Below are positions 1-64,000 of a stretch of 64,000 nt of DNA, one piece after another. Positions within the stretch are counted from its first letter, which is position 1. Each line of letters opens with the position of its first letter. A model generated the notes under the pieces. The model was given only the letters and a program-made list of their open reading frames with translations. It was not told where the DNA came from and did not search any database. Origin of the DNA: Hyaloraphidium curvatum (taxonomy: Eukaryota > Monoblepharomycota > Hyaloraphidiomycetes > Hyaloraphidiales > Hyaloraphidiaceae). The DNA lies in assembly GCA_025558095.1 (NCBI GenBank), contig JAIVFI010000040.1, forward strand, positions 62,001-126,000, given 5' to 3'. The translations under genes were made by a program, and so were the position numbers.

Positions 1-2265
1 CTCGTGCAGAGGGCGGTGCCGATGCTGCCCGCGCTGCTGTGCGAGGAGCTGTGCTCGCTCAACCCCGGCGTGGACAGGCTGGCGTTCAGCGTGCGGTGGA
101 CGATGGACGCCGCCGGGAACGTGGAAGGGCAGCCGGAGTTTGGGAGGAGCGTGATACGGAGCTGCGCCAAGCTCGCGTACGGGGACGCGCAGGAGGTGAT
201 CGAAGGGAGGGCTTGGGAGGGGGGGTACTGGAGCCCCGAGACGATGAAGCACCGCCCCCCTCCGCACGTCGAGGCGCCGCACACGTCGGAGCAGGTCGCC
301 GAGGACATCAAGGCGCTGTGGGGGATGGCGAGGGAGCTGAGGAGGAGGAGGTACGAGGGCGGGGCGCTGTGGATGCAGAACGTCAAGCTGTGGTTCGCGC
401 TGGACGACAGGGGGAATCCCGGGGGGGTGGGGGTCTACGTGCAGAAGGAGGCCAACAGGATGATTGAGGAGGTGGGTAGTGGGGCGGACTGGTCCGAGCG
501 CTTTGAGATCTGACGGAAGCCTCTGTCCATTGACCCACAGTTCATGCTCCTCGCCAACATGGCCGTCGCGCAGCGCCTCGCCACCGTCTTCCCCGAGCAC
601 GCCCTGCTGCGCAACCACGGCGCGCCGCAGCAAAAGGCAATGACCAAGTTCCTCGAGCTCGCTGCGCGCCTCGGCCACCCCATGGACGCCTCCTCCGCCG
701 GCGCGCTGCAGGCCTCGTTCGACGCCATCCCGGACGAGAACGTGCGCCTCACCCTGCGGCTCATGTGCATCAAGCCCATGCAGCGGGCAAAGTACTTCTG
801 CACGGGGATGCTGGACGTGGACTACTGGGGCCACTACGCGCTCAACGTGCCGCTCTACACGCACTTCACGAGCCCCATCAGGCGGTACGCCGACCTCGTC
901 GTGCACAGGGAGCTCGATCGGGGGCTGAAGCACGAGGGGTGGGACCTTCCCGAGACGGAGGTGCAGGCCATCGCGGACAACTGCAACCGAAGGAAAGGTG
1001 GGACATCGGCGGGTCGGGCTGGTCTCGGATCGCGGTTGACGCCTCGGCGTTTGGCAGAGGCGGCCAAGAACGCACAGGACGCGAGCCAGAAGCTCTACCT
1101 CTGCGCCTACCTCGCGCAGCGCCAGGCCGAGGACGGAGGCGCCCCTCTCCACGAGGAAGCCATGGTCGTCGACGTGGCCGAGCGCAGCTTCGACGTCATC
1201 GTGCCCCGCTACGGCCTCGAGAAGCGGGTTTGGCTCGAGGACAGCGTCGAGGGCGGCGAGGTCGTGGGGTCGGCGTACGACGCCGCGACGATGAGGCTCA
1301 AGGTCGCGTGGAGGAAGCTGGGCGCGGACCTGGGGGATTTTGTCCCACCGTCGCCGGGGCAGCAGAACGGGAAGCGCGGCAAGGGCATTGACAGACCCGG
1401 GCAGGGCAACCGCAAGAAAGACAAGGGTAGGGGCAGGGCGGAGCCTCTGCCCGAGGACGGCCCCGCGTCGCCGCGGCCGGAGCCTTCGATTGCCCGCATC
1501 GTCAAGGACATGGAGCAGCTGGCGGTCGACGAGTCGCCCGCGGACGGGAGCTCCTCCGGCTTCGAGTCGGACGTGTCGAGCGAGGGCGATGAGGCCGAAT
1601 CAATCCGCACCCCGGAGAGGCTGGAGGTGCCCGTCGCCGCCGGCGAGTTGCCGGCGGACGAGATCCCGCCGACCCCGTTCCGCACGCCCGAAGGCGGCAT
1701 GGATTCCAAGGTGCTGGAGGCTGTCAACGCCGTGGACCGGGAGTTTTCCGAGGTGGGTGGATTCTGGGACCTAAGTCTGCTTCTATTAACCTCTTTCCCT
1801 ACCAGACGGAGGATGAGAAGGCCGCAAAGAATGCTCCTGCCGTCCCGACCATTGCAATTCCCACCCCCACTCCGCCTGCGGAGCCGGCCCCGACCACTGC
1901 TTCCCCGATCACGCCGGGGCGCCCGCAGCGCGTGATCCAGGAGATCGCCGTTTTCACCCGGCTGCTGGTGAAGCTGGAGGTGCTGATGAAGAAGTCGCCA
2001 CCGGACATCAAGGTTCGTCTCGCGATTTCTACCTGCTGCGCGGAACTTGACGGTCGCCGGTCATTGACAGGCTTTTGCGGTGCACCCTACCACGGAAGCA
2101 GAGCTCCGGGCATCGGGACGTTTCGAGCCGTTGGTGGACGCCGCGGAAGCGGTCTCATTCCTTCGCTCGCAGACGGGTGGGGCGATCGCGGACAGCAGGC
2201 CTCACCCTGCCGGGGACGGCATGGTCGTGAGCAACGTCTACGCCGAGGGCGGGGACGAGCACTGA
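1..2265 (+). CDS. DIS3L2: DIS3L2-like RNB-family 3'-5' exoribonuclease, 5' end missing
   Basis: The gene is already open at the window edge, so the N-terminal cold-shock domains and the RNB acidic active-site cluster lie outside. Exons are 1-471, 541-997, 1058-1752, 1806-2012 and 2071-2265 (674 residues in view, introns 53-69 nt). The visible part is the second half of the RNB domain: QRAVPMLP, CSLNPGVDRLAFSV, FGRSVIRSCAKL, EEFMLLANMAVA across the first splice, then YFCTG and YTHFTSPIRRYADLVVHR. An S1-like segment ends near VAW, and a Pro/Ser/Glu-rich tail of about 250 residues follows. The third exon's preceding intron is 60 nt and in frame, so it is easily missed. The family degrades RNA processively 3' to 5'; DIS3L2 prefers uridylated RNA. 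The FGRSVIRSC stretch favours DIS3L2 over Ssd1, but Ssd1 is the alternative. Confidence 0.85.
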
Positions 2266-2339
2266 ACGGGAAGGAGGAAGGTTTAGACTTGTACAGATCT
2301 TGGAAAAAGAGCTACCATGCTCAACAGCGGAAGTCTCGT

Positions 2340-2999
2340 TCAAGGCAAGCCCCTCTCCTGCTTCGCGACGGCGCTCAAGCCCTGAACGATGCAGGCTTCC
2401 GTCCCGGGGGTCATGAGGTGCCTCCAGGCCTTTCCCTCCTGCGAGAGGTAGAAAGACCAGAAGGATTCGGGAGACGCCCAGCGGTGGATGTGGAGCTGGC
2501 GAGGAGTCCATGCCCCTTCGACGACCAGGATCCGACCGTCGGAAGAGAGGACCGAGGCACCGATCTCCGCCACGTCGGCCTTTTCCTGGTGCTCGAAGAG
2601 CTTGGCCACGGCTTCCGCATCCAGGCCCGCGACGAAGTAGGTCGGTGTCTCCTCAAGGTTGAACGCGGGCGGGTCCGGGCCCCCCTGCACGAGCACCACT
2701 TCCGCGTCCGAGACCAACTGCCGGAGCGCTTTCCATTCCGCGTAGTCCGCGCTTTCGTACCAGGCGAAGAAGTCGTTCGACGAGGGCCACCGGTGCACCA
2801 CGACGCGCTTGTCGACCGGCCACGACGAGTCCACGGCCTCGGGCGACCCGCCGGCCACGAGGAAGGAGCCGCCGGCCTTTGCTATCGTCGGCGCGTGGCC
2901 GATGGCGTAGCGCTTGAAGACCTCGGGGTCCCGGACCGCCACGCGCACCACCGAATAGCAGGGATGCTCCGTCCACCGCAGGCAGGCCTGCGCGGCCAT
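2340..2999 (-). CDS. Protein with two DUF1330-like (dimeric alpha/beta barrel) domains
   Basis: Single exon of 219 residues, starting at the ATG whose complement is at 2997-2999 (MAAQACLRW). Longer upstream in-frame sequence is basic and low in information, so it was not used. Two similar halves are visible. The first has YSVVRVAVRDPEVFKRYA, then VVVHRWPSSNDFFAWYES and AEWKALRQ; the second has YFVAGLDAEAVAKLFEHQ, then LHIHRWASPESFWSFYLS. The pattern of an opening strand, a glycine-rich turn, 'HRWPS..FFxWY.S..Y..W..LR' and a closing strand is the DUF1330 signature. These are small ferredoxin-like barrels of unknown substrate. The gene is convergent with the DIS3L2-like gene, 74 bp away. No catalytic residue can be named. 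Confidence 0.7.
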   Translation of the reverse strand: MAAQACLRWTEHPCYSVVRVAVRDPEVFKRYAIGHAPTIAKAGGSFLVAGGSPEAVDSSWPVDKRVVVHRWPSSNDFFAWYESADYAEWKALRQLVSDAEVVLVQGGPDPPAFNLEETPTYFVAGLDAEAVAKLFEHQEKADVAEIGASVLSSDGRILVVEGAWTPRQLHIHRWASPESFWSFYLSQEGKAWRHLMTPGTEACIVQGLSAVAKQERGLP

Positions 3000-3240
3000 C
3001 TCTGCGCGGCACGTCCAAGGAGACCGAGTAGCGCTCTGCTCGGTATGTGAAGCTGGCGCGGCGACCGGCGGCCTGCTCGGGAAGCCCGAACGTCGGAGAT
3101 TCGCGCGGCCGGGTGGGAGGCACCGTCCGTACGTACGCCCGCGTGCGGTCCGCGTTCCCTTCCAATTCGGAACTCGCTGCCACGCAGGGCCGGACAGGAC
3201 AACGAGCGGCGATTCCCGAGCACGCTGAGGCACGCAGACC

Positions 3241-4980
3241 GTCTATTTATCTCCAGCTGCTCGTTCCCGGCGCCGCAGCTTGGCTCCCGGCCCGCGGTCC
3301 CGCGCCTCACCTCCACGTCACCGCCCGCTCCGGATACGCAGACAGCCGCCCGGTGCTTCGCGGTGATGGTCGGCTGAGTCTGCTCATCACCTTTGAGGGC
3401 ACGAAGAGGGTGGCTGTCGGCGGCAGCATTCCGGGACGGGACGCGACAGACGACGCCCCTCCATTCACCTCGCCGCAGTCAGGCACGGGCAGCAGACAGC
3501 GGCATCACCTGCAGTACATCGACGGCGGATGCTATCGATGTGTTTGCACGGGTCGCCGCCGTCGGAGGACCTCAAACTTGGGAAGCGGGGAAGCCTGCGC
3601 GGACAGAACTGCCGCCGGCGAGGGGCGGCGCGGAGGCGAAAGCCGGACGGAAACGCCCCGGCCTCGTCGTCGACAGCTTCTAACGCCGATGAGGAGATCG
3701 GAGGGTTCGCTGTTGCTGGACAACCCCCGATCGGGCCGGGCGGCGGGCAATTGGCAACCAAAGTGGCTTCTTCTATCGCTGGAGAACAAACGGCGGGCAG
3801 GCGCGGGAGACAACGGTGTCCCATCGGCTCTTGTCGATGGCCGTTAGCCATCAATGAGCTGAGCGGCTTCGCTAGTTGTCGCCCCGACGGGGTTCCGCCG
3901 GACGCGCACGTCTGACGCCGAGGGATGCTTCCTTCCGGCAAGGCCGCGGAGACGGTGGGGCGGGGACGGGCGATCGACAGCCCCGCACAGCAGGGCCTCG
4001 TGAGCCTTGCCGGAAGCCTGCCGTCCCAATACGGACTGTTCGGGCTCACTCCTTGCGGAATTCGATGGCACCGCAGCACGAAGGAGACGGCGGGCTCGGG
4101 GGGCACGATCGACCGGACGCGCCGGTCGATTGTAGCCTCGCAGCCCGCCATCGCCGCATGAAGCACCGCAGCGAGGTGATGGAGCATCCTTGATTTTGGT
4201 CGGGAATGGACGAGGACGGAGACGGCGGGTGCGGGCGGACGCATCTATCGGGTCGCCGATCGATGTGCTCGGGGCGCGTTCCGCCGCCACCAATGACCGG
4301 CACTGTCATGCACTACGGACTCCGCTGTAGAGGGGTTCAAGGCGGGGACGGTGGGGTCGGCGACGGAGCTGTCGGCGGTCACGGACCGCCGATAGTCCCC
4401 CAAGTCGTCCCGCCGTCGCAGGAACCGTCACGTCGCCTCGCATCAGCCTGCCACGCGAACATGCACAGCCCATCTGTTCTTCTCCCGCAGCTCGTTCTCG
4501 GCGTTGCAGCTGTGCTCGACCCGCGGTTCCAGCCCGCCTCAACTCAACGTCACCCTCGCTCCCGAGTCGCGCCGTTTGCCGTGGCCGTTTTCCAGCACTA
4601 TCATGCACTAACGGACTCCGTAGTAGAGGACATGAAGGACGGAGACATTGGGGCTGACGCCGAGGCCGTCGGCGGGCGTGCCGCAGGCGGTTCCGAGCGA
4701 AGCCCTCTGTCGCCGGACCGTTCTTCGACTTCACATCGGTCTGCCACTCATCTACTCACACCACAACGCGCATTCAATCTATCTAGCTCCAGCTGATTGT
4801 TTCCGGCGCCGCAGCTCTGTTTCGGGCCATGGACAGTGCCTCACCTCCACGTCATGCCCGCTCCCGTCGACTCGCAGACAGCCGCGAGTCGGGCTCGTCC
4901 CCTCATAGGACGCGTCTGTTTGGATCCGTGGGCGGCAGAGAGCTGAGACAGCGGCAGACCCGGAGCTGCCTCCGGGCCCT
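3241..4980. repeat. Family of diverged dispersed repeat copies
   Basis: Three stretches share an ordered set of words: 3243-3360, about 4483-4580 and 4775-4890. All carry a version of 'CAGCTg.t.gTt..CGgCGccGCAGCT', then a purine-poor spacer, then 'CTCAcCTCCACGTCA'. The first and third also share 'CGCAGACAGCCGC' and a following segment with GGCGGCAG. The copies are far from identical and contain small gaps, so this is an old repeat, possibly a transposon remnant. No transposase fragment or target-site duplication could be recognised. Confidence 0.5.
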
Positions 4981-5008
4981 GCGCCGGTCGCTTTTGGTTT
5001 GAATGTAG

Positions 5009-5074
5009 ATAAGGAGCTGATTCTTGGGGCGTAGGGGGATTTCTAAGTCTACGGTGGGATTGCTAGCTCCTTAT
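5009..5074. repeat. Inverted-repeat element with 10-bp perfect arms
   Basis: ATAAGGAGCT at 5009-5018 is the exact reverse complement of AGCTCCTTAT at 5065-5074, with a 46-nt interior. It could be a small MITE-like remnant or a structured transcript end. It lacks tRNA T-loop sequence, so a tRNA was not called. Confidence 0.45.
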
Positions 5075-5316
5075 TACACACGACCTGAGCTCGTCGACTG
5101 AAGCTGCCGATGCAGCTGGCGGGTTGGACCGCTAGCTGTCACCCGGACCGTCCGGAACTTCTCGGTGCAATCGACCGCCAATTCTGGAACGAAGATGGCG
5201 GCCGCCCCAGGTGTCGAGTCAGCACCCGAACGCTTCGATCAGTCCCTGGACTCCACTTCAGCATGCTTATGCAATACGCGAGCTAGTATTGGAAACACGC
5301 ACTTCCATCGCCGACA

Positions 5317-7687
5317 TCACGTCCGCAGCTTCGACTCAACGCCCCACGGCTCTTTGCGGTACTCCAAGACGTAGTTTTCCCAGAACGGGTGCTTGAACAT
5401 GACCTGCATCTCGTCGTCCGTTGACTGCCCTCTCCATTAGGATCTGTCTGCATCGGCAGCGGTCGCGAGAAGCTTACCGGGAAGAAGCCAAAGAGCTTGT
5501 ACGATCCGTCTTTCCGGTAAACTGGCAGGAGCGGTAGGTAAGTCCGGCTCCGCCAGCAATTCACCACCCAACCACCTTTGTAGTACGACTTGACGCCCGG
5601 TGTCAGCATTGCCATCCCCTCGCCCGCCTTCGCTGACATCGCGGCGAACTTTGCCACGGCCTCCCGGGTGACGTCGATCGAAGCGATGTTGTCCCTCAGC
5701 ATCCGGTCGAACAGCTGGACGACTGGAGCATGAATGAGCGAACCGGTCCGCAGAACGACTCCGAGGCCGGCTCACAGTAGTCCAAGCAGATCTCGCCGGC
5801 ACGCTGAAAGGTGTCCGCGGGAATAGCCTGCGCGGAAGAGGACCAGAGAGGTGAGCTTCAAGCCGAAGACCCACAACAAGGAACACCCACGCCTCCAACC
5901 ATAATGTAGTTGGGATACCCATCGATGTGCGTCCCCATGTAGTTCTGCGGCTCTCCTGCAGATCATCCGTCGAGAATAAGGAGGTGCGTTTCCGGCTTCG
6001 CGAGGTCCACCAACCGAGCTCGAAGAACTTCATCCGCATCTCTACGCCGCCCTTGCCCACGATCGGGAACATCCGCTTCAACGCCTCCATGCCTTGTGCC
6101 CATCCCGTGGCGTAGATGATCACGTCGACCTCCCGCTCGCGCACCTCGGCCGCGGGGTCCACGGGCGGCACCGGCGCCCCCGCCGGCACGGCGGACTTGA
6201 TCGGGTCCTCGGTGTTGGAAACCACCGCCTTGTCCGTGATGCGGAGGAGCCGCTCGTGCACGAGGGTCACGTTGTCGCGCATCAGCGTCGGGTAGAAGAC
6301 CGACGAGACGAGCACACGGCGGGCCCAAGGGGGGTAGGTCGGGGTGAGGATCTCGCGCATCTTGGGGTCCTTGATGTGCGCGTGCATGTTCTCGAGGACC
6401 ATCTCGCGTGTGCGCTTGGACTGGGGGCTGTCCGCGCGGTACATGGCGCCCCACCTAGATCGGAAGGGCGTCAGCCTTGGAGCCCGAAATCAGGTCCGCG
6501 AAATGCCGGCCTCACCAGAGGTCGAAGAACTCCCGGTTGAACCTCCCCCTGTAGAACGCGTAGTCCATCGGGTTCTCGCGCCAAAACTTCTTCTGCTCCT
6601 CGGTGTAGGGCTCGTCGTTACGCGGAAGGATCCATTCGGGAGTACGGTGGTAAACATAGAGGTGTCCGCACTTGGGCGCGATCGTCTGCACGATCTGCAT
6701 GCCCCTGTCAGCCGAAGGGATACCTGGATGAGCTACGAGATGTGTGGCCAACAGAGGCACTTACGCGGCTGCGCAACCAATCACGGCGACCCTCTTCCCA
6801 GTGAGGTCTGCAAGTTTCCATCAGACCGTATCAGCGAAGACTGTTTTGGCCCAGCTCACCGTAGTCCATGTCGTAGACGGAGGAGTGCATGACTTTGCCC
6901 TTGAAAGCTCCAAGCTACGAAGGCAGGGAATGAGTTTCGAGGCCATAAAAAGCACTCAAGGGACCACGAACCGGCTGGACGTCCTTGTTCCGCCGGTAGT
7001 AGGTCTCATCCTCGTTCCACCCTGCGCCAGGCACGTCCGGGAATCCGGGCTCGTTGGTGACCTTGTGGCAGTCCATCACGATGTGCGCCGTCACGTCCTC
7101 CTCCACGAACTCGTCCGAGTTCGGGCCGGCATACTTGGCCAGCTTCAGCCGCCACAGCTGCGCGGCCTCGTCCCAGACCATGGAGCGAACGGCGGTGTTG
7201 AATCGCGTGTAGCGGTACAAATCGTGCTTTTTCGCGACGCGGAGGATGTCTGCAGCCGCCGGGATCAGCGGTTGCGGCCCGGGAATGGTAGACGGGCCCA
7301 CATTCCAGCAGCTCCTCCCGGAAAGGGTACGGGCGGCTCCAATCCGGGTTGGGCTCCCAACTCCATTGGTAGAGGACGGCGGGGATATCGCAGCTCAAGC
7401 CCGGATAGCGGACGTTCCACCAGGTGCCGCCGAAGTCTTCCGCCCGTTCCAGGATCTCGAAGTTGTAGTGACGCGACTTGTTCATGAGGTACCATGCCGC
7501 TTGAATACCGTTAACGCCGGCACCGATGATGATGACCTGTGGCCGGCAAGCCGAAAGGATGAGGAGCGCGAGGGACAGAGTGGGAGACATGAGCGACCTT
7601 GGGCCCGGTTTGCTCGACGGCGTGGCCGTTCGCGGCCTGTGCCGAGCCCGCAGAAGACGTTCCATTGACTCCATTGACCGCGGCCAT
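5317..7687 (-). CDS. FAD-dependent monooxygenase (FMO / Baeyer-Villiger-like)
   Basis: Eleven exons give 599 residues: 7687-7598, 7536-7302, 7249-6972, 6914-6860, 6807-6765, 6704-6516, 6454-6015, 5955-5891, 5827-5776, 5722-5478 and 5424-5317. The first exon encodes a short Asn/Ala/Gly-rich leader, and the start fixes the frame into the FAD Rossmann motif VIIIGAGVNGIQAAWYL. Next come GGTWWNVRYPGLSCD, EPGFPDVPG, the class B monooxygenase fingerprint FKGKVMHSSVY, a second nucleotide-binding motif VAVIGCAAAGMQ for NADPH, and DVIIYATGW. This family adds one oxygen atom to ketones or soft nucleophiles using NADPH and O2. The fingerprint ends in Tyr, as in FMOs, rather than Trp as in type I Baeyer-Villiger enzymes, while GGTWW and overall length resemble fungal Baeyer-Villiger enzymes. 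Exact substrate is unknown. Confidence 0.88.
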
Positions 7688-7843
7688 TGCGCTTTCCGAG
7701 AACCGTGGCGCGATGCGGAGCTCAACGACGCCGTGGTGTTAGGCGCCGCGTCTTGCCTCAACCTCCCGCGCCGCGCGGAGTGGCGAAGCTGCGAGGTACA
7801 GATAAAAGTAGAGCAGATCACAAGAAGCATCGATTACAAAACG

Positions 7844-8902
7844 CTAAGGACATTCGGGTCCTTCGACGAACGTCAATTCGAGGGTCGGGCCGCGAAATGC
7901 GCCAAGGCATTCCTCCATCAGCGCCGGCACGTCATGACGGGCGAACCGGTCGACGCCGAACACGGCACGCTCCCCGATCCCCCTGAGAAGCACGGTGCCG
8001 CATCGCACAAACTTTGTCCGCAAGGGCGGGCAGAGCTTCTCGACGTCAATGTCCAGCATCATGATCGTGTGGTCGGGGAACGATTTGTCCTGGTCCTGCA
8101 GCCGGCTGGCCGTGTTGATGGCCGGGCTCATGGCGTGGATCGCTCTCACGCGGCCGCTGAAGTCCCGCCGCGGGACAAAGTGGGGCATTTTCTCGGCCAA
8201 AATCGCGTGAAGCATCCGGTCGAACTCGGCCAGGCGGCCGGTCGGATCCCGGTCCGGGACAAAGGGGTCGCCGACCTGCACATCCCCAGCGGCGAGCCCG
8301 ATGCCCGTCTCGTGCCACCTCCCACTCGACTGCACCAATCCCTGTCGGCTCCACACCTCTGCGATCGCGTTCGTGAGGGAAATCAGGTCCAAGGCGCAGA
8401 GCACGGCGTGGTCCAGGCTCGGAAGCAGGGTGCGACCTTTGTCGTCCTTCTTCCCCAGCGTGAGGACCAGCAGTCCATCCCCAGTGTAGTTCAGGTAGTG
8501 GCAATCCCATCGTTCCAGCAGCTCGGTCACCTGGGAGAAGTAGGAGAAGCTCAGGAGGTCAAACACCTTGACCCCCCATCTTTCCGCGACGTTCCGCGAC
8601 AGCTCCGTGAATCCCCTGATGTCCGTGATGAAGGTGGCCACGTCGTCGAACTCCATGGTCAGGACCCGTCTGTCTGCGCCCAGATGAAGGGGAAGGGCCG
8701 TCGGGTTCAGGAGCGACTTCATCTGCATCAGCAGGCCTTCGTACGCTTCCAGCAGCGCGGCCGTCGTTTCGCCTCCGGAGCTTGAAGCGGCGTCAAACAC
8801 AGGACTGACCAGCTCCAGTTCGGGGTAGCGCGCGATGACCTGCCGAGCCCGTGCCCAGGCCTCCGACGCGTCGGCGTCACCGTTCGTTGTCGCCGGCGGC
8901 AT
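7844..8902 (-). CDS. Soluble class III adenylate/guanylate cyclase
   Basis: Single exon, 352 residues. A class III cyclase catalytic domain begins near residue 83: FDDVATFITDIRGFTELSR supplies the first metal-binding Asp (D94), and the YTGDGLLVL hairpin supplies the second (D142). The transition-state pair is present as INTASR (N263, R267). No membrane segment, GAF, PAS or kinase-homology domain is visible; an N-terminal 80 residues is predicted helical and may dimerise. The enzyme should make cAMP or cGMP from the nucleoside triphosphate. Residues that set base specificity could not be placed, because a longer than usual insertion lies between the beta hairpin and the N...R helix. It is divergent from the AIM19-like gene. 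Confidence 0.8.
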   Translation of the reverse strand: MPPATTNGDADASEAWARARQVIARYPELELVSPVFDAASSSGGETTAALLEAYEGLLMQMKSLLNPTALPLHLGADRRVLTMEFDDVATFITDIRGFTELSRNVAERWGVKVFDLLSFSYFSQVTELLERWDCHYLNYTGDGLLVLTLGKKDDKGRTLLPSLDHAVLCALDLISLTNAIAEVWSRQGLVQSSGRWHETGIGLAAGDVQVGDPFVPDRDPTGRLAEFDRMLHAILAEKMPHFVPRRDFSGRVRAIHAMSPAINTASRLQDQDKSFPDHTIMMLDIDVEKLCPPLRTKFVRCGTVLLRGIGERAVFGVDRFARHDVPALMEECLGAFRGPTLELTFVEGPECP

Positions 8903-9181
8903 TGTCCGCCACGCAAAGGCCCTCCGAGACTAGATGCGCTTAGAAATGTCGTCCAATCCCGAACAACGCCGAACCCTGACGTGGCCCGAATCCCCGTCCA
9001 CCGCGACCCTTCCAATTGCGGGCCGCCGCTTCAAAGTGGATCCAGGGGTTGTTGCTTGTATATCGCCACGCTCATGCCACCTCTGCGCTCGAAGTGGGAC
9101 GCTCTCCGGGTGACTGCGCGGTCTCGACGACGCTCCCGCCGCGGCTCGCCCTGCCCTGCCTAGCTGCAACAAACAATCGAC
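8903..9181. promoter_or_regulatory. Bidirectional intergenic promoter region
   Basis: 279 bp separate the divergent start codons of the cyclase (minus) and the AIM19-like gene (plus), so both promoters must lie here or inside the genes. No TATA box or named factor site was recognised. Confidence 0.4.
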
Positions 9182-9634
9182 ATGGCAGCTCCGACCGCTC
9201 CCCAGCGCCAGCAGCAGCCATCGGCGTCGGCTGCGTACCTGATCCCGCTGCTGCCGCCGCAGGTCGCGGCGGTGGCGTTCCCGCGGGGCGCGGACTGGTC
9301 GGCGTCGCCGGTGCCTGCGGGGCTCTCGTCGGCGGCGTGCTTCGCGCACGCCGTCGCCAACTCGGAGCGGCGGCCGCTGAAGCCGTCGATGGGCACGCTG
9401 CCGATGCTCGGCTTCGCGACGATGTTTGGCGCCGCCGCGTATGTGCTGGCGCGCAGCGACACGGACAACGGGGCGTCGACCGCCACCGCCTGGAGCCTCA
9501 CCTACTCGCTGCTCAACTTCGTGCCCTCGCTCCGCGCGTGGCGGACCAACAAACTCGCCGCCGCGATCGCTTTCCTGCCTTGGACGAACCTCTTTGTCTA
9601 CGGGACGCGGACGGCCGCCTACCATCTCGGCTGA
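9182..9634 (+). CDS. AIM19: AIM19-like mitochondrial inner-membrane protein
   Basis: Single exon, 150 residues. Hydrophobic helices cover about residues 72-90, 103-115 and 124-140. The motif order 'AAYVLARSDTDNGAS', 'TAWSLTYSLLN' and a C-terminal 'NLFVYGTRT' follows the pattern of yeast AIM19: a small-residue helix, then a negatively charged loop with ENGA/DNGA, then AWS.LY, then N..LYG.R. AIM19 is a small mitochondrial membrane protein whose loss affects mitochondrial inheritance; its biochemical role is not established. The N-terminus is Ala/Gln/Pro-rich without a strong presequence. The assignment rests on motif recall rather than alignment. Confidence 0.55.
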   Translation: MAAPTAPQRQQQPSASAAYLIPLLPPQVAAVAFPRGADWSASPVPAGLSSAACFAHAVANSERRPLKPSMGTLPMLGFATMFGAAAYVLARSDTDNGASTATAWSLTYSLLNFVPSLRAWRTNKLAAAIAFLPWTNLFVYGTRTAAYHLG

Positions 9635-9758
9635 GGCGGCGTTCACCGCGACCTGAAGACCTCGAAATCTCTCCAAATCGGACCCAGTTGCGGGTATCCA
9701 GTCAAAACACATGAACTGCGTTTCATGACGACGTGTTTTCGAACGAGCGGACAACTGC

Positions 9759-11952
9759 CTACAAGCCAAAGGATTTCAACGTAGCGTCGACCTGCTGCGC
9801 GGTCCACTGCGCCATCTTTACCGGGAAATCCAGGCCACACCCGTCCATGGTGCAGTACGTGTACCGCACCGGCGTTACCGGGGCCGCCCGCAGCGCGTCG
9901 GTGGCATCGGTCTTGACGCCAAACATGAAAGTGTTGCCGAATTGCGCCTCGGGGCAGAGCTGCGGGTTCTGCTGGTAGTACGAGGAGGAGCAAACTTGCT
10001 CGCCGGTGATATTGGTCATGATGTGGTAGACCGGCGTGGCGTTGTCGAGGAAACCCTGCTGGAGGGTCTGCGAGTCGAGGAAGACGTTCGGGGCGACGGC
10101 GGCGACGGGGTTGGTGCGCTTAAGGTCCTGGATGCCCCTGTAACGGACGGAGCGTCAGATGAATTGAACGAGACCTTCAAACGCGGTGCCTCGTCCCCAC
10201 CAGTACTGCTGCACCCAGGCTGGAGAAGGTGCGGGGTCAGTCAGGGCAGGTGCAAACCAGTCGCATGAGCCCGCCCACCATTCGGCTTCCTCAGCTGCGC
10301 CCTGAAGGAAGCGTAGTATTGCGGCGGGACGTAGTAGCTCGAGTTGGACTCGCCGGGGACGAAGATGCTCCTGCGGAGGCATGAGGCGTGCGCGCTGGTG
10401 AGCGACCCGAATCCGAGGCGCGGCACCGACGGCCCACATGAAGCCCCACGGCATCCCAAGCGAGTTCAGGATGTTGGCCAACGACGTCCTGCCCATCAGC
10501 TGCAAATTGGTGTATTTGACGACCTGCTCTGGCGTGTAGTTTCTGTAGGCGCCGTAGGCCTTGAACTCGATCCCGTCGGGCTGCAAGCCGCGCGGTAAGC
10601 CACCAAGGAAGCGCATCGAAGAAGAAGCGGGGATGGCCCACCGAAACATCCAACAGGCCCAACGACGCCACCTTGCCCGGCCTCAGCCTCGTGTAGCGGA
10701 TCATGGGGTTCCCGCCGCCGCCCCAGGCCAGGAAGTTGAGCTTCTTGTCCCCGCCCTCGCCAATCTGCTCGAACAGCGAGTCGTCTGCGGCAAACAGCGC
10801 GGATCAATGATGCAGCTCGAGCTGCCGCCATTCGCAGGGACCCACAGTGCAGGTTCGCGGCGTTGGGGCTTTGAGGGTAATAGTAGAACTCGTTTGCGAG
10901 GAGGTTGCCGGACCACCCGAAGCCGGGCGGGTCGTACACGCACACCCGGCGGCCGAGACCGACCAGATACGTCTGGATGGGGTAGAAATCGACGGTTCCG
11001 TGCGCGCCGCTCGAGTCCATGAAGATGGTCGGGAGGGACGACGCGGGGCCCTCGCAGTAGCGGTGCAGCGGTCGGGTGCGGCCGTCGACGAGCGTGACAG
11101 TCTGGACCGTTCCCCTGCATGGGTGACGGGTATGTGAGGAAGATACTGGTCGGCGAAGCGTCATTCTGCCAAACCTCGGGGGGTAACTCGTGTTGAGGGC
11201 GGCCTGGATGCCGCCGTTGGCGAGCAACGCCAAGAAGAACACGTGAAGGAACCTCAGGAAGACGTTGAAGCCGGAAAGCGTGTTCCTGCCGCAGTTGGGC
11301 TTCTTGTCGAGCGACGACGCCCCCTTGGCGGTGGAATCGGCGATCCCGTTCTCGGCGGCGTTGGCGTAATCGCCGTTGATCCCGTTGGTACCGTTTGCGT
11401 AGTCGGCGGCACCACCTTCGACGACCTTTGGGTTCGCCTCCGCCGCGCTGGCGATGGCAGCTACGCCGAGCAGCACCTCCTTGCGTCTCCAGACGGTGAG
11501 GAACAGCCCGAGCCCGCAGAGGAACGAGTTGATGAGGAACCAGCCCATCGGAGCAAAGAGCTGCGCGGCACCCCAGCCACCGCAGGCTATGAGGGATGCG
11601 ATTGCAACAAGCGTCCAGTAGATCAGGTCAAGGATGTAGAAGCCCTTGTTGCGGAACAGGTACGGCGTCTTGAGGTTGGTATACAGAATCTCGAGCCCCG
11701 TGATGAGGACCATGAAGGCAGCCCACATGGGAATCCACTGGTTGTATAGCTCGGAGGTCTGAATTCCAGCAAAGACTGCGATGGGGAGCGCTGAGCACGC
11801 GGACCCCAGTTGGACCTTGCGACGGGAGACCCACCGGCATAGACGGCGCCGCCTGCAGCGCCGACCACGAGCGCGCCATACGCGACCGCGGAGGCCCAGC
11901 GGAACCTGCCCCAGGGGTCGGGAGACGGCGAACCGGGGATGGTGGCGACCAT
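9759..11952 (-). CDS. Membrane-anchored alpha/beta-hydrolase-fold protein with altered nucleophile elbow
   Basis: Eight exons, 587 residues: 11952-11835, 11775-11175, 11114-10846, 10784-10642, 10580-10438, 10370-10279, 10219-10201 (only 19 nt) and 10137-9759. Five hydrophobic helices occupy roughly residues 20-39, 56-73, 87-106, 117-135 and 208-228, with an Asn/Gly/Ala-rich loop before the last. An alpha/beta-hydrolase domain follows: TIFMDSSGAHG (oxyanion strand), VCVYDPPGFGWS, then the nucleophile-elbow position LNFLAWGGGGNPM. Where active hydrolases have G-x-S-x-G, this has A-W-G-G-G (Gly near residue 351 instead of Ser/Asp/Cys). A Cys-rich C-terminal segment (CSSSYY, YTYCTMDGCG) suggests a lumenal or extracellular domain. 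It may be non-catalytic or use another residue; substrate unknown. Confidence 0.75.
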
Positions 11953-12257
11953 GGCGTCGGGCGTCCCGGGAGCCGGCTCAGAGACGTTGGAGGCTCGGCC
12001 CGCGAATCGCTCCGGAATCGGCGGACCGGTCGCCGGGACGGAGCTGCGGAAGTGTTTTCAAGCTGCAGGCGCACTCGCAAGCGCTGCGGTCGCTATGCGG
12101 TGTTTCGGTGTGTGCTGGACCCGAGTGCGGTGGCCTGCGGAGAAATGGCCCTAGTGCGGCCTCGCGGTGAAAACTCCCCAGTAGCGCAGCTTTTCAGGGC
12201 CCAGGTTTGCGACAACGCTACACCCGCTGAGCAATCCATTCGATGCTATTAGAACGA
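11953..12257. other. Intergenic spacer between two minus-strand hydrolase genes
   Basis: 305 bp containing the upstream region of the membrane hydrolase gene and the 3' end of the epoxide hydrolase gene. No further gene or motif recognised. Confidence 0.4.
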
Positions 12258-13614
12258 TCATGCCTCGTCCGCCGCCCGCTTCTCCAGCCAGCCGTCGATG
12301 ATGGCGTTCACCTCGTCGGGCTTCTCGTACGCGACCCAGTGGCCGGCCCCCTTGATCTCCTGCAAAACGGCGGCACGCTCAGCTTGGCCTATCATGCAGC
12401 AGCGCCGATCACCCACGGTCATGGTCAGGTCCTTAATGTGCGCCCTCATGGGGTCGCTCTTGGCATCTTGCCAAAAGGGGTCGAATTCCGGGCCGATGAA
12501 GAGCGTGGGCACGTCGATGTTGTCGTCTGCGTGGTCAACGAACTCGTGGAAGCTCGGCTCGCCCATGCGGTACCACTTGGAGAGGGGTCGGGCGTGAATC
12601 AGCTTCCGCTGGTCGGCCGGGCTGCGCGGCCACGAACCTGCAGGGGCCCGCCGAGCCCGCCGATCGACTTGCTGAAGGAAATGTAGGCCTCCCGTTCCTT
12701 CTCCGACAGCAGCGCGGAGCGGGGCATGTTGACCGCCTTGGCGATCTCGATGATGCCCCGTTCGGGCGTGATGGCGGCGGCGCCCGCCTCGGCCCCGGGC
12801 CCGCCGGGCCGGAAAAAGGCGTCGATGAAGAGGTCCGTGTTGGCGTTCAGCTCCTCCTCCGCCTTGTCGGTGCAGAAGTACAGCTGGTAGTTGAGGATGG
12901 GCATGAGCTTGGCCAGCTGCTCCAGCGGGACGTAGACTTTTGCCGGCGGCAGGTACGGGATCGAAACCAGCACGAACTTGCTGATCCTCTCCTGGTGTAG
13001 AAGCGCGAACCGCTGCACCAGCACCGCCCCCCAGTCGTGGCCCACGACGATGGCCTTCTTGACCCCGGCGTGGTCCAGCAGCTCCGCGATGTCCTGAGCG
13101 GCCTTGCCGAGGCTATAGTGCGCGTCCCGGCCCGCCTTGTCCGCGGCCTTGGGGCGGGGTTCGCCCTTGTCTGCGGCGGCGGGATCAGCTCCTCCTTCCG
13201 AGGTTGCGAGGGAGGGGGACCCACTGTACCCCCGCGTGTTGGGTGCCAGCACCCGGTAGCCCTTCTCCACAAAGAACGGAATCTGATACCTGGGAAAGGC
13301 CGATCGCGTGAGCCAATCTGCCTCCGACAGAACCGCGGAGCCATAGAGCTCCCGGCACCGCCCCGGGAGGCGAGAACGGGGTCGAAGCGCACCTCCACAT
13401 CATCCAAGACTCGGGAAACCCGTGCACAAAGATCATCGTATCCCTCTCCTCCCCCTCCGGTTTCGCGTCGACGTAGACTGTCCGTCCCGCGCGGGAAACC
13501 CGTCAGCGGGGAGACACCCCTTCCCGCGGCGGAGCGCGCACCCATGTCGATCCCATTGACCCGGGCGGTGGAGAGGGGGAAGGACGAAAGGTCGTCGGGG
13601 ACGATTTTGCCCAT
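12258..13614 (-). CDS. Epoxide hydrolase (alpha/beta hydrolase fold)
   Basis: Four exons, 375 residues: 13614-13542, 13477-13393, 13289-12638 and 12575-12258. The protein opens with MGKIVPDDLSSFPLSTARVNGIDM and joins to YVDAKPEG. Key motifs are the oxyanion-hole segment FVHGFPESWMMWR, RGYSGSPS, the nucleophile elbow VVGHDWGAVL with Asp as nucleophile, LQWYRM across the last splice (Tyr lid residue), a charge-relay acid in PTLFIGPEFDP, and the catalytic His in GAGHWVAYEKPDE. This is the full set for a soluble epoxide hydrolase, which opens epoxides to vicinal diols through an alkyl-enzyme ester. A Glu/Lys/Asp/Ala-rich insertion of about 30 residues follows RGYSGSPS. Haloalkane dehalogenase is less likely because of the WYR motif and length. 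Confidence 0.9.
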
Positions 13615-14074
13615 TTTGGCGGGGATGCGGGGCGGGAGAGAGGGGGAGGTCAGGCTGTTTGTCGGGAGCGGCGGACGAGCGGAGTCCGGGGCCTCCTATT
13701 CACCCGGCCCCTGGAGGACGCCGACCGCTTGCTGGCACCTCCGATCCTGCTCGGGACAACACCGCAGGGACGTCCTATAATCTCTCCACCCTATCCTGGC
13801 CCCCTTTATCGCATCAGGTGCGCCGAACCCTCTCCCGCGCAGTCCCAGACCGGAAGCGCCCTTCTCGCACCTAGCTCCGCGATTCCGAAAAAAGCATGCG
13901 ACATTCCCAACCAGAACAGACAATCCGAAACCGCCTGTGGCCCCAATCGGGGTTACCGGGCGCCAATCGTGCTGCGCGCCCTTGCGCGCCTCAGCCCCCC
14001 TTCCCTCCTTCCTTGCTTCGCCATTGAGCAGCAGCCATTTCCACCCCTTCCGGCTCCCACAAGGGAGCAGATGA
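13615..14074. other. Intergenic region upstream of epoxide hydrolase
   Basis: 460 bp of pyrimidine-rich sequence between the epoxide hydrolase start and the 3' end of the C2H2 gene. A CTATAATCTC stretch occurs near 13776, but its orientation does not suit the adjacent start. Nothing else is supported. Confidence 0.4.
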
Positions 14075-16253
14075 TCAATCCTCGTCCTCGGCCGCTGGTT
14101 TCCCCGCTACCCTCAGCTTGGGCGGCCGCGGCACCTCCTCCGGCAGCTCCTCCACCGGCACGCCGAGCTGGCCGGCCAGGCGGCGGACGTGCGAGCGCCA
14201 GTGCTGCGGTGGGGTGCGGTCGTCAGCCCGTGCGATGGGAAGGCGGGGGGCGGTGCGCACCTGGAGCATGTTGTCGTGCCGGTTGAAGGTGCTCTGGCAC
14301 GCCGGCACCGGACACTGGTGGGGCTTGTCCTGCGTGTGCACCTATCGCGCGCATCAGCCCCCGTTTGCACACCGCACGGCGCAACAAAGACGCACCTTCT
14401 TGTGCCTGCCCAGGTACCCCGACGTGCCGAACACCTTGCCGCACACGTCGCACTCGTGCCCGCGCCGGCCGGACTTGCGGCGGCGGCGCCTGTCCTCGGA
14501 CGAATCGGAGGACGGGTCGTCCGAGGGCGGGGGCGGGGGCAGGGAGATGCTGGGGCGCTTGGCGGGGCGGCGGTCGGGCTGCGGTGCGGGCGCGGATGCG
14601 GTGGGGGGGAGGTCCGGCAGGGATGCGGCGGATGCGCGGCGGGGGGGGTCGAACGACGCCGAGGGCACGCTGGGGGGGCTGCGGATCGCGGGGGGGAGCA
14701 GAGGCTGCGGGGCGTCGCTGCGCTGCGGGAAGGCCGGGGCGGCGGGGTCCCGCGGGGAGAACGTTGTGCGGGGGTTGGAGGGGGGAGATGGGAAGGAGGG
14801 GAAGGCGACGTCGCGGGGGGAGATGGTGAGCTGCGCCGGCTGCTGGGGCGCGAACCGCGCGGCCTGGGAGGGATGCCGCGCCACCTGTGCCGGGGCCGGT
14901 GCAGGTGCTGCAGGCTGCGGCTGCATCGCCGGGAACCCGAGCGCGGGGGCCTCGCGCGGCGACGGGAACCCGGGGAAGTTGGGCGCCGACACGTCGCGCG
15001 GCGACACGGAGGTGAGCTGCGGGACTGGCGCGCGCGGCTGCGCGGGGGGCGGGGCGGCGGCCTGGCCGTAGATGCCGTACGGGTCCGCGAAAGCCTGGGG
15101 AGGCATGGGCTGCGGGAAGCGGTAGGCCTGCGGGGCCGGAGGGGGGGCGGAGGGCATGGGGTTGTACTGCACGTTGCGCGGGGGGGCGCGGGCTGCGACG
15201 GGGTGTCAGCATGCAAAGGAGGCGCGCGCGCAATAGAGGATGCAACCCACGTTCCCAGTCCCAGGCCTCCCCGTCAAAGCCGTCGAGCATGCGGTCGTAG
15301 CTCGCCGCATAGTCCGAGAGCATCTGCTGCAGCCCCGACGACGAGCGCATCGCTGCGCGCTGCTGGTTGGCCACGAGCTGCTGGTTCGCCAGCAGCTGCT
15401 GCTGCTGCGCAAACTGCTGGTTTGCGTACTGCTGGCTCGCCAGCTGCTGGTTGGCGTAGTACTGCGCAGCCTGGGCCGCCTGCGCCGCCTGCACGGCCGC
15501 GGCCGCGGCTTGCTCCGCCAGCGTTTGGGTCCGCCCGGGCGCCGGGCCCTCGGGCCTGCCGTACTCGCCGGCCTCCGGGTCCTGCTCACGCACGGGCGGC
15601 GGCGTGGACTGATTGTACCACGAGCCCTCCTCCGAGGGAAAGTCCACGAGCCCGCCCATGGTCGAGGTGCTCTCGTTGCCGTCGCCGTTGCCCGCCGAGC
15701 CTGCGGACCCCGAGCCGGGGGACCCGCCCGCGGCGCGGAGGCCGACGGCGCCGGCGTCCGAGTCCGAGTCGCGGTCTCTTTTGGCGGCGCCCCTGCGCGC
15801 GTAGGGCGCGGCCGAGAAGGCGGCGAGGTTGCGCAGGTTCTCGTACGACGACGCGTAGGCGACGAAGTTTGGGTCGCTGGGCGGCAGGTAGTACGGGCCC
15901 AGCGAGCCCTGGGCGGCCAGCTGCGGCGGGATCTGCGGCAGCAGGGCGCCGGGCGAGGCGTGCTGCGCGCCGGGCGAGTTGCCGAGCGTGCCCGATGCGT
16001 TCGAGCCGGAGCCGGCGGTGCGCGCCAGCGAGGCGGTGTTCGAGCGCTCCGAGCGGCCCGAGTCCGTGCGGCCGCGCTCGAAGTCGGCGTCGTCGCGCGG
16101 CGAGCCCTTTGCGCCGCGCAGGTACGCGGTCAGGCTGCCGTCGGACGACGCCGCCTCGGACGGCGGGCCCTTCAGCGAGCCGGGCGACGCGGCCGGCGAC
16201 GCGGCGGGCGAGCGCGCCCCGCCGCCGCCGAACGCGCCGTCGCGGCCGGCCAT
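14075..16253 (-). CDS. C2H2 zinc-finger transcription factor with Q/A-rich region
   Basis: Four exons, 669 residues: 16253-15251, 15192-14396, 14341-14261 and 14203-14075. The first 300 residues are Ser/Gly/Asp-rich. Around residues 270-320 is a helical Ala/Gln tract with repeated ANQQ/ASQQ/YANQQ words, then LQQMLSDYAASYDRMLDGFD, then a Pro-rich stretch with recurrent 'SPRDV' and 'PSFPSP' words. Two adjacent fingers lie at the C-terminus: CDVC-x12-H-x3-H, split by an intron after HKK, then CPVPAC-x12-H-x3-H (FNRHDNMLQ / HWRSH), split by another. An acidic tail follows. It should bind DNA as a regulator; target unknown. The start was chosen at MAGRDGAFGG because the long upstream open frame crosses the duplicated unit and looks compositional. 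Confidence 0.82.
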
Positions 16254-16598
16254 TGCGCTCTCAGCCGCGGGCGCGGGGCCGCTGCTCGCCGCGGGGCAGC
16301 CTGCTCGCCCCGGTGGTGGAGCGCTGCTGCCCTTGCGCTCGATGGGTGTTCCGTCGGTGGCGGTCGCCGCCCAAGCCGGCCGCTCCTCCCACCGGCTGCG
16401 ATGCGACGGCCGCGGGCGGATTCGCGCGTGGAAATCCGCCCCCGGCGAGTCCGCGGGGTCCCTGCCGCGTCGTCGGAAAGAGATCTCGCCCGACCCGATC
16501 CGCCTGGCTGATGCCCACAACGAGGGTCGGCCGCCGATCTCGCCCTGCAGCGCACACCACGGCTCCCCGGGCACCGTTTGCCGGCGGTTCATTTCGTG
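16254..16598. other. Upstream region of the C2H2 gene, ending at the tandem array
   Basis: 345 bp of GC-rich sequence between the C2H2 start codon and the left edge of the first tandem unit. It represents the unique left flank of the array. Both strands stay open, which is composition-driven. Confidence 0.4.
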
Positions 16599-17339
16599 CA
16601 TGCCCCCGCGCGGCCCGCCGGCCCGGTCCCGCCCCGATCCGCTTGCGATTGGCGGTCCCCAACCCCGCCCGGTCTGCGAGAGATCTGACTCCACACACTT
16701 GCCGCCCGGCCTCGCAGCCCCGGCCCGCGAACCCGCCGGCACTGTTTTCCCCCGCGCTTCGCGCCCCTGGCCTCTCCCGATCGACGGGGCCCCCCCGGTC
16801 GCCCCCGTCGGGTGTGCGGGATCGGCGCCGGCTGTGCGGTCCCCTACAAACGGCCCCCGACCCTGACTCACCCTCCGAACCCCATCCTTCCCCGCCCGCG
16901 CTCCCCCGCCAGCCGATCCGAATCCGCAGGGCCGCACCGCCCGCCGCGCCGCACCGCACCGACTTGCCGACGGCCGCGCCGCCGCGGGTTTTCCCGCCCC
17001 GCCGATCCCCCACCCAAAAATTGCCGCCCGCCCGCGCGGAGCGGCGCACGGGGACCCCATCTGCCGCCCGGAAACCGGTGGATCGGGGGGACCGCACAAT
17101 TTGCGCCTCTGCCGGGCGCATCGGCGTCTGGCGCTTGCCCGGGGCCGGGCGGACGCACCGGCATCCTCGTCGCCACAGCTTCCCGCCGCGCCACCGTCCG
17201 GCCGCGCGCTTTGTAACACGCTTCCCCTCGGGCAGAACCCCCCGGAACCGGCCGACGCCGCCCGCCGATTTCGTCCGATGCGGCAGGTTGATGCACACGG
17301 CGACGGTCTCGATCGCGATCATGGGAACGCTGGTTGCTC

Positions 17340-17880
17340 GGTAGTTTGCCGAGGTGAGCATGCGGCCCCGGCATGTGGCCGCGAGCTGGAAGTGCAGGCT
17401 GATGTAGAGCTCGTCAGCCAATGGGGGCAGCGGGGCGCCCCGCGAGGATGCCGCGGAGCAGCGATCGAGGAGGTCGGCGAGCTGAGGACTCTCGAACAGG
17501 ATGTTGCCTAGAACGGTCGGTTCATTGCCCGCGCGTTGGCGGACAGGGGAAAGCAGCCAGCATGGAGTCCACGAGGCGCCTGCATGCCGCCCAGCCGCGG
17601 AAAAGTTCGGCCTCGCCCGGCACGCGGACTGCCCTTGCTCCGCTTGTCCACCGTCTCGGCCTTGTACGCCGCGACGCCGGGCAGGGTGAGAAGCGTGCCG
17701 TCCGCCGCGGCGCGGTCAATTTTCTCCCGTGCCAGCTCGACGATGCCTTCAAAGAGGCAGATTCTTTCCTGAAGCACGGACCGCTGCTTGACCCCGGCAA
17801 ACGGTACCGCGCGGTCGACTGGCTGCTGCCGAACGGCAAGGAGCAGGGTGCGACCATCATCGCGGAGGCATGCTGCCACG
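17340..17880 (-). pseudogene. Minus-strand coding remnant in unit copy 1
   Basis: Protein-like segments lie in series but in different frames: RTLLLAVRQQPVDRAVPF, then ERICLFEGIVELAREKID and GVAAYKAETVDKR; after a frame change, PGEAELFRGWAACRRLVDSM; and after a possible short intron, NILFESPQLADLLDRC and LADELYISLHFQLAATCRG. The frame change has no room for an intron of the usual size. The order and GC-rich third positions suggest a decayed gene. The plus strand also reads plausibly here (AVDWLLPNGKEQGATIIAE), so orientation is not certain. No family recognised. Confidence 0.3.
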
Positions 17881-18211
17881 ACGCAGCGGTCCGATTCAAT
17901 TCGAGCAGTCACTCTTCTGCACACCCCTAGAGACCCGAATCCACACTCGCTAGGTGAACATGAAAGTTGGCGCGCTGCCGAGTCGTCCATCTGGGCGATC
18001 GGGGTGGAGCCCAAGCAGCTGCGTTGGGAGCTCCGCCACGTCCACTTCCCGGCTGGCCGACAGCGTCACCGTATTGGAATTTGCAGATTCCGCACCAGAA
18101 GGATATCGGAAAATGCATGAGCACATGCTTGCAGGAAGATGCTTAGCCTCGGCCTGTGGTCTTGCCCCATCCACTTACACCTTTCTATCAAACCCTCTTG
18201 CTTCACAGGGC

Positions 18212-19039
18212 ATGTCGTCCCCCAATCGCCGCGTATCGTGCTTGGCGTGCGCGAAGGTGCACCTCAAGTGCGACCGGGCACCCGGAGTCTGCGGGCGCTG
18301 CGCTTTCCGGGCGGACCATTGCGTCTACCCAAGCAACTCCGCGCCGCAGCCGGGCGGCCACCCCCGGCTGCCGTCCGCCGACGGATCACAGCCAGCTCTC
18401 AAAGACCTGCAGACGCCTTCCCCAGCCGTCGGCCTCCTCGCCTGCCGCCCTTTGGGAAATGGGGGACCCTCTTCCTCCAGAGATCACACCCCAACTGCTG
18501 CGCCCGCCTCCCCGCCCCTTTTCGGGGCGAGCCCCCCTGCAATTTACTCTCTCCCCTTTACTGGGCAGGCGTTGCCCGTCTCCCCGAGCCCCTTCTCGCT
18601 GCTCGCTCCGGATGGCGTGCCAAAAGTCTCCGTCGTCGCACATGATTCTTCAAGACATTCACTCTGTGCGCATCCGCACTCCGTGAAACATCGGCCTTCC
18701 CCCAATAACTCTCCTGTGGAACCAGGTTCTGGCTCGACTGCGCCGACGCCGAACACCCCTGCCTCCCCTGCCACCTCCTCGTTGCCGCCCAACATGCCCG
18801 GCCCGTGCACGACACCACCGGGTCCTTCCGACTCCCCCGACCGCATGTCGCTCGCATTCCTCCTCTCCTATGACTCGCCGCTCGGTTGCGGGCCTGGCGC
18901 GGGCTCGCTCGGCCCTTTGGGGCCCCAGGCGGGGACCGCCAAACAGCACGGAGCCGGCGGGACAGTGCACACCCGTTCCGCTCTTGACCCCGGAGGAGAC
19001 ACTCTGGCGCCGGATCGGATGGCGTCTGAACTCGGATAA
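18212..19039 (+). CDS. Zn2Cys6 DNA-binding protein, copy 1 (275 residues)
   Basis: The first ATG before the zinc cluster is at 18212. Six cysteines at residues 10, 13, 20, 27, 30 and 37 give C-x2-C-x6-C-x6-C-x2-C-x6-C inside RRVSCLACAKVHLKCD and CGRCAFRADHCVYP. This is the fungal binuclear zinc cluster that binds CGG-type half sites. The remainder is Ser/Pro/Thr-rich with no domain. The frame stops at 19037-19039. A second frame resembling the regulatory domain of such factors begins about 0.6 kb downstream on the same strand, so this could be the 5' part of one larger gene. No splice pair of usual intron size joins them. Confidence 0.65.
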   Translation: MSSPNRRVSCLACAKVHLKCDRAPGVCGRCAFRADHCVYPSNSAPQPGGHPRLPSADGSQPALKDLQTPSPAVGLLACRPLGNGGPSSSRDHTPTAAPASPPLFGASPPAIYSLPFTGQALPVSPSPFSLLAPDGVPKVSVVAHDSSRHSLCAHPHSVKHRPSPNNSPVEPGSGSTAPTPNTPASPATSSLPPNMPGPCTTPPGPSDSPDRMSLAFLLSYDSPLGCGPGAGSLGPLGPQAGTAKQHGAGGTVHTRSALDPGGDTLAPDRMASELG

Positions 19040-19650
19040 ATCGTCGGGGGAGTCATCCGAGAGGCTCGTCAGGGGAGTCATCCCAAAGGAGTCATCCCCA
19101 GCCGAGTAGCCAAGCCGCGGACGGCGAAGAGGGCTTTCGGCCCACTGCTGTTCCAAGCACAGACCGTTGGATGCCGCAGCACAATCAATTGCCCTGTTGG
19201 CCTGTTGGACGAAACCACCATCCGCACCAAGGACTGCTAGACGGAGGAGGTGGCAAGCCCGCACCTGATTTCGAGTTGGCCAGGGTTTAGGTTATGACGC
19301 ATGGTGGCCCATCGCGCCACCTAGTCGAGTCACAACTGACCTGCCAACGGATTCCGGGAGTGCCCAACCGGGCAAACGTCGCGGGAAGTATCAGAGCAGC
19401 CAACCGTGTACACTGTGCGCGCCCTCGAGCCTTCGCGCGCCACATCGGACCGAAACGAACCCAGCGCGGCCCCGCCCCGCCAACGAGGGAGTGGGTCAGA
19501 CCACGGCCCGACAAACAGAACAGACTGGGACGGCCAGGCGCATCGGAACGGCTTTTCGCGGCGATTTCCAGAAGCTCGACCGGGCAACCTCGGGCGCGGA
19601 GGCTTCGGCGCCGACGTGGGCCGCGTGAGACGGGACGCTGCTGTTCTCAG
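19040..19650 (+). other. Spacer between the two reading frames in the unit, copy 1
   Basis: About 610 bp with stops in every plus-strand frame. It has an ACTCATCC-like direct repeat (GGAGTCATCC three times at 19,051-19,107). It might be a long intron, several small exons, or a real intergenic region. Short protein-like pieces (TPEETLWRRIGWRLNSD; FQKLDRATSGAEASAPTW) do not join in a convincing way. The same stretch occurs in copies 2 and 3. Confidence 0.4.
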
Positions 19651-19710
19651 TAGCTGCGGCCGGCGGTGTCGGCGACGCGAACAGCGGGCCCTTCGACGTA
19701 CGAGGACGCT

Positions 19711-22535
19711 ATGGGGCCCGACCCGACGATCCTCCTGGCCCCGTGGCCAACGGCGCCCGAGACTCTGGCCGCACCGCGTTTCAACAACTCGCCGGGCAAC
19801 GCAGCCCCGGACACCGGCCCCGAGGAGCCGTTCTCCCCCTCACCTGGGGTGTACGTGCATGTTTCGATCCCCATCACCGCCGTCGTCGGCCTCGTGCGCC
19901 ACTTCTTCCGCACACACCCGCGCCTGCGCCTACTCCACGCGCGCCGCGTGTGCCGCGACTTTCCCCCGCGCCAGGCCGCGCTCTCGTGTCTCCTTCTGGA
20001 CGCCGCGGGCAGCCTGGCACAGTCCATGGCCCGGGGCGACCCGGAACCGGCCCTGCAGGCGCACGTGCTGGACCCCGAGGGCCTCGAGATGCGGCTCTTT
20101 GCAGAGGCCGCGGGTGAGATCGAAGCGTGGCTGTTGGCAGACCCCGCGGAGAGAACTCCATTGGACGCCACCGAGTTCCTTGCGGCGCCCCTGATTATGC
20201 ACGGGTGGGCCGAGCGGAGGGGGTTGTTCGACCTTGCCAAGACGCTGGAAGGTGTTTGTGCCTACGTCGCCGGGGTGGCCGTGGCCAGCGGCTCCACGTC
20301 GTCGTGGGAGACCGTCATGTGTTCGGCTCTTCGGGTCAGGAGCGTCGACGAGGTGCGGGCAGCTCCGCTGGCGCCCCATTGGGTTGCACTGTTGCGGGAC
20401 GCGTGGACGGCGTACCACGAGTTCCAGGGGTGCCTCTTTGCGCTCGCCCGCATAGAAGCCGAGGCTGCGGCCCGCGACTCCCTGTCCACGAAGCGCGGCG
20501 ACCCTACCGGACTCGATTTCCTCGTGGGGCACCTCCACACTATGCCTCCGGACGGCACGTGGCGCCTCTCCTTTCAGGACGCGTTCGACCCCAGGTTCGC
20601 GGACCATAGACCCTCTCACGTTGCTCCCCTCCTCGCCTGGATCGGCGTTGCTCCCCCCCGCCCGTCTCTCCCCGCACAGCTCTCCACCCCGGACGTCGCC
20701 TTCCTGCTTCTCGCGCGCACCCGCCTCCTCCTCGACGCTCTGCACGCCGCCGCCGCCTCCTCCTCCTCCTGCTTACCCTACCCCGATCTCGACGACTGCA
20801 ACGAATCCAAATCAGGTGACGAGATGCACAGCAGTGCGTCCTTCACCTGCGACGTTGAACGGCGCCGCCGCGGGCTGCTCGTCTCCGTGCGGTCGCTCCA
20901 CGCTCTGCTCGCCAATGAGGCGGAGGAATGCGCCCGCGCGGTTCTGGCCGGCGCTTGGATGGAGCTCGAGACACCGTGCGGGGAAGTGTTTATTCGAGGG
21001 AGGGTGCACGCCGGGTTCATCGAGGGGCTGGCAGACAAGGTTGCGTCCGCGGAGGGCGGCGGAGTGATGCTGGGCGAGGTTTGTTTCTCCTGCATGACGG
21101 GCGTGCGTTGGGCACCGGCGTGCTGACCGCAGACCCGCACGCAGATCCTCGAAGCGATTGCCGCCCTCCGTGCGCGATCGATTGCTACCCGCCGTCTCCC
21201 CGGCCCGCTGCATGGCCCCGCGCTGCTCTGCATCTCCCTCTTGCACGTATCTTTGCACCAGCGGGTGCTCGTCCGCGGCGGGCCGCCGGATGTGCACGCG
21301 ACGGTGCTGCGGCAGCTTGCCGCGTGCGCGTCGCTGCTGCCCACGGACGGTGGGGACACGGTACTAGCGTGGGCCAAGGTGCTGGTGTCGGGCGTTCTCA
21401 AGAATGTGGGGTTGGGGGAAGCGGCTGGGGACGGGGGCTTGAGGACGGGGGAGGTGGCGGCCCTGCGCGAATGGTTGCGATGCATGTGATTGCGCGACGA
21501 GGACCATGTAACGGTCATAATTAAGTTCCTGCATAACCCAAACGTTCGGATTCTACGCTGCACAGCTACCTGCCGTACGCGATGATGGACGACCTCCTCG
21601 AGCGCGTGGCGCGACGCGGCGACGACGACTTCGATCTGGTGGTGCCGCAGTCGATCCTGATGCGCACCCAGCAGTTCTTTGAAGAGGACATTGACTCGCC
21701 CGATCACTTGCCCCCCCGCGCCGACGGTGGAGGAGCAATGCACATTTTAGCCCAGGCGCGTTCCGCTGGCCATGCAGGAAACGGGAACGCATGCCCCCGC
21801 GCGGCCCGCCGGCCCGGTCCCGCCCCGATCCGCTTGCGATTGGCGGTCCCCAACCCCGCCCGGTCTGCGAGAGATCTGACTCCACACACTTGCCGCCCGG
21901 CCTCGCAGCCCCGGCCCGCGAACCCGCCGGCACTGTTTCCCCCCGCGCTTCGCGCCCCTGGCCTCTCCCGATCGACGGGGGCCCCCCGGTCGCCCCCGTC
22001 GGGTGTGCGGGATCGGCGCCGGCTGTGCGGTCCCCTACAAACGGCCCCCGACCCTGACTCACCCTCCGAACCCCATCCTTCCCCGCCCGCGCTCCCCCGC
22101 CCGCCGATCCGAATCCGCAGGGCCGCACCGCCCGCCGCGCCGCACCGCACCGACTTGCCGACGGCCGCGCCGCCGCGTGTTTTCCCGCCCTGCCGATCCC
22201 CCACCCAAAAATTGCCGCCCGCCCGCGCGGAGCGGCGCACGGGGACCCCATCTGCGGCCCGGAAACCGGTGGATCGGGGGGACCGCACAATTTGCGCCTC
22301 TGCCGGGCGCATCGGCGTCTGGCGCTTGCCCGGGGCCGGGCGGACGCACCGGCATCCTCGTCGCCACAGCTTCCCGCCGCGCCACCGTCCGGCCGCGCGC
22401 TTTGCAACACGCTTCCCCTCGGGCAGAACCCCCCGGAACCGACCGACGCCGCCCGCCGATTTCGTCCGATGCGGCAGGTTGATGCACACGGCGACGGTCT
22501 CGATCGCGATCATGGGAACGATGGTTGCTCGGTAG
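19711..22535 (+). CDS. Fungal regulator middle-homology-like protein, copy 1, 3' end fused into next unit
   Basis: Exons 19711-21078, 21145-21485 and 21566-22535. The first intron (GTTTGT...CACGCAG) contains a stop, so splicing is needed to reach the C-terminal part. The protein has long amphipathic helices: VVGLVRHFFRTHPRLRLLHA, then FPPRQAALSCLLLDAAGSLA, then GWAERRGLFDLAKTLEGV, and YLPYAMMDDLLERVARRG after the second splice. The opening 'L..HFF..HP...LLH' followed by a LLLDA helix resembles the middle homology region of Zn2Cys6 regulators. After 21789 the frame passes through the junction into copy 2 and stops at 22535, so the last 250 residues are an artefact of duplication. Family assignment is tentative. 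Confidence 0.5.
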
Positions 22536-23071
22536 TTTGCCGAGGTGAGCATGCGGCCCCGGCATGTGGCCGCGAGCTGGAAGTGCAGGCTGATGTAGAG
22601 CTCGTCAGCCAATGGGGGCAGCGGGGCGCCCCGCGAGGACGCCGCGGAGCAGCGATCGAGGAGGTCGGCGAGCTGAGGACTCTCGAACAGGATGTTGCCT
22701 AGAACGGTCGGTTCATTGCCCGCGCGTTGGCGGACAGGGGAAAGCAGCCAGCATGGAGTCCACGAGGCGCCTGCATGCCGCCCAGCCGCGGAAAAGTTCG
22801 GCCTCGCCCGGCACGCGGACTGCCCTTGCTCCGCTTGTCCACCGTCTCGGCCTTGTACGCCGCGACGCCGGGCAGGGTGAGAAGCGTGCCGTCCGCCGCG
22901 GCGCGGTCAATTTTCTCCCGTGCCAGCTCGACGATGCCTTCAAAGAGGCAGATTCTTTCCTGAAGCACGGACCGCTGCTTGACCCCGGCAAACGGTACCG
23001 CGCGGTCGACTGGCTGCTGCCGAACGGCAAGGAGCAGGGTGCGACCATCATCGCGGAGGCATGCTGCCACG
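22531..23071 (-). pseudogene. Minus-strand coding remnant in unit copy 2
   Basis: Counterpart of the remnant at 17340-17880, offset by 5191 bp. It has the same frame break, so the damage predates the tandem duplication. One base differs from copy 1 near 22,640. Confidence 0.3.
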
Positions 23072-23402
23072 ACGCAGCGGTCCGATTCAATTCGAGCAGT
23101 CACTCTTCTGCACACCCCTAGAGACCCGAATCCACACTCGCTAGGTGAACATGAAAGTTGGCGCGCTGCCGAGTCGTCCATCTGGGCGATCGGGGTGGGG
23201 CCCAAGCAGCTGCGTTGGGAGCTCCGCCACGTCCACTTCCCGGCTGGCCGACAGCGTCACCGTATTGGAATTTGCAGATTCCGCACCAGAAGGATATCGG
23301 AAAATGCATGAGCACATGCTTGCAGGAAGATGCTTAGCCTCGGCCTGTGGTCTTGCCCCATCCACTTACACCTTTCTATCAAACCCTCTTGCTTCACAGG
23401 GC

Positions 23403-24230
23403 ATGTCGTCCCCCAATCGCCGCGTATCGTGCTTGGCGTGCGCGAAGGTGCACCTCAAGTGCGACCGGGCACCCGGAGTCTGCGGGCGCTGCGCTTTCCG
23501 GGCGGACCATTGCGTCTACCCAAGCAACTCCGCGCCGCAGCCGGGCGGCCACCCCCGGCTGCCGTCCGCCGACGGATCACAGCCAGCTCTCAAAGACCTG
23601 CAGACGCCTTCCCCAGCCGTCGGCCTCCTCGCCTGCTGCCCTTTGGGAAATGGGGGACCCTCTTCCTCCAGAGATCACACCCCAACTGCTGCGCCCGCCT
23701 CCCCGCCCCTTTTGGGGGCGAGCCCCCCTGCAATTTACTCTCTCCCCTTTACTGGGCAGGCGTTGCCCGTCTCCCCGAGCTCCTTCTCGCTGCTCGCTCC
23801 GGATGGCGTGCCAAAAGTCTCCGTCGTCGCACGTGATTCTTCAAGACATTCACTCTGTGCGCATCCGCACTCCGTGAAACATCGGCCTTCCCCCAATAAC
23901 TCTCCTGTGGAACCAGGTTCTGGCTCGACTGCGCCGACGCCGAACACCTCTGCCTCCCCTGCCACCTCCTCGTTGCCGCCCAACATGCCCGGCCCGTGCA
24001 CGACACCACCGGGAGCTTCCGGCTCCCCCGACCGCATGTCGCTCGCATTCCTCCTCTCCTATGACTACCCGCTCGGTTGCGGGCCTGGCGCGGGCTCGCT
24101 CGGCCCTTTGGGGCCCCAGGCGGGGACCGCCAAACAGCACCGAGCCGGCGGGACAGTGCACACCCGTTCCGCTCTTGACCCCGGAGGAGACACTCTGGCG
24201 CCGGATCGGATGGCGTCTGAACTCGGATGA
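23403..24230 (+). CDS. Zn2Cys6 DNA-binding protein, copy 2 (275 residues)
   Basis: Same zinc cluster as copy 1, all six cysteines kept. It differs from copy 1 at about nine residues, all downstream of the cluster (for example LACRP to LACCP, PPLFG to PPLLG, VVAHD to VVARD, SYDSP to SYDYP). Nearly all base differences in this frame change the amino acid. It ends at the same relative position as copy 1. Confidence 0.65.
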   Translation: MSSPNRRVSCLACAKVHLKCDRAPGVCGRCAFRADHCVYPSNSAPQPGGHPRLPSADGSQPALKDLQTPSPAVGLLACCPLGNGGPSSSRDHTPTAAPASPPLLGASPPAIYSLPFTGQALPVSPSSFSLLAPDGVPKVSVVARDSSRHSLCAHPHSVKHRPSPNNSPVEPGSGSTAPTPNTSASPATSSLPPNMPGPCTTPPGASGSPDRMSLAFLLSYDYPLGCGPGAGSLGPLGPQAGTAKQHRAGGTVHTRSALDPGGDTLAPDRMASELG

Positions 24231-24901
24231 ATCGTCGGGGGAGTCATCCGAGAGGCTCGTCAGGGGAGTCATCCCAAAGGAGTCATCCCCAGCCGAGTAG
24301 CCAAGCCGCGGACGGCGAAGAGGGCTTTCGGCCCACTGCTGTTCCAAGCACAGACCGTTGGATGCCGCAGCACAATCAATTGCCCTGTTGGCCTGTTGGA
24401 CGAAACCACCATCCGCACCAAGGACTGCTCGACGGAGGAGGTGGCAAGCCCGCACCTGATTTCGAGTTGGCCAGGGTTTAGGTTATGACGCATGGTGGCC
24501 CATCGCGCCGCCTAGTCGAGTCACAACTGACCTGCCAACGGATTCCGGGAGTGCCCAACCGGGCAAACGTCGCGGGAAGTATCAGAGCAGCCAACCGTGT
24601 ACACTGTGCGCGCCCTCGAGCCTTCGCGCGCCACATCGGACCGAAACGAACCCAGCGCGGCCCCGCCCCGCCAACGAGGGAGTGGGTCAGACCACGGCCC
24701 GACAAACAGAACAGACTGGGACGGCCAGGCGCATCGGAACGGCTTTTCGCGGCGATTTCCAGAAGCTCGACCGGGCAACCTCGGGCGCGGAGGCTTCGGC
24801 GCCGACGTGGGCCGCGTGAGACGGGACGCTGCTGTTCTCAGTAGCTGCGGCCGGCGGTGTCGGCGACGCGAACAGCGGGCCCTTCGACGTACGAGGACGC
24901 T

Positions 24902-27726
24902 ATGGGGCCCGACCCGACGATCCTCCTGGCCCCGTGGCCAACGGCGCCCGAGACTCTGGCCGCACCGCGTTTCAACAACTCGCCGGGCAACGCAGCCCCG
25001 GACACCGGCCCCGAGGAGCCGTTCTCCCCCTCACCTGGGGTGTACGTGCATGTTTCGATCCCCATCACCGCCGTCGTCGGCCTCGTGCGCCACTTCTTCC
25101 GCACACACCCGCGCCTGCGCCTACTCCACGCGCGCCGCGTGTGCCGCGACTTTCCCCCGCGCCAGGCCGCGCTCTCGTGTCTCCTTCTGGACGCCGCGGG
25201 CAGCCTGGCACAGTCCATGGCCCGGGGCGACCCGGAACCGGCCCTGCAGGCGCACGTGCTGGACCCCGAGGGCCTCGAGATGCGGCTCTTTGCAGAGGCC
25301 GCGGGTGAGATCGAAGCGTGGCTGTTGGCAGACCCCGCGGAGAGAACTCCATTGGACGCCACCGAGTTCCTTGCGGCGCCCCTGATTATGCACGGGTGGG
25401 CCGAGCGGAGGGGGTTGTTCGACCTTGCCAAGACGCTGGAAGGTGTTTGTGCCTACGTCGCCGGGGTGGCCGTGGCCAGCGGCTCCACGTCGTCGTGGGA
25501 GACCGTCATGTGTTCGGCTCTTCGGGTCAGGAGCGTCGACGAGGTGCGGGCAGCTCCGCTGGCGCCCCATTGGGTTGCACTGTTGCGGGACGCGTGGACG
25601 GCGTACCACGAGTTCCAGGGGTGCCTCTTTGCGCTCGCCCGCATAGAAGCCGAGGCTGCGGCCCGCGACTCCCTGTCCACGAAGCGCGGCGACCCTACCG
25701 GACTCGATTTCCTCGTGGGGCACCTCCACACTATGCCTCCGGACGGCACGTGGCGCCTCTCCTTTCAGGACGCGTTCGACCCCAGGTTCGCGGACCATAG
25801 ACCCTCTCACGTTGCTCCCCTCCTCGCCTGGATCGGCGTTGCTCCCCCCCGCCCGTCTCTCCCCGCACAGCTCTCCACCCCGGACGTCGCCTTCCTGCTT
25901 CTCGCGCGCACCCGCCTCCTCCTCGACGCTCTGCACGCCGCCGCCGCCTCCTCCTCCTCCTGCTTACCCTACCCCGATCTCGACGACTGCAACGAATCCA
26001 AATCAGGTGACGAGATGCACAGCAGTGCGTCCTTCACCTGCGACGTTGAACGGCGCCGCCGCGGGCTGCTCGTCTCCGTGCGGTCGCTCCACGCTCTGCT
26101 CGCCAATGAGGCGGAGGAATGCGCCCGCGCGGTTCTGGCCGGCGCTTGGATGGAGCTCGAGACACCGTGCGGGGAAGTGTTTATTCGAGGGAGGGTGCAC
26201 GCCGGGTTCATCGAGGGGCTGGCAGACAAGGTTGCGTCCGCGGAGGGCGGCGGAGTGATGCTGGGCGAGGTTTGTTTCTCCTGCATGACGGGCGTGCGTT
26301 GGGCACCGGCGTGCTGACCGCAGACCCGCACGCAGATCCTCGAAGCGATTGCCGCCCTCCGTGCGCGATCGATTGCTACCCGCCGTCTCCCCGGCCCGCT
26401 GCATGGCCCCGCGCTGCTCTGCATCTCCCTCTTGCACGTATCTTTGCACCAGCGGGTGCTCGTCCGCGGCGGGCCGCCGGATGTGCACGCGACGGTGCTG
26501 CGGCAGCTTGCCGCGTGCGCGTCGCTGCTGCCCACGGACGGTGGGGACACGGTACTAGCGTGGGCCAAGGTGCTGGTGTCGGGCGTTCTCAAGAATGTGG
26601 GGTTGGGGGAAGCGGCTGGGGACGGGGGCTTGAGGACGGGGGAGGTGGCGGCCCTGCGCGAATGGTTGCGATGCATGTGATTGCGCGACGAGGACCATGT
26701 AACGGTCATAATTAAGTTCCTGCATAACCCAAACGTTCGGATTCTACGCTGCACAGCTACCTGCCGTACGCGATGATGGACGACCTCCTCGAGCGCGTGG
26801 CGCGACGCGGCGACGACGACTTCGATCTGGTGGTGCCGCAGTCGATCCTGATGCGCACCCAGCAGTTCTTTGAAGAGGACATTGACTCGCCCGATCACTT
26901 GCCCCCCCGCGCCGACGGTGGAGGAGCAATGCACATTTTAGCCCAGGCGCGTTCCGCTGGCCATGCAGGAAACGGGAACGCATGCCCCCGCGCGGCCCGC
27001 CGGCCCGGTCCCGCCCCGATCCGCTTGCGATTGGCGGTCCCCAACCCCGCCCGGTCTGCGAGAGATCTGACTCCACACACTTGCCGCCCGGCCTCGCAGC
27101 CCCGGCCCGCGAACCCGCCGGCACTGTTTCCCCCCGCGCTTCGCGCCCCTGGCCTCTCCCGATCGACGGGGGCCCCCCGGTCGCCCCCGTCGGGTGTGCG
27201 GGATCGGCGCCGGCTGTGCGGTCCCCTACAAACGGCCCCCGACCCTGACTCACCCTCCGAACCCCATCCTTCCCCGCCCGCGCTCCCCCGCCCGCCGATC
27301 CGAATCCGCAGGGCCGCACCGCCCGCCGCGCCGCACCGCACCGACTTGCCGACGGCCGCGCCGCCGCGTGTTTTCCCGCCCTGCCGATCCCCCACCCAAA
27401 AATTGCCGCCCGCCCGCGCGGAGCGGCGCACGGGGACCCCATCTGCGGCCCGGAAACCGGTGGATCGGGGGGACCGCACAATTTGCGCCTCTGCCGGGCG
27501 CATCGGCGTCTGGCGCTTGCCCGGGGCCGGGCGGACGCACCGGCATCCTCGTCGCCACAGCTTCCCGCCGCGCCACCGTCCGGCCGCGCGCTTTGCAACA
27601 CGCTTCCCCTCGGGCAGAACCCCCCGGAACCGACCGACGCCGCCCGCCGATTTCGTCCGATGCGGCAGGTTGATGCACACGGCGACGGTCTCGATCGCGA
27701 TCATGGGAACGATGGTTGCTCGGTAG
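24902..27726 (+). CDS. Fungal regulator middle-homology-like protein, copy 2, 3' end fused into next unit
   Basis: Exons 24902-26269, 26336-26676 and 26757-27726, the same model as copy 1. The translation up to the junction at 26980 is identical to copy 1. The frame again crosses into the next unit and stops at 27726. Confidence 0.5.
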
Positions 27727-28262
27727 TTTGCCGAGGTGAGCATGCGGCCCCGGCATGTGGCCGCGAGCTGGAAGTGCAGGCTGATGTAGAGCTCGTCAGC
27801 CAATGGGGGCAGCGGGGCGCCCCGCGAGGACGCCGCGGAGCAGCGATCGAGGAGGTCGGCGAGCTGAGGACTCTCGAACAGGATGTTGCCTAGAACGGTC
27901 GGTTCATTGCCCGCGCGTTGGCGGACAGGGGAAAGCAGCCAGCATGGAGTCCACGAGGCGCCTGCATGCCGCCCAGCCGCGGAAAAGTTCGGCCTCGCCC
28001 GGCACGCGGACTGCCCTTGCTCCGCTTGTCCACCGTCTCGGCCTTGTACGCCGCGACGCCGGGCAGGGTGAGAAGCGTGCCGTCCGCCGCGGCGCGGTCA
28101 ATTTTCTCCCGTGCCAGCTCGACGATGCCTTCAAAGAGGCAGATTCTTTCCTGAAGCACGGACCGCTGCTTGACCCCGGCAAACGGTACCGCGCGGTCGA
28201 CTGGCTGCTGCCGAACGGCAAGGAGCAGGGTGCGACCATCATCGCGGAGGCATGCTGCCACG
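27722..28262 (-). pseudogene. Minus-strand coding remnant in unit copy 3
   Basis: Counterpart of the remnant at 17340-17880, offset by 10382 bp, with the same frame break and the same sequence as copy 2. Confidence 0.3.
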
Positions 28263-28593
28263 ACGCAGCGGTCCGATTCAATTCGAGCAGTCACTCTTCT
28301 GCACACCCCTAGAGACCCGAATCCACACTCGCTAGGTGAACATGAAAGTTGGCGCGCTGCCGAGTCGTCCATCTGGGCGATCGGGGTGGGGCCCAAGCAG
28401 CTGCGTTGGGAGCTCCGCCACGTCCACTTCCCGGCTGGCCGACAGCGTCACCGTATTGGAATTTGCAGATTCCGCACCAGAAGGATATCGGAAAATGCAT
28501 GAGCACATGCTTGCAGGAAGATGCTTAGCCTCGGCCTGTGGTCTTGCCCCATCTACTTACACCTTTCTATCAAACCCTCTTGCTTCACAGGGC

Positions 28594-29259
28594 ATGTCGT
28601 CCCCCAATCGCCGCGTATCGTGCTTGGCGTGCGCGAAGGTGCACCTCAAGTGCGACCGGGCACCCGGAGTCTGCGGGCGCTGCGCTTTCCGGGCGGACCA
28701 TTGCGTCTACCCAAGCAACTCCGCGCCGCAGCCGGGCGGCCACCCCCGGCTGCCGTCCGCCGACGGATCACAGCCAGCTCTCAAAGACCTGCAGACGCCT
28801 TCCCCAGCCGTCGGCCTCCTCGCCTGCTGCCCTTTGGGAAATGGGGGACCCTCTTCCTCCAGAGATCACACCCCAACTGCTGCGCCCGCCTCCCCGCCCC
28901 TTTTGGGGGCGAGCCCCCCTGCAATTTACTCTCTCCCCTTTACTGGGCAGGCGTTGCCCGTCTCCCCGAGCTCCTTCTCGCTGCTCGCTCCGGATGGCGT
29001 GCCAAAAGTCTCCGTCGTCGCACATGATTCTTCAAGACATTCACTCTGTGCGCATCCGCACTCCGTGAAACATCGGCCTTCCCCCAATCACTCTCCTGTG
29101 GAACCAGGTTCTGGCTCGACTGCGCCGACGCCGAACACCCCTGCCTCCCCTGCCACCTCCTCGTTGCCGCCCAACATGCCCGGCCCGTGCACGACACCAC
29201 CGGGTCCTTCCGGCTCCCCCGACCGCATGTCGCTCGCATTCCTCCTCTCCTATGACTAG
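28594..29259 (+). CDS. Zn2Cys6 DNA-binding protein, copy 3, truncated (221 residues)
   Basis: Zinc cluster identical to the other copies. The codon after TATGAC is TAG here, where copy 1 has TCG and copy 2 TAC, so the frame ends at 29257-29259, 54 residues early. A 4-bp deletion about 80 bp further on would shift the old frame as well. If the tail matters, this copy is a pseudogene. If translation stops soon after the DNA-binding part, it could act as a short competitor; that is speculation. Confidence 0.55.
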   Translation: MSSPNRRVSCLACAKVHLKCDRAPGVCGRCAFRADHCVYPSNSAPQPGGHPRLPSADGSQPALKDLQTPSPAVGLLACCPLGNGGPSSSRDHTPTAAPASPPLLGASPPAIYSLPFTGQALPVSPSSFSLLAPDGVPKVSVVAHDSSRHSLCAHPHSVKHRPSPNHSPVEPGSGSTAPTPNTPASPATSSLPPNMPGPCTTPPGPSGSPDRMSLAFLLSYD

Positions 29260-30088
29260 CCGCTCGGTTGCGGGCCTGGCGCGGGCTCGCTCGGCCCTTT
29301 GGGGCCCCAGGCGGGGACCGCCAAACAGCACGGAGCCGGACAGTGCACACCCGTTCCGCTCTTGACCCCGGAGGAGACACTCTGGCGCCGGATCGGATGG
29401 CGTCTGAACTCGGATAAATCGTCGGGGGAGTCATCCGAGAGGCTCGTCAGGGGAGTCATCCCAAAGGAGTCATCCCCAGCCGAGTAGCCAAGCCGCGGAC
29501 GGCGAAGAGGGCTTTCGGCCCACTGCTGTTCCAAGCACAGACCGTTGGATGCCGCAGCACAATCAATTGCCCTGTTGGCCTGTTGGACGAAACCACCATC
29601 CGCACCAAGGACTGCTCGACGGAGGAGGTGGCAAGCCCGCACCTGATTTCGAGTTGGCCAGGGTTTAGGTTATGACGCATGGTGGCCCATCGCGCCGCCT
29701 AGTCGAGTCACAACTGACCTGCCAACGGATTCCGGGAGTGCCCAACCGGGCAAACGTCGCGGGAAGTATCAGAGCAGCCAACCGTGTACACTGTGCGCGC
29801 CCTCGAGCCTTCGCGCGCCACATCGGACCGAAACGAACCCAGCGCGGCCCCGCCCCGCCAACGAGGGAGTGGGTCAGACCACGGCCCGACAAACAGAACA
29901 GACTGGGACGGCCAGGCGCATCGGAACGGCTTTTCGCGGCGATTTCCAGAAGCTCGACCGGGCAACCTCGGGCGCGGAGGCTTCGGCGCCGACGTGGGCC
30001 GCGTGAGACGGGACGCTGCTGTTCTCAGTAGCTGCGGCCGGCGGTGTCGGCGACGCGAACAGCGGGCCCTTCGACGTACGAGGACGCT

Positions 30089-32316
30089 ATGGGGCCCGAC
30101 CCGACGATCCTCCTGGCCCCGTGGCCAACGGCGCCCGAGACTCTGGCCGCACCGCGTTTCAACAACTCGCCGGGCAACGCAGCCCCGGACACCGGCCCCG
30201 AGGAGCCGTTCTCCCCCTCACCTGGGGTGTACGTGCATGTTTCGATCCCCATCACCGCCGTCGTCGGCCTCGTGCGCCACTTCTTCCGCACACACCCGCG
30301 CCTGCGCCTACTCCACGCGCGCCGCGTGTGCCGCGACTTTCCCCCGCGCCAGGCCGCGCTCTCGTGTCTCCTTCTGGACGCCGCGGGCAGCCTGGCACAG
30401 TCCATGGCCCGGGGCGACCCGGAACCGGCCCTGCAGGCGCACGTGCTGGACCCCGAGGGCCTCGAGATGCGGCTCTTTGCAGAGGCCGCGGGTGAGATCG
30501 AAGCGTGGCTGTTGGCAGACCCCGCGGAGAGAACTCCATTGGACGCCACCGAGTTCCTTGCGGCGCCCCTGATTATGCACGGGTGGGCCGAGCGGAGGGG
30601 GTTGTTCGACCTTGCCAAGACGCTGGAAGGTGTTTGTGCCTACGTCGCCGGGGTGGCCGTGGCCAGCGGCTCCACGTCGTCGTGGGAGACCGTCATGTGT
30701 TCGGCTCTTCGGGTCAGGAGCGTCGACGAGGTGCGGGCAGCTCCGCTGGCGCCCCATTGGGTTGCACTGTTGCGGGACGCGTGGACGGCGTACCACGAGT
30801 TCCAGGGGTGCCTCTTTGCGCTCGCCCGCATAGAAGCCGAGGCTGCGGCCCGCGACTCCCTGTCCACGAAGCGCGGCGACCCTACCGGACTCGATTTCCT
30901 CGTGGGGCACCTCCACACTATGCCTCCGGACGGCACGTGGCGCCTCTCCTTTCAGGACGCGTTCGACCCCAGGTTCGCGGACCATAGACCCTCTCACGTT
31001 GCTCCCCTCCTCGCCTGGATCGGCGTTGCTCCCCCCCGCCCGTCTCTCCCCGCACAGCTCTCCACCCCGGACGTCGCCTTCCTGCTTCTCGCGCGCACCC
31101 GCCTCCTCCTCGACGCTCTGCACGCCGCCGCCGCCTCCTCCTCCTCCTGCTTACCCTACCCCGATCTCGACGACTGCAACGAATCCAAATCAGGTGACGA
31201 GATGCACAGCAGTGCGTCCTTCACCTGCGACGTTGAACGGCGCCGCCGCGGGCTGCTCGTCTCCGTGCGGTCGCTCCACGCTCTGCTCGCCAATGAGGCG
31301 GAGGAATGCGCCCGCGCGGTTCTGGCCGGCGCTTGGATGGAGCTCGAGACACCGTGCGGGGAAGTGTTTATTCGAGGGAGGGTGCACGCCGGGTTCATCG
31401 AGGGGCTGGCAGACAAGGTTGCGTCCGCGGAGGGCGGCGGAGTGATGCTGGGCGAGGTTTGTTTCTCCTGCATGACGGGCGTGCGTTGGGCACCGGCGTG
31501 CTGACCGCAGACCCGCACGCAGATCCTCGAAGCGATTGCCGCCCTCCGTGCGCGATCGATTGCTACCCGCCGTCTCCCCGGCCCGCTGCATGGCCCCGCG
31601 CTGCTCTGCATCTCCCTCTTGCACGTATCTTTGCACCAGCGGGTGCTCGTCCGCGGCGGGCCGCCGGATGTGCACGCGACGGTGCTGCGGCAGCTTGCCG
31701 CGTGCGCGTCGCTGCTGCCCACGGACGGTGGGGACACGGTACTAGCGTGGGCCAAGGTGCTGGTGTCGGGCGTTCTCAAGAATGTGGGGTTGGGGGAAGC
31801 GGCTGGGGACGGGGGCTTGAGGACGGGGGAGGTGGCGGCCCTGCGCGAATGGTTGCGATGCATGTGATTGCGCGACGAGGACCATGTAACGGTCATAATT
31901 AAGTTCCTGCATAACCCAAACGTTCGGATTCTACGCTGCACAGCTACCTGCCGTACGCGATGATGGACGACCTCCTCGAGCGCGTGGCGCGACGCGGCGA
32001 CGACGACTTCGATCTGGTGGTGCCGCAGTCGATCCTGATGCGCACCCAGCAGTTCTTTGAAGAGGACATTGACTCGCCCGATCACTTGCCCCCCCGCGCC
32101 GACGGTGGAGGAGCAATGCACATTTTAGCCCAGGCGCGTTCCGCTGGCCATGCAGGAAACGGGAACGAGCCGCAGAATAGTCCCGGATTAGAAGGAAGTG
32201 GGAAGTCGGCAGCAAACAGTAGAAGGGGCCACCTTCGGGAGCGCGCATTTGTCCTTCAATTGGAGCGGGAACTCCGGCACCGCGGCTGTGAGCATTACAT
32301 TGCTGCTGAGTCATAA
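30089..32316 (+). CDS. Fungal regulator middle-homology-like protein, copy 3, native 3' end
   Basis: Exons 30089-31456, 31523-31863 and 31944-32316 give 693 residues. The unit part is identical to copies 1 and 2. Past the unit border at 32167 the frame continues through NEPQNSPGLEGSGK and ERAFVLQLERELRHRG and stops at 32316. This is the only copy whose end lies in unique DNA, so it most likely shows the ancestral C-terminus. Confidence 0.5.
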
Positions 32317-32598
32317 TACAATGGATAACGGCGCGGAATCCGTGCAGGGGACGCCGCGGCTAGGCCGGACGTCATGGGAATGAGGCCGGGGGGGGTATTG
32401 CACGGGAGTACGCTCTAGTGGGAACTCAGTCTCCGCGCTCTTGAGCTTCATCTGCCTTCTGTGGCAAAGATGGTATGGATGCCGGCATCGGAATGCGTGC
32501 AGGGGGCACGTCTCGATTAGAGGAAATCGGGGAGCACGGACGAACTGGAGCACGGACGGGCCCGGCATCCCTCGCGGCGCGCTCGCGCCTCCCGCGAA

Positions 32599-34188
32599 AT
32601 GGCGCCCGTGCTCTCCGCCGAGGACTGGCTCGTTTTATTCCCCGAGGCGCCGTCGGGCGCCGACGACGCCGCGGGCCCGCGCGGCTACGACCCGGCGGCA
32701 CCGCTGAGGGAGACGCGGCCGCTGTCCCCCGCCGTGCTGGTCGGGCTGCTCCGGCGGGCGCCGCTGGCGGCCGCCTCACTGCGCGTGCAGTTGCTCCTCG
32801 CGCCCGTCGCGCGGCGCGCTCTGCAGCCCGCGCTTGCGCTCAGCGGCGTGCTCATTCCGGTCTACGGGATCGCCCCGGTCGCGTACTGCAACGACGGGAG
32901 CTTCGGGACAAAGCAGATCGTCGTGGCCGGTGTCTGTTTCCTCGTGAGCGCGCTGGCGGATTTCGGGTCGCTGCTGGCGATGCCGGGCTATCTGGAGCGC
33001 TACCTGGGCGGCTATGTGCTGGACCGGCCGGCTTTGGACCACCACCGCTTCGCGCTGGCGGGCCGCTATTTCGACGCCATCGGAAGGAAGGCGGCCGACG
33101 TCGGCGTCGGGGCCGAAAACGGGGATGGTCTTGCCCACACGACCCAGCAGGCGCCCTGGACAAGCAAACTGGTCGCGCACGACGCGTCGGACGCGCTCTG
33201 TCCGTGCCCGCTCAAGTCTTGCGGGGGCTCCCTGGCGTCGCGTCTCGGCCTGAGCATCTGGTTGCAGTTGGCCTACATCTGGATGACCAACGCTGCATTC
33301 CTGATGTTCCTACTAGTTTTTACGAGCTTGTTTACGCTTCGTTCCTGCACCTTCTCCACGCCCTGGATCATCGCGGTGTTTACAGTACACGCGCTGAGCT
33401 TTACGACGAGCATTTGGCTCCTCGCGGCGATGTCATATGCCCCAGATCTTGCTTCCCTCGGGCTCCAAGCCAGGCTGCTGCACCGGGGTGCAAACCTGTG
33501 TTTGGACCACATCCTGGAGCCCTTCCGAGCCGCTGTCGTCCAGGAAGACTCCGACAAATCAGTGACAGACACCGAACCCGATGTGCCTGCAACAGCACGG
33601 TCGGACGCGGCCGACGAGGTCCAATACCGCTCCGCCGTGATCGAACTGTGCGCGCTGCACCGCGCAGCCGCAGCGGACCTCTCCGCCGGCCCGTTCCTCT
33701 ACGTGCAAACCAACGCCGTGGCCGTCTACATCGCCGGAGCGGTCGTCTGCGGCGCCCTGGAGATCTTTGCGGCGGGCTGTCTCCCCATGAGCGCCGTCGG
33801 ACCCCTCCTCTACATCCTCCTGTGCGCGAACCTCATGGACCTGCTCAACCTGGCGCTGTGGAACGGGACGATCACGCTGGTCCTGGACGCCTACACCCGC
33901 GCGCGCGACGAGATCCGGTACCTCTCCGCGTGCGGCCACGCGCTGCGCGGCCCGCGCGGGGCGGCGTTCCGCGCCGTCCAGGCCCCGGAACTGGCGTCCC
34001 TCGACGCGCTGCTGGGGAGCTTCCTCGAGCTCGGCAGGCACCGCGCGCGGATCGCCGGGTTCGCGGTGACTTCGGGGGTCGTGAGGAGCTACCTTGCGAC
34101 GGTGCTCACGTTGGGATTGGGATTGGCGAGCGTGCTGCATAATTTCGGTGTGCTGATCACGGTGCAGTCGGTATGCCCGGTGCACTGA
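32599..34188 (+). CDS. Seven-helix membrane protein, family A member 1
   Basis: Single exon, 529 residues, starting at MAPVLSAEDWLVLFPEAP. Seven hydrophobic helices can be placed: LALSGVLIPVYGIAPVAYC, QIVVAGVCFLVSALADFGSL, LQLAYIWMTNAAFLMFLLVF, IIAVFTVHALSFTTSIWLLA, AVYIAGAVVCGALEIFAAGC, LLYILLCANLMDLLNLAL and YLATVLTLGLGLASVLHNFG. A charged loop of about 75 residues with DSDKSVTDTEPD lies before helix 5. The last helix is followed by only about a dozen residues (SVCPVH). It shares layout and C-terminal pattern with the protein at 35752-37554. No known transporter or GPCR motif is present. The short C-terminus and inter-helix loop before TM5 recall gustatory-receptor-like proteins, an untested idea. 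Confidence 0.75.
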   Translation: MAPVLSAEDWLVLFPEAPSGADDAAGPRGYDPAAPLRETRPLSPAVLVGLLRRAPLAAASLRVQLLLAPVARRALQPALALSGVLIPVYGIAPVAYCNDGSFGTKQIVVAGVCFLVSALADFGSLLAMPGYLERYLGGYVLDRPALDHHRFALAGRYFDAIGRKAADVGVGAENGDGLAHTTQQAPWTSKLVAHDASDALCPCPLKSCGGSLASRLGLSIWLQLAYIWMTNAAFLMFLLVFTSLFTLRSCTFSTPWIIAVFTVHALSFTTSIWLLAAMSYAPDLASLGLQARLLHRGANLCLDHILEPFRAAVVQEDSDKSVTDTEPDVPATARSDAADEVQYRSAVIELCALHRAAAADLSAGPFLYVQTNAVAVYIAGAVVCGALEIFAAGCLPMSAVGPLLYILLCANLMDLLNLALWNGTITLVLDAYTRARDEIRYLSACGHALRGPRGAAFRAVQAPELASLDALLGSFLELGRHRARIAGFAVTSGVVRSYLATVLTLGLGLASVLHNFGVLITVQSVCPVH

Positions 34189-34436
34189 CTGTTCGGGCGA
34201 GCAGCGCGGATACGGGTTTTGAAGGGCGGGCAGGGAGACTTCGTGCCTGAGAATCTAGGCTGGTAGGAAAGAATAGAGATGCGCTAGTCGAAGCTACTAG
34301 CAGAGATGACTGCCAAAGAAATGGATTGGTTGAAGAGCCGAAAAGTTTGTCGACCTCCGGATGCACGTCGCGTGACCACGTCACCGCTCGTACGACCACA
34401 TTCGCACACGTCTTCCTACGCCTTTCCCGCACGGCA

Positions 34437-35668
34437 ATGACCCGAGCGACGCGGCAATCGACGCGGCGTCCCGCCGGGCGGCAGCTTTCGGCGCCGTCCG
34501 CCGCAGAGCCAGGCGCTCCTTCCTTCCCCCCCGAGATCCTGGGCCAGATCATGCGCTGGCTCCCCGACGCCAATCTTCTCACCTTTATGCTCGCAAGCCG
34601 GGCGTGTTACGAACTCGGTCTGCCGTATCTCCTCGCGCACGTTGCGTTTGATTACAGTCGGAAGACCTTTCCGTCCTTTGCGGCGGGATACTCGCCGCCC
34701 TCGGCGCGCGAAAGGCTCCGATACGTGAAGAAGATCTCGCTCGACCCCGCGGCTTCGGGCTCCTTGGAGGTACTACGGGGATGTGTTTCGCTCGAGTCGC
34801 TCGATGTGCTGGTCCGCCGGGACGTTCAGCACGCTCCGTTCTCCGAAAACGAGCTGGCGACCGTTTCATTGTTCTGGGAAGCTCTGGAATCCCTCGGCAA
34901 GCTGCGGCAGCTGAAGATATCCAGCGAGGAAGATGAAGCTCCCAGCGTTGTCGAAAGGGCGGTCGGCAAGTCGCTACCTCATTCGCTGGCCAAGATCAAC
35001 GTCTTTTTGAACAACCTGGAACACGACTTCGCGGGCGCTCCGCACCTCATGAAGCTTTTCAAGACCGCTTCTGGACTGGAGAGCTGGAGCATGCTGTACA
35101 GCTTCACCTACGACGGAGGCATGGTTGATTTCTCGCCCTTTCCGGAGCTCGCGTGCAAGCTGCTTTGGATGCGCATGACCCCGGCGCAGCACTTCGTCCT
35201 AGGCACCCCGTCTTCAATGCGTTTCCGAGAACCGTGCGTAGCCTAGAAATCCTGGACTGGTTCTCCGACGAAGAGGACAGAGAGGAGGGGGCGCTCGAAG
35301 TCTTCGCCGAAGCATGGAGCTTGATCTGTGAGATGACCCACCTCGAAGTTCTGCGGCTGGACGGTTTCCCGGCCTCGCTCTTTGTCGCCGGTTGTCCCCG
35401 CCGCATCAAGGTTCTGCAGCTGGAGAATCCCTGGCTCCCCCGTCGGCGCGGCGACCGGGAAGCGGTGCGGTCTGCCCTCAAGGCGGCCGGCCCTCGACGG
35501 ATTCAAGTCGGCCTTATCGGCAATTCGGAAGTTCAGAGGGCAAGGGATGCGGCTTTCTGGGAATCGGTGGACGGCGCGATAGTGTCGAATGGCAACTTCA
35601 ATGCCTTCCCGTGTTGGTGGCAGGGCTTCTCGTACGGAACAGAGTGTACCTGTGCTAGTTGCTCGTAG
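34437..35668 (+). CDS. F-box-like protein
   Basis: Two exons, 34437-35152 and 35203-35668, joined by a 50-nt intron (GTGCAAG...CCTAG) that reads through as ELA/HPVFNAFP; 393 residues. An F-box-like segment lies at about residues 28-65: FPPEILGQIMRWLPDANLLT and FMLASRACYELGLPYLLAHV. The rest shows irregular leucine-rich spacing (LESLDVLV, LRQLKISS, LEVLRLDGFP, IKVLQLENPW) typical of the substrate-binding half of fungal F-box proteins. It would act as an SCF ubiquitin-ligase adaptor. The end is Cys-rich (CTCASCS). An unspliced reading would stop early, at MRFREPCVA, so the intron matters. Confidence 0.7.
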
Positions 35669-35751
35669 TGTTCTCGGTATATCGTGCAGTACTCCTGTGG
35701 AAATGGCAATCGCAACATCCAAATACCACTGGTCCGTGAGCCGCATCCGCA

Positions 35752-37554
35752 TCACGAACCCGGGCAGAACGTCGCCAGCCTCGGCTTGAGCCCGAACGAG
35801 TTGAACAGCGCCGCCCCCACTGTCACGGCCGCCACCAACCCGCCCCGGATGGTCGACTTGGTCACCTCGATCCCCAGCATCCGCGACTTGGGCATCCCCG
35901 CGCCCACCCGCGCCAGCGCGTCCCTGTGGGCCGTCAGCTCCGCGAGCAGCTGCGCGAACCCCTCGGTGCGGTTCTCCCGCCCCGCGCGCGCCGCAAACTC
36001 GGCGATGGCCGAACCGACCCGTTCCGCGGCATCGGCGTAGGCAGCCGCAGCGGCCGTCCCCGCCTCGTTGACCCGCGCCAGCGTTGCGATGTTGACACCC
36101 GCCGTCCACAGGTTAAAATGGGCGATCAGGAATGCCCAGGCGGGAAAGCAGGAGCCCCCGAAGGGAAACGAACACAGCAGGGCGGCGGCAAGCGTGGCCA
36201 GGGCCACAAGAAGGGGAATCGAGGCATAGGAGGCCGAGACCGCGGTGGTGAGGTAGGTGCGGCGGAGGTCCTGGGCGAGGCGGGCGTACAGGGGAGCTGT
36301 TTCCTCGATCGGGGGAGGCGAGGTTGGGTCCTCCTCGGCCGGTTCGGCCGGCTTGGAACCCATCTGGTGCTTTTCTCCGAAAAAGGCCTCGATCCGGTCC
36401 AGGCACTCGGCCACAAAGGCGTCCGTGACCGCCGTGGCGAGCCGCACGTGGACGCGCCCGAGCAGCCGCCAGAGGACCTCCACCACGACGAACGACACGC
36501 GCCCTGATCCCGTGACGATCGACGTGATCCACCCCAGGATGTGCAGTGCGAGCACGATCGGCACCCACACGGTCGTCCAGAGCAGGCTGCCGGCGGGCCA
36601 GAGGTTCCAAAACACGAACCAGACCTGCAAGGCCTGCAGCACCGCCAGCGCGGCATAGGTGGCGGCAAAGTTGGCCATGACGGTCCACCCTCCGCCGGGA
36701 AAGATGCCGGAACAGTCGGCGCAGGGGCACGAGGGCGAGGGCGACCTAGTTGTTGAAACCACCTCATTCTGGAGATGTCCATCGCGCCCTTCCTCGGGCT
36801 CCAGCAGTGGCTCCAGTACCGCAAACGGATCCTCCTCCGCGCGGTGAGCAAACACCGTCCCGGGCCCCTTGCCGCCCCTGTCGCCCTCTGTCCTCGACCA
36901 GAACAGCGCGAGCACCGACATCCCAAACATCTCGAGATTGGGATCGTCAGGTGCCGAGAATTTGCGCGCGGAAACGAGGGAGCTGTGGCCCCAGGCCAAG
37001 GTGGGCCACCATAGATAACCCACGGCAATGGCGGCGCAGGCCGTTCCAAAGGCCGAGGCGGAGCCCGCGGAGCCGTGGCCAATCCAGACAGCAGCGAGCA
37101 GCGGAAAGACCGCGAAGAAATGGAGCAGGGACCCGGCGAAAAAGAACCCGAAGCGGCGCTCCGCTTTGGCCATCCAGCGCTGCATTCGGGAGAAGGCGAC
37201 CAGGCCGGGCAGGTCGGCCCATTCGAACACCGCGACGCACTCGTCAAAATTCAGCGGCGCGCCGGTGTAGTTGAGCAGCAGGCGGTCGCCGTTGCTTGGG
37301 GGCGGCAGCGGCGCGGGGTGGAGGAAACGCGTCGGGCGGAGCTGCAGCGGGTCCGTCGCCCGCGTTTTCCGCCGCCGGAGCCCGTTGCAGAGGTTCTCGT
37401 CCGCGGGCGCAGAGACGATCGGCGGCACGATCGAGTACTCGTCGGCAAAATCGGCCGCCCGGAACCCGGCGGCCGGCGGTCCGCGCTCGGTGTCTCCAGG
37501 AAATGCGTCTCCGGCTGGGAGGGCGCGGATGCCATTCTCCGCGCCGGCAGACAT
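35752..37554 (-). CDS. Seven-helix membrane protein, family A member 2
   Basis: Single exon, 600 residues; the start is the ATG at 37554 (MSAGAENGIRALPAGDAF). A cytosolic N-terminus of about 150 residues precedes seven hydrophobic helices: FFFAGSLLHFFAVFPLLAAV, FGTACAAIAVGYLWWPTLAW, ANFAATYAALAVLQALQVWF, VWVPIVLALHILGWITSIV, YASIPLLVALATLAAALLCS, AWAFLIAHFNLWTAGVNIA and GGLVAAVTVGAALFNSFG. The C-terminus ends about 12 residues after helix 7 (ATFCPGS). The stretch before helix 7 (LLAELTAHRDALARVGAG, then EVTKSTIRGG) aligns by pattern with LLGSFLELGRHRARIAGF, then VTSGVVRSY in the gene at 32599-34188. A Ser/Cys-rich loop sits before helix 3. Function unknown. Confidence 0.72.
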   Translation of the reverse strand: MSAGAENGIRALPAGDAFPGDTERGPPAAGFRAADFADEYSIVPPIVSAPADENLCNGLRRRKTRATDPLQLRPTRFLHPAPLPPPSNGDRLLLNYTGAPLNFDECVAVFEWADLPGLVAFSRMQRWMAKAERRFGFFFAGSLLHFFAVFPLLAAVWIGHGSAGSASAFGTACAAIAVGYLWWPTLAWGHSSLVSARKFSAPDDPNLEMFGMSVLALFWSRTEGDRGGKGPGTVFAHRAEEDPFAVLEPLLEPEEGRDGHLQNEVVSTTRSPSPSCPCADCSGIFPGGGWTVMANFAATYAALAVLQALQVWFVFWNLWPAGSLLWTTVWVPIVLALHILGWITSIVTGSGRVSFVVVEVLWRLLGRVHVRLATAVTDAFVAECLDRIEAFFGEKHQMGSKPAEPAEEDPTSPPPIEETAPLYARLAQDLRRTYLTTAVSASYASIPLLVALATLAAALLCSFPFGGSCFPAWAFLIAHFNLWTAGVNIATLARVNEAGTAAAAAYADAAERVGSAIAEFAARAGRENRTEGFAQLLAELTAHRDALARVGAGMPKSRMLGIEVTKSTIRGGLVAAVTVGAALFNSFGLKPRLATFCPGS

Positions 37555-37877
37555 CGTGGGGAAGACCACACGCTGCCAGATCCCCTATAATCGCGGCCGG
37601 CGTGCGTCGACGGCGGGCATGCACCCAGGGAGGGGGCGCGGGCGGGCGGCGGGTCGGCGGCCGGGCGGCGCAGGCGCTGCCGCCGCGTGATCGACGCGAC
37701 GATCGACCTCCGATGTCACCACCCCCGCCTGCAAACTGCAAACCGGTCGGACGCCGTTTGTGGTTTTGCCGAGCCACGGCTCTTATTCATACATAGTCAC
37801 GCATTTCTTCGTCGCTCTGATGGTTCACCGAGCCTCATGTGCGCTGATCGTTCTGTTTGAACCGAGTTTACCACAAA
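37555..37877. other. Intergenic region
   Basis: 323 bp with the promoter side of the seven-helix gene and the 3' side of the hydrolase gene. An ATTATAGG stretch (minus strand, near 37588) sits about 30 bp upstream of the seven-helix start codon and could be a TATA-like element. Confidence 0.35.
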
Positions 37878-38827
37878 TCATCCATGTGCGCGCCGTGCAG
37901 TGCGGGCGGTAATATCCGCAATCTGCAGCCACACGTCGGTCGGGAACTGGTGGTTGTACCTGCATCGGTCAACGTTGAGACGTCGCCCGGGCAGTCTGGC
38001 GTTGGCAATCTTCCGACTTACCCTTCAAGCCAGACCATCTCGGAATCCCGGATCGCATCGTGCACCGCCTCAATGGTCGCCTTGGGATAGAAGCAGTCCT
38101 CGGTCCCCGCAACCACCGCCGTCGGGCACGCGATCGCCCTGATCGGCTCGAGGATGTCCACGTCCGCCGCCGCGATCTGCCCTGAGCTCAACAAGGGATG
38201 CCCTTTGGTCCGCTCAAAGTGCTGGGCGATCTGCTCCCCGACAGAATCCAGTTCCGGGGCGAACTTGCTCGACGTGCAGCAGTAGATGCCGAAGCGCGAC
38301 CAGACGCCGCTCTGCGCGTACCGCACCCAGGACGACGCATACGACGACACCGGCGCGGTGATGGAGTCCGCCAGTGCCAAAGCCTGCAGCGCGAGCATGT
38401 ACCCGACCATTTTCGGCGCGGGCTTCACGTGCTTGGATCCCGCGGCCGCGCTCAGGACCACGAGCGAAGTCACCCTGCCAGGATGGTCGAGCGCGAGCCG
38501 CATCCCGATGATACCGCCCATGCTGTGGCCGAGCACGGAAGCCTGCGGCTCGCCGGCGGCATCGAGTACCGCGGCGCAGTCCGCTGCCATCTCCTCGAGC
38601 GTGTACGGGCCTGCGGGGTGCGAGGACATGCCGGCTCCGCGGGGATCGAAGGTAATGACGCGGAAGCCGAGGTCTGCGAGGGCGGCGACGAAAGCGGCGT
38701 CCCAGAGCGCGAGGCTGTTGAATATGCCGGGGATGAGGAGCAGGGCGCCAAGGGGCGGAGAAGCGGTCCGGGTCGCTTCGTGTACCTCGTACGCGAGCGA
38801 AACGGAGCCGTTCTGCGCGGTCGGCAT
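37878..38827 (-). CDS. Alpha/beta hydrolase
   Basis: Two exons, 38827-38022 and 37959-37878, 295 residues. Without splicing the frame ends at EMVWLEG and lacks the catalytic His; the intron (GTAAGT...GATGCAG) restores EGYNHQFPTDVW. The set is complete: oxyanion segment LLIPGIFNSLALWD, FDPRGAGMSS, nucleophile elbow VLGHSMGGIIGM, acid in VVAGTEDCFYP and His in YNHQF. This is a typical small-molecule esterase/lactonase-type hydrolase of the MhpC/BioH kind. Substrate unknown. The start at MPTAQNGSVSLAYEV was chosen because the upstream extension is basic and unlike the family. Confidence 0.85.
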
Positions 38828-39146
38828 CGCGGCCAGTGTCCGAATGGAGCGACGGAGCACGTGGAGACGCGGTCTGTGGGCTGGTTGGCGACTCTTCTGC
38901 GGAATGTTCCCCGATTCCTCCGAGCGCCAGCCGCCATCCACTACGCCCACTCCCTCTAAATGCGCCATGCGCTGCTGCTTTATTCCGAGAGTGACCCGAG
39001 ATGCATACTTCAGCATTGGTGGCGATCTCGAGCTAATACCCGACGCTAGACATGGTCTTCCTATCGGCTAGCTTGGCCCGGCCTCTTTTAGCAGCTCATG
39101 CACGTTCTTCGGATTGCAATCGCGATCCGCTCCACTCTTCGGGAAT
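38828..39146. other. Intergenic region
   Basis: 319 bp upstream of the alpha/beta hydrolase and downstream of the next minus-strand gene. No element recognised. Confidence 0.35.
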
Positions 39147-40178
39147 CTATATCGCCTTGTTACCCGTCAGGCCGGCCCACGGCGAGTGCGTCGCCGCCGC
39201 CTTGTCCGAATAGAACCTCTCCACCGCGTCCCTCACCAGCTCCCACTTGAGCCCGCTTCCCCTGCACCTCAGCCCCTTGCCGTCCTTGTCGAGCGTCCAG
39301 AACGTCGTGCCCCCGGGCCCCGCGGGCGCCTTCCTTTCGTAGGCGTTGAGCGCGTCCGCCAGTGGGCGGAGGTCGTGCTGCCTCGGCGCGCCGTCGGGGT
39401 CCGCGAGCAGCCGCACCGTCGAGAGCGGGGTGTACTCGAACGAGCATTCGGGGGGGTGCCAGGTCAGCACGCGGCCCGGGTGGCGCGAAGCGACGGGGTC
39501 GGAATCGGGGTGGGGGGCGTCCCCTCCCGCAGCCGCGGAGCCGGGGTAGGCGATCTCGGAGCGCACGGCGGCGGGGTGGTACTCCCCAACCCGAGGGTCG
39601 ATTTGCACGAAGGCGAGGTCGAGCGAGTCGACGAGACGGAGGGAGATGACGCCGGATTTGATGGCGTCGAGGGTCGAAGCGTACAGCGCGTCCTCGGCCT
39701 CGTAGAGCGGCTTGCCGGAGGCGGGGTCGGCGGCGATGCGGCCGAGGAGGGGGACGAGCGCGACGGTCGGATCGTCCTTCAGGGCGTCGGCGGCGGCCCT
39801 GGCGAGGGCGAAGGAGGCCCGGGCCGCGGCACGCGAGGCGAACGCGCCCAACAGTCCGCCCCTCGCCACATCGACAAGCAGCCGGGCGTTTTTGCGGGCG
39901 GCGGGGTCCGACAGCAGCGTCATCGCGGCGACCGCGTCGGCGGTCGGGGCCGCGGCGGCGCACACGGCCTTCTTGTCTGCCAGCAGACCCCACGCCGCGC
40001 GGTCCGCGAGCAGCTTAAGCGCCGCCTCGGTCGCCGTGAGACTCCGCAGTTTGGGCGGGCACGATGCGCCGGCGAGCGAGAGCGCCGTCGACGCCAGCGC
40101 GCTGCCCGCAGCAAGCACGTGCGGGCGGCTCCCCAGCGACGGGAACGCGGCGGCCGCAAACACCGGCGCGTCGCCCAT
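39147..40178 (-). CDS. Unidentified Ala-rich protein
   Basis: Single exon, 343 residues, starting MGDAPVFAAAAFPSLGSR. The N-terminal two thirds is Ala/Leu-rich and helical with recurring LLADRAAWG, LLSDPAARKNARLLVD and LLGRIAADPASG segments, suggesting a helical-repeat bundle. The C-terminal third is mixed alpha/beta: FVQIDPRVGEYHPAAVR, ECSFEYTPLSTVRLLAD, TTFWTLDKDGKGL and LKWELVRDAVERFY. There are no membrane segments or clear targeting signal. I do not recognise the family. It could be lineage-specific. Confidence 0.6.
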   Translation of the reverse strand: MGDAPVFAAAAFPSLGSRPHVLAAGSALASTALSLAGASCPPKLRSLTATEAALKLLADRAAWGLLADKKAVCAAAAPTADAVAAMTLLSDPAARKNARLLVDVARGGLLGAFASRAAARASFALARAAADALKDDPTVALVPLLGRIAADPASGKPLYEAEDALYASTLDAIKSGVISLRLVDSLDLAFVQIDPRVGEYHPAAVRSEIAYPGSAAAGGDAPHPDSDPVASRHPGRVLTWHPPECSFEYTPLSTVRLLADPDGAPRQHDLRPLADALNAYERKAPAGPGGTTFWTLDKDGKGLRCRGSGLKWELVRDAVERFYSDKAAATHSPWAGLTGNKAI

Positions 40179-40604
40179 TGCCTGAAATTGGAATGGTGCC
40201 GCGATGCGTGGGGTGCGGTGAGGGGTGAGGTTTGGCGGGCGGCGCCGCGTCCTCCGCTCGGGGTCCACTCCACTACTACCGTCACATATCGTGCATGCGT
40301 ACCATCGATCGATTTGGGCTTGATTTACGAGGTGCGAATTGTGACACGTTCGACGTGGCCGATCGCGCTCTCGCTGACGCTCGGGGCGCGCTCCGCGCGA
40401 AGCTAGCAAGGTAGGCAGCGGCGGGTTCGCGGATCAGACTTCCGCAGCACAAGTTAGAGTCACTGTCCGTTCGCGCACCCATGTAGAGTCACAGCGGTGC
40501 CAGCTAGCACTTCCAGGAACACCCTCGCTCTTGACTTTGCCCTGAGGAGAAGCCTCTAGATTTCGCCAAGCGTTACATTCTCCGAGCCCCGGACGGCAGT
40601 TCCC
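40179..40604. other. Intergenic region
   Basis: 426 bp between the unidentified gene's start and the 3' end of the large mitochondrial protein gene. It contains a CATGCGTACCATCGATCGAT stretch with the palindrome ATCGATCGAT at about 40303, but no supported gene. Confidence 0.4.
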
Positions 40605-43600
40605 CTACTCGTCCGCGCCCTGGTCCCGTCGGCCCTGCTGCTCGCCCCCGTCCCGCCGTTGCCAACGGCGGCCCCTGCGCCAATCGCGGTTGCCGCCGTC
40701 CTGCCTGCGGCCCTCCTCCTTGCGGCCCTCCTCCTTGCGGCCATCCTCCCTGCTGCCTTCCTCCCTGCCAGCGCCTGCCGGGCGGCGGTGCGTGCTGCGG
40801 CGATCGTCGCCCCACGGCCTCTTGCCCCAATCCCCGGCCTCGCCCTCCTTGTCCGCCTTTTCCCCGTCGTCCCTCACCCGACCACCCTGCTGCTCCTTCG
40901 CCGCCTCCTTCTTGTCCCTCTGGTTGTAGAAGATAGGCTGAGCCTCCACCGCCCTGCCCATCCGCGGGATCAGCAGCTCCTCCGGCACCAACAGCTGCCT
41001 CGCCACGGCCTCGTAGAACGGGTACCCGTACGCCCCCTTGGCCGCGGCCTTGAGCTCCTCGGGGGTGACCTCCTTATCCCCCGGCAGAGCCTCCCACAAC
41101 CGCACCATCCGCGCGTAGGATTTGCACCCCACGGGCGTCTTGCCCTCCCTCTTTGCGCCCCACCCGGCCACCACCCTCGGCGCCGGCCCGCCCGCCGCCA
41201 CAGCCTTGGCGGCGCGGGCCCACTCCCCCGCGCGCGCGAGCACCTCGGCGTACGCGCTCCAGGGCTCGTCGGCGGGCCGGTTGCTCTTGTTGTACGGGCC
41301 GCCCGCGACACCCCAGAAGGCCTCGACGAGGGCGGCGGCGGCCAGCTGCGGCGTGGGCTGGCCGGTGCCCGAGAGGGCGGCGAGTGCGGGGGCGGAGCGG
41401 GGGAGGAGGGAGATGCCGCGGAGGGCAAAGTGCAGGGTCTCGTGGTCCAGGTCCGAGGCGGCGGATTCGCCGTCGACCAGGCGCCAGACGCGGCGGTAGA
41501 GCGGGTGGTCCGCGCCCAGCCGAGGTTCGACGACGGCGCCGCGGAGGGCGACGGGGCGCGGTTTGCCGAAGGGGGTGGAGAGCCGCGCCAGGAAGATCTC
41601 GTAGGCGAGGAGGAGGTACGCGTGCGCGAGGACCAGCGGGTCGTCCTTGCCGATCCAGTCGTTCAAGTCCTCGTTAGTCACGGGCCCGGGGACGATCGCG
41701 GGCTCATCGGCATCGTGGGCGGCTGCCGATTCGGCGATCGCGCCCTCGGCTGCGGCAGCGGCCTCTGCCACCGGTGCATCCCCGGCCTGTGCCTCGCCCG
41801 CAACGTCCTTGACGGGCTCGCCGACGGCCCAATCGGCGTACCCGAACGCCCCTCTTTCGGCCGACCAGGCCGAAATCTGCACCTCCGCCCCCCGGACGAG
41901 CGCCAGCACGAGCGTCCTGTAGATCGTATCGGCCCTCGCCGTGGCCTCCACCTCCCTTGCCTTGACCATATCCAGGAACCCCATCGCCGCGCTCACGTCG
42001 CCCGCCTCCCCCGCGAGCTTGGCCGACAGCGACGCCAGATTGGCCGCCGTCGTGGCCTGGTACTTTAGCCGCGGCTCCAGCACCGCGATCCCGGTCCGCG
42101 CGTTGGCGAGCACCGGCGCGATAGTGCGCGCGCGGTCCACGTCCGCGGCGGCCTTGGGCAGCTCCGACGCCGCCGGCAGCGGGACGGAGCGGTCGAACGG
42201 GCACGGGAGCACGGCGCGGGGCACGACGGCGCGGCGCCGCGCGTCGTAGGCGGCGTAGTAGTTCTCGCGCATGCGGACGACGAAGGGCCCCGGGGAAGCG
42301 TCGTTGCCGTTGGCGATATTGACGCCGACAAGGCGGGTGAGGAGGGACATGTCGGGATCAGCGACGCGGAGGGCTTCGGTGGTGAGGTACCAGAGGGTGC
42401 GGCGGTGCACCTCGGGCGCGTAGTTGGCCTTGCTCCCGTCGTCCTTGGTCCTGCTGAACTGTTCGACGGCGTCGACGGCCTTGCCGAGCTGGCGATCCCG
42501 GTGATCAGCACCTGCACCCGCACCGCCCGCCCGCACCCGGCACGACCCACCTCCCCGATGCGGACCCAGCCCTCCAGCAGCGTCGCCCCCGCGTTCATCG
42601 ACACCTTGCCCGGCCCCATCCTGTCGGACCCCGGCATCCTGCCCACCCCCTCCGCCACGCACCCGTCAAACACCTTCTGCGCAAACAGCATCACGTTCTT
42701 TGCGCTGGCGGCGTACCGCGCCGCCACCGCCGCCCAGTCCCCGCCCTTGGCCTCGGCCTCGGCCGCCTGCGCGCGCGCGCGGAGCGCCTGGTCCGTGAGC
42801 AGGTCCATTGCGCGCTGCAGGTGCGCGGGGGGCAGGAGGAAGCCGAAGGTGGGGTCGCGCATGAGCTGGAGGAACTCGCCGGCGAGGACGGGGTACGAGA
42901 GCCGCAGGGAGGCGACCACGAGCTCGCCAAAGAGGCGGGGGGTGAGGCGGCCCTCGGATGCCTGGTGCTGGAAGATGCGCAGGAGCCTGCGCACGGGGGT
43001 TTCGGGGGTCGGGGAGAGCTCCATGGGGTGGGTGGCGGCTGCGGCGGCGGCGGGGTCGGCGGCAAAGAGCTCGTCGACGGATTCGCGCTTGCCGCCCTTG
43101 ACGAGCAGGTCCGCGACCGTGACGGTGTCCTCCAGGATGGTGATGGGGTACTCCTTCAGGTCCTTTTCCGCGGTGGCCTCGGAGGCGCGGCCGACGGCGC
43201 GGACGAGGAACACCCAGGCCTGCGGATCGTCGCGACATTCGGCGGGGAGGGAGCGCAGGAAGGCGAGGAAGCCCGTGTAGTTGTCCGTCAGGTGCGACAG
43301 GACGACGAGCCGGGCCTGCGCGGGGATCTGGGCGCCTTGGGGCTTCTCTTTCTCGAGCTTGGCCATGATCTTGTTGGCATGGGCCAGGTTCCTGAAGGGA
43401 TAAGGTAGGAAACGGGCCGATGTGCGTCAGCGAGCGGTGCGCGGGCGAACGGATGGAGGAGCTGCACACCTGCACGTCCACCTGCACGCCCTCGCGTATC
43501 CCACGGCGGCCTCCTTCCAGTACTCGACGCCCAGCTTGGCCGAGTCTTCAACCACAGCCCAAAGCCTCTCGGCGATCCGATCCGTCTCGGCCTTGAGCGA

Positions 43601-44671
43601 CTTGCGCCTGTCGGCGTCTGTCGGCCCCCGGTCCGACAGCGGCTTCGTGATGATGGCGTCCCCGGCGGGTTCCACGGGGTTCACCTGGCCGTCGAGGATC
43701 TCGGCGTTGAGCAGGAGCGACTCGACGAGCAGGCTGTGCTCGCGCATTTCGAGGCGCTCCCCGGCCTGGAACGCGGGCCGGGCGGCCTCGTACAGGCGGA
43801 AGACCTCCTTGGCGTCGATGGGGACCTCGAAGAGCTTCGAGGCCTCGGTGAGGAGGTCCGCCCGCGATTTGGGGAACCAATCGGTCTGGGTGTAGGAGAG
43901 GAGCTTCTTGCGCAGGTCGGCGGTGGGCGGAGAGAGGTTGCGGACCGGGGTGGGCCGCGCGCCGTCCTTGCGGTCCTTGGCTCCGTCGCCCTTCTGGCGG
44001 TCCGCTTCCTTGCGATCGCCCTGCCGGCGGTCCCCTTGCGCGCGGTCGCCCTGCTGGCTCCGCTCGCCGCGTTGGTCGCGCCTCTCCTTGCCGTCCTGCT
44101 TCTGGCGCCCCTGATTCCGCCCGTCGCCGCGGTCCTTCCCCTCTTCCCTCACGGCCCCGCGGACCTTTTCCTTCCTGGCCCTTCCCTCTTCACGGTCGGC
44201 CCCGTCCCCGCGGCCGGATTCCTTCCCCTCGCGGCCTCTGCGGACGCGCGTGCCCTCCTGGGCGGACACGCGATCGGCCCCGTCCTGCGCCTCGTCCTGC
44301 GCCTCCGCGGCGCCCTCCTCGCGCCCCTTCTTCCTCCTGCTCTTTTTGCCCCCCTCAGCGGGCAGCTCGCCCGCAGATGGCTCGCCGTCCAGTGCCGCGT
44401 CGGGCTCGCGCGCCCTCGGCGGCTTTGGTTTCCGCACGGCGAACGCCGCGTCGTCGTCCAGCTCGGCCATGTCGGCGTCGCCAAAGTCGATTTCCCGCGC
44501 GCGGAACGGCGGCGAGGCGGCAAAGGCGCGCGACGGCGCGGGCGGCGGCGGGGCGCGCCACGCGCCGCTCGCGCGCGGATGCGCCGCAGCGAGGGGCGAT
44601 GCGCGGCGCCGCGCGTGGCCGCCAATCGCGCAGGCCAAGGAGGCGCGCGCCGCGGCGATGCGGGTCCACAT
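40605..44671 (-). CDS. Large mitochondrial helical-repeat (PPR/TPR-like) protein
   Basis: Three exons, 44671-43482, 43391-42551 and 42488-40605, give 1304 residues. The N-terminus MWTRIAAARASLACAIGGHA, Arg/Ala-rich without acids for about 60 residues, looks like a mitochondrial presequence. A charged tract rich in RG, GDR and KE words covers about residues 95-250. Then a long alpha-helical region follows with repeat-like helices (LRKKLLSYTQTDWFPKSRAD, EVFRLYEAARPAF, RRLLRIFQHQASEGRL, ELVVASLRLSYPVLAGEFLQ, LEGWVRIGELGKAVDAVEQF, SAYAEVLARAGEWARAAKAV). The C-terminus is again Arg/Glu/Gly-rich with REEGSREDGRKEEG repeats. Helical repeats plus basic RG tails suggest organellar RNA metabolism or translation. 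No strict PPR motif was matched, so the class is an inference. Confidence 0.6.
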
Positions 44672-45012
44672 CGCACGGGGAGGGCGCGTCGGAGGGTGGG
44701 GAAACAAACAGCTGGCGTCGGTGGTGCGCCTAGAGTGACTGAGGGCGGGATCGCGCACACTCGAATCGGACCAGGCAAGGGCGAGGGTCGATCTGTACCC
44801 TGGGCGAGGAACTACGGCCCCGAATAGTGCGCTCGTCGTCGGTGGAACGGAGAGCACTCGTTCCGTCTTCATCGCCGCGACCACCGGAGGCGTTCACCTC
44901 CATCCATCAATGATCCACGAGACAGTTCGCCTCACAACTCCGTGCTTCAGACCCCGCCACGCCTTGATCGAGCCACCATGCCCCAGACCCCGCCCTCATC
45001 CGCCCCGGCCGC
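44672..45012. other. Intergenic region
   Basis: 341 bp upstream of the large mitochondrial gene, downstream of the MTHFR-like gene. Nothing recognised. Confidence 0.35.
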
Positions 45013-45897
45013 TCAGTCCTCCTCATCCCCGCGCCCCACGCCCCGCTGCCCCCGCAAAAGCGCCTCCGCCCTCCTCAGCTCCCCCTCCCCCAACCACCCC
45101 CCCGGCGCCTGCACAATCGGCACCACCCCCTCTTCCCCATACGCCCGCGCCAACCCCCTCGCGCACCGCCTGGCCCCCCTCAACCCCCCTTCGAGGAACG
45201 CCCCGGGGCGGACGCCGGGGATCGGCCTCTCCCTCAGCCGTTCCAGCAGCGCGAGGGTGGGGTAGAACCACGACCCGTGCACTTCCCCGAGCGGGAGCCC
45301 GCGCAGCCACGGCAGCGCACCGTCCAGCAACCGCAGGTCCGTGCCGAACTGCAGCGCGGCGCCGATGACCAGCCCGGTGCCGAGCTTCGCGAGGAGGCGG
45401 TCCCTTTCTGCGTTTCGCAGGCGCGGGTCGGGGGGATAGGGGTCGAATGCGACGAAGATGCCGGGGGTGCGCGCCGGGTCGAGGTGGGGGCGGAGCGCGC
45501 GGAGCACGGCGAGCGAGTCGTGCCCCGCGACGTGCCCGCCGCCGCTTCCCGAGACGAGCAGCACGGTTGGCCTCGGCCCGGGTTCGCCGTCCGGCCCACT
45601 GGGGACGTCCAACGCGCCCAGCTCCGCGAGGAAGCCGGCGAACGCGTCCGGGTCCCCGCCGCGGACGGCGAGCGAGTAGTGCGCGCACACCTGCGGTGCC
45701 GGCTTCCCCGCGGCAGAGAACGCGGCGAGCACGGCGCGGGCGACTGCGAGCGGGGCACGGGAACGGTGGGTATCGGCGACATTGAACTGCGGGCCCGGGC
45801 GGGCCAGGAAGGGCGCGAGGGCGCGGGGGAGCAGCGAGGGGTGGGTGGGGAGCTCGATGCGGAGGGGGAGGTGGGCCGCGGAACGGCCGCGGATCAT
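45013..45897 (-). CDS. Possible methylenetetrahydrofolate-reductase-like TIM-barrel protein
   Basis: Single exon, 294 residues. The order of segments is VCAHYSLAVRGGDPDAFAGF, then PTVLLVSGSGGGHVAGHDSL, then GIFVAFDPYPPDPRLRNAER, DRLLAKLGTGLVIGAALQFG, and GVVPIVQAPGG. It follows the layout of the FAD-dependent MTHFR barrel: a Tyr/Asn strand, a 'LLVSG' strand with a following helix, then 'vAfnPy.pd...E..RL..Kl..G' and a strand ending in QFGTD. Canonical MTHFR has acidic and FAD-contact residues that I cannot place, and the protein is shorter. It could be a divergent homologue with lost or changed cofactor use. The assignment is pattern-based only. Confidence 0.4.
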   Translation of the reverse strand: MIRGRSAAHLPLRIELPTHPSLLPRALAPFLARPGPQFNVADTHRSRAPLAVARAVLAAFSAAGKPAPQVCAHYSLAVRGGDPDAFAGFLAELGALDVPSGPDGEPGPRPTVLLVSGSGGGHVAGHDSLAVLRALRPHLDPARTPGIFVAFDPYPPDPRLRNAERDRLLAKLGTGLVIGAALQFGTDLRLLDGALPWLRGLPLGEVHGSWFYPTLALLERLRERPIPGVRPGAFLEGGLRGARRCARGLARAYGEEGVVPIVQAPGGWLGEGELRRAEALLRGQRGVGRGDEED

Positions 45898-46069
45898 TTG
45901 GGATTGGGAGCGGGGAGACGGGTTGGAGGTTGTTTACGGCGCGTCATCGGTCGTCAACGCTCCCGACCGCGGCGTCCGGAGCTACTAGGCGACCAATGGA
46001 CGCGATTTGGCGACAATCCCGACGAGATCCGACATAGTTCATTTGCACCGCCCGCAGCGGCCGTCCAGC

Positions 46070-46970
46070 TCACAGCTCGTCCTTGACCCTCTCTTCCGCC
46101 TTCCCCCGCCCCGCCTCCCCTCCGTTCGCTGCCTCCTTCGCGATCAGCTCCCTCACCGCAACTACCGCCCTCTCCGCCGCCGCCCGCACCGTCCCCGCGT
46201 GCTCCGACACGTCCGGCGGCGGCCTGGGTTCGCCGAGGGGGCCGTGCGCGGCGACGAGGACGAACTCGAGGGCGTCGTCGCGCTCGGCGGCGGTGAGCAT
46301 CCGCAGGACGAGGATGTGACCGTGCTGTCCGTGCCGGTAAGCTTTAGCGGCAACATCGGGCAACCGGGAGAGGTCAACGTACCCCCACGGCCTCGCAACC
46401 CCGCTCCGGCTCCCCGTCCTCCGTCGGCACGTCCTCCTTCACCATCCCCAGGTTCCACTCGTCCTCGTTCCACCGCTTGCCCACATCCCATTTGCCCACC
46501 ACCCACGCCTTCTTCCCCAACCACACCCTCCCGCCCTCGACGAGGAACTCCCCCCCCTCGACGGTGTTTTCGTGCTTGTGGACTTCCGAGCGCGCGATGC
46601 TCCCCGGGCGGAGCTGCTCCATGAGCGTGCGCAGCTCCAGCTCCGACGGCGGCGGGAACTCGACCGCGTGCGGCTTCGGCGGGTGCGGGTGCCCGGGCGG
46701 TGCGGCGTGGTACGGGGGGTGGTACACCGGCGTCCTGGCATTGTGCTTGCTGGGCAGCAGCGCCGCCTGGACCGAGTCCAGCGGGGGGTAGGTCGGAGGC
46801 CGCCGCGGGGCGACGCGGGGGAGCACGAGGTGCGCGAGGTACATGCGGGTGATGAGGGCGTTGGAGGCGGGTGCGGCGTCGGCGATGGGTTGGAGCAGGG
46901 CGGGGTCGAGCGCGCGGCAGGGGGCGAGGAGGGCGAGGAGGAGGAGGAGGGAGGCCAGGAGAGCGCGCAT
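46070..46970 (-). CDS. Secreted or ER-lumenal protein of unknown function
   Basis: Two exons, 46970-46383 and 46324-46070, 280 residues. The intron (GTACGT...GGACAG) joins EAVG to HGHILVLRML. A clear signal peptide is present: MRALLASLLLLLALLAPCRA, cleavage likely after CRA. The mature part is Pro/His-rich (TPVYHPPYHAAPPGHPHPP), then has a Trp-rich section (GGRVWLGKKAWVVGKWDVGK, RWNEDEWNLG) and a charged helical C-terminus ending VKDEL. The C-terminal KDEL-like sequence (VKDEL) matches an ER-retention signal, so an ER-resident protein is likely. No family recognised. Divergent from the sulfotransferase gene with 144 bp between starts. Confidence 0.7.
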
Positions 46971-47114
46971 CGCGTTCTTCGCAGGTGCGATGCGGGGGAT
47001 TCGGGGCCGGATCGGTCGGAATGCCCACGCTGAGCGGCGGAATGCCCTCTGTTTGAGGTTGTTGATGATTCGCGTCTCAAAAGGCGGAGCAGCGCCAACC
47101 GTCGCGCGCACGCG

Positions 47115-48221
47115 ATGGCCCCGTCGTTCGCGCAGCGGGCCGTCGTCGCCTTTGCGCTCGTCGCCGCGCTGTTCATGCTACTCGGCGCGGGGCGGCCGGG
47201 CGGGGAGTCGGGCGCCCTCCGCGAGGGGGACGCGGTCCGCGCCGACCGGCACCCAGCATCCCGGACGGTGCCTCCGCCCCCTGCGCCGCCTCCCGCGCCG
47301 CCGCCCTCTCAGCAGGAGGCAGCCCCCTCGCAGCGCGGGCCGCCCCCGGCCAAGCGCACGTCGTTCCGCTACGTGCACGCGCCCAAGGTCGGCTCCTCCT
47401 TCGTCATCGTCCTGCGCAACTACCTCGACGCCTGCCCCGTCAAGCGCTTCTCGTGCCCCGGCGTCTTTGGCGGCGGCTTCTGGGCGCACGCGTCGCCCAC
47501 GGGCAAGGACCTGCCGTTCTCGTTTCCGGCGTCGGAGGAGGACATGCGGCGGACGGCCGACTGCGGGGGGAAGCTGCTGGCGTGCCAGGATCCCCCCCGG
47601 AACACGCTGCACAAGCCGTGGGGCTGGCGCGGAACGGAGGAAAAGGCCGACGTGGTGGCGATGCTCCGCGACCCGAAGGCGAGGCTGCTGTCGCACTGGG
47701 CGTGGGAGCACGCTTCCGAGGTGCCGGACAGGTCCACCACCGGAAGGGTCAAGGCGTTCGATGCGTTCGCGAGGGGTTGCCTGCGGGATAGGAGGAGCCA
47801 CCCGCGGTGCGGGCATTGGATGGACGAGGGCGGCTGGGCGGCGGCGACGACAAAGACGCTCGCCGGCTTCCGCTTCGACAGTGCGCACCCCCTGACCCCC
47901 GGCGAGTTTTCCCTCGCCAAGCGGCGGCTGTTCGGGGAGGCGGCCTTCTTTGGGATCACGGAGCGGTGGAACGAGACCGTGTGCACGTTCCACTGCGAGC
48001 TCGGCGGGGAGGCCGACCCGAGCGAGCTGGTCAACACGCGGGACAACGGGCGGTTCTCTCCCGCGGACGCGGCGGCGCTGTCGGAGGAGGTGAAGGAGCA
48101 TTTTGGGAGGGTATTGGCGCAGGAGGAGGAGCTGTATGCCGAGGCCGTGAGGAGGTTCGAGGAGAGGGCGAGGCGGTGCAGGTGCTGGACGGCCAGCGAT
48201 GGCGCGTCACACGGCGGTTGA
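47115..48221 (+). CDS. Golgi-type sulfotransferase
   Basis: Single exon, 368 residues, type II membrane topology: a signal anchor at about residues 8-25 (RAVVAFALVAALFMLLGAG) and a Pro-rich stem to residue 80. The PAPS 5'-phosphosulfate loop is FRYVHAPKVGSSFVIVLR (about 84-101), and the 3'-phosphate loop is VVAMLRDPKARLLSHWAW (about 180-197) with Arg and Ser as expected. Four or more cysteines (CPVKRFSC, CGGKLLAC, CTFHCEL) suggest disulfides in the lumen. Enzymes of this family transfer sulfate from PAPS to sugars or tyrosine. Acceptor unknown. Confidence 0.75.
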   Translation: MAPSFAQRAVVAFALVAALFMLLGAGRPGGESGALREGDAVRADRHPASRTVPPPPAPPPAPPPSQQEAAPSQRGPPPAKRTSFRYVHAPKVGSSFVIVLRNYLDACPVKRFSCPGVFGGGFWAHASPTGKDLPFSFPASEEDMRRTADCGGKLLACQDPPRNTLHKPWGWRGTEEKADVVAMLRDPKARLLSHWAWEHASEVPDRSTTGRVKAFDAFARGCLRDRRSHPRCGHWMDEGGWAAATTKTLAGFRFDSAHPLTPGEFSLAKRRLFGEAAFFGITERWNETVCTFHCELGGEADPSELVNTRDNGRFSPADAAALSEEVKEHFGRVLAQEEELYAEAVRRFEERARRCRCWTASDGASHGG

Positions 48222-49535
48222 CTGAATCAGACGTGGCTTCGATTCATCGGCTTGATTGCTCTGCACCATCGGGAATCTCGTTGGAATTGGGCACCGGGCG
48301 TCGCGCGGGAAGATGGGGCTGTGTGAGGCTTCTCCTGCACGCACCGTCAGCGGCGACCGGACCGCACACTTCTTTCCTGACCGTATCGCCGCGAAGGCTC
48401 GACCGGGGGAAGGATGGCAGAGATCGCGGACGCGTACGTGCGGAGCGCGGCAGGGTGGCCCGACGGGGTCGGTGCGGTGCTGCAGGGGTTCCCGGGGGAT
48501 GAAGCTGGACGCGAACACTACTACGGACCGGCGTGCGAGTTCCCCGTCGGCGTGATCGAGCGCGATCTCTCCGCGGGCGGGCTGTCCCCGCCGCGCCGCG
48601 AGGTTCTAGGAAAAGTACGGCCTAGTGCGGCTGCTCAATCCGGTCGAGGACGGTCTTTCGTACTATCTGGACCGCGAGGAGCTCGAGAAGTCTCGGGCTG
48701 GGGGACGTGGACCTTAAAAACCGAGAGCTGCTTCGTCTCTCCCGCGACCTTCGGCCCCGGCCCGGACGCCTCACTTGCCCTCGTTTCGGGCATCCTGGAC
48801 TGCCCTTCGGACCTCCGCGCTGCCGAGGCTGAGGGAGGTGAAGGCGCGGTACGAGCCGGCGGACGTGTTCGGGTTCGAGATGGGGATCAGGCCTGCAGGT
48901 GCGGATAGCCCATCTTTTCCGCGGGCACGGGCGGGAGTTTCGGGTACGCGTGCGGGAAAGGGGAGGCGGGAGCGCCTTCTGAGGCGGATCCGCCGACGTA
49001 GTCCAGCATGCTGAAAGGCAATCAAGTTCGGTATGAGACGTCCTTTTTGATTCTCGGTCCGACGCGTCGCGGGCAGCCGAGCGTTGCGGCGAGGAAACGC
49101 GCGTCACCCGCGGCTCCATCGAGCCGCCCGTTCGCGGAGCCCGCAACCGAACCACGGATCCACGCGCCGATTCAGAGAGCTCGCAGAAATAGACATCGTA
49201 GTCCCCACCGCATGCACAGCCAGCTTCGCAGCGCCCCGGCAGAGAGTCGAGGGACCCGACAATCGGTGAGCCACCCAGTTCGAGGCGAAACCCCCAGTCC
49301 CCGCCACAGGCACATCAAGGAACCAGCGAGCGCAATCATTTTCCTGTCTGATAGGTTCCGTGATGGGCCTACTTGTAAGGTATTGTGCAAGATTCGAAGG
49401 TAGTGGTGGGTGACTGCGACTGGGGCTTTTTCGGCGCCGCGACGGCCACGCACACAGGCCGGAGCGAAGTGGCCCTGCGGCCTACCGGAGCGCCATCGGC
49501 CTTCATCGCGGCTTTCGTGGTCACCGCCACGCGCC
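48222..49535. other. Intergenic region holding a decayed gene
   Basis: About 1.3 kb between the sulfotransferase and the next plus-strand gene. Apart from the frame-broken remnant at 48414-48908, the rest (48909-49535) has only short, overlapping frames. No structural RNA was seen. Confidence 0.45.
48414..48908 (+). pseudogene. Frame-broken coding remnant
   Basis: A protein-like series runs through changing frames: MAEIADAYVRSAAGWPDGV and PACEFPVGVIERDLSAGG; then, after a shift of 7 nt worth (GTTCTAG, too short for an intron), EKYGLVRLLNPVEDGLSYYL and DREELEKS; then GLGDVDLKNRELLRLSRDL in another frame; then LPRLREVKARYEPADVFGFE in the original intergenic frame order. At least three frame changes in 500 bp imply a pseudogene. 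The last piece resembles the 'PRL..VK.+YDP..VF' tail of berberine-bridge-type FAD oxidases, which is weak evidence because the upstream parts do not match. Confidence 0.45.
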
Positions 49536-50871
49536 ATGGCGTCCAGCGGCAAGCTCAAGGCGCGCGGACGGGTGCCCGCGCCGCCCGAGCCCGAGTCGGA
49601 CGGCGAGGAGGAGCGCGTCGCCCGGCTCGAGGAAGAGCGCCGGCCCAAGCCTCCGGCGAAGCGCTTGTGGTGCTCGGACTCGGAAGACGGCGGCTACTCC
49701 ACCGACGCATGCTCCGTCGGCTCCGACGTCAAAGTGAAGACCCGCAACTGCCGCCGTCTCGACCGCGCGGCAAAGCGGAGGCGCTGCCGGGACGAAGCGC
49801 AGGCTGCCGGCACGAAGCTCAAGATCCTCTCGCTCAATGCCATGTGCTCGACCGAGGACATTGCCCAACCCGAAGCCGCAGTCCGATCCTGGGACAAGAC
49901 GCGGCTGCACGATCCGCAGAGCTGGTCCTACCGCTTTTGCCTCTTTGTCGAAGCCATCAAAGGCGCCGAGGCCGACATCCTCTGCTTCCAGGAACTTTTC
50001 CCTGCACAACTGAGGGCATTGATGGCCGTTCTGCCCCGCCGCTACTTCATCATTGGCTCCGACGAGGTCAGCAGGCATAACTGCCTGCCCATCATCTTCG
50101 ACGACGAGAAGTTTGCGATGATTGCGTGTGACTACGTCGAGGGAAGTTGGGTCACCTGCGAAACCGGCTTCTTGTGGGCGATCTTCGAGGATCGCCCGAC
50201 CCAATGCCGCTTCGAGATCATCAACTGGCAGAACGAGTACGCTTGGGCTCCCCCACCGAACGCTGATGCCAAAACGATGGCCGAGCTGACGCGCATGGAC
50301 CCCGAGAGGCCCGGAATGGTGCTGAACGGTCCGATCGCCCGGAAGCGGTCCCTGCAGAAGCTCGTGGCGATGATCGCGGAGCACGAGAGCTCGCTCTGGA
50401 AGTTCGACGGGAGCACCGAGCTGTCGCGACTGCAGGTCACGGCGCGGACGCCTCCGATCCTGATCGCGTGCGACACCGACGCTTATAGCCGCCCGGAGCA
50501 CGCGGAGGTGTTCAGAGAGCTTCGCAAGTTCGGTTTCTACGATCTCCACGAGAACGAGCCGCTAAACATCAAGTCGTTCCACAACTTCGGAGGCATGAAA
50601 AGGGTCGTCCGGCCGCACTATATTGGTCGCTACGACTACATCCTTGCTTCGCCGGCCATCAAGCGGCTGTCTTCGCGCACAATCCGGGAAAGAGTCGGCT
50701 TGCAGTGCTCCGCTTTAACGAGCTCAACTGACTCAGCCCCACCCCCAGGTCCGGGTGCAGAGCAAAGGAGGCCCGCCGGAGCTGCGGGATTACGTCCGGG
50801 AGGGCTACCCGAGCGATCACTGGCCCCTCATTGCGGAGGTCGAGATCGGGGGGCGTCTCGCCAAGATGTAA
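49536..50871 (+). CDS. Endonuclease/exonuclease/phosphatase-fold protein
   Basis: Two exons, 49536-50693 and 50749-50871, 426 residues; splicing adds a C-terminus that includes YPSDHWPLIAEVEI. The first 95 residues are charged (PEPESDGEEE, RRRCRDE). The metal-dependent EEP fold follows: LKILSLNAMC (N101), ADILCFQELFP (E153), PILIACDTDAYSRP (D313, D315), GRYDYIL and SDH (H410). The usual GDxN motif is replaced by C-D-T-D. The family includes nucleases, CCR4 deadenylases, sphingomyelinases and inositol phosphatases. The basic/acidic leader suggests nuclear or RNA association, but the substrate is not evident. Confidence 0.78.
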
Positions 50872-51213
50872 CGTCTTGTTGTCTTTCCTTCGGGAGTCTC
50901 GAACTGAAGAAGTACAGTGTGCTCGACGTGGCGTCTTGGAACCCGCCCACCGGCGTACAGGCGTTGGCCTCTGCTGGTTGTCAGGGCCCTCGATCAAGGG
51001 ATGGTCAGTGCAGGGGTCCATCGTGGGGCCAAACTCCGCGCTCCGCATCGCCCCCAGAAGCGCTCATTAGCCGTGTCCGAGGCCGTCATCGTCGTGCATT
51101 TGGTCATTTGACGGTGCTCAGGCCGGTTCTGGTCGAGCACATCGCCCGCGGCGCGTCGACTGCCGCGGTTTCTTCCGGTCTCCAACTTCCAGCGCGTAGC
51201 GCATCGAAGCACG
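50872..51213. other. Intergenic region
   Basis: 342 bp between the EEP-fold gene and the EF-hand/zinc-module gene. An unspliced open frame reads through here from upstream, but the spliced stop at 50869-50871 and the loss of protein-like character argue against it. Confidence 0.4.
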
Positions 51214-52688
51214 ATGGCAGCTGCTGCGACGCCAGCTGTTGCTGCGGCCGACACGAACAAGGACGGCCTCATCACGGAGGAGGAAGCCGCGGCCTTCCTC
51301 AAGGAGCTGAAGGGTCCGTTCCCCCGGGTCCTCTCGACAACTCGCGCTCACCTGCCCATCGAGACAGAAAAGAACCCTTCTGCCTACCAGGAGCTCGAGG
51401 AGCTCAACAAGAAGAACGCCCCGGCGAGCGGCGAAGTCTCCGCCCGCTCCGTTGGCGGCGGGGGAGGATCCTCGAACTCGGCGCTGGGCATGCTGGGTCC
51501 CCTGCTGCAGATGTTCGGGCAGGGCGGCGGGAACCAGATGGGAGGCGCTCCCAGCTTCGGCAGCAACGTCTTCAACCCCATGAGCAGTCAGACTGGGCCG
51601 CAGATGAGCTCGACGGGCGGCTTCGGCCAGCAGCCCATGAACACGGGGAACTGGAACTCGAACGCGCAGTGCCCCCGCAACAACTTCCACGTGATGGTGG
51701 TCAAAAGCGTGAACGTGGCGTATCGCTGTGACCAGTGCGGGAGTACGAGGATGGCCGGCGAGCCTCACTGTGAGTTCGGCGGACCTGTGCTCCCATGTGC
51801 CCGTTCCAACCCGTCGGCGGACCGCAGACCGGTGCGACGCCGACGATCTCGACCTTTGTCCCAACTGCCGCTTCACTGGACAAGGTCCTTCGTTCCCCGG
51901 CGGCCAGCCCGGCATGAATCAGCAGGCTTTCGACCCGCGTGGCCACCAAATGACGTTCAAGAGCATCAACACGGTCTACAACTGCGATCGCTGCCGCCAG
52001 CAGCGCATGCCGAACGAGATCCACGCTCGCTGCGACATCTGCAACTACGACGTGTGCGTCAATTGCCAACCGGTTCCTGGTGGGATGGGTGGCGGGTTCC
52101 AGCCCGGCTTCCCCGGCGGTCAGTTCCCCGGAGGGCAGATCCCCGGCGGCCAGTACCCCAACCAGCCTGGCGTGCACCCGAACCCCAACCCGCCGCCCGG
52201 GTTCCCCGGCGGCCAGTTTCCGGGCGGCCAAGGCCAGTTCCCCGGCGGCGGCTTCACGGATCCCCGCGGGCACGCGATGCAGATGATGGCTATACCGACG
52301 ATTTACAACTGTGATCGGTGCGGATCCCAGCGGCCTCCAAACGAATCGCACATGCGGTGCAATATGTGGTGAGCTGCCATCTGCACCCCCTGCTTCGATT
52401 CCGTTGACCCGTTTACCCAGCAATATCGACTACTGTAACTCCTGCACCGGACAAGGCTACAACCAGGGCGGCGGGTGGAACCAGGGCGGCGGCGGATGGA
52501 ACCAGAACCAGGGCGGATGGAACCAGAACCAGGGCGGGTGGAACCAAGGCGGCTACCCGAACCAGGGCGGCTACCCGGGCGGAGGCAGCTCCGGCGGTGG
52601 CCTCGGTGGCCTGCTCGGCTCGCTGCTCGGCGGCGGCTCGCTTGGGTCCCTCCTCGGCGGCGGCAGCAGCTCGGGGCGTTACCCGTGA
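51214..52688 (+). CDS. EF-hand plus three zinc-module protein with Gly-rich tail
   Basis: Three exons, 51214-51769, 51828-52368 and 52421-52688, 454 residues. An EF-hand loop DTNKDGLITEEE is near residues 13-24. After a Gly/Gln-rich linker come three tandem modules with the plan H...(Y)xCDxC..(Q)R...H.RCxxCxxDxCxxC: NNFHVMVVKS with YRCDQCGSTR; RGHQMTFKSI with YNCDRCRQQR and RCDICNYDVCVNC; RGHAMQMMAI with YNCDRCGSQR and RCNMCNIDYCNSC (the last assembled across the second splice). The first module has RCDADDLDLCPNC and so lacks one cysteine. The tail has GGWNQ repeats. The His/Cys spacing is like C1/DC1 fingers. No known protein with this architecture is recalled. Confidence 0.7.
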
Positions 52689-52881
52689 TCGGAAGGGAGG
52701 GCGGCAAACGGGGCTGTAACCGATGATCTCGCTCGGGAGTATGATTTCTTATATCATTTAGGTCTGAATAGCGAGATCTTTGTGCTTGAAGCGGGAACGG
52801 GGTTTCGGGGCGGCGTAGCGGGTGCTTGCCTTGAGCCGTCCCCCTCCTCTACCCCGCTTGCGTGGCGACGACAGCGCGACG

Positions 52882-54342
52882 ATGTCGGTACTTGGGTTTC
52901 CCCGGCTGCTGGCCAGACCACTCCTGCCGCTCGGGGCGCGACCGGCGGCCGCGATTCTGCGCGGCGCCGCGGGCACGGTGTCTCCGTGCGTGCGCGCCCG
53001 CGGCATCGCCCTCGGCGCGCGGCCGCGCCCGGCGCCGCCCATTCCCGGACTTCTGCAGCAATCGCGACCGCAGGTCGCCGTCCGCGTGCGGCCGCGCGGC
53101 AGCCGGCGCTCCGAATATGAGCGGTGGGACGACCAGGGACCGCCCGGCGTGGGCCCCGACCCCGGGCGGGGCGGCGGCTTCGGCTCGCGCTGGAACCGCA
53201 TGGGCTGGGGAAAGTGGCTCGTCGTCGCCTGGGCCGGCGGCACGACCGTGTACTACTTCACGCACCAGGACCGCGTGCCGATCTCGGGGCGCAAGCGCTT
53301 CCTCTCCGTCACCCCCGAGGAGGAGATCTTCATGGCCCGCGTCTCGCTGCAGCAGGTGCTGCAGGAGTACGGTTCCAAGATCGTGCCGCCGAATCACCCG
53401 ATCCACCAGTTTGTGGCGGGCGTGGTGAAGCGCTTGCTTCCCGTGACCGGCCTGACGGACCTGGAGTGGGAGATACGGGTGATCGCAGACCCGCAGCAGG
53501 TGCTTGCAGGCTATTGCGCGCGTTTCTGTGACCTCGTCTGACCGGAGCCGTCCCAGAACGCGTTTGTGCTCCCGGGGGGCAAGATCTTCGTCTTCACGGG
53601 GATCCTGGACGTCTGCCCGGACGCAGACTCTCTGGCTACGGTTCTCGGCCACGAAATGGCCCACACGATCGCCCGGCATTCGGCGGAAAAGCTGTCGTAC
53701 GCGCAGCTCTTCACGTGGACGCTCGTCGCCGCCCACTGGATCCTCGGGATCGATCTGACGTGGGTACAGGGGCTCATTTACAACTTTGCGGTGAACTTGC
53801 CGAGGAGCCGGATGGTGGAGAGCGAGGCGGACTACATCGGGTGGGCCGGATTCGCTTGGCCAAGAACGTCGGCGAGTGCTCATCGGGCTCCCTGCTCAGG
53901 CTCCAACTTATGGCTCAGGCGTGCTTTGATCCGTCGAAGGCAGTCGGCGTTTGGCAGCGATTCATCCTCGTGAGCTCTATCGCCCCAACTCCAGGCACCA
54001 GGCGCCTGATCCCCTTCCCGCCTGCAGCTCGGCCAGAAGCAGCCCCCTGAGTTCCTTTCGGACCATCCCTCCCACGAATCCCGCATCGTCACCCTCCAGA
54101 AATGGCTCCCCGAGGCGCAGATGCGCTCCGAGCAGTCCGACTGCCACCGGACGCTGGACTTCCTGGGGGCCTTTGGCGGCGCGTGGGGCTACGAGCCGCG
54201 GAGGGGCTCGCACGCGCCCCAGAAGATCATCGGGTTCGAGGACCAGGTGCTGGATCCCAGCCATCTCGTGAGGACGGACGAGGCGGTGCGGGAGGCGTAC
54301 GATTCCTTCTCGAATGGGGAAGGCGAGGGCCGGCGGAGGTGA
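52882..54342 (+). CDS. OMA1: OMA1-like mitochondrial inner-membrane metallopeptidase
   Basis: Four exons, 52882-53499, 53557-53840, 53900-53969 and 54028-54342, 428 residues. An Arg/Ala/Pro-rich N-terminus serves as a mitochondrial presequence, followed by a membrane helix (KWLVVAWAGGTTVYYFTH). The M48 peptidase core is NAFVLPGGKIFVFTG after the first splice, the zinc site LGHEMAHTIARHSAE (His238, Glu239, His242), and the third ligand in RMVESEADYIG. A second hydrophobic stretch lies at FTWTLVAAHWILGID. The C-terminal part has the family's FLSDHPSHESRIVTLQKWLP. OMA1 is a stress-activated protease that cuts OPA1 and DELE1 in animals, and works in inner-membrane quality control in fungi. Confidence 0.9.
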
Positions 54343-54561
54343 TCGGGGAGGCGAAGATGATCGGGGAGGCGGGGTGACCGGGAGTTCGGGAACGTTTGCC
54401 GAGACTAGCTTATGAGAGCTCTGTCGTTGCGTTCGCGACATGTGTTTGTGCGCCTGAATGATTCGGGAACCGTCTTTTGCCGCGGTGGCTGTGCCGGCGG
54501 CCCGCCGCCCGATCACAGCGGTCACATTTTTGGGACAGAAATCTCTGCCCTGCCGGACAAC

Positions 54562-57500
54562 ATGGAGCCTTCCGAAGGCCCCAAAACCGGCACCGGAACA
54601 GAGCCAGAGATGGCGCAGGTGGAATTGGCGACCTTCGGAAGCGCCGGCGCGGACGCAGTACCGGCAGCGGCCCCCGACGTTGCTACCGCGCTGCCGGCGG
54701 CCGTCGATGCGAAGGATTCGAACGCTGCACTGGCGCTGGTGGACGATGATCCCGCCGACCGGGTGCTGGAGAGGACTGCGCCCGTTGTCGAGGAGTCGGA
54801 CGATGCGAAGGCCAAGGGCAAGAAGAAGAAGGGCGGCAAGCCGGAGAAGAGCATCGGCCTGTTAGCCATGATCGCGAGGTTCGCGACGCCCACGGACCGG
54901 CTCCTCATGCTCCTGGGCCTCGTCTGCGCCGTGGCCGCCGGCTGCGCCCAGCCGATCCAGACCATCTTCCTCGGCGACATCCTGCAGTCGTTGATCCAGT
55001 ATAATCCGGCCTGCGACGCTATTCCTCCGCCTCCGTTCCCGTATCCCTGCAACTCCGCGTACCTACGGAGCTCGGTGCAGACCGCCGTGATTGCCTACCT
55101 GATCATTGCTGGGGTCGTCTTCGTGCTGAACTACGTGGCCATCTTGACGTGGTCTGTTGCCGGCGAGCGATCCAGCAAGCGCATGAGAGAAGAGTACCTG
55201 GCGGCCCTTTTGAGGCAGGACGTGGGCTGGCACGATGGTCAGGCAACTGGGGATCTGATAAACAGGATCGGGTCGGACGTGAACCTTGTCCGCGACGGCA
55301 TCTCGGAGCGCATAGCCAACATCACCATCTTCGTATCGACCTTCCTCTGCGGTTTCGTGCTCGCCTTCGTGCGTGGCTGGGAATTAGCTATAGTCGTGAG
55401 CGCCATTCTTCCCATACTAGGGGGAGCTGGCGTCTTCATTGCCAAGGCCGTTCAGTTCAAGGCTCGCGGTTCCCAGGACGAGTACGGCGAAGCCGGTGGC
55501 ATCGCTCAGGCAGCTCTCTCGAGCATCCGCACAGTCGTGTCGTTCGGCCTGGAGGAGACGATGATCCAGAAGTACGAGGCAGTGCTGCAGAAGGCGCTGA
55601 AGAGCGGCGTCCAGCAGAGCCTGGTCTCGGGTGTCGGCCTCGGTTTTTTCGGATTCTGTATATTCGGAGCATTTGCATTGGCTTTCTTTTGGGGTTCCTA
55701 TCTCGTGGAGTGGGGCAAGTACGACGGCGGACGAGTTATCAACGTGGGTCTCGTTTGCCTCATGAAGGCGCAGCAATCCGACCATACCTGTTTGCCAGGT
55801 TTTCTTTTCCATTCTCATCGGAGCATTCTCACTTTCCGGAATGAGCCCGCTCGTGACAGCTGTGTTCCAGGTAAGGTCGCCGAGTTGCCCGTCGATTTGT
55901 CATGGCAGCTCTGATCACGCGCCATCAGGCTCAAGGTGCCGCCTACAGCATCTTCACGACCATCGACCGCAAGTCCCCGATCAACTACGAAGACCCTGGC
56001 GGAAAGCAGCTCACCACCGTGGAGGGCAACATCGAGTTCCGCAACGTCGACTTCGAGTACCCGACTCGTAACGAGGTCAAGGTCCTGCAGAACTTCTCGC
56101 TGATGATCTCCAAAGGGTAAGAGGGGGATTGTGCTCCCTGAGTGCAACTCGCTTCCTTACCGTTCTGCCATGCCGTCGACAGGAAGACCACCGCTCTCGT
56201 CGGTGCCTCCGGCAGCGGCAAAAGCACGATAGTGAAGCTCGTGGAGCGCTTTTATGATCCTTCGGCCGGCGAAGTGCTTCTGGACGGCGTCTCCCTCAAG
56301 GACCTGAATGTGCGCTGGCTGCGTCAGCAGATGGCGATCGTGGGCCAGGAACCGGTGAGGCATGAGCCGGTATGTGAGCCTGTCTTGCTCTGATCCACGC
56401 CCAACAGGTATTGTTCGACCTGTCAATCAAGGAAAACATCTTGTTCGGGTTGGATCGGCCGCGCGAGCGCTACACTCCGGAGCAGCTCGATGCGATGGTC
56501 GTTGCTGCGGCCAAGGCAGCAAACGCATACGACTTTATCATGCGCTTCGAGAAGAACTTTGACGAAGTCATCGGAGAGAAGGGTGAGTCGAGCCTCGGGC
56601 GCCAGGTCGCTGCATGAAGCTCACCTCGTGCGGCTTCGCAGGTGGAATGGTCAGCGGGGGGCAGAAGCAGCGCATCGCCATCGCAAGAGCTATCATCAGC
56701 GATCCCAAGATCTTGCTCCTTGGTGAGATTCAAGCCAGTTCGATGTCTCGGTCGCGCTGATATGGTGGATCAGATGAATCGACGTCTGCGCTTGACACCG
56801 CGAGTGAGCGCATCGTTCAAGCCGCCTTGGATTCCGTCTCCGTCGGAAGGACTACGATCGTCGTAGCGTGGGTTCGAGCTTGCGTCTGACGGGTCATCCA
56901 TGCTCACGTCGTGCAAACAGCCATCGACTTTCGACAATCAAAAACGCGGACAACATCGTCGTCATGACCAACGGAACTATCATCGAGCAGGTGATATGTT
57001 TGCCCTTCGCCGATCGACCCCCTGCTGAAGCCGGACCCCTTTAGGGCACGCATGACGAACTGCTGGCGCGCAATGGTGCTTACGCAGAGCTCGTCAAGGC
57101 TCAGGAGCTCAAGCAGCTCAAGAAGGAGGAACGCCGCATCCGCCGCAAGAGCACTGCCGACATCTCCAAAGCCCACGCCTCGCATGCTGAAACTGACTCC
57201 ACGGGTGCATTTGGTACGCCGGCGATACCTGCACTGGGCCTTGCCGCACCGATGCTGGCGGAAGCACGGTTCATGAGTGCGATCCAAGGCGCGCAGGCAC
57301 CCACCCTGGGCTCCGAGTCACTCGACGACGACGAGAGCGACTCGGATTCCGAATCCAACTTAGAGGACAGCAGCGGGTCCCTGTCGACAGCTGCAGAGGG
57401 TGGTGCGCTCACGACCAAAGTCGGACCGGACGCTCTCAGTGTCCAGATTGCTCCGGAGGCTGTGCCGAAGTCGAAGGCTGCGACGACCGACGAGCGGAAG

Positions 57501-59808
57501 CCCATCTCTCGGGCAAAGACTGCGGAAGAGCTCGCGAAGCAGAAGGAGGAAGAGGAAAAGGAGCGGACCAAGAAGCTGCAAGACAAGTACGCAAAGAAGA
57601 GCGCGCCGTGGGGCCGTTTGGCGAAGGAGAATGCGCCGGAGTGGTACTTGATCATCATCGGCACTTTGGGAGTGAGTGCCCGTATTGAGCCCTGCACTCT
57701 GGCCGTTCTCATCGCCTTTGCAGACGATCGTGTTGGGGTGCATCTTCCCTGTGAGTGTTGAGCAGTGCCCACGTTCTCTTGTCAATCTCATCACTCCTTT
57801 CTCAAGCTATATGCCCTTGTCTTCGGCAACATCCTCACCGTCTTTAGGCCGGGCAACCCACAAATTCGTCAGGAAGCCAACTTCTACAGCGGCTTGTTCG
57901 TCGCGCTCGGAACCGCGAACCTCTTTGCCGCCTTCATGCAAACTGCTAGCTTCGGTATATCGGGCGAGCGCATGACAATGCGTCTTCGCGCCGCCTCTTT
58001 CCGGAAGATGCTCTACTCGGAGATTGCCTTCTTCGACGAAGAGGAGAACAGCGCGGGATCGCTCGTCGCGAAGCTCTCGAACGAAGCGACGGAGGTGAAG
58101 AGTCTCACTGGTCAGCTCATCGGCTCCCTGCTGCAAATCATCGTCACCATCCTGTGCGGCGCCATCATTGGTCTCATCTACTCGTGGCGGTTGTTCCTGG
58201 TAGGTCGCGCGCCCTCTACCGCTTCGCGCTTCTGACATGCATCGCAGGTGATCATTAGCGTCTTGCCTCTCTTGATTGCGGGCTCGTTCTTGCAGTTCCG
58301 CACATTCTCCGGTACCGAAGGTGCGACGAAACAGCGATACGAGAGGGCGTCGAAGGTCGCATCGGAAGCGATCTCGGAGATCAGGACCGGTGAGCTTCAT
58401 TCAAGTTTCGATGGTTCCATCGTCCGTCTAAAGCGTACGCAATTCCAGTTGCACCTCTGACAAAGGAGCAGGTCTTTCTGGACATGTACAAGTCGAACGT
58501 TGCCGAGCCGCACCGCTTTGCCATCAGATCGGCGTTCATTGCGTCGGCCGGCAGCGGTTTTGCGCAGTCGTTCCTCTACCTGCTCTACGCTCTCGCGTTC
58601 TGGTACGCGGGCGTGCTGGTGCTGGATGGCCTCTCCACCGGCACGGACGTTCAAGTGGCGGTGAGCGGTCCAACGCTGAGCCCAGTCTGGTGCCTCGTCC
58701 TCACACGGCCCCTTTTCGTTGTTCTAGATCTTCTCCGTAGTTTTCATGACGATCCCCATCGGCCAGGCGTCGGCGTTCCGTGAGTGGCTTGCAGTTTGGC
58801 GGGCTTTCGCCGGGGCTCACAAACCCCCAGTTCCAAACGTCGCCAAAGCCAAGATAGCGGCCCTCGACGTCTTCGAACTTCTCGACAGGCAGTCGCGCAT
58901 CAATGCAGCCTCTGCATCCGGGCAGAAGCGGGATCCCAAGGGCCAGGTGGATGCGAAGGAGATCGAGTTCAACTACCCGACACGCCCAACCGTGCCCGTC
59001 CTGCGCGGAACCACGCTGGGAGCCCAGCCGGGCGAGACTATTGCGTGCGTCGGTCCCAGCGGAGCTGGCAAGTCGACGATCATCGGGCTCGTGCTTCGAT
59101 TCTACGACATAATCTCGGGCCGCCTCACCGTCGAAGAACTGGAGGTCCGGGACTGGGTGCTCCGCAACCTGCGCCTCGAGATGGCGCTCGTCGGGCAGGA
59201 ACCAGTCCTGTTCTCGATGTCAATTGCAGACAACATTGCAGCGGGCAAGCCGGCGGAATTGGGACCCGCGAGCCGGGCCGAGATCGAGGCCGCCGCACGG
59301 CAAGCGAACATACACAACTTCGTCATGAAGCTTCCCAACGGCTACGACACAACTGTCGGTGAATCGGGCAGCCTTCTTTCTGGAGGACAGAAGCAGAGGG
59401 TCGCCATCGCGCGCGCGCTCATCCGGCAACCCAAGATCCTGCTGCTGGACGAAGCAACGGCGGCACTCGAGTGCGTCTCGCCTTCGCCATTGATTGTCTG
59501 ATCTCGTTGACGCACGCATCCGCAGCTCGGCCAGCGAAAAAGTAGTTCAGGAAGCGCTGGACGCCGCCTCCTCCGGACGGACGACGCTGGTCATTGCCCA
59601 CCGCCTGTGAGCCCAAGACCCTTGTCATTGATGTGCTTCAGCTAACGGACATCCGCGCAGGTCGACGATCCAGGGGGCTGATCGCATCTTCGTCTTCAAC
59701 GAAGGCCGCATCTGCGAATCGGGGAAGCACATGGAGCTCCTCGAGAAGGACGGCGTTTATGCGTCGCTCGTTCGCCAGCAGGCCCTCACGGCGACCGCCG
59801 AGGAGTAG
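54562..59808 (+). CDS. Full ABC-B (MDR/P-glycoprotein-type) exporter
   Basis: Seventeen exons (54562-55743, 55799-55870, 55929-56116, 56183-56354, 56408-56582, 56642-56722, 56774-56867, 56921-56990, 57045-57671, 57724-57750, 57807-58199, 58248-58389, 58449-58660, 58728-58779, 58831-59470, 59526-59606, 59661-59808) encode 1451 residues. Layout is TMD-NBD-TMD-NBD. NBD1: Walker [11 protein letters not shown], signature VSGGQKQR, Walker B ILLLDEST, H-loop AHRLST. A linker of about 150 residues is acidic then basic ([27 protein letters not shown]). NBD2: [34 protein letters not shown]. All motifs are intact, so it should be an active exporter of lipophilic compounds. A 27-nt exon encodes TIVLGCIFP in TMD2. 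The start was taken at [10 protein letters not shown]. Confidence 0.93.
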
Positions 59809-59992
59809 AACGCCGCCGCATCTTGATCGTGTATTCGTCCGTGTGGAAAAGAATGATCATCTTTAGAGACTCGTCGTGCCTCGATGGAGATTTGGGAAGC
59901 GCCTCAATGTCTACGAGTCGCGGAGTTTCGCGCAGTTGGCGCCAGCTGTGTCCCCCACACGCCACCTTCTCGCGGAGCAGCGAAACGGCACG

Positions 59993-60937
59993 ATGCGCGG
60001 CCAGGTGGACATCTGGACCCCTGCGGTCGAGGGCGACGTCGCCTTTTTCCGCAGGTCCTTCGCGAACGGCCCCGGCGCCACGGAGCCGCTAGGGGTCGGC
60101 CGCGTGGCATCGCCGCGCCCGTGGGAGAAGAGGCCGCCTCTGCTCAGCGAATCGGACGAGCCGGAAGAAGAAGATGTTGGGTCCGACGGCGCCGAGGAGC
60201 CCGACTCCGGTTCGGAACGTGGCTCCGTGTCTGGGGAGGACGACGACCTCGGGGACGAGGAAGTGGGTTCGGGCGAGCCTCCGATCCCCCATATCGACAC
60301 GCCGGGCCTCGCGAGGGACGAGGCCGGTGAGCTGGAGCGGCGAGGGCGGTTCAAGGGTGTGGCCAACAACGGCCGGAGATGGGTGCTCGCCGGAGGACTC
60401 TCGGCCAAGGACGCCTCAAAGAAGGCGACGCCCCTCGTCTTTGCGATCGTCTGTGGCAACGCCGGACTCGTGCAGGCGCTTTTGGAGCTTGGTGCCAGCC
60501 CGCTGGCGGGCAACGCGCTGGCCGTGGCGGAGAGGAACGGCCAGGGGAGGGTCCTTGAAGCCCTCCGCGCCGCGGGAGGGAGGAGCGCCGTGGCCGCCCT
60601 GGCCATCGAGCGTAGGCCGTCGCCGTTTGCTCCGGACGGGCCGTTTCGGAGCCCGAGCCGCGCCGGACGGGAAGAGGGAAGGCCGGGAGGCAAGGGCAAG
60701 AAGAGCGCGCGGAGGGACCGTCTGGCGGCAGGAGAGGGCGACGGCGATTCGATAGCCAGCGACGACGGCTCGGAGCGCCTGTCGTTGGCTGGAGACGACG
60801 AGGACACGCTGGCCGGCTCTGATCCTCCGGTTCCGCGCTGGAGGAAGGATCTGGTCGGCGAGAACGAGTCGCGGAGGAAGGAACGCCAGCGCTCGAGGCA
60901 GAAGGATAGGGACTCGAAGACCGATTTTGATTTCTGA
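59993..60937 (+). CDS. Acidic ankyrin-repeat-like protein
   Basis: Taken from the first ATG (MRGQVDIWTPAVEGDVAFF), 314 residues. The same frame stays protein-like for about 40 codons further upstream (FGKRLNVYESRSFAQLAP) but has no ATG there, so the true start may be in a missed upstream exon. A Glu/Asp/Ser-rich region (residues 50-115) is followed by an ankyrin-like pair: TPLVFAIVCGNAGLVQALLE, then LGASPLAGNALAVAERNG and QGRVLEALRAAGG. The C-terminus is Arg/Lys/Ser-rich and ends SKTDFDF. Probably a scaffold or regulatory protein. Function unknown. Confidence 0.6.
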   Translation: MRGQVDIWTPAVEGDVAFFRRSFANGPGATEPLGVGRVASPRPWEKRPPLLSESDEPEEEDVGSDGAEEPDSGSERGSVSGEDDDLGDEEVGSGEPPIPHIDTPGLARDEAGELERRGRFKGVANNGRRWVLAGGLSAKDASKKATPLVFAIVCGNAGLVQALLELGASPLAGNALAVAERNGQGRVLEALRAAGGRSAVAALAIERRPSPFAPDGPFRSPSRAGREEGRPGGKGKKSARRDRLAAGEGDGDSIASDDGSERLSLAGDDEDTLAGSDPPVPRWRKDLVGENESRRKERQRSRQKDRDSKTDFDF

Positions 60938-61447
60938 TTCGTGTTCTTGTTAGTTCTTGATGCATAGCACTGTGGATTTCGAAGCTAGAGGTGATAAACT
61001 AACCCTCGGCCCAGTCCAAGCACCTTTCGGCTCAAAGTGCAGTCCATGGCATCTAAAGCGTCTCTGCATTTCGAGCAAGCTGTGTCTGCTGCAGGATCGA
61101 TTAGGAAAGATTCCGTTTCCTTTAGCACCGAGCAGACGCAGTTGCGGATGAATGCGGATTCGCTTTCCTGGAGGTGCCCGCCCGTGTCGGACGAGCAAAC
61201 ATTTGCCATCATCATCCTGGATGAGCAATTCGTGTTCGGAGAGGGCCCTCGCGGGTTAGTCACAGGGGTGCGCTCTCTAGGGGTCCCGATTTGATTGATT
61301 GGGTGGCGGTGCTGATGCGCCGGGTCCCTCGCGCCTACTCCTTTTAGAAGAACCGACTGATCATCGGATCGGGCCCTCCTCCACGCACTGCCCCCCGCCG
61401 CAGCAGTTTCGGAGGCCAGCGCGGCACCTCTTTTCCCCTCCCACCCC
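60938..61447. other. Intergenic region
   Basis: 510 bp between the ankyrin-like gene and the sugar-dehydrogenase gene. Contains lower-GC sequence at 60,950-61,220 with short frames on both strands and no domain. Probably 3' UTR and promoter. Confidence 0.45.
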
Positions 61448-64000
61448 ATGGCGACGCATCGCCCGAGCCGCGGGGCTCCCGGTGCCCCGATGGCATTCGG
61501 CGTCTCGGCGGCGCGCGGGCTCCTGCTCGGGCTCGCGGCGCTCCTCCTCGCGGCGCTGGCCGCGCCGCCGCCGCTCGCGGCCGCGATGCCCGAGGGCATG
61601 CCGGCCGGCTACACCTCCGAGGACATGGCGCGCAACCTGGGGTGCGTGCGCCGCCGCCCGCCCCGGCTCCCCTGACCCCCCCGCAGCCTGACCACCGACT
61701 TCCTCTTCCTGCCCGACGAGCGCTGTCTCGTCGTGCTCAAGTCCGGCCGCATCCTCATGCTCAAGGGCAAGAAGGTCACCGGCATCGTCGCCGACCTGTC
61801 GGACCGCCTGGGCTCGCACGTCGGCGACCGCGGCATGCTCACAATCGAGCACCACCCTAAATTCCCCGAGGTGCCGTACGTCTACATCGGCTACGTCTAC
61901 GACGGCACGAAGGAGGAGATTCAGGAAATCTTCGCCCCGCTGGCCTCGGACTCGCCAAAGGGCGACCCCTACTACCCCGTCGGCCCCAAGCTGGACCGCC
62001 TGTCCCGCTTCACCATGACCGGCGACACCATCGACCCCAAGTCGGAGGTCATCCTCATCGGCAACTGCACGCGGCGCCAGGGCATCTGGTGGGGCGACGA
62101 CTGCGCGGTGGGTCCCGTTGGCGGCGCGCATTCGCATAGGCGCTGACCTCGCCCGGCGCAGCCCATGGTCGGCATCACCCACAGCATCAACTGGATCAAG
62201 TTCGGTCCCGACGGCGCCATGTGGGTGTCCGTGGGCGACGGCGCGAGCTTCGAGGGCACGGACTGGACCCCGAACATCGGCAACAACTGGCTCGGGCCCA
62301 TGGACGTCAACTTCCTACCGGGCAAGATCTTGCGTCTGGACGAGAACGGCAACGGCCTGCCCGACAACCCGTACTACAGCGGTGACCCGACGCAGGCCCG
62401 TTCGAGGGTTTGGGCGACGGGCATCCGTCAGCCGTGGCGGTGCGCGTTCGTGCCCGACACCAACCCGCCGGAGCTCCTGTGCGGTATCGTCGGGTGGTAC
62501 ACGTGGGAGACCCTGACCTACATTCACAAGGGCGCCAACCTCGGCTGGCCCTGCTGGGAGGTTCGTGGCGACGGCGGGCAGCCTCGCGTTTGGGCGACGT
62601 CTCACGCGTTCGCCACCAGGGACCCGAGAAGCCGCCCTACTTCGTTATCAACGGCACCGGCAACTGGGACGACGCCATCTGCCAGGACTTCTACCGCGGA
62701 AACACCACGTTCCCCAAGATCGACGTCCAGGTCGTGCCGTTCAACCAGTCGTACCACGTCTACGGATGGAACCACAACGGCCAGAGCTCCGCGATCGTTG
62801 CCGGCGTCTTTGCCCCTCCGTCGATGGCGAACGAGTTCAAGGATTGCATCTTTGTCGGCGATTTCGTTTCCAGCCGCGTGGAGTGCGTTCCTTGGGACTT
62901 CAGTGGGTTGGCCGGTCAAGTTCCAGCTCGGGCTTTGATCTTATCGCTTTTGTTCCGCAGACACAAAGCGACCCGTAGGCTTCGACATCAACACCCGCCT
63001 GGGGTGGAACAACGTACCGGCGAAGCCCCTGGGAACCAAGTTTGCGCAGCCCGTGACCTTCAAGGTCGGGCCCGACGGCAACCTTTGGGTTCTCGGCCAC
63101 TGCGTGCAGTGCTCCGGCTACGGTATTCTCCGCAGGGTCATCCCGCCGGGCGGGAACACCACCGTGCCTTTCGGCAACGCAACCGTCACCGGCCCCTCAA
63201 CCGGCGGCGGTGACGGCCTTGTCATCCTCACGGGCGACCAGTGTTACCCCAAGGACCAGCCCCGGATCGTCGTGGCGGACCTGCCCAACGGCTGGGACTC
63301 GATCATGTACGTCAGCCAGTTCCCCAACGTCCGCTACCCCCGCAATGGCAACATGGGCCCGATGGAGCTGGACTCCTCGGTCGGCAGCCGGGCTCCCCTG
63401 GATGGTACCCTCATGAGCGTCGGCGGCGTGACGTACCGGAACGGTCTCGGCACGTTCGCGACCTCGGAGGTGCACCTTCCCATCCTCGGCTACTGCTACC
63501 GGTTCACGGCCGAAGTCGGTGTCGACGACGAGGTGCTGAAGACCGCCCCCGCCGGTACCCTGACCTATGCAGACAAGGGCTTTGGTGGGTAGATTGTGGC
63601 CCTGCTTGTCGGCCGGCTCCTGACTGGTGCTCCCGCGACAGGCGAGTTCATCCTCAAGGGCGATGGTGCGATGATCTACAACCACACGGCCTTCACCGGC
63701 ACCTACGCCAAGACGGGTGTCATGGCCACGAAGATGGAGGTCATCGACCTCAACCGCTACTCCGACCTCGGGCTGTACGCCTGGAAGCCGTGGGGCAACA
63801 CCATGCCCATGGCCGATATCTCGGCGAACCACCTCGACTGGGCCGAGCCCCGCGTGTACTGCGGCCCGGACTCGCCCTACATTCCCAAGGTGGACATTTC
63901 ATACCCGGAGCCGAAAAACACCTTCACGCTCGGCGAGCAAGTCATCTTCTCGGGCGTCGTCAAGTCCTACGACGACTCCGCGCTCACCTCCGCGTCCTAT
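61448..64000 (+). CDS. Secreted sugar-dehydrogenase (GSDH) plus NPCBM protein, 3' end missing
   Basis: Exons 61448-61641, 61687-62107, 62162-62560, 62620-62902, 62961-63584 and 63642 to beyond the window. A signal peptide is visible (SAARGLLLGLAALLLAALAA); a second ATG at 61490 is a better start for it. A six-bladed propeller of the glucose/sorbosone dehydrogenase type follows: TDFLFLPDERCLVVLKSGRI, RGMLTIEHHPKFPEVPYVYI, DGAMWVSVGDGASFEG, ATGIRQPWRCAF, GWNHNGQSSAI, GPDGNLWVLGH. Then an NPCBM/galactose-binding-like domain: VGGVTYRNGLGTFATSEVHL and YRFTAEVGVDDEV. A further beta-domain starts at YPEPKNTFTLGEQVIFSG (PKD-like). Likely oxidises or binds extracellular sugars. Cofactor residues were not verified. 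Confidence 0.82.

Follow-up and report, generated by a model that had tools for sequence, protein, structure and literature searches.

Contig C40 of Hyaloraphidium curvatum (phylum Monoblepharomycota) carries three head-to-tail copies of a unit of about 5.2 kb, all on the same strand. On the evidence of this one assembly, we consider it likely that the array is a real tandem duplication in the nuclear genome that formed with almost no homology between its ends, was expanded to three copies by unequal exchange and was then partly homogenized by gene conversion. As judged from sequence comparison, the clearly constrained cargo of the unit appears to be the gene for a 570-residue protein, DFJ74DRAFT_434729, and not the Zn2Cys6-type frame in the other half of the unit; most plausibly, the product of the array is three identical copies of this gene. 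The window, the whole stretch of DNA that was analyzed, comprises 64,000 bp (bases 62001–126000) of the 476,666-bp contig, in an assembly of 31,925,308 bases and 55 contigs. Positions are given in window coordinates or, where so labelled, as positions within the unit; a slash marks a breakpoint.

Table 1 Features of the array and its surroundings in window coordinates
Feature	Position	Strand	Remarks
Copy A	16599..21789	+	5191 bp; 18 private columns, unit 150–2721
Copy B	21790..26980	+	5191 bp; 7 private columns, unit 2044–2440
Copy C	26981..32167	+	5187 bp; 2 private substitutions (unit 1574, 2109) and a 4-bp deletion (unit 2358–2361)
Join A/B	21783..21796	.	GGGAACG/CATGCCC
Join B/C	26974..26987	.	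same sequence as join A/B
C13-like part	17280..17851	.	17280–17480 (~95%), 17637–17740 (~92%), 17749–17851 (~91%); also in B and C
C26-like part	17857..21511	+	C26:393890–397521, 92%, 3.65 kb, other strand; also in B and C
Zn2Cys6-type frame	A 17954..19039 (361 aa); B 23145–24230 (361 aa); C 28336–29259 (307 aa)	+	open frame
DFJ74DRAFT_434729, 570 aa	A 19711..21489 (exons 19711–21078, 21145–21489); B 24902–26680; C 30089–31867	+	constrained gene
Right part of unit (2722–5191)	A 19320..21789; B 24511–26980; C 29698–32167	+	last 2470 bp, identical in all three copies
C2H2-type zinc-finger gene body, part of DFJ74DRAFT_774735	14078..16253	-	likely ATG 16253 (inferred)

The coordinates and lengths of the three copies and the sequence at both joins, as given in the preliminary description, are exact to the base. 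A 32-base sequence spanning the join occurs exactly twice in the whole assembly, and the reversed-pattern control does not occur. The native edges read TTTCGTG/CATGCCC on the left and GGGAACG/AGCCGCAG on the right; at most one base had been claimed to be common to the native ends at the breakpoints, and we find one, a G. In the 150 bp on each side of both native breakpoints, no direct match exceeds 9 bp, the one of this length lying about 100 bp from the breaks, and no inverted match exceeds 7 bp. Adjacent copies in the same orientation, identical joins and differing flanks, which are expected of a tandem segmental duplication, are all found here. Among the matches longer than 40 bp listed in a self-BLAST of the window, none places the unit outside the array. 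The outer flanks, described earlier as unique, contain no same-strand repeat of at least 200 bp at 80% identity or above in the 276,000 of the 476,666 bases of the contig that were compared, and they have no match in the stretches compared of C26, C13 and C23, three contigs with sequence related to the unit. In the same comparison, and at the same thresholds, the array is far longer than the other same-strand repeats of the contig; the runner-up measures 860 bp (92.7%), followed by repeats of 328 bp (97.6%), 258 bp (81.8%), 223 bp (91.5%) and 204 bp (96.1%). Native neighbouring sequence is retained on both flanks, as with any clean tandem duplication. The left flank has one weak inverted match of 74 bp (81%) to 44509–44572. 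An Rfam search of the window gave no match at the gathering threshold.

The copies are distinguished by 31 alignment columns, of which A is odd at 18, B at 7 and C at 6; the C-odd columns comprise two substitutions and one 4-bp deletion, which accounts for the shorter length of that copy. Counted as events, these are 27 substitutions and one deletion, and all 28 fall within unit positions 150–2721. Repeat-induced point mutation was rejected as the source of the differences, since many types of change are seen and not C:G to T:A only. When 28 events were placed at random, taken as independent and with neighbouring substitutions counted apart, only 1 of 200,000 placements left at least 2470 consecutive bp free of events. 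Because so long an empty stretch is this rare, the homogenization of the right half of the unit probably postdates the duplications. If the boundary is set by the data themselves, all 28 events come to lie in the left 2721 bp with a probability of 1.4e-8 under a uniform rate, and of 1.5e-6 when, again with that boundary, positions are weighted by local divergence from C26, which is 8.0% (0.080) at unit 1300–2721 and 5.4% (0.054) at unit 2722–4913. Under this weighting about 17 events would be expected in the right part and none is observed; the rate-weighted probability is 1.8e-4 for the 18 A columns alone and 0.008 for the remaining 10 events. Slower change in the gene therefore explains the identical right half poorly, and later conversion or exchange fits. 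The identity between copies in this part exceeds the expectation from their age, the kind of local excess by which concerted evolution through gene conversion is recognized.

The order of the events can be approached through C26, which in a genome search with the unit aligns to unit 1259–4913 at 92%. This match does not cover ten of the 18 A-odd columns, which carry no polarity. At the other eight, C26 has the base of A at five, making the base common to B and C the derived one, and the base of B and C at three. B is derived at five of its seven columns; at unit position 2225, C26 is unlike every copy, and at 2440 it is B that has the C26 base, so that this one site conflicts, fitting a grouping of A with C and not of B with C. 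C is derived at both of its substitutions. Because B and C share five derived sites without counterpart in A in the part covered by C26, copy A appears to have branched off before B and C separated, one site conflicting with this order.

What the sequence shows is how the copies are arranged, that both joins are the same, that the native ends overlap by one base and where the differences lie; from this we infer the steps of duplication, exchange and conversion, including the timing of the last. First, end-joining or template switching with almost no homology would have connected two breaks about 5.2 kb apart between sister or homologous chromatids, so that two copies resulted. Second, unequal exchange between these copies would have produced three, after A had diverged from the ancestor of B and C. 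This two-step history leaves the identity of the right half unexplained, and a later homogenization is therefore needed: the last 2.47 kb would have become the same throughout the array by gene conversion, or by exchange within the right half, and the left half would have kept its older differences. The first two steps had already been put forward in the preliminary description. An initial duplication without long homology fits the single base that the native ends have in common; a second step to three copies at a later time is consistent with the derived bases that B and C share and A lacks, site 2440 apart, and unequal crossing over as its means fits as well.

The main alternative is that the locus has fewer true copies, and that its haplotype versions, from a diploid or a mixed culture, were placed one after another in an array by the assembler. 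The differences do form haplotype-like blocks, with A set against B and C across the left half, and the seven B-odd columns span 396 bp, a clustering equalled in 16 of 200,000 random sets within unit 1–2721. Moreover, contig C51 (21.8 kb) contains its first 1500 bp a second time, 11.7 kb farther along, at 99.93% identity, and these bases match C10 at 99.9–100%; redundant sequence, perhaps produced by misassembly, therefore occurs elsewhere in the assembly. However, where haplotypes are duplicated falsely, the copies would be expected to meet in sequence that they have in common. Here both joins are one and the same junction of unlike ends, and a junction repeated in this way must be real in at least one molecule. 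Two single-copy haplotypes cannot give three left-half types, and among the seven of eight candidates that were scored in the genome search with the unit, there is no further full copy on a different contig. The mixing of alleles is thus weakened by the clean repeated join and by the three left-half types, and we regard it as unlikely. On the ploidy and sequencing of the H. curvatum genome, our literature search returned no usable paper, and none of four terms looked for occurs in PMC10406608. The longest stretch between sites that tell the copies apart is 4325 bp, and reads longer than this could therefore order the copies. A pure assembly artefact, in which a single copy was repeated by error, would agree with the threefold identity of the right 2470 bp and with the redundancy in C51, but it is highly improbable: A and B differ by 25 substitutions and by none of the single-base gaps typical of raw long-read error, the only gap among the copies being the 4-bp deletion, and the same clean join is present twice. 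The earlier argument that private bases speak against a simple assembly echo is borne out, in that private substitutions do tell the copies apart.

The real tandem duplication that we favor involves a unit of composite make-up. The three C13-like pieces (unit 682–1253) are separated by 156 and 8 bp in the unit and by 1.4 and 1.9 kb in C13. Unit 3256–4892 matches C23 at 70%, with short matches to C42 (140 bp, 73%) and C25 (61 bp, 80%), and among the best candidates scored in the genome search none matches the first 681 or the last 278 bp of the unit. Head-to-tail arrays and captured gene pieces occur in mobile elements of the rolling-circle type and in those that insert as circles. This background, together with the mosaic of C13-like and C26-like parts, could point to such an element, for example a rolling-circle element or a circle inserted in tandem, with gene pieces picked up from C13 and C26. 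Against this, the unit ends have no match among the candidates scored, the C26 match stops short of both of them, no target-site duplication or terminal inverted repeat is found at the array edges, and the selected frames that were scanned contain no Pfam transposase, helicase or recombinase; we give this origin very little credence.

The sequence of DFJ74DRAFT_434729 is identical in A, B and C. It aligns without gaps to C26 over 1778 of 1779 bp, intron included, with an omega of 0.36 (bootstrap 0.23–0.56). Against this view of the cargo, the start ATG of the model is not conserved, being TTG in C26. The public model on C26, at 791 aa, is longer than the 570-residue one and has its end in a different frame. 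Relatives of the gene are found in the genome on C26 and C23 and, more weakly, on C8, C31 and C25. Only the C26 relative has a listed Zn_clus match nearby; the nearest one on C25 is about 16 kb away, and for the others the distance exceeds 200 kb. The 570-residue protein has no Pfam match, and no regulator middle domain was found by Pfam. Its predicted structure is mostly helical, but with a mean pLDDT of 33.5 from a three-row alignment it is too poor to use. A protein search with the 486-aa frame of the unit, in which the best 7996 candidates by common words were scored, gave three matches, and all those named are from H. curvatum.

The preliminary description had presented the unit as carrying a Zn2Cys6 regulator. 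The zinc-cluster part of this label stands: the frame resembles fungal Zn2Cys6 regulators in its Zn_clus (PF00172) match, which at 24.2 bits lies above the Pfam cut-off of 21 and exceeds the cut-off in all three copies, with the zinc motif unchanged in each. The frame is unlike such regulators in showing no detectable constraint and in being truncated in copy C, and Pfam finds no regulator domain in the adjoining gene. In copy C it is cut short by a TAG at unit 2277–2279, and the 4-bp deletion is present as well; the public model DFJ74DRAFT_434750 (285 aa) fits this copy best. Relative to C26, omega is 1.1 (bootstrap 0.60–2.26) over 240 codons, and over these codons no purifying selection on the whole frame is detectable. 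A and B differ within it by 10 replacement and two silent changes. On the other side stand the unchanged zinc motif and the first 60 codons, with a dN of 0.054 and a dS of 0.070, values that stem from just seven and three changes, respectively. The frame may be decaying, which suggests that DFJ74DRAFT_434750 may model a decaying frame. Zn_clus matches number at least 96 across the genome, three of them from the array, and a protein search with the 361-aa frame gave one match, to H. curvatum, among the best 7996 candidates by common words that were scored. In copy A, the frame of the 570-residue gene is interrupted by a stop 20 codons ahead of the model start and by another two within 230 codons, so that a single short intron does not splice the Zn2Cys6-type frame to this gene; several introns might do so.

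To the left of the array, the public model DFJ74DRAFT_774735 (883 aa) encodes C2H2-type fingers (PF13465) and has its main body at 14078–16280 on the minus strand. Its N-terminal exons are within copy A and extend as far as 18118; they come from the C13-like part and the first stretch of the C26-like part, sequence that B and C contain as well. The true start is probably the ATG at 16253, and the public model would then be chimeric, including exons of the unit by mistake; with this start, the left edge of the array lies 346 bp upstream of the gene. A protein search with the 1031-aa frame that crosses the left edge gave one match, to H. curvatum, among the best 7973 candidates by common words that were scored. 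In the right flank no gene was identified; two frames there have no Pfam match.

A further, doubtful proposal is that the array is young, that conversion repeatedly resets only the half with the constrained gene, and that the upstream half with the former regulator frame diverges, with clustered changes such as the seven in copy B. If this were true, three identical copies would be kept of a protein that our searches found only in H. curvatum, and nature would have provided a test of the reach of conversion tracts and of whether they are maintained by selection for dosage.

Finally, tandem duplication nearly free of homology, followed by unequal exchange and conversion, is a standard route to change in gene copy number in fungi. 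We know of little work of this kind in Monoblepharomycota. In the H. curvatum array the joins, the native ends and, for most of the unit, the C26 outgroup are all present, so that the order of events is partly readable. Triplication by origin-dependent inverted-repeat amplification (ODIRA), which gives an inverted middle copy, does not fit: all three copies lie on the same strand, none is inverted in the middle, and the edges have no inverted match longer than 7 bp. The likeness to ODIRA at SUL1 is in the three copies of a chromosomal segment. Passages of a review on structural variation in fungi state that ODIRA depends on inverted repeats that are small and interrupted (PMC8150848). The array of Welch (1990), a reference cited in that review, is reported to share with the present one head-to-tail repeats of a few kilobases, a gene as cargo, near-identical copies, and exchange and conversion between copies; the H. 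curvatum array differs in having only three copies, in organism and gene, and in the full identity of one half of its unit. Such arrays, with unequal exchange and conversion, are known from yeast, and passages and cited titles in the review relate to them (PMC8150848). The H. curvatum array is an instance of an already known kind of event.

All seven positions at which copy B (21790-26980) alone differs from copies A and C of the tandem array lie inside 396 bp (unit positions 2044-2440; window 23833-24229), a clustering beyond chance. The unit itself may contain a fossil chimera that arose via deletion between tandem relatives: pieces resembling another contig of the assembly, C13, sit near one another in the unit (window 17280-17851) but are scattered across 3.7 kb at C13 (5216-8878 in the numbering of the compared stretch, L010), where parts of the region are repeated locally at 80-83% identity.

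At the left edge of the array, the public gene model DFJ74DRAFT_774735 probably joins unit-derived exons to a C2H2-type gene. Elsewhere in the window, a 773-aa frame (49410-51731, plus strand) gives a weak Exo_endo_phos match of 19.8 bits, under the Pfam cut-off of 24.5 bits.

Positions 1-1500 of contig C51 (21,801 bp) are present again from 11708, ~11.7 kb downstream, at 99.93% identity, and this second occurrence matches C10:42901-44901 with 100% identity over 1579 bp; the repeat reflects either assembly redundancy or another recent duplication.

Several single open frames, on C35, C26, C4, C16 and elsewhere, carry paired Zn_clus matches with starts ~140-250 bp apart, and these appear to be double Zn2Cys6 clusters.

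Gene model at the array edge, and examples of paired Zn_clus matches (further frames are alike)
Feature	Location	Strand	Remark
DFJ74DRAFT_774735	window 14078-18118	minus	crosses left edge of array
Paired Zn_clus	C35:503349/503598		
Paired Zn_clus	C26:525547/525748		
Paired Zn_clus	C4:54798/55029		
Paired Zn_clus	C16:611926/612073
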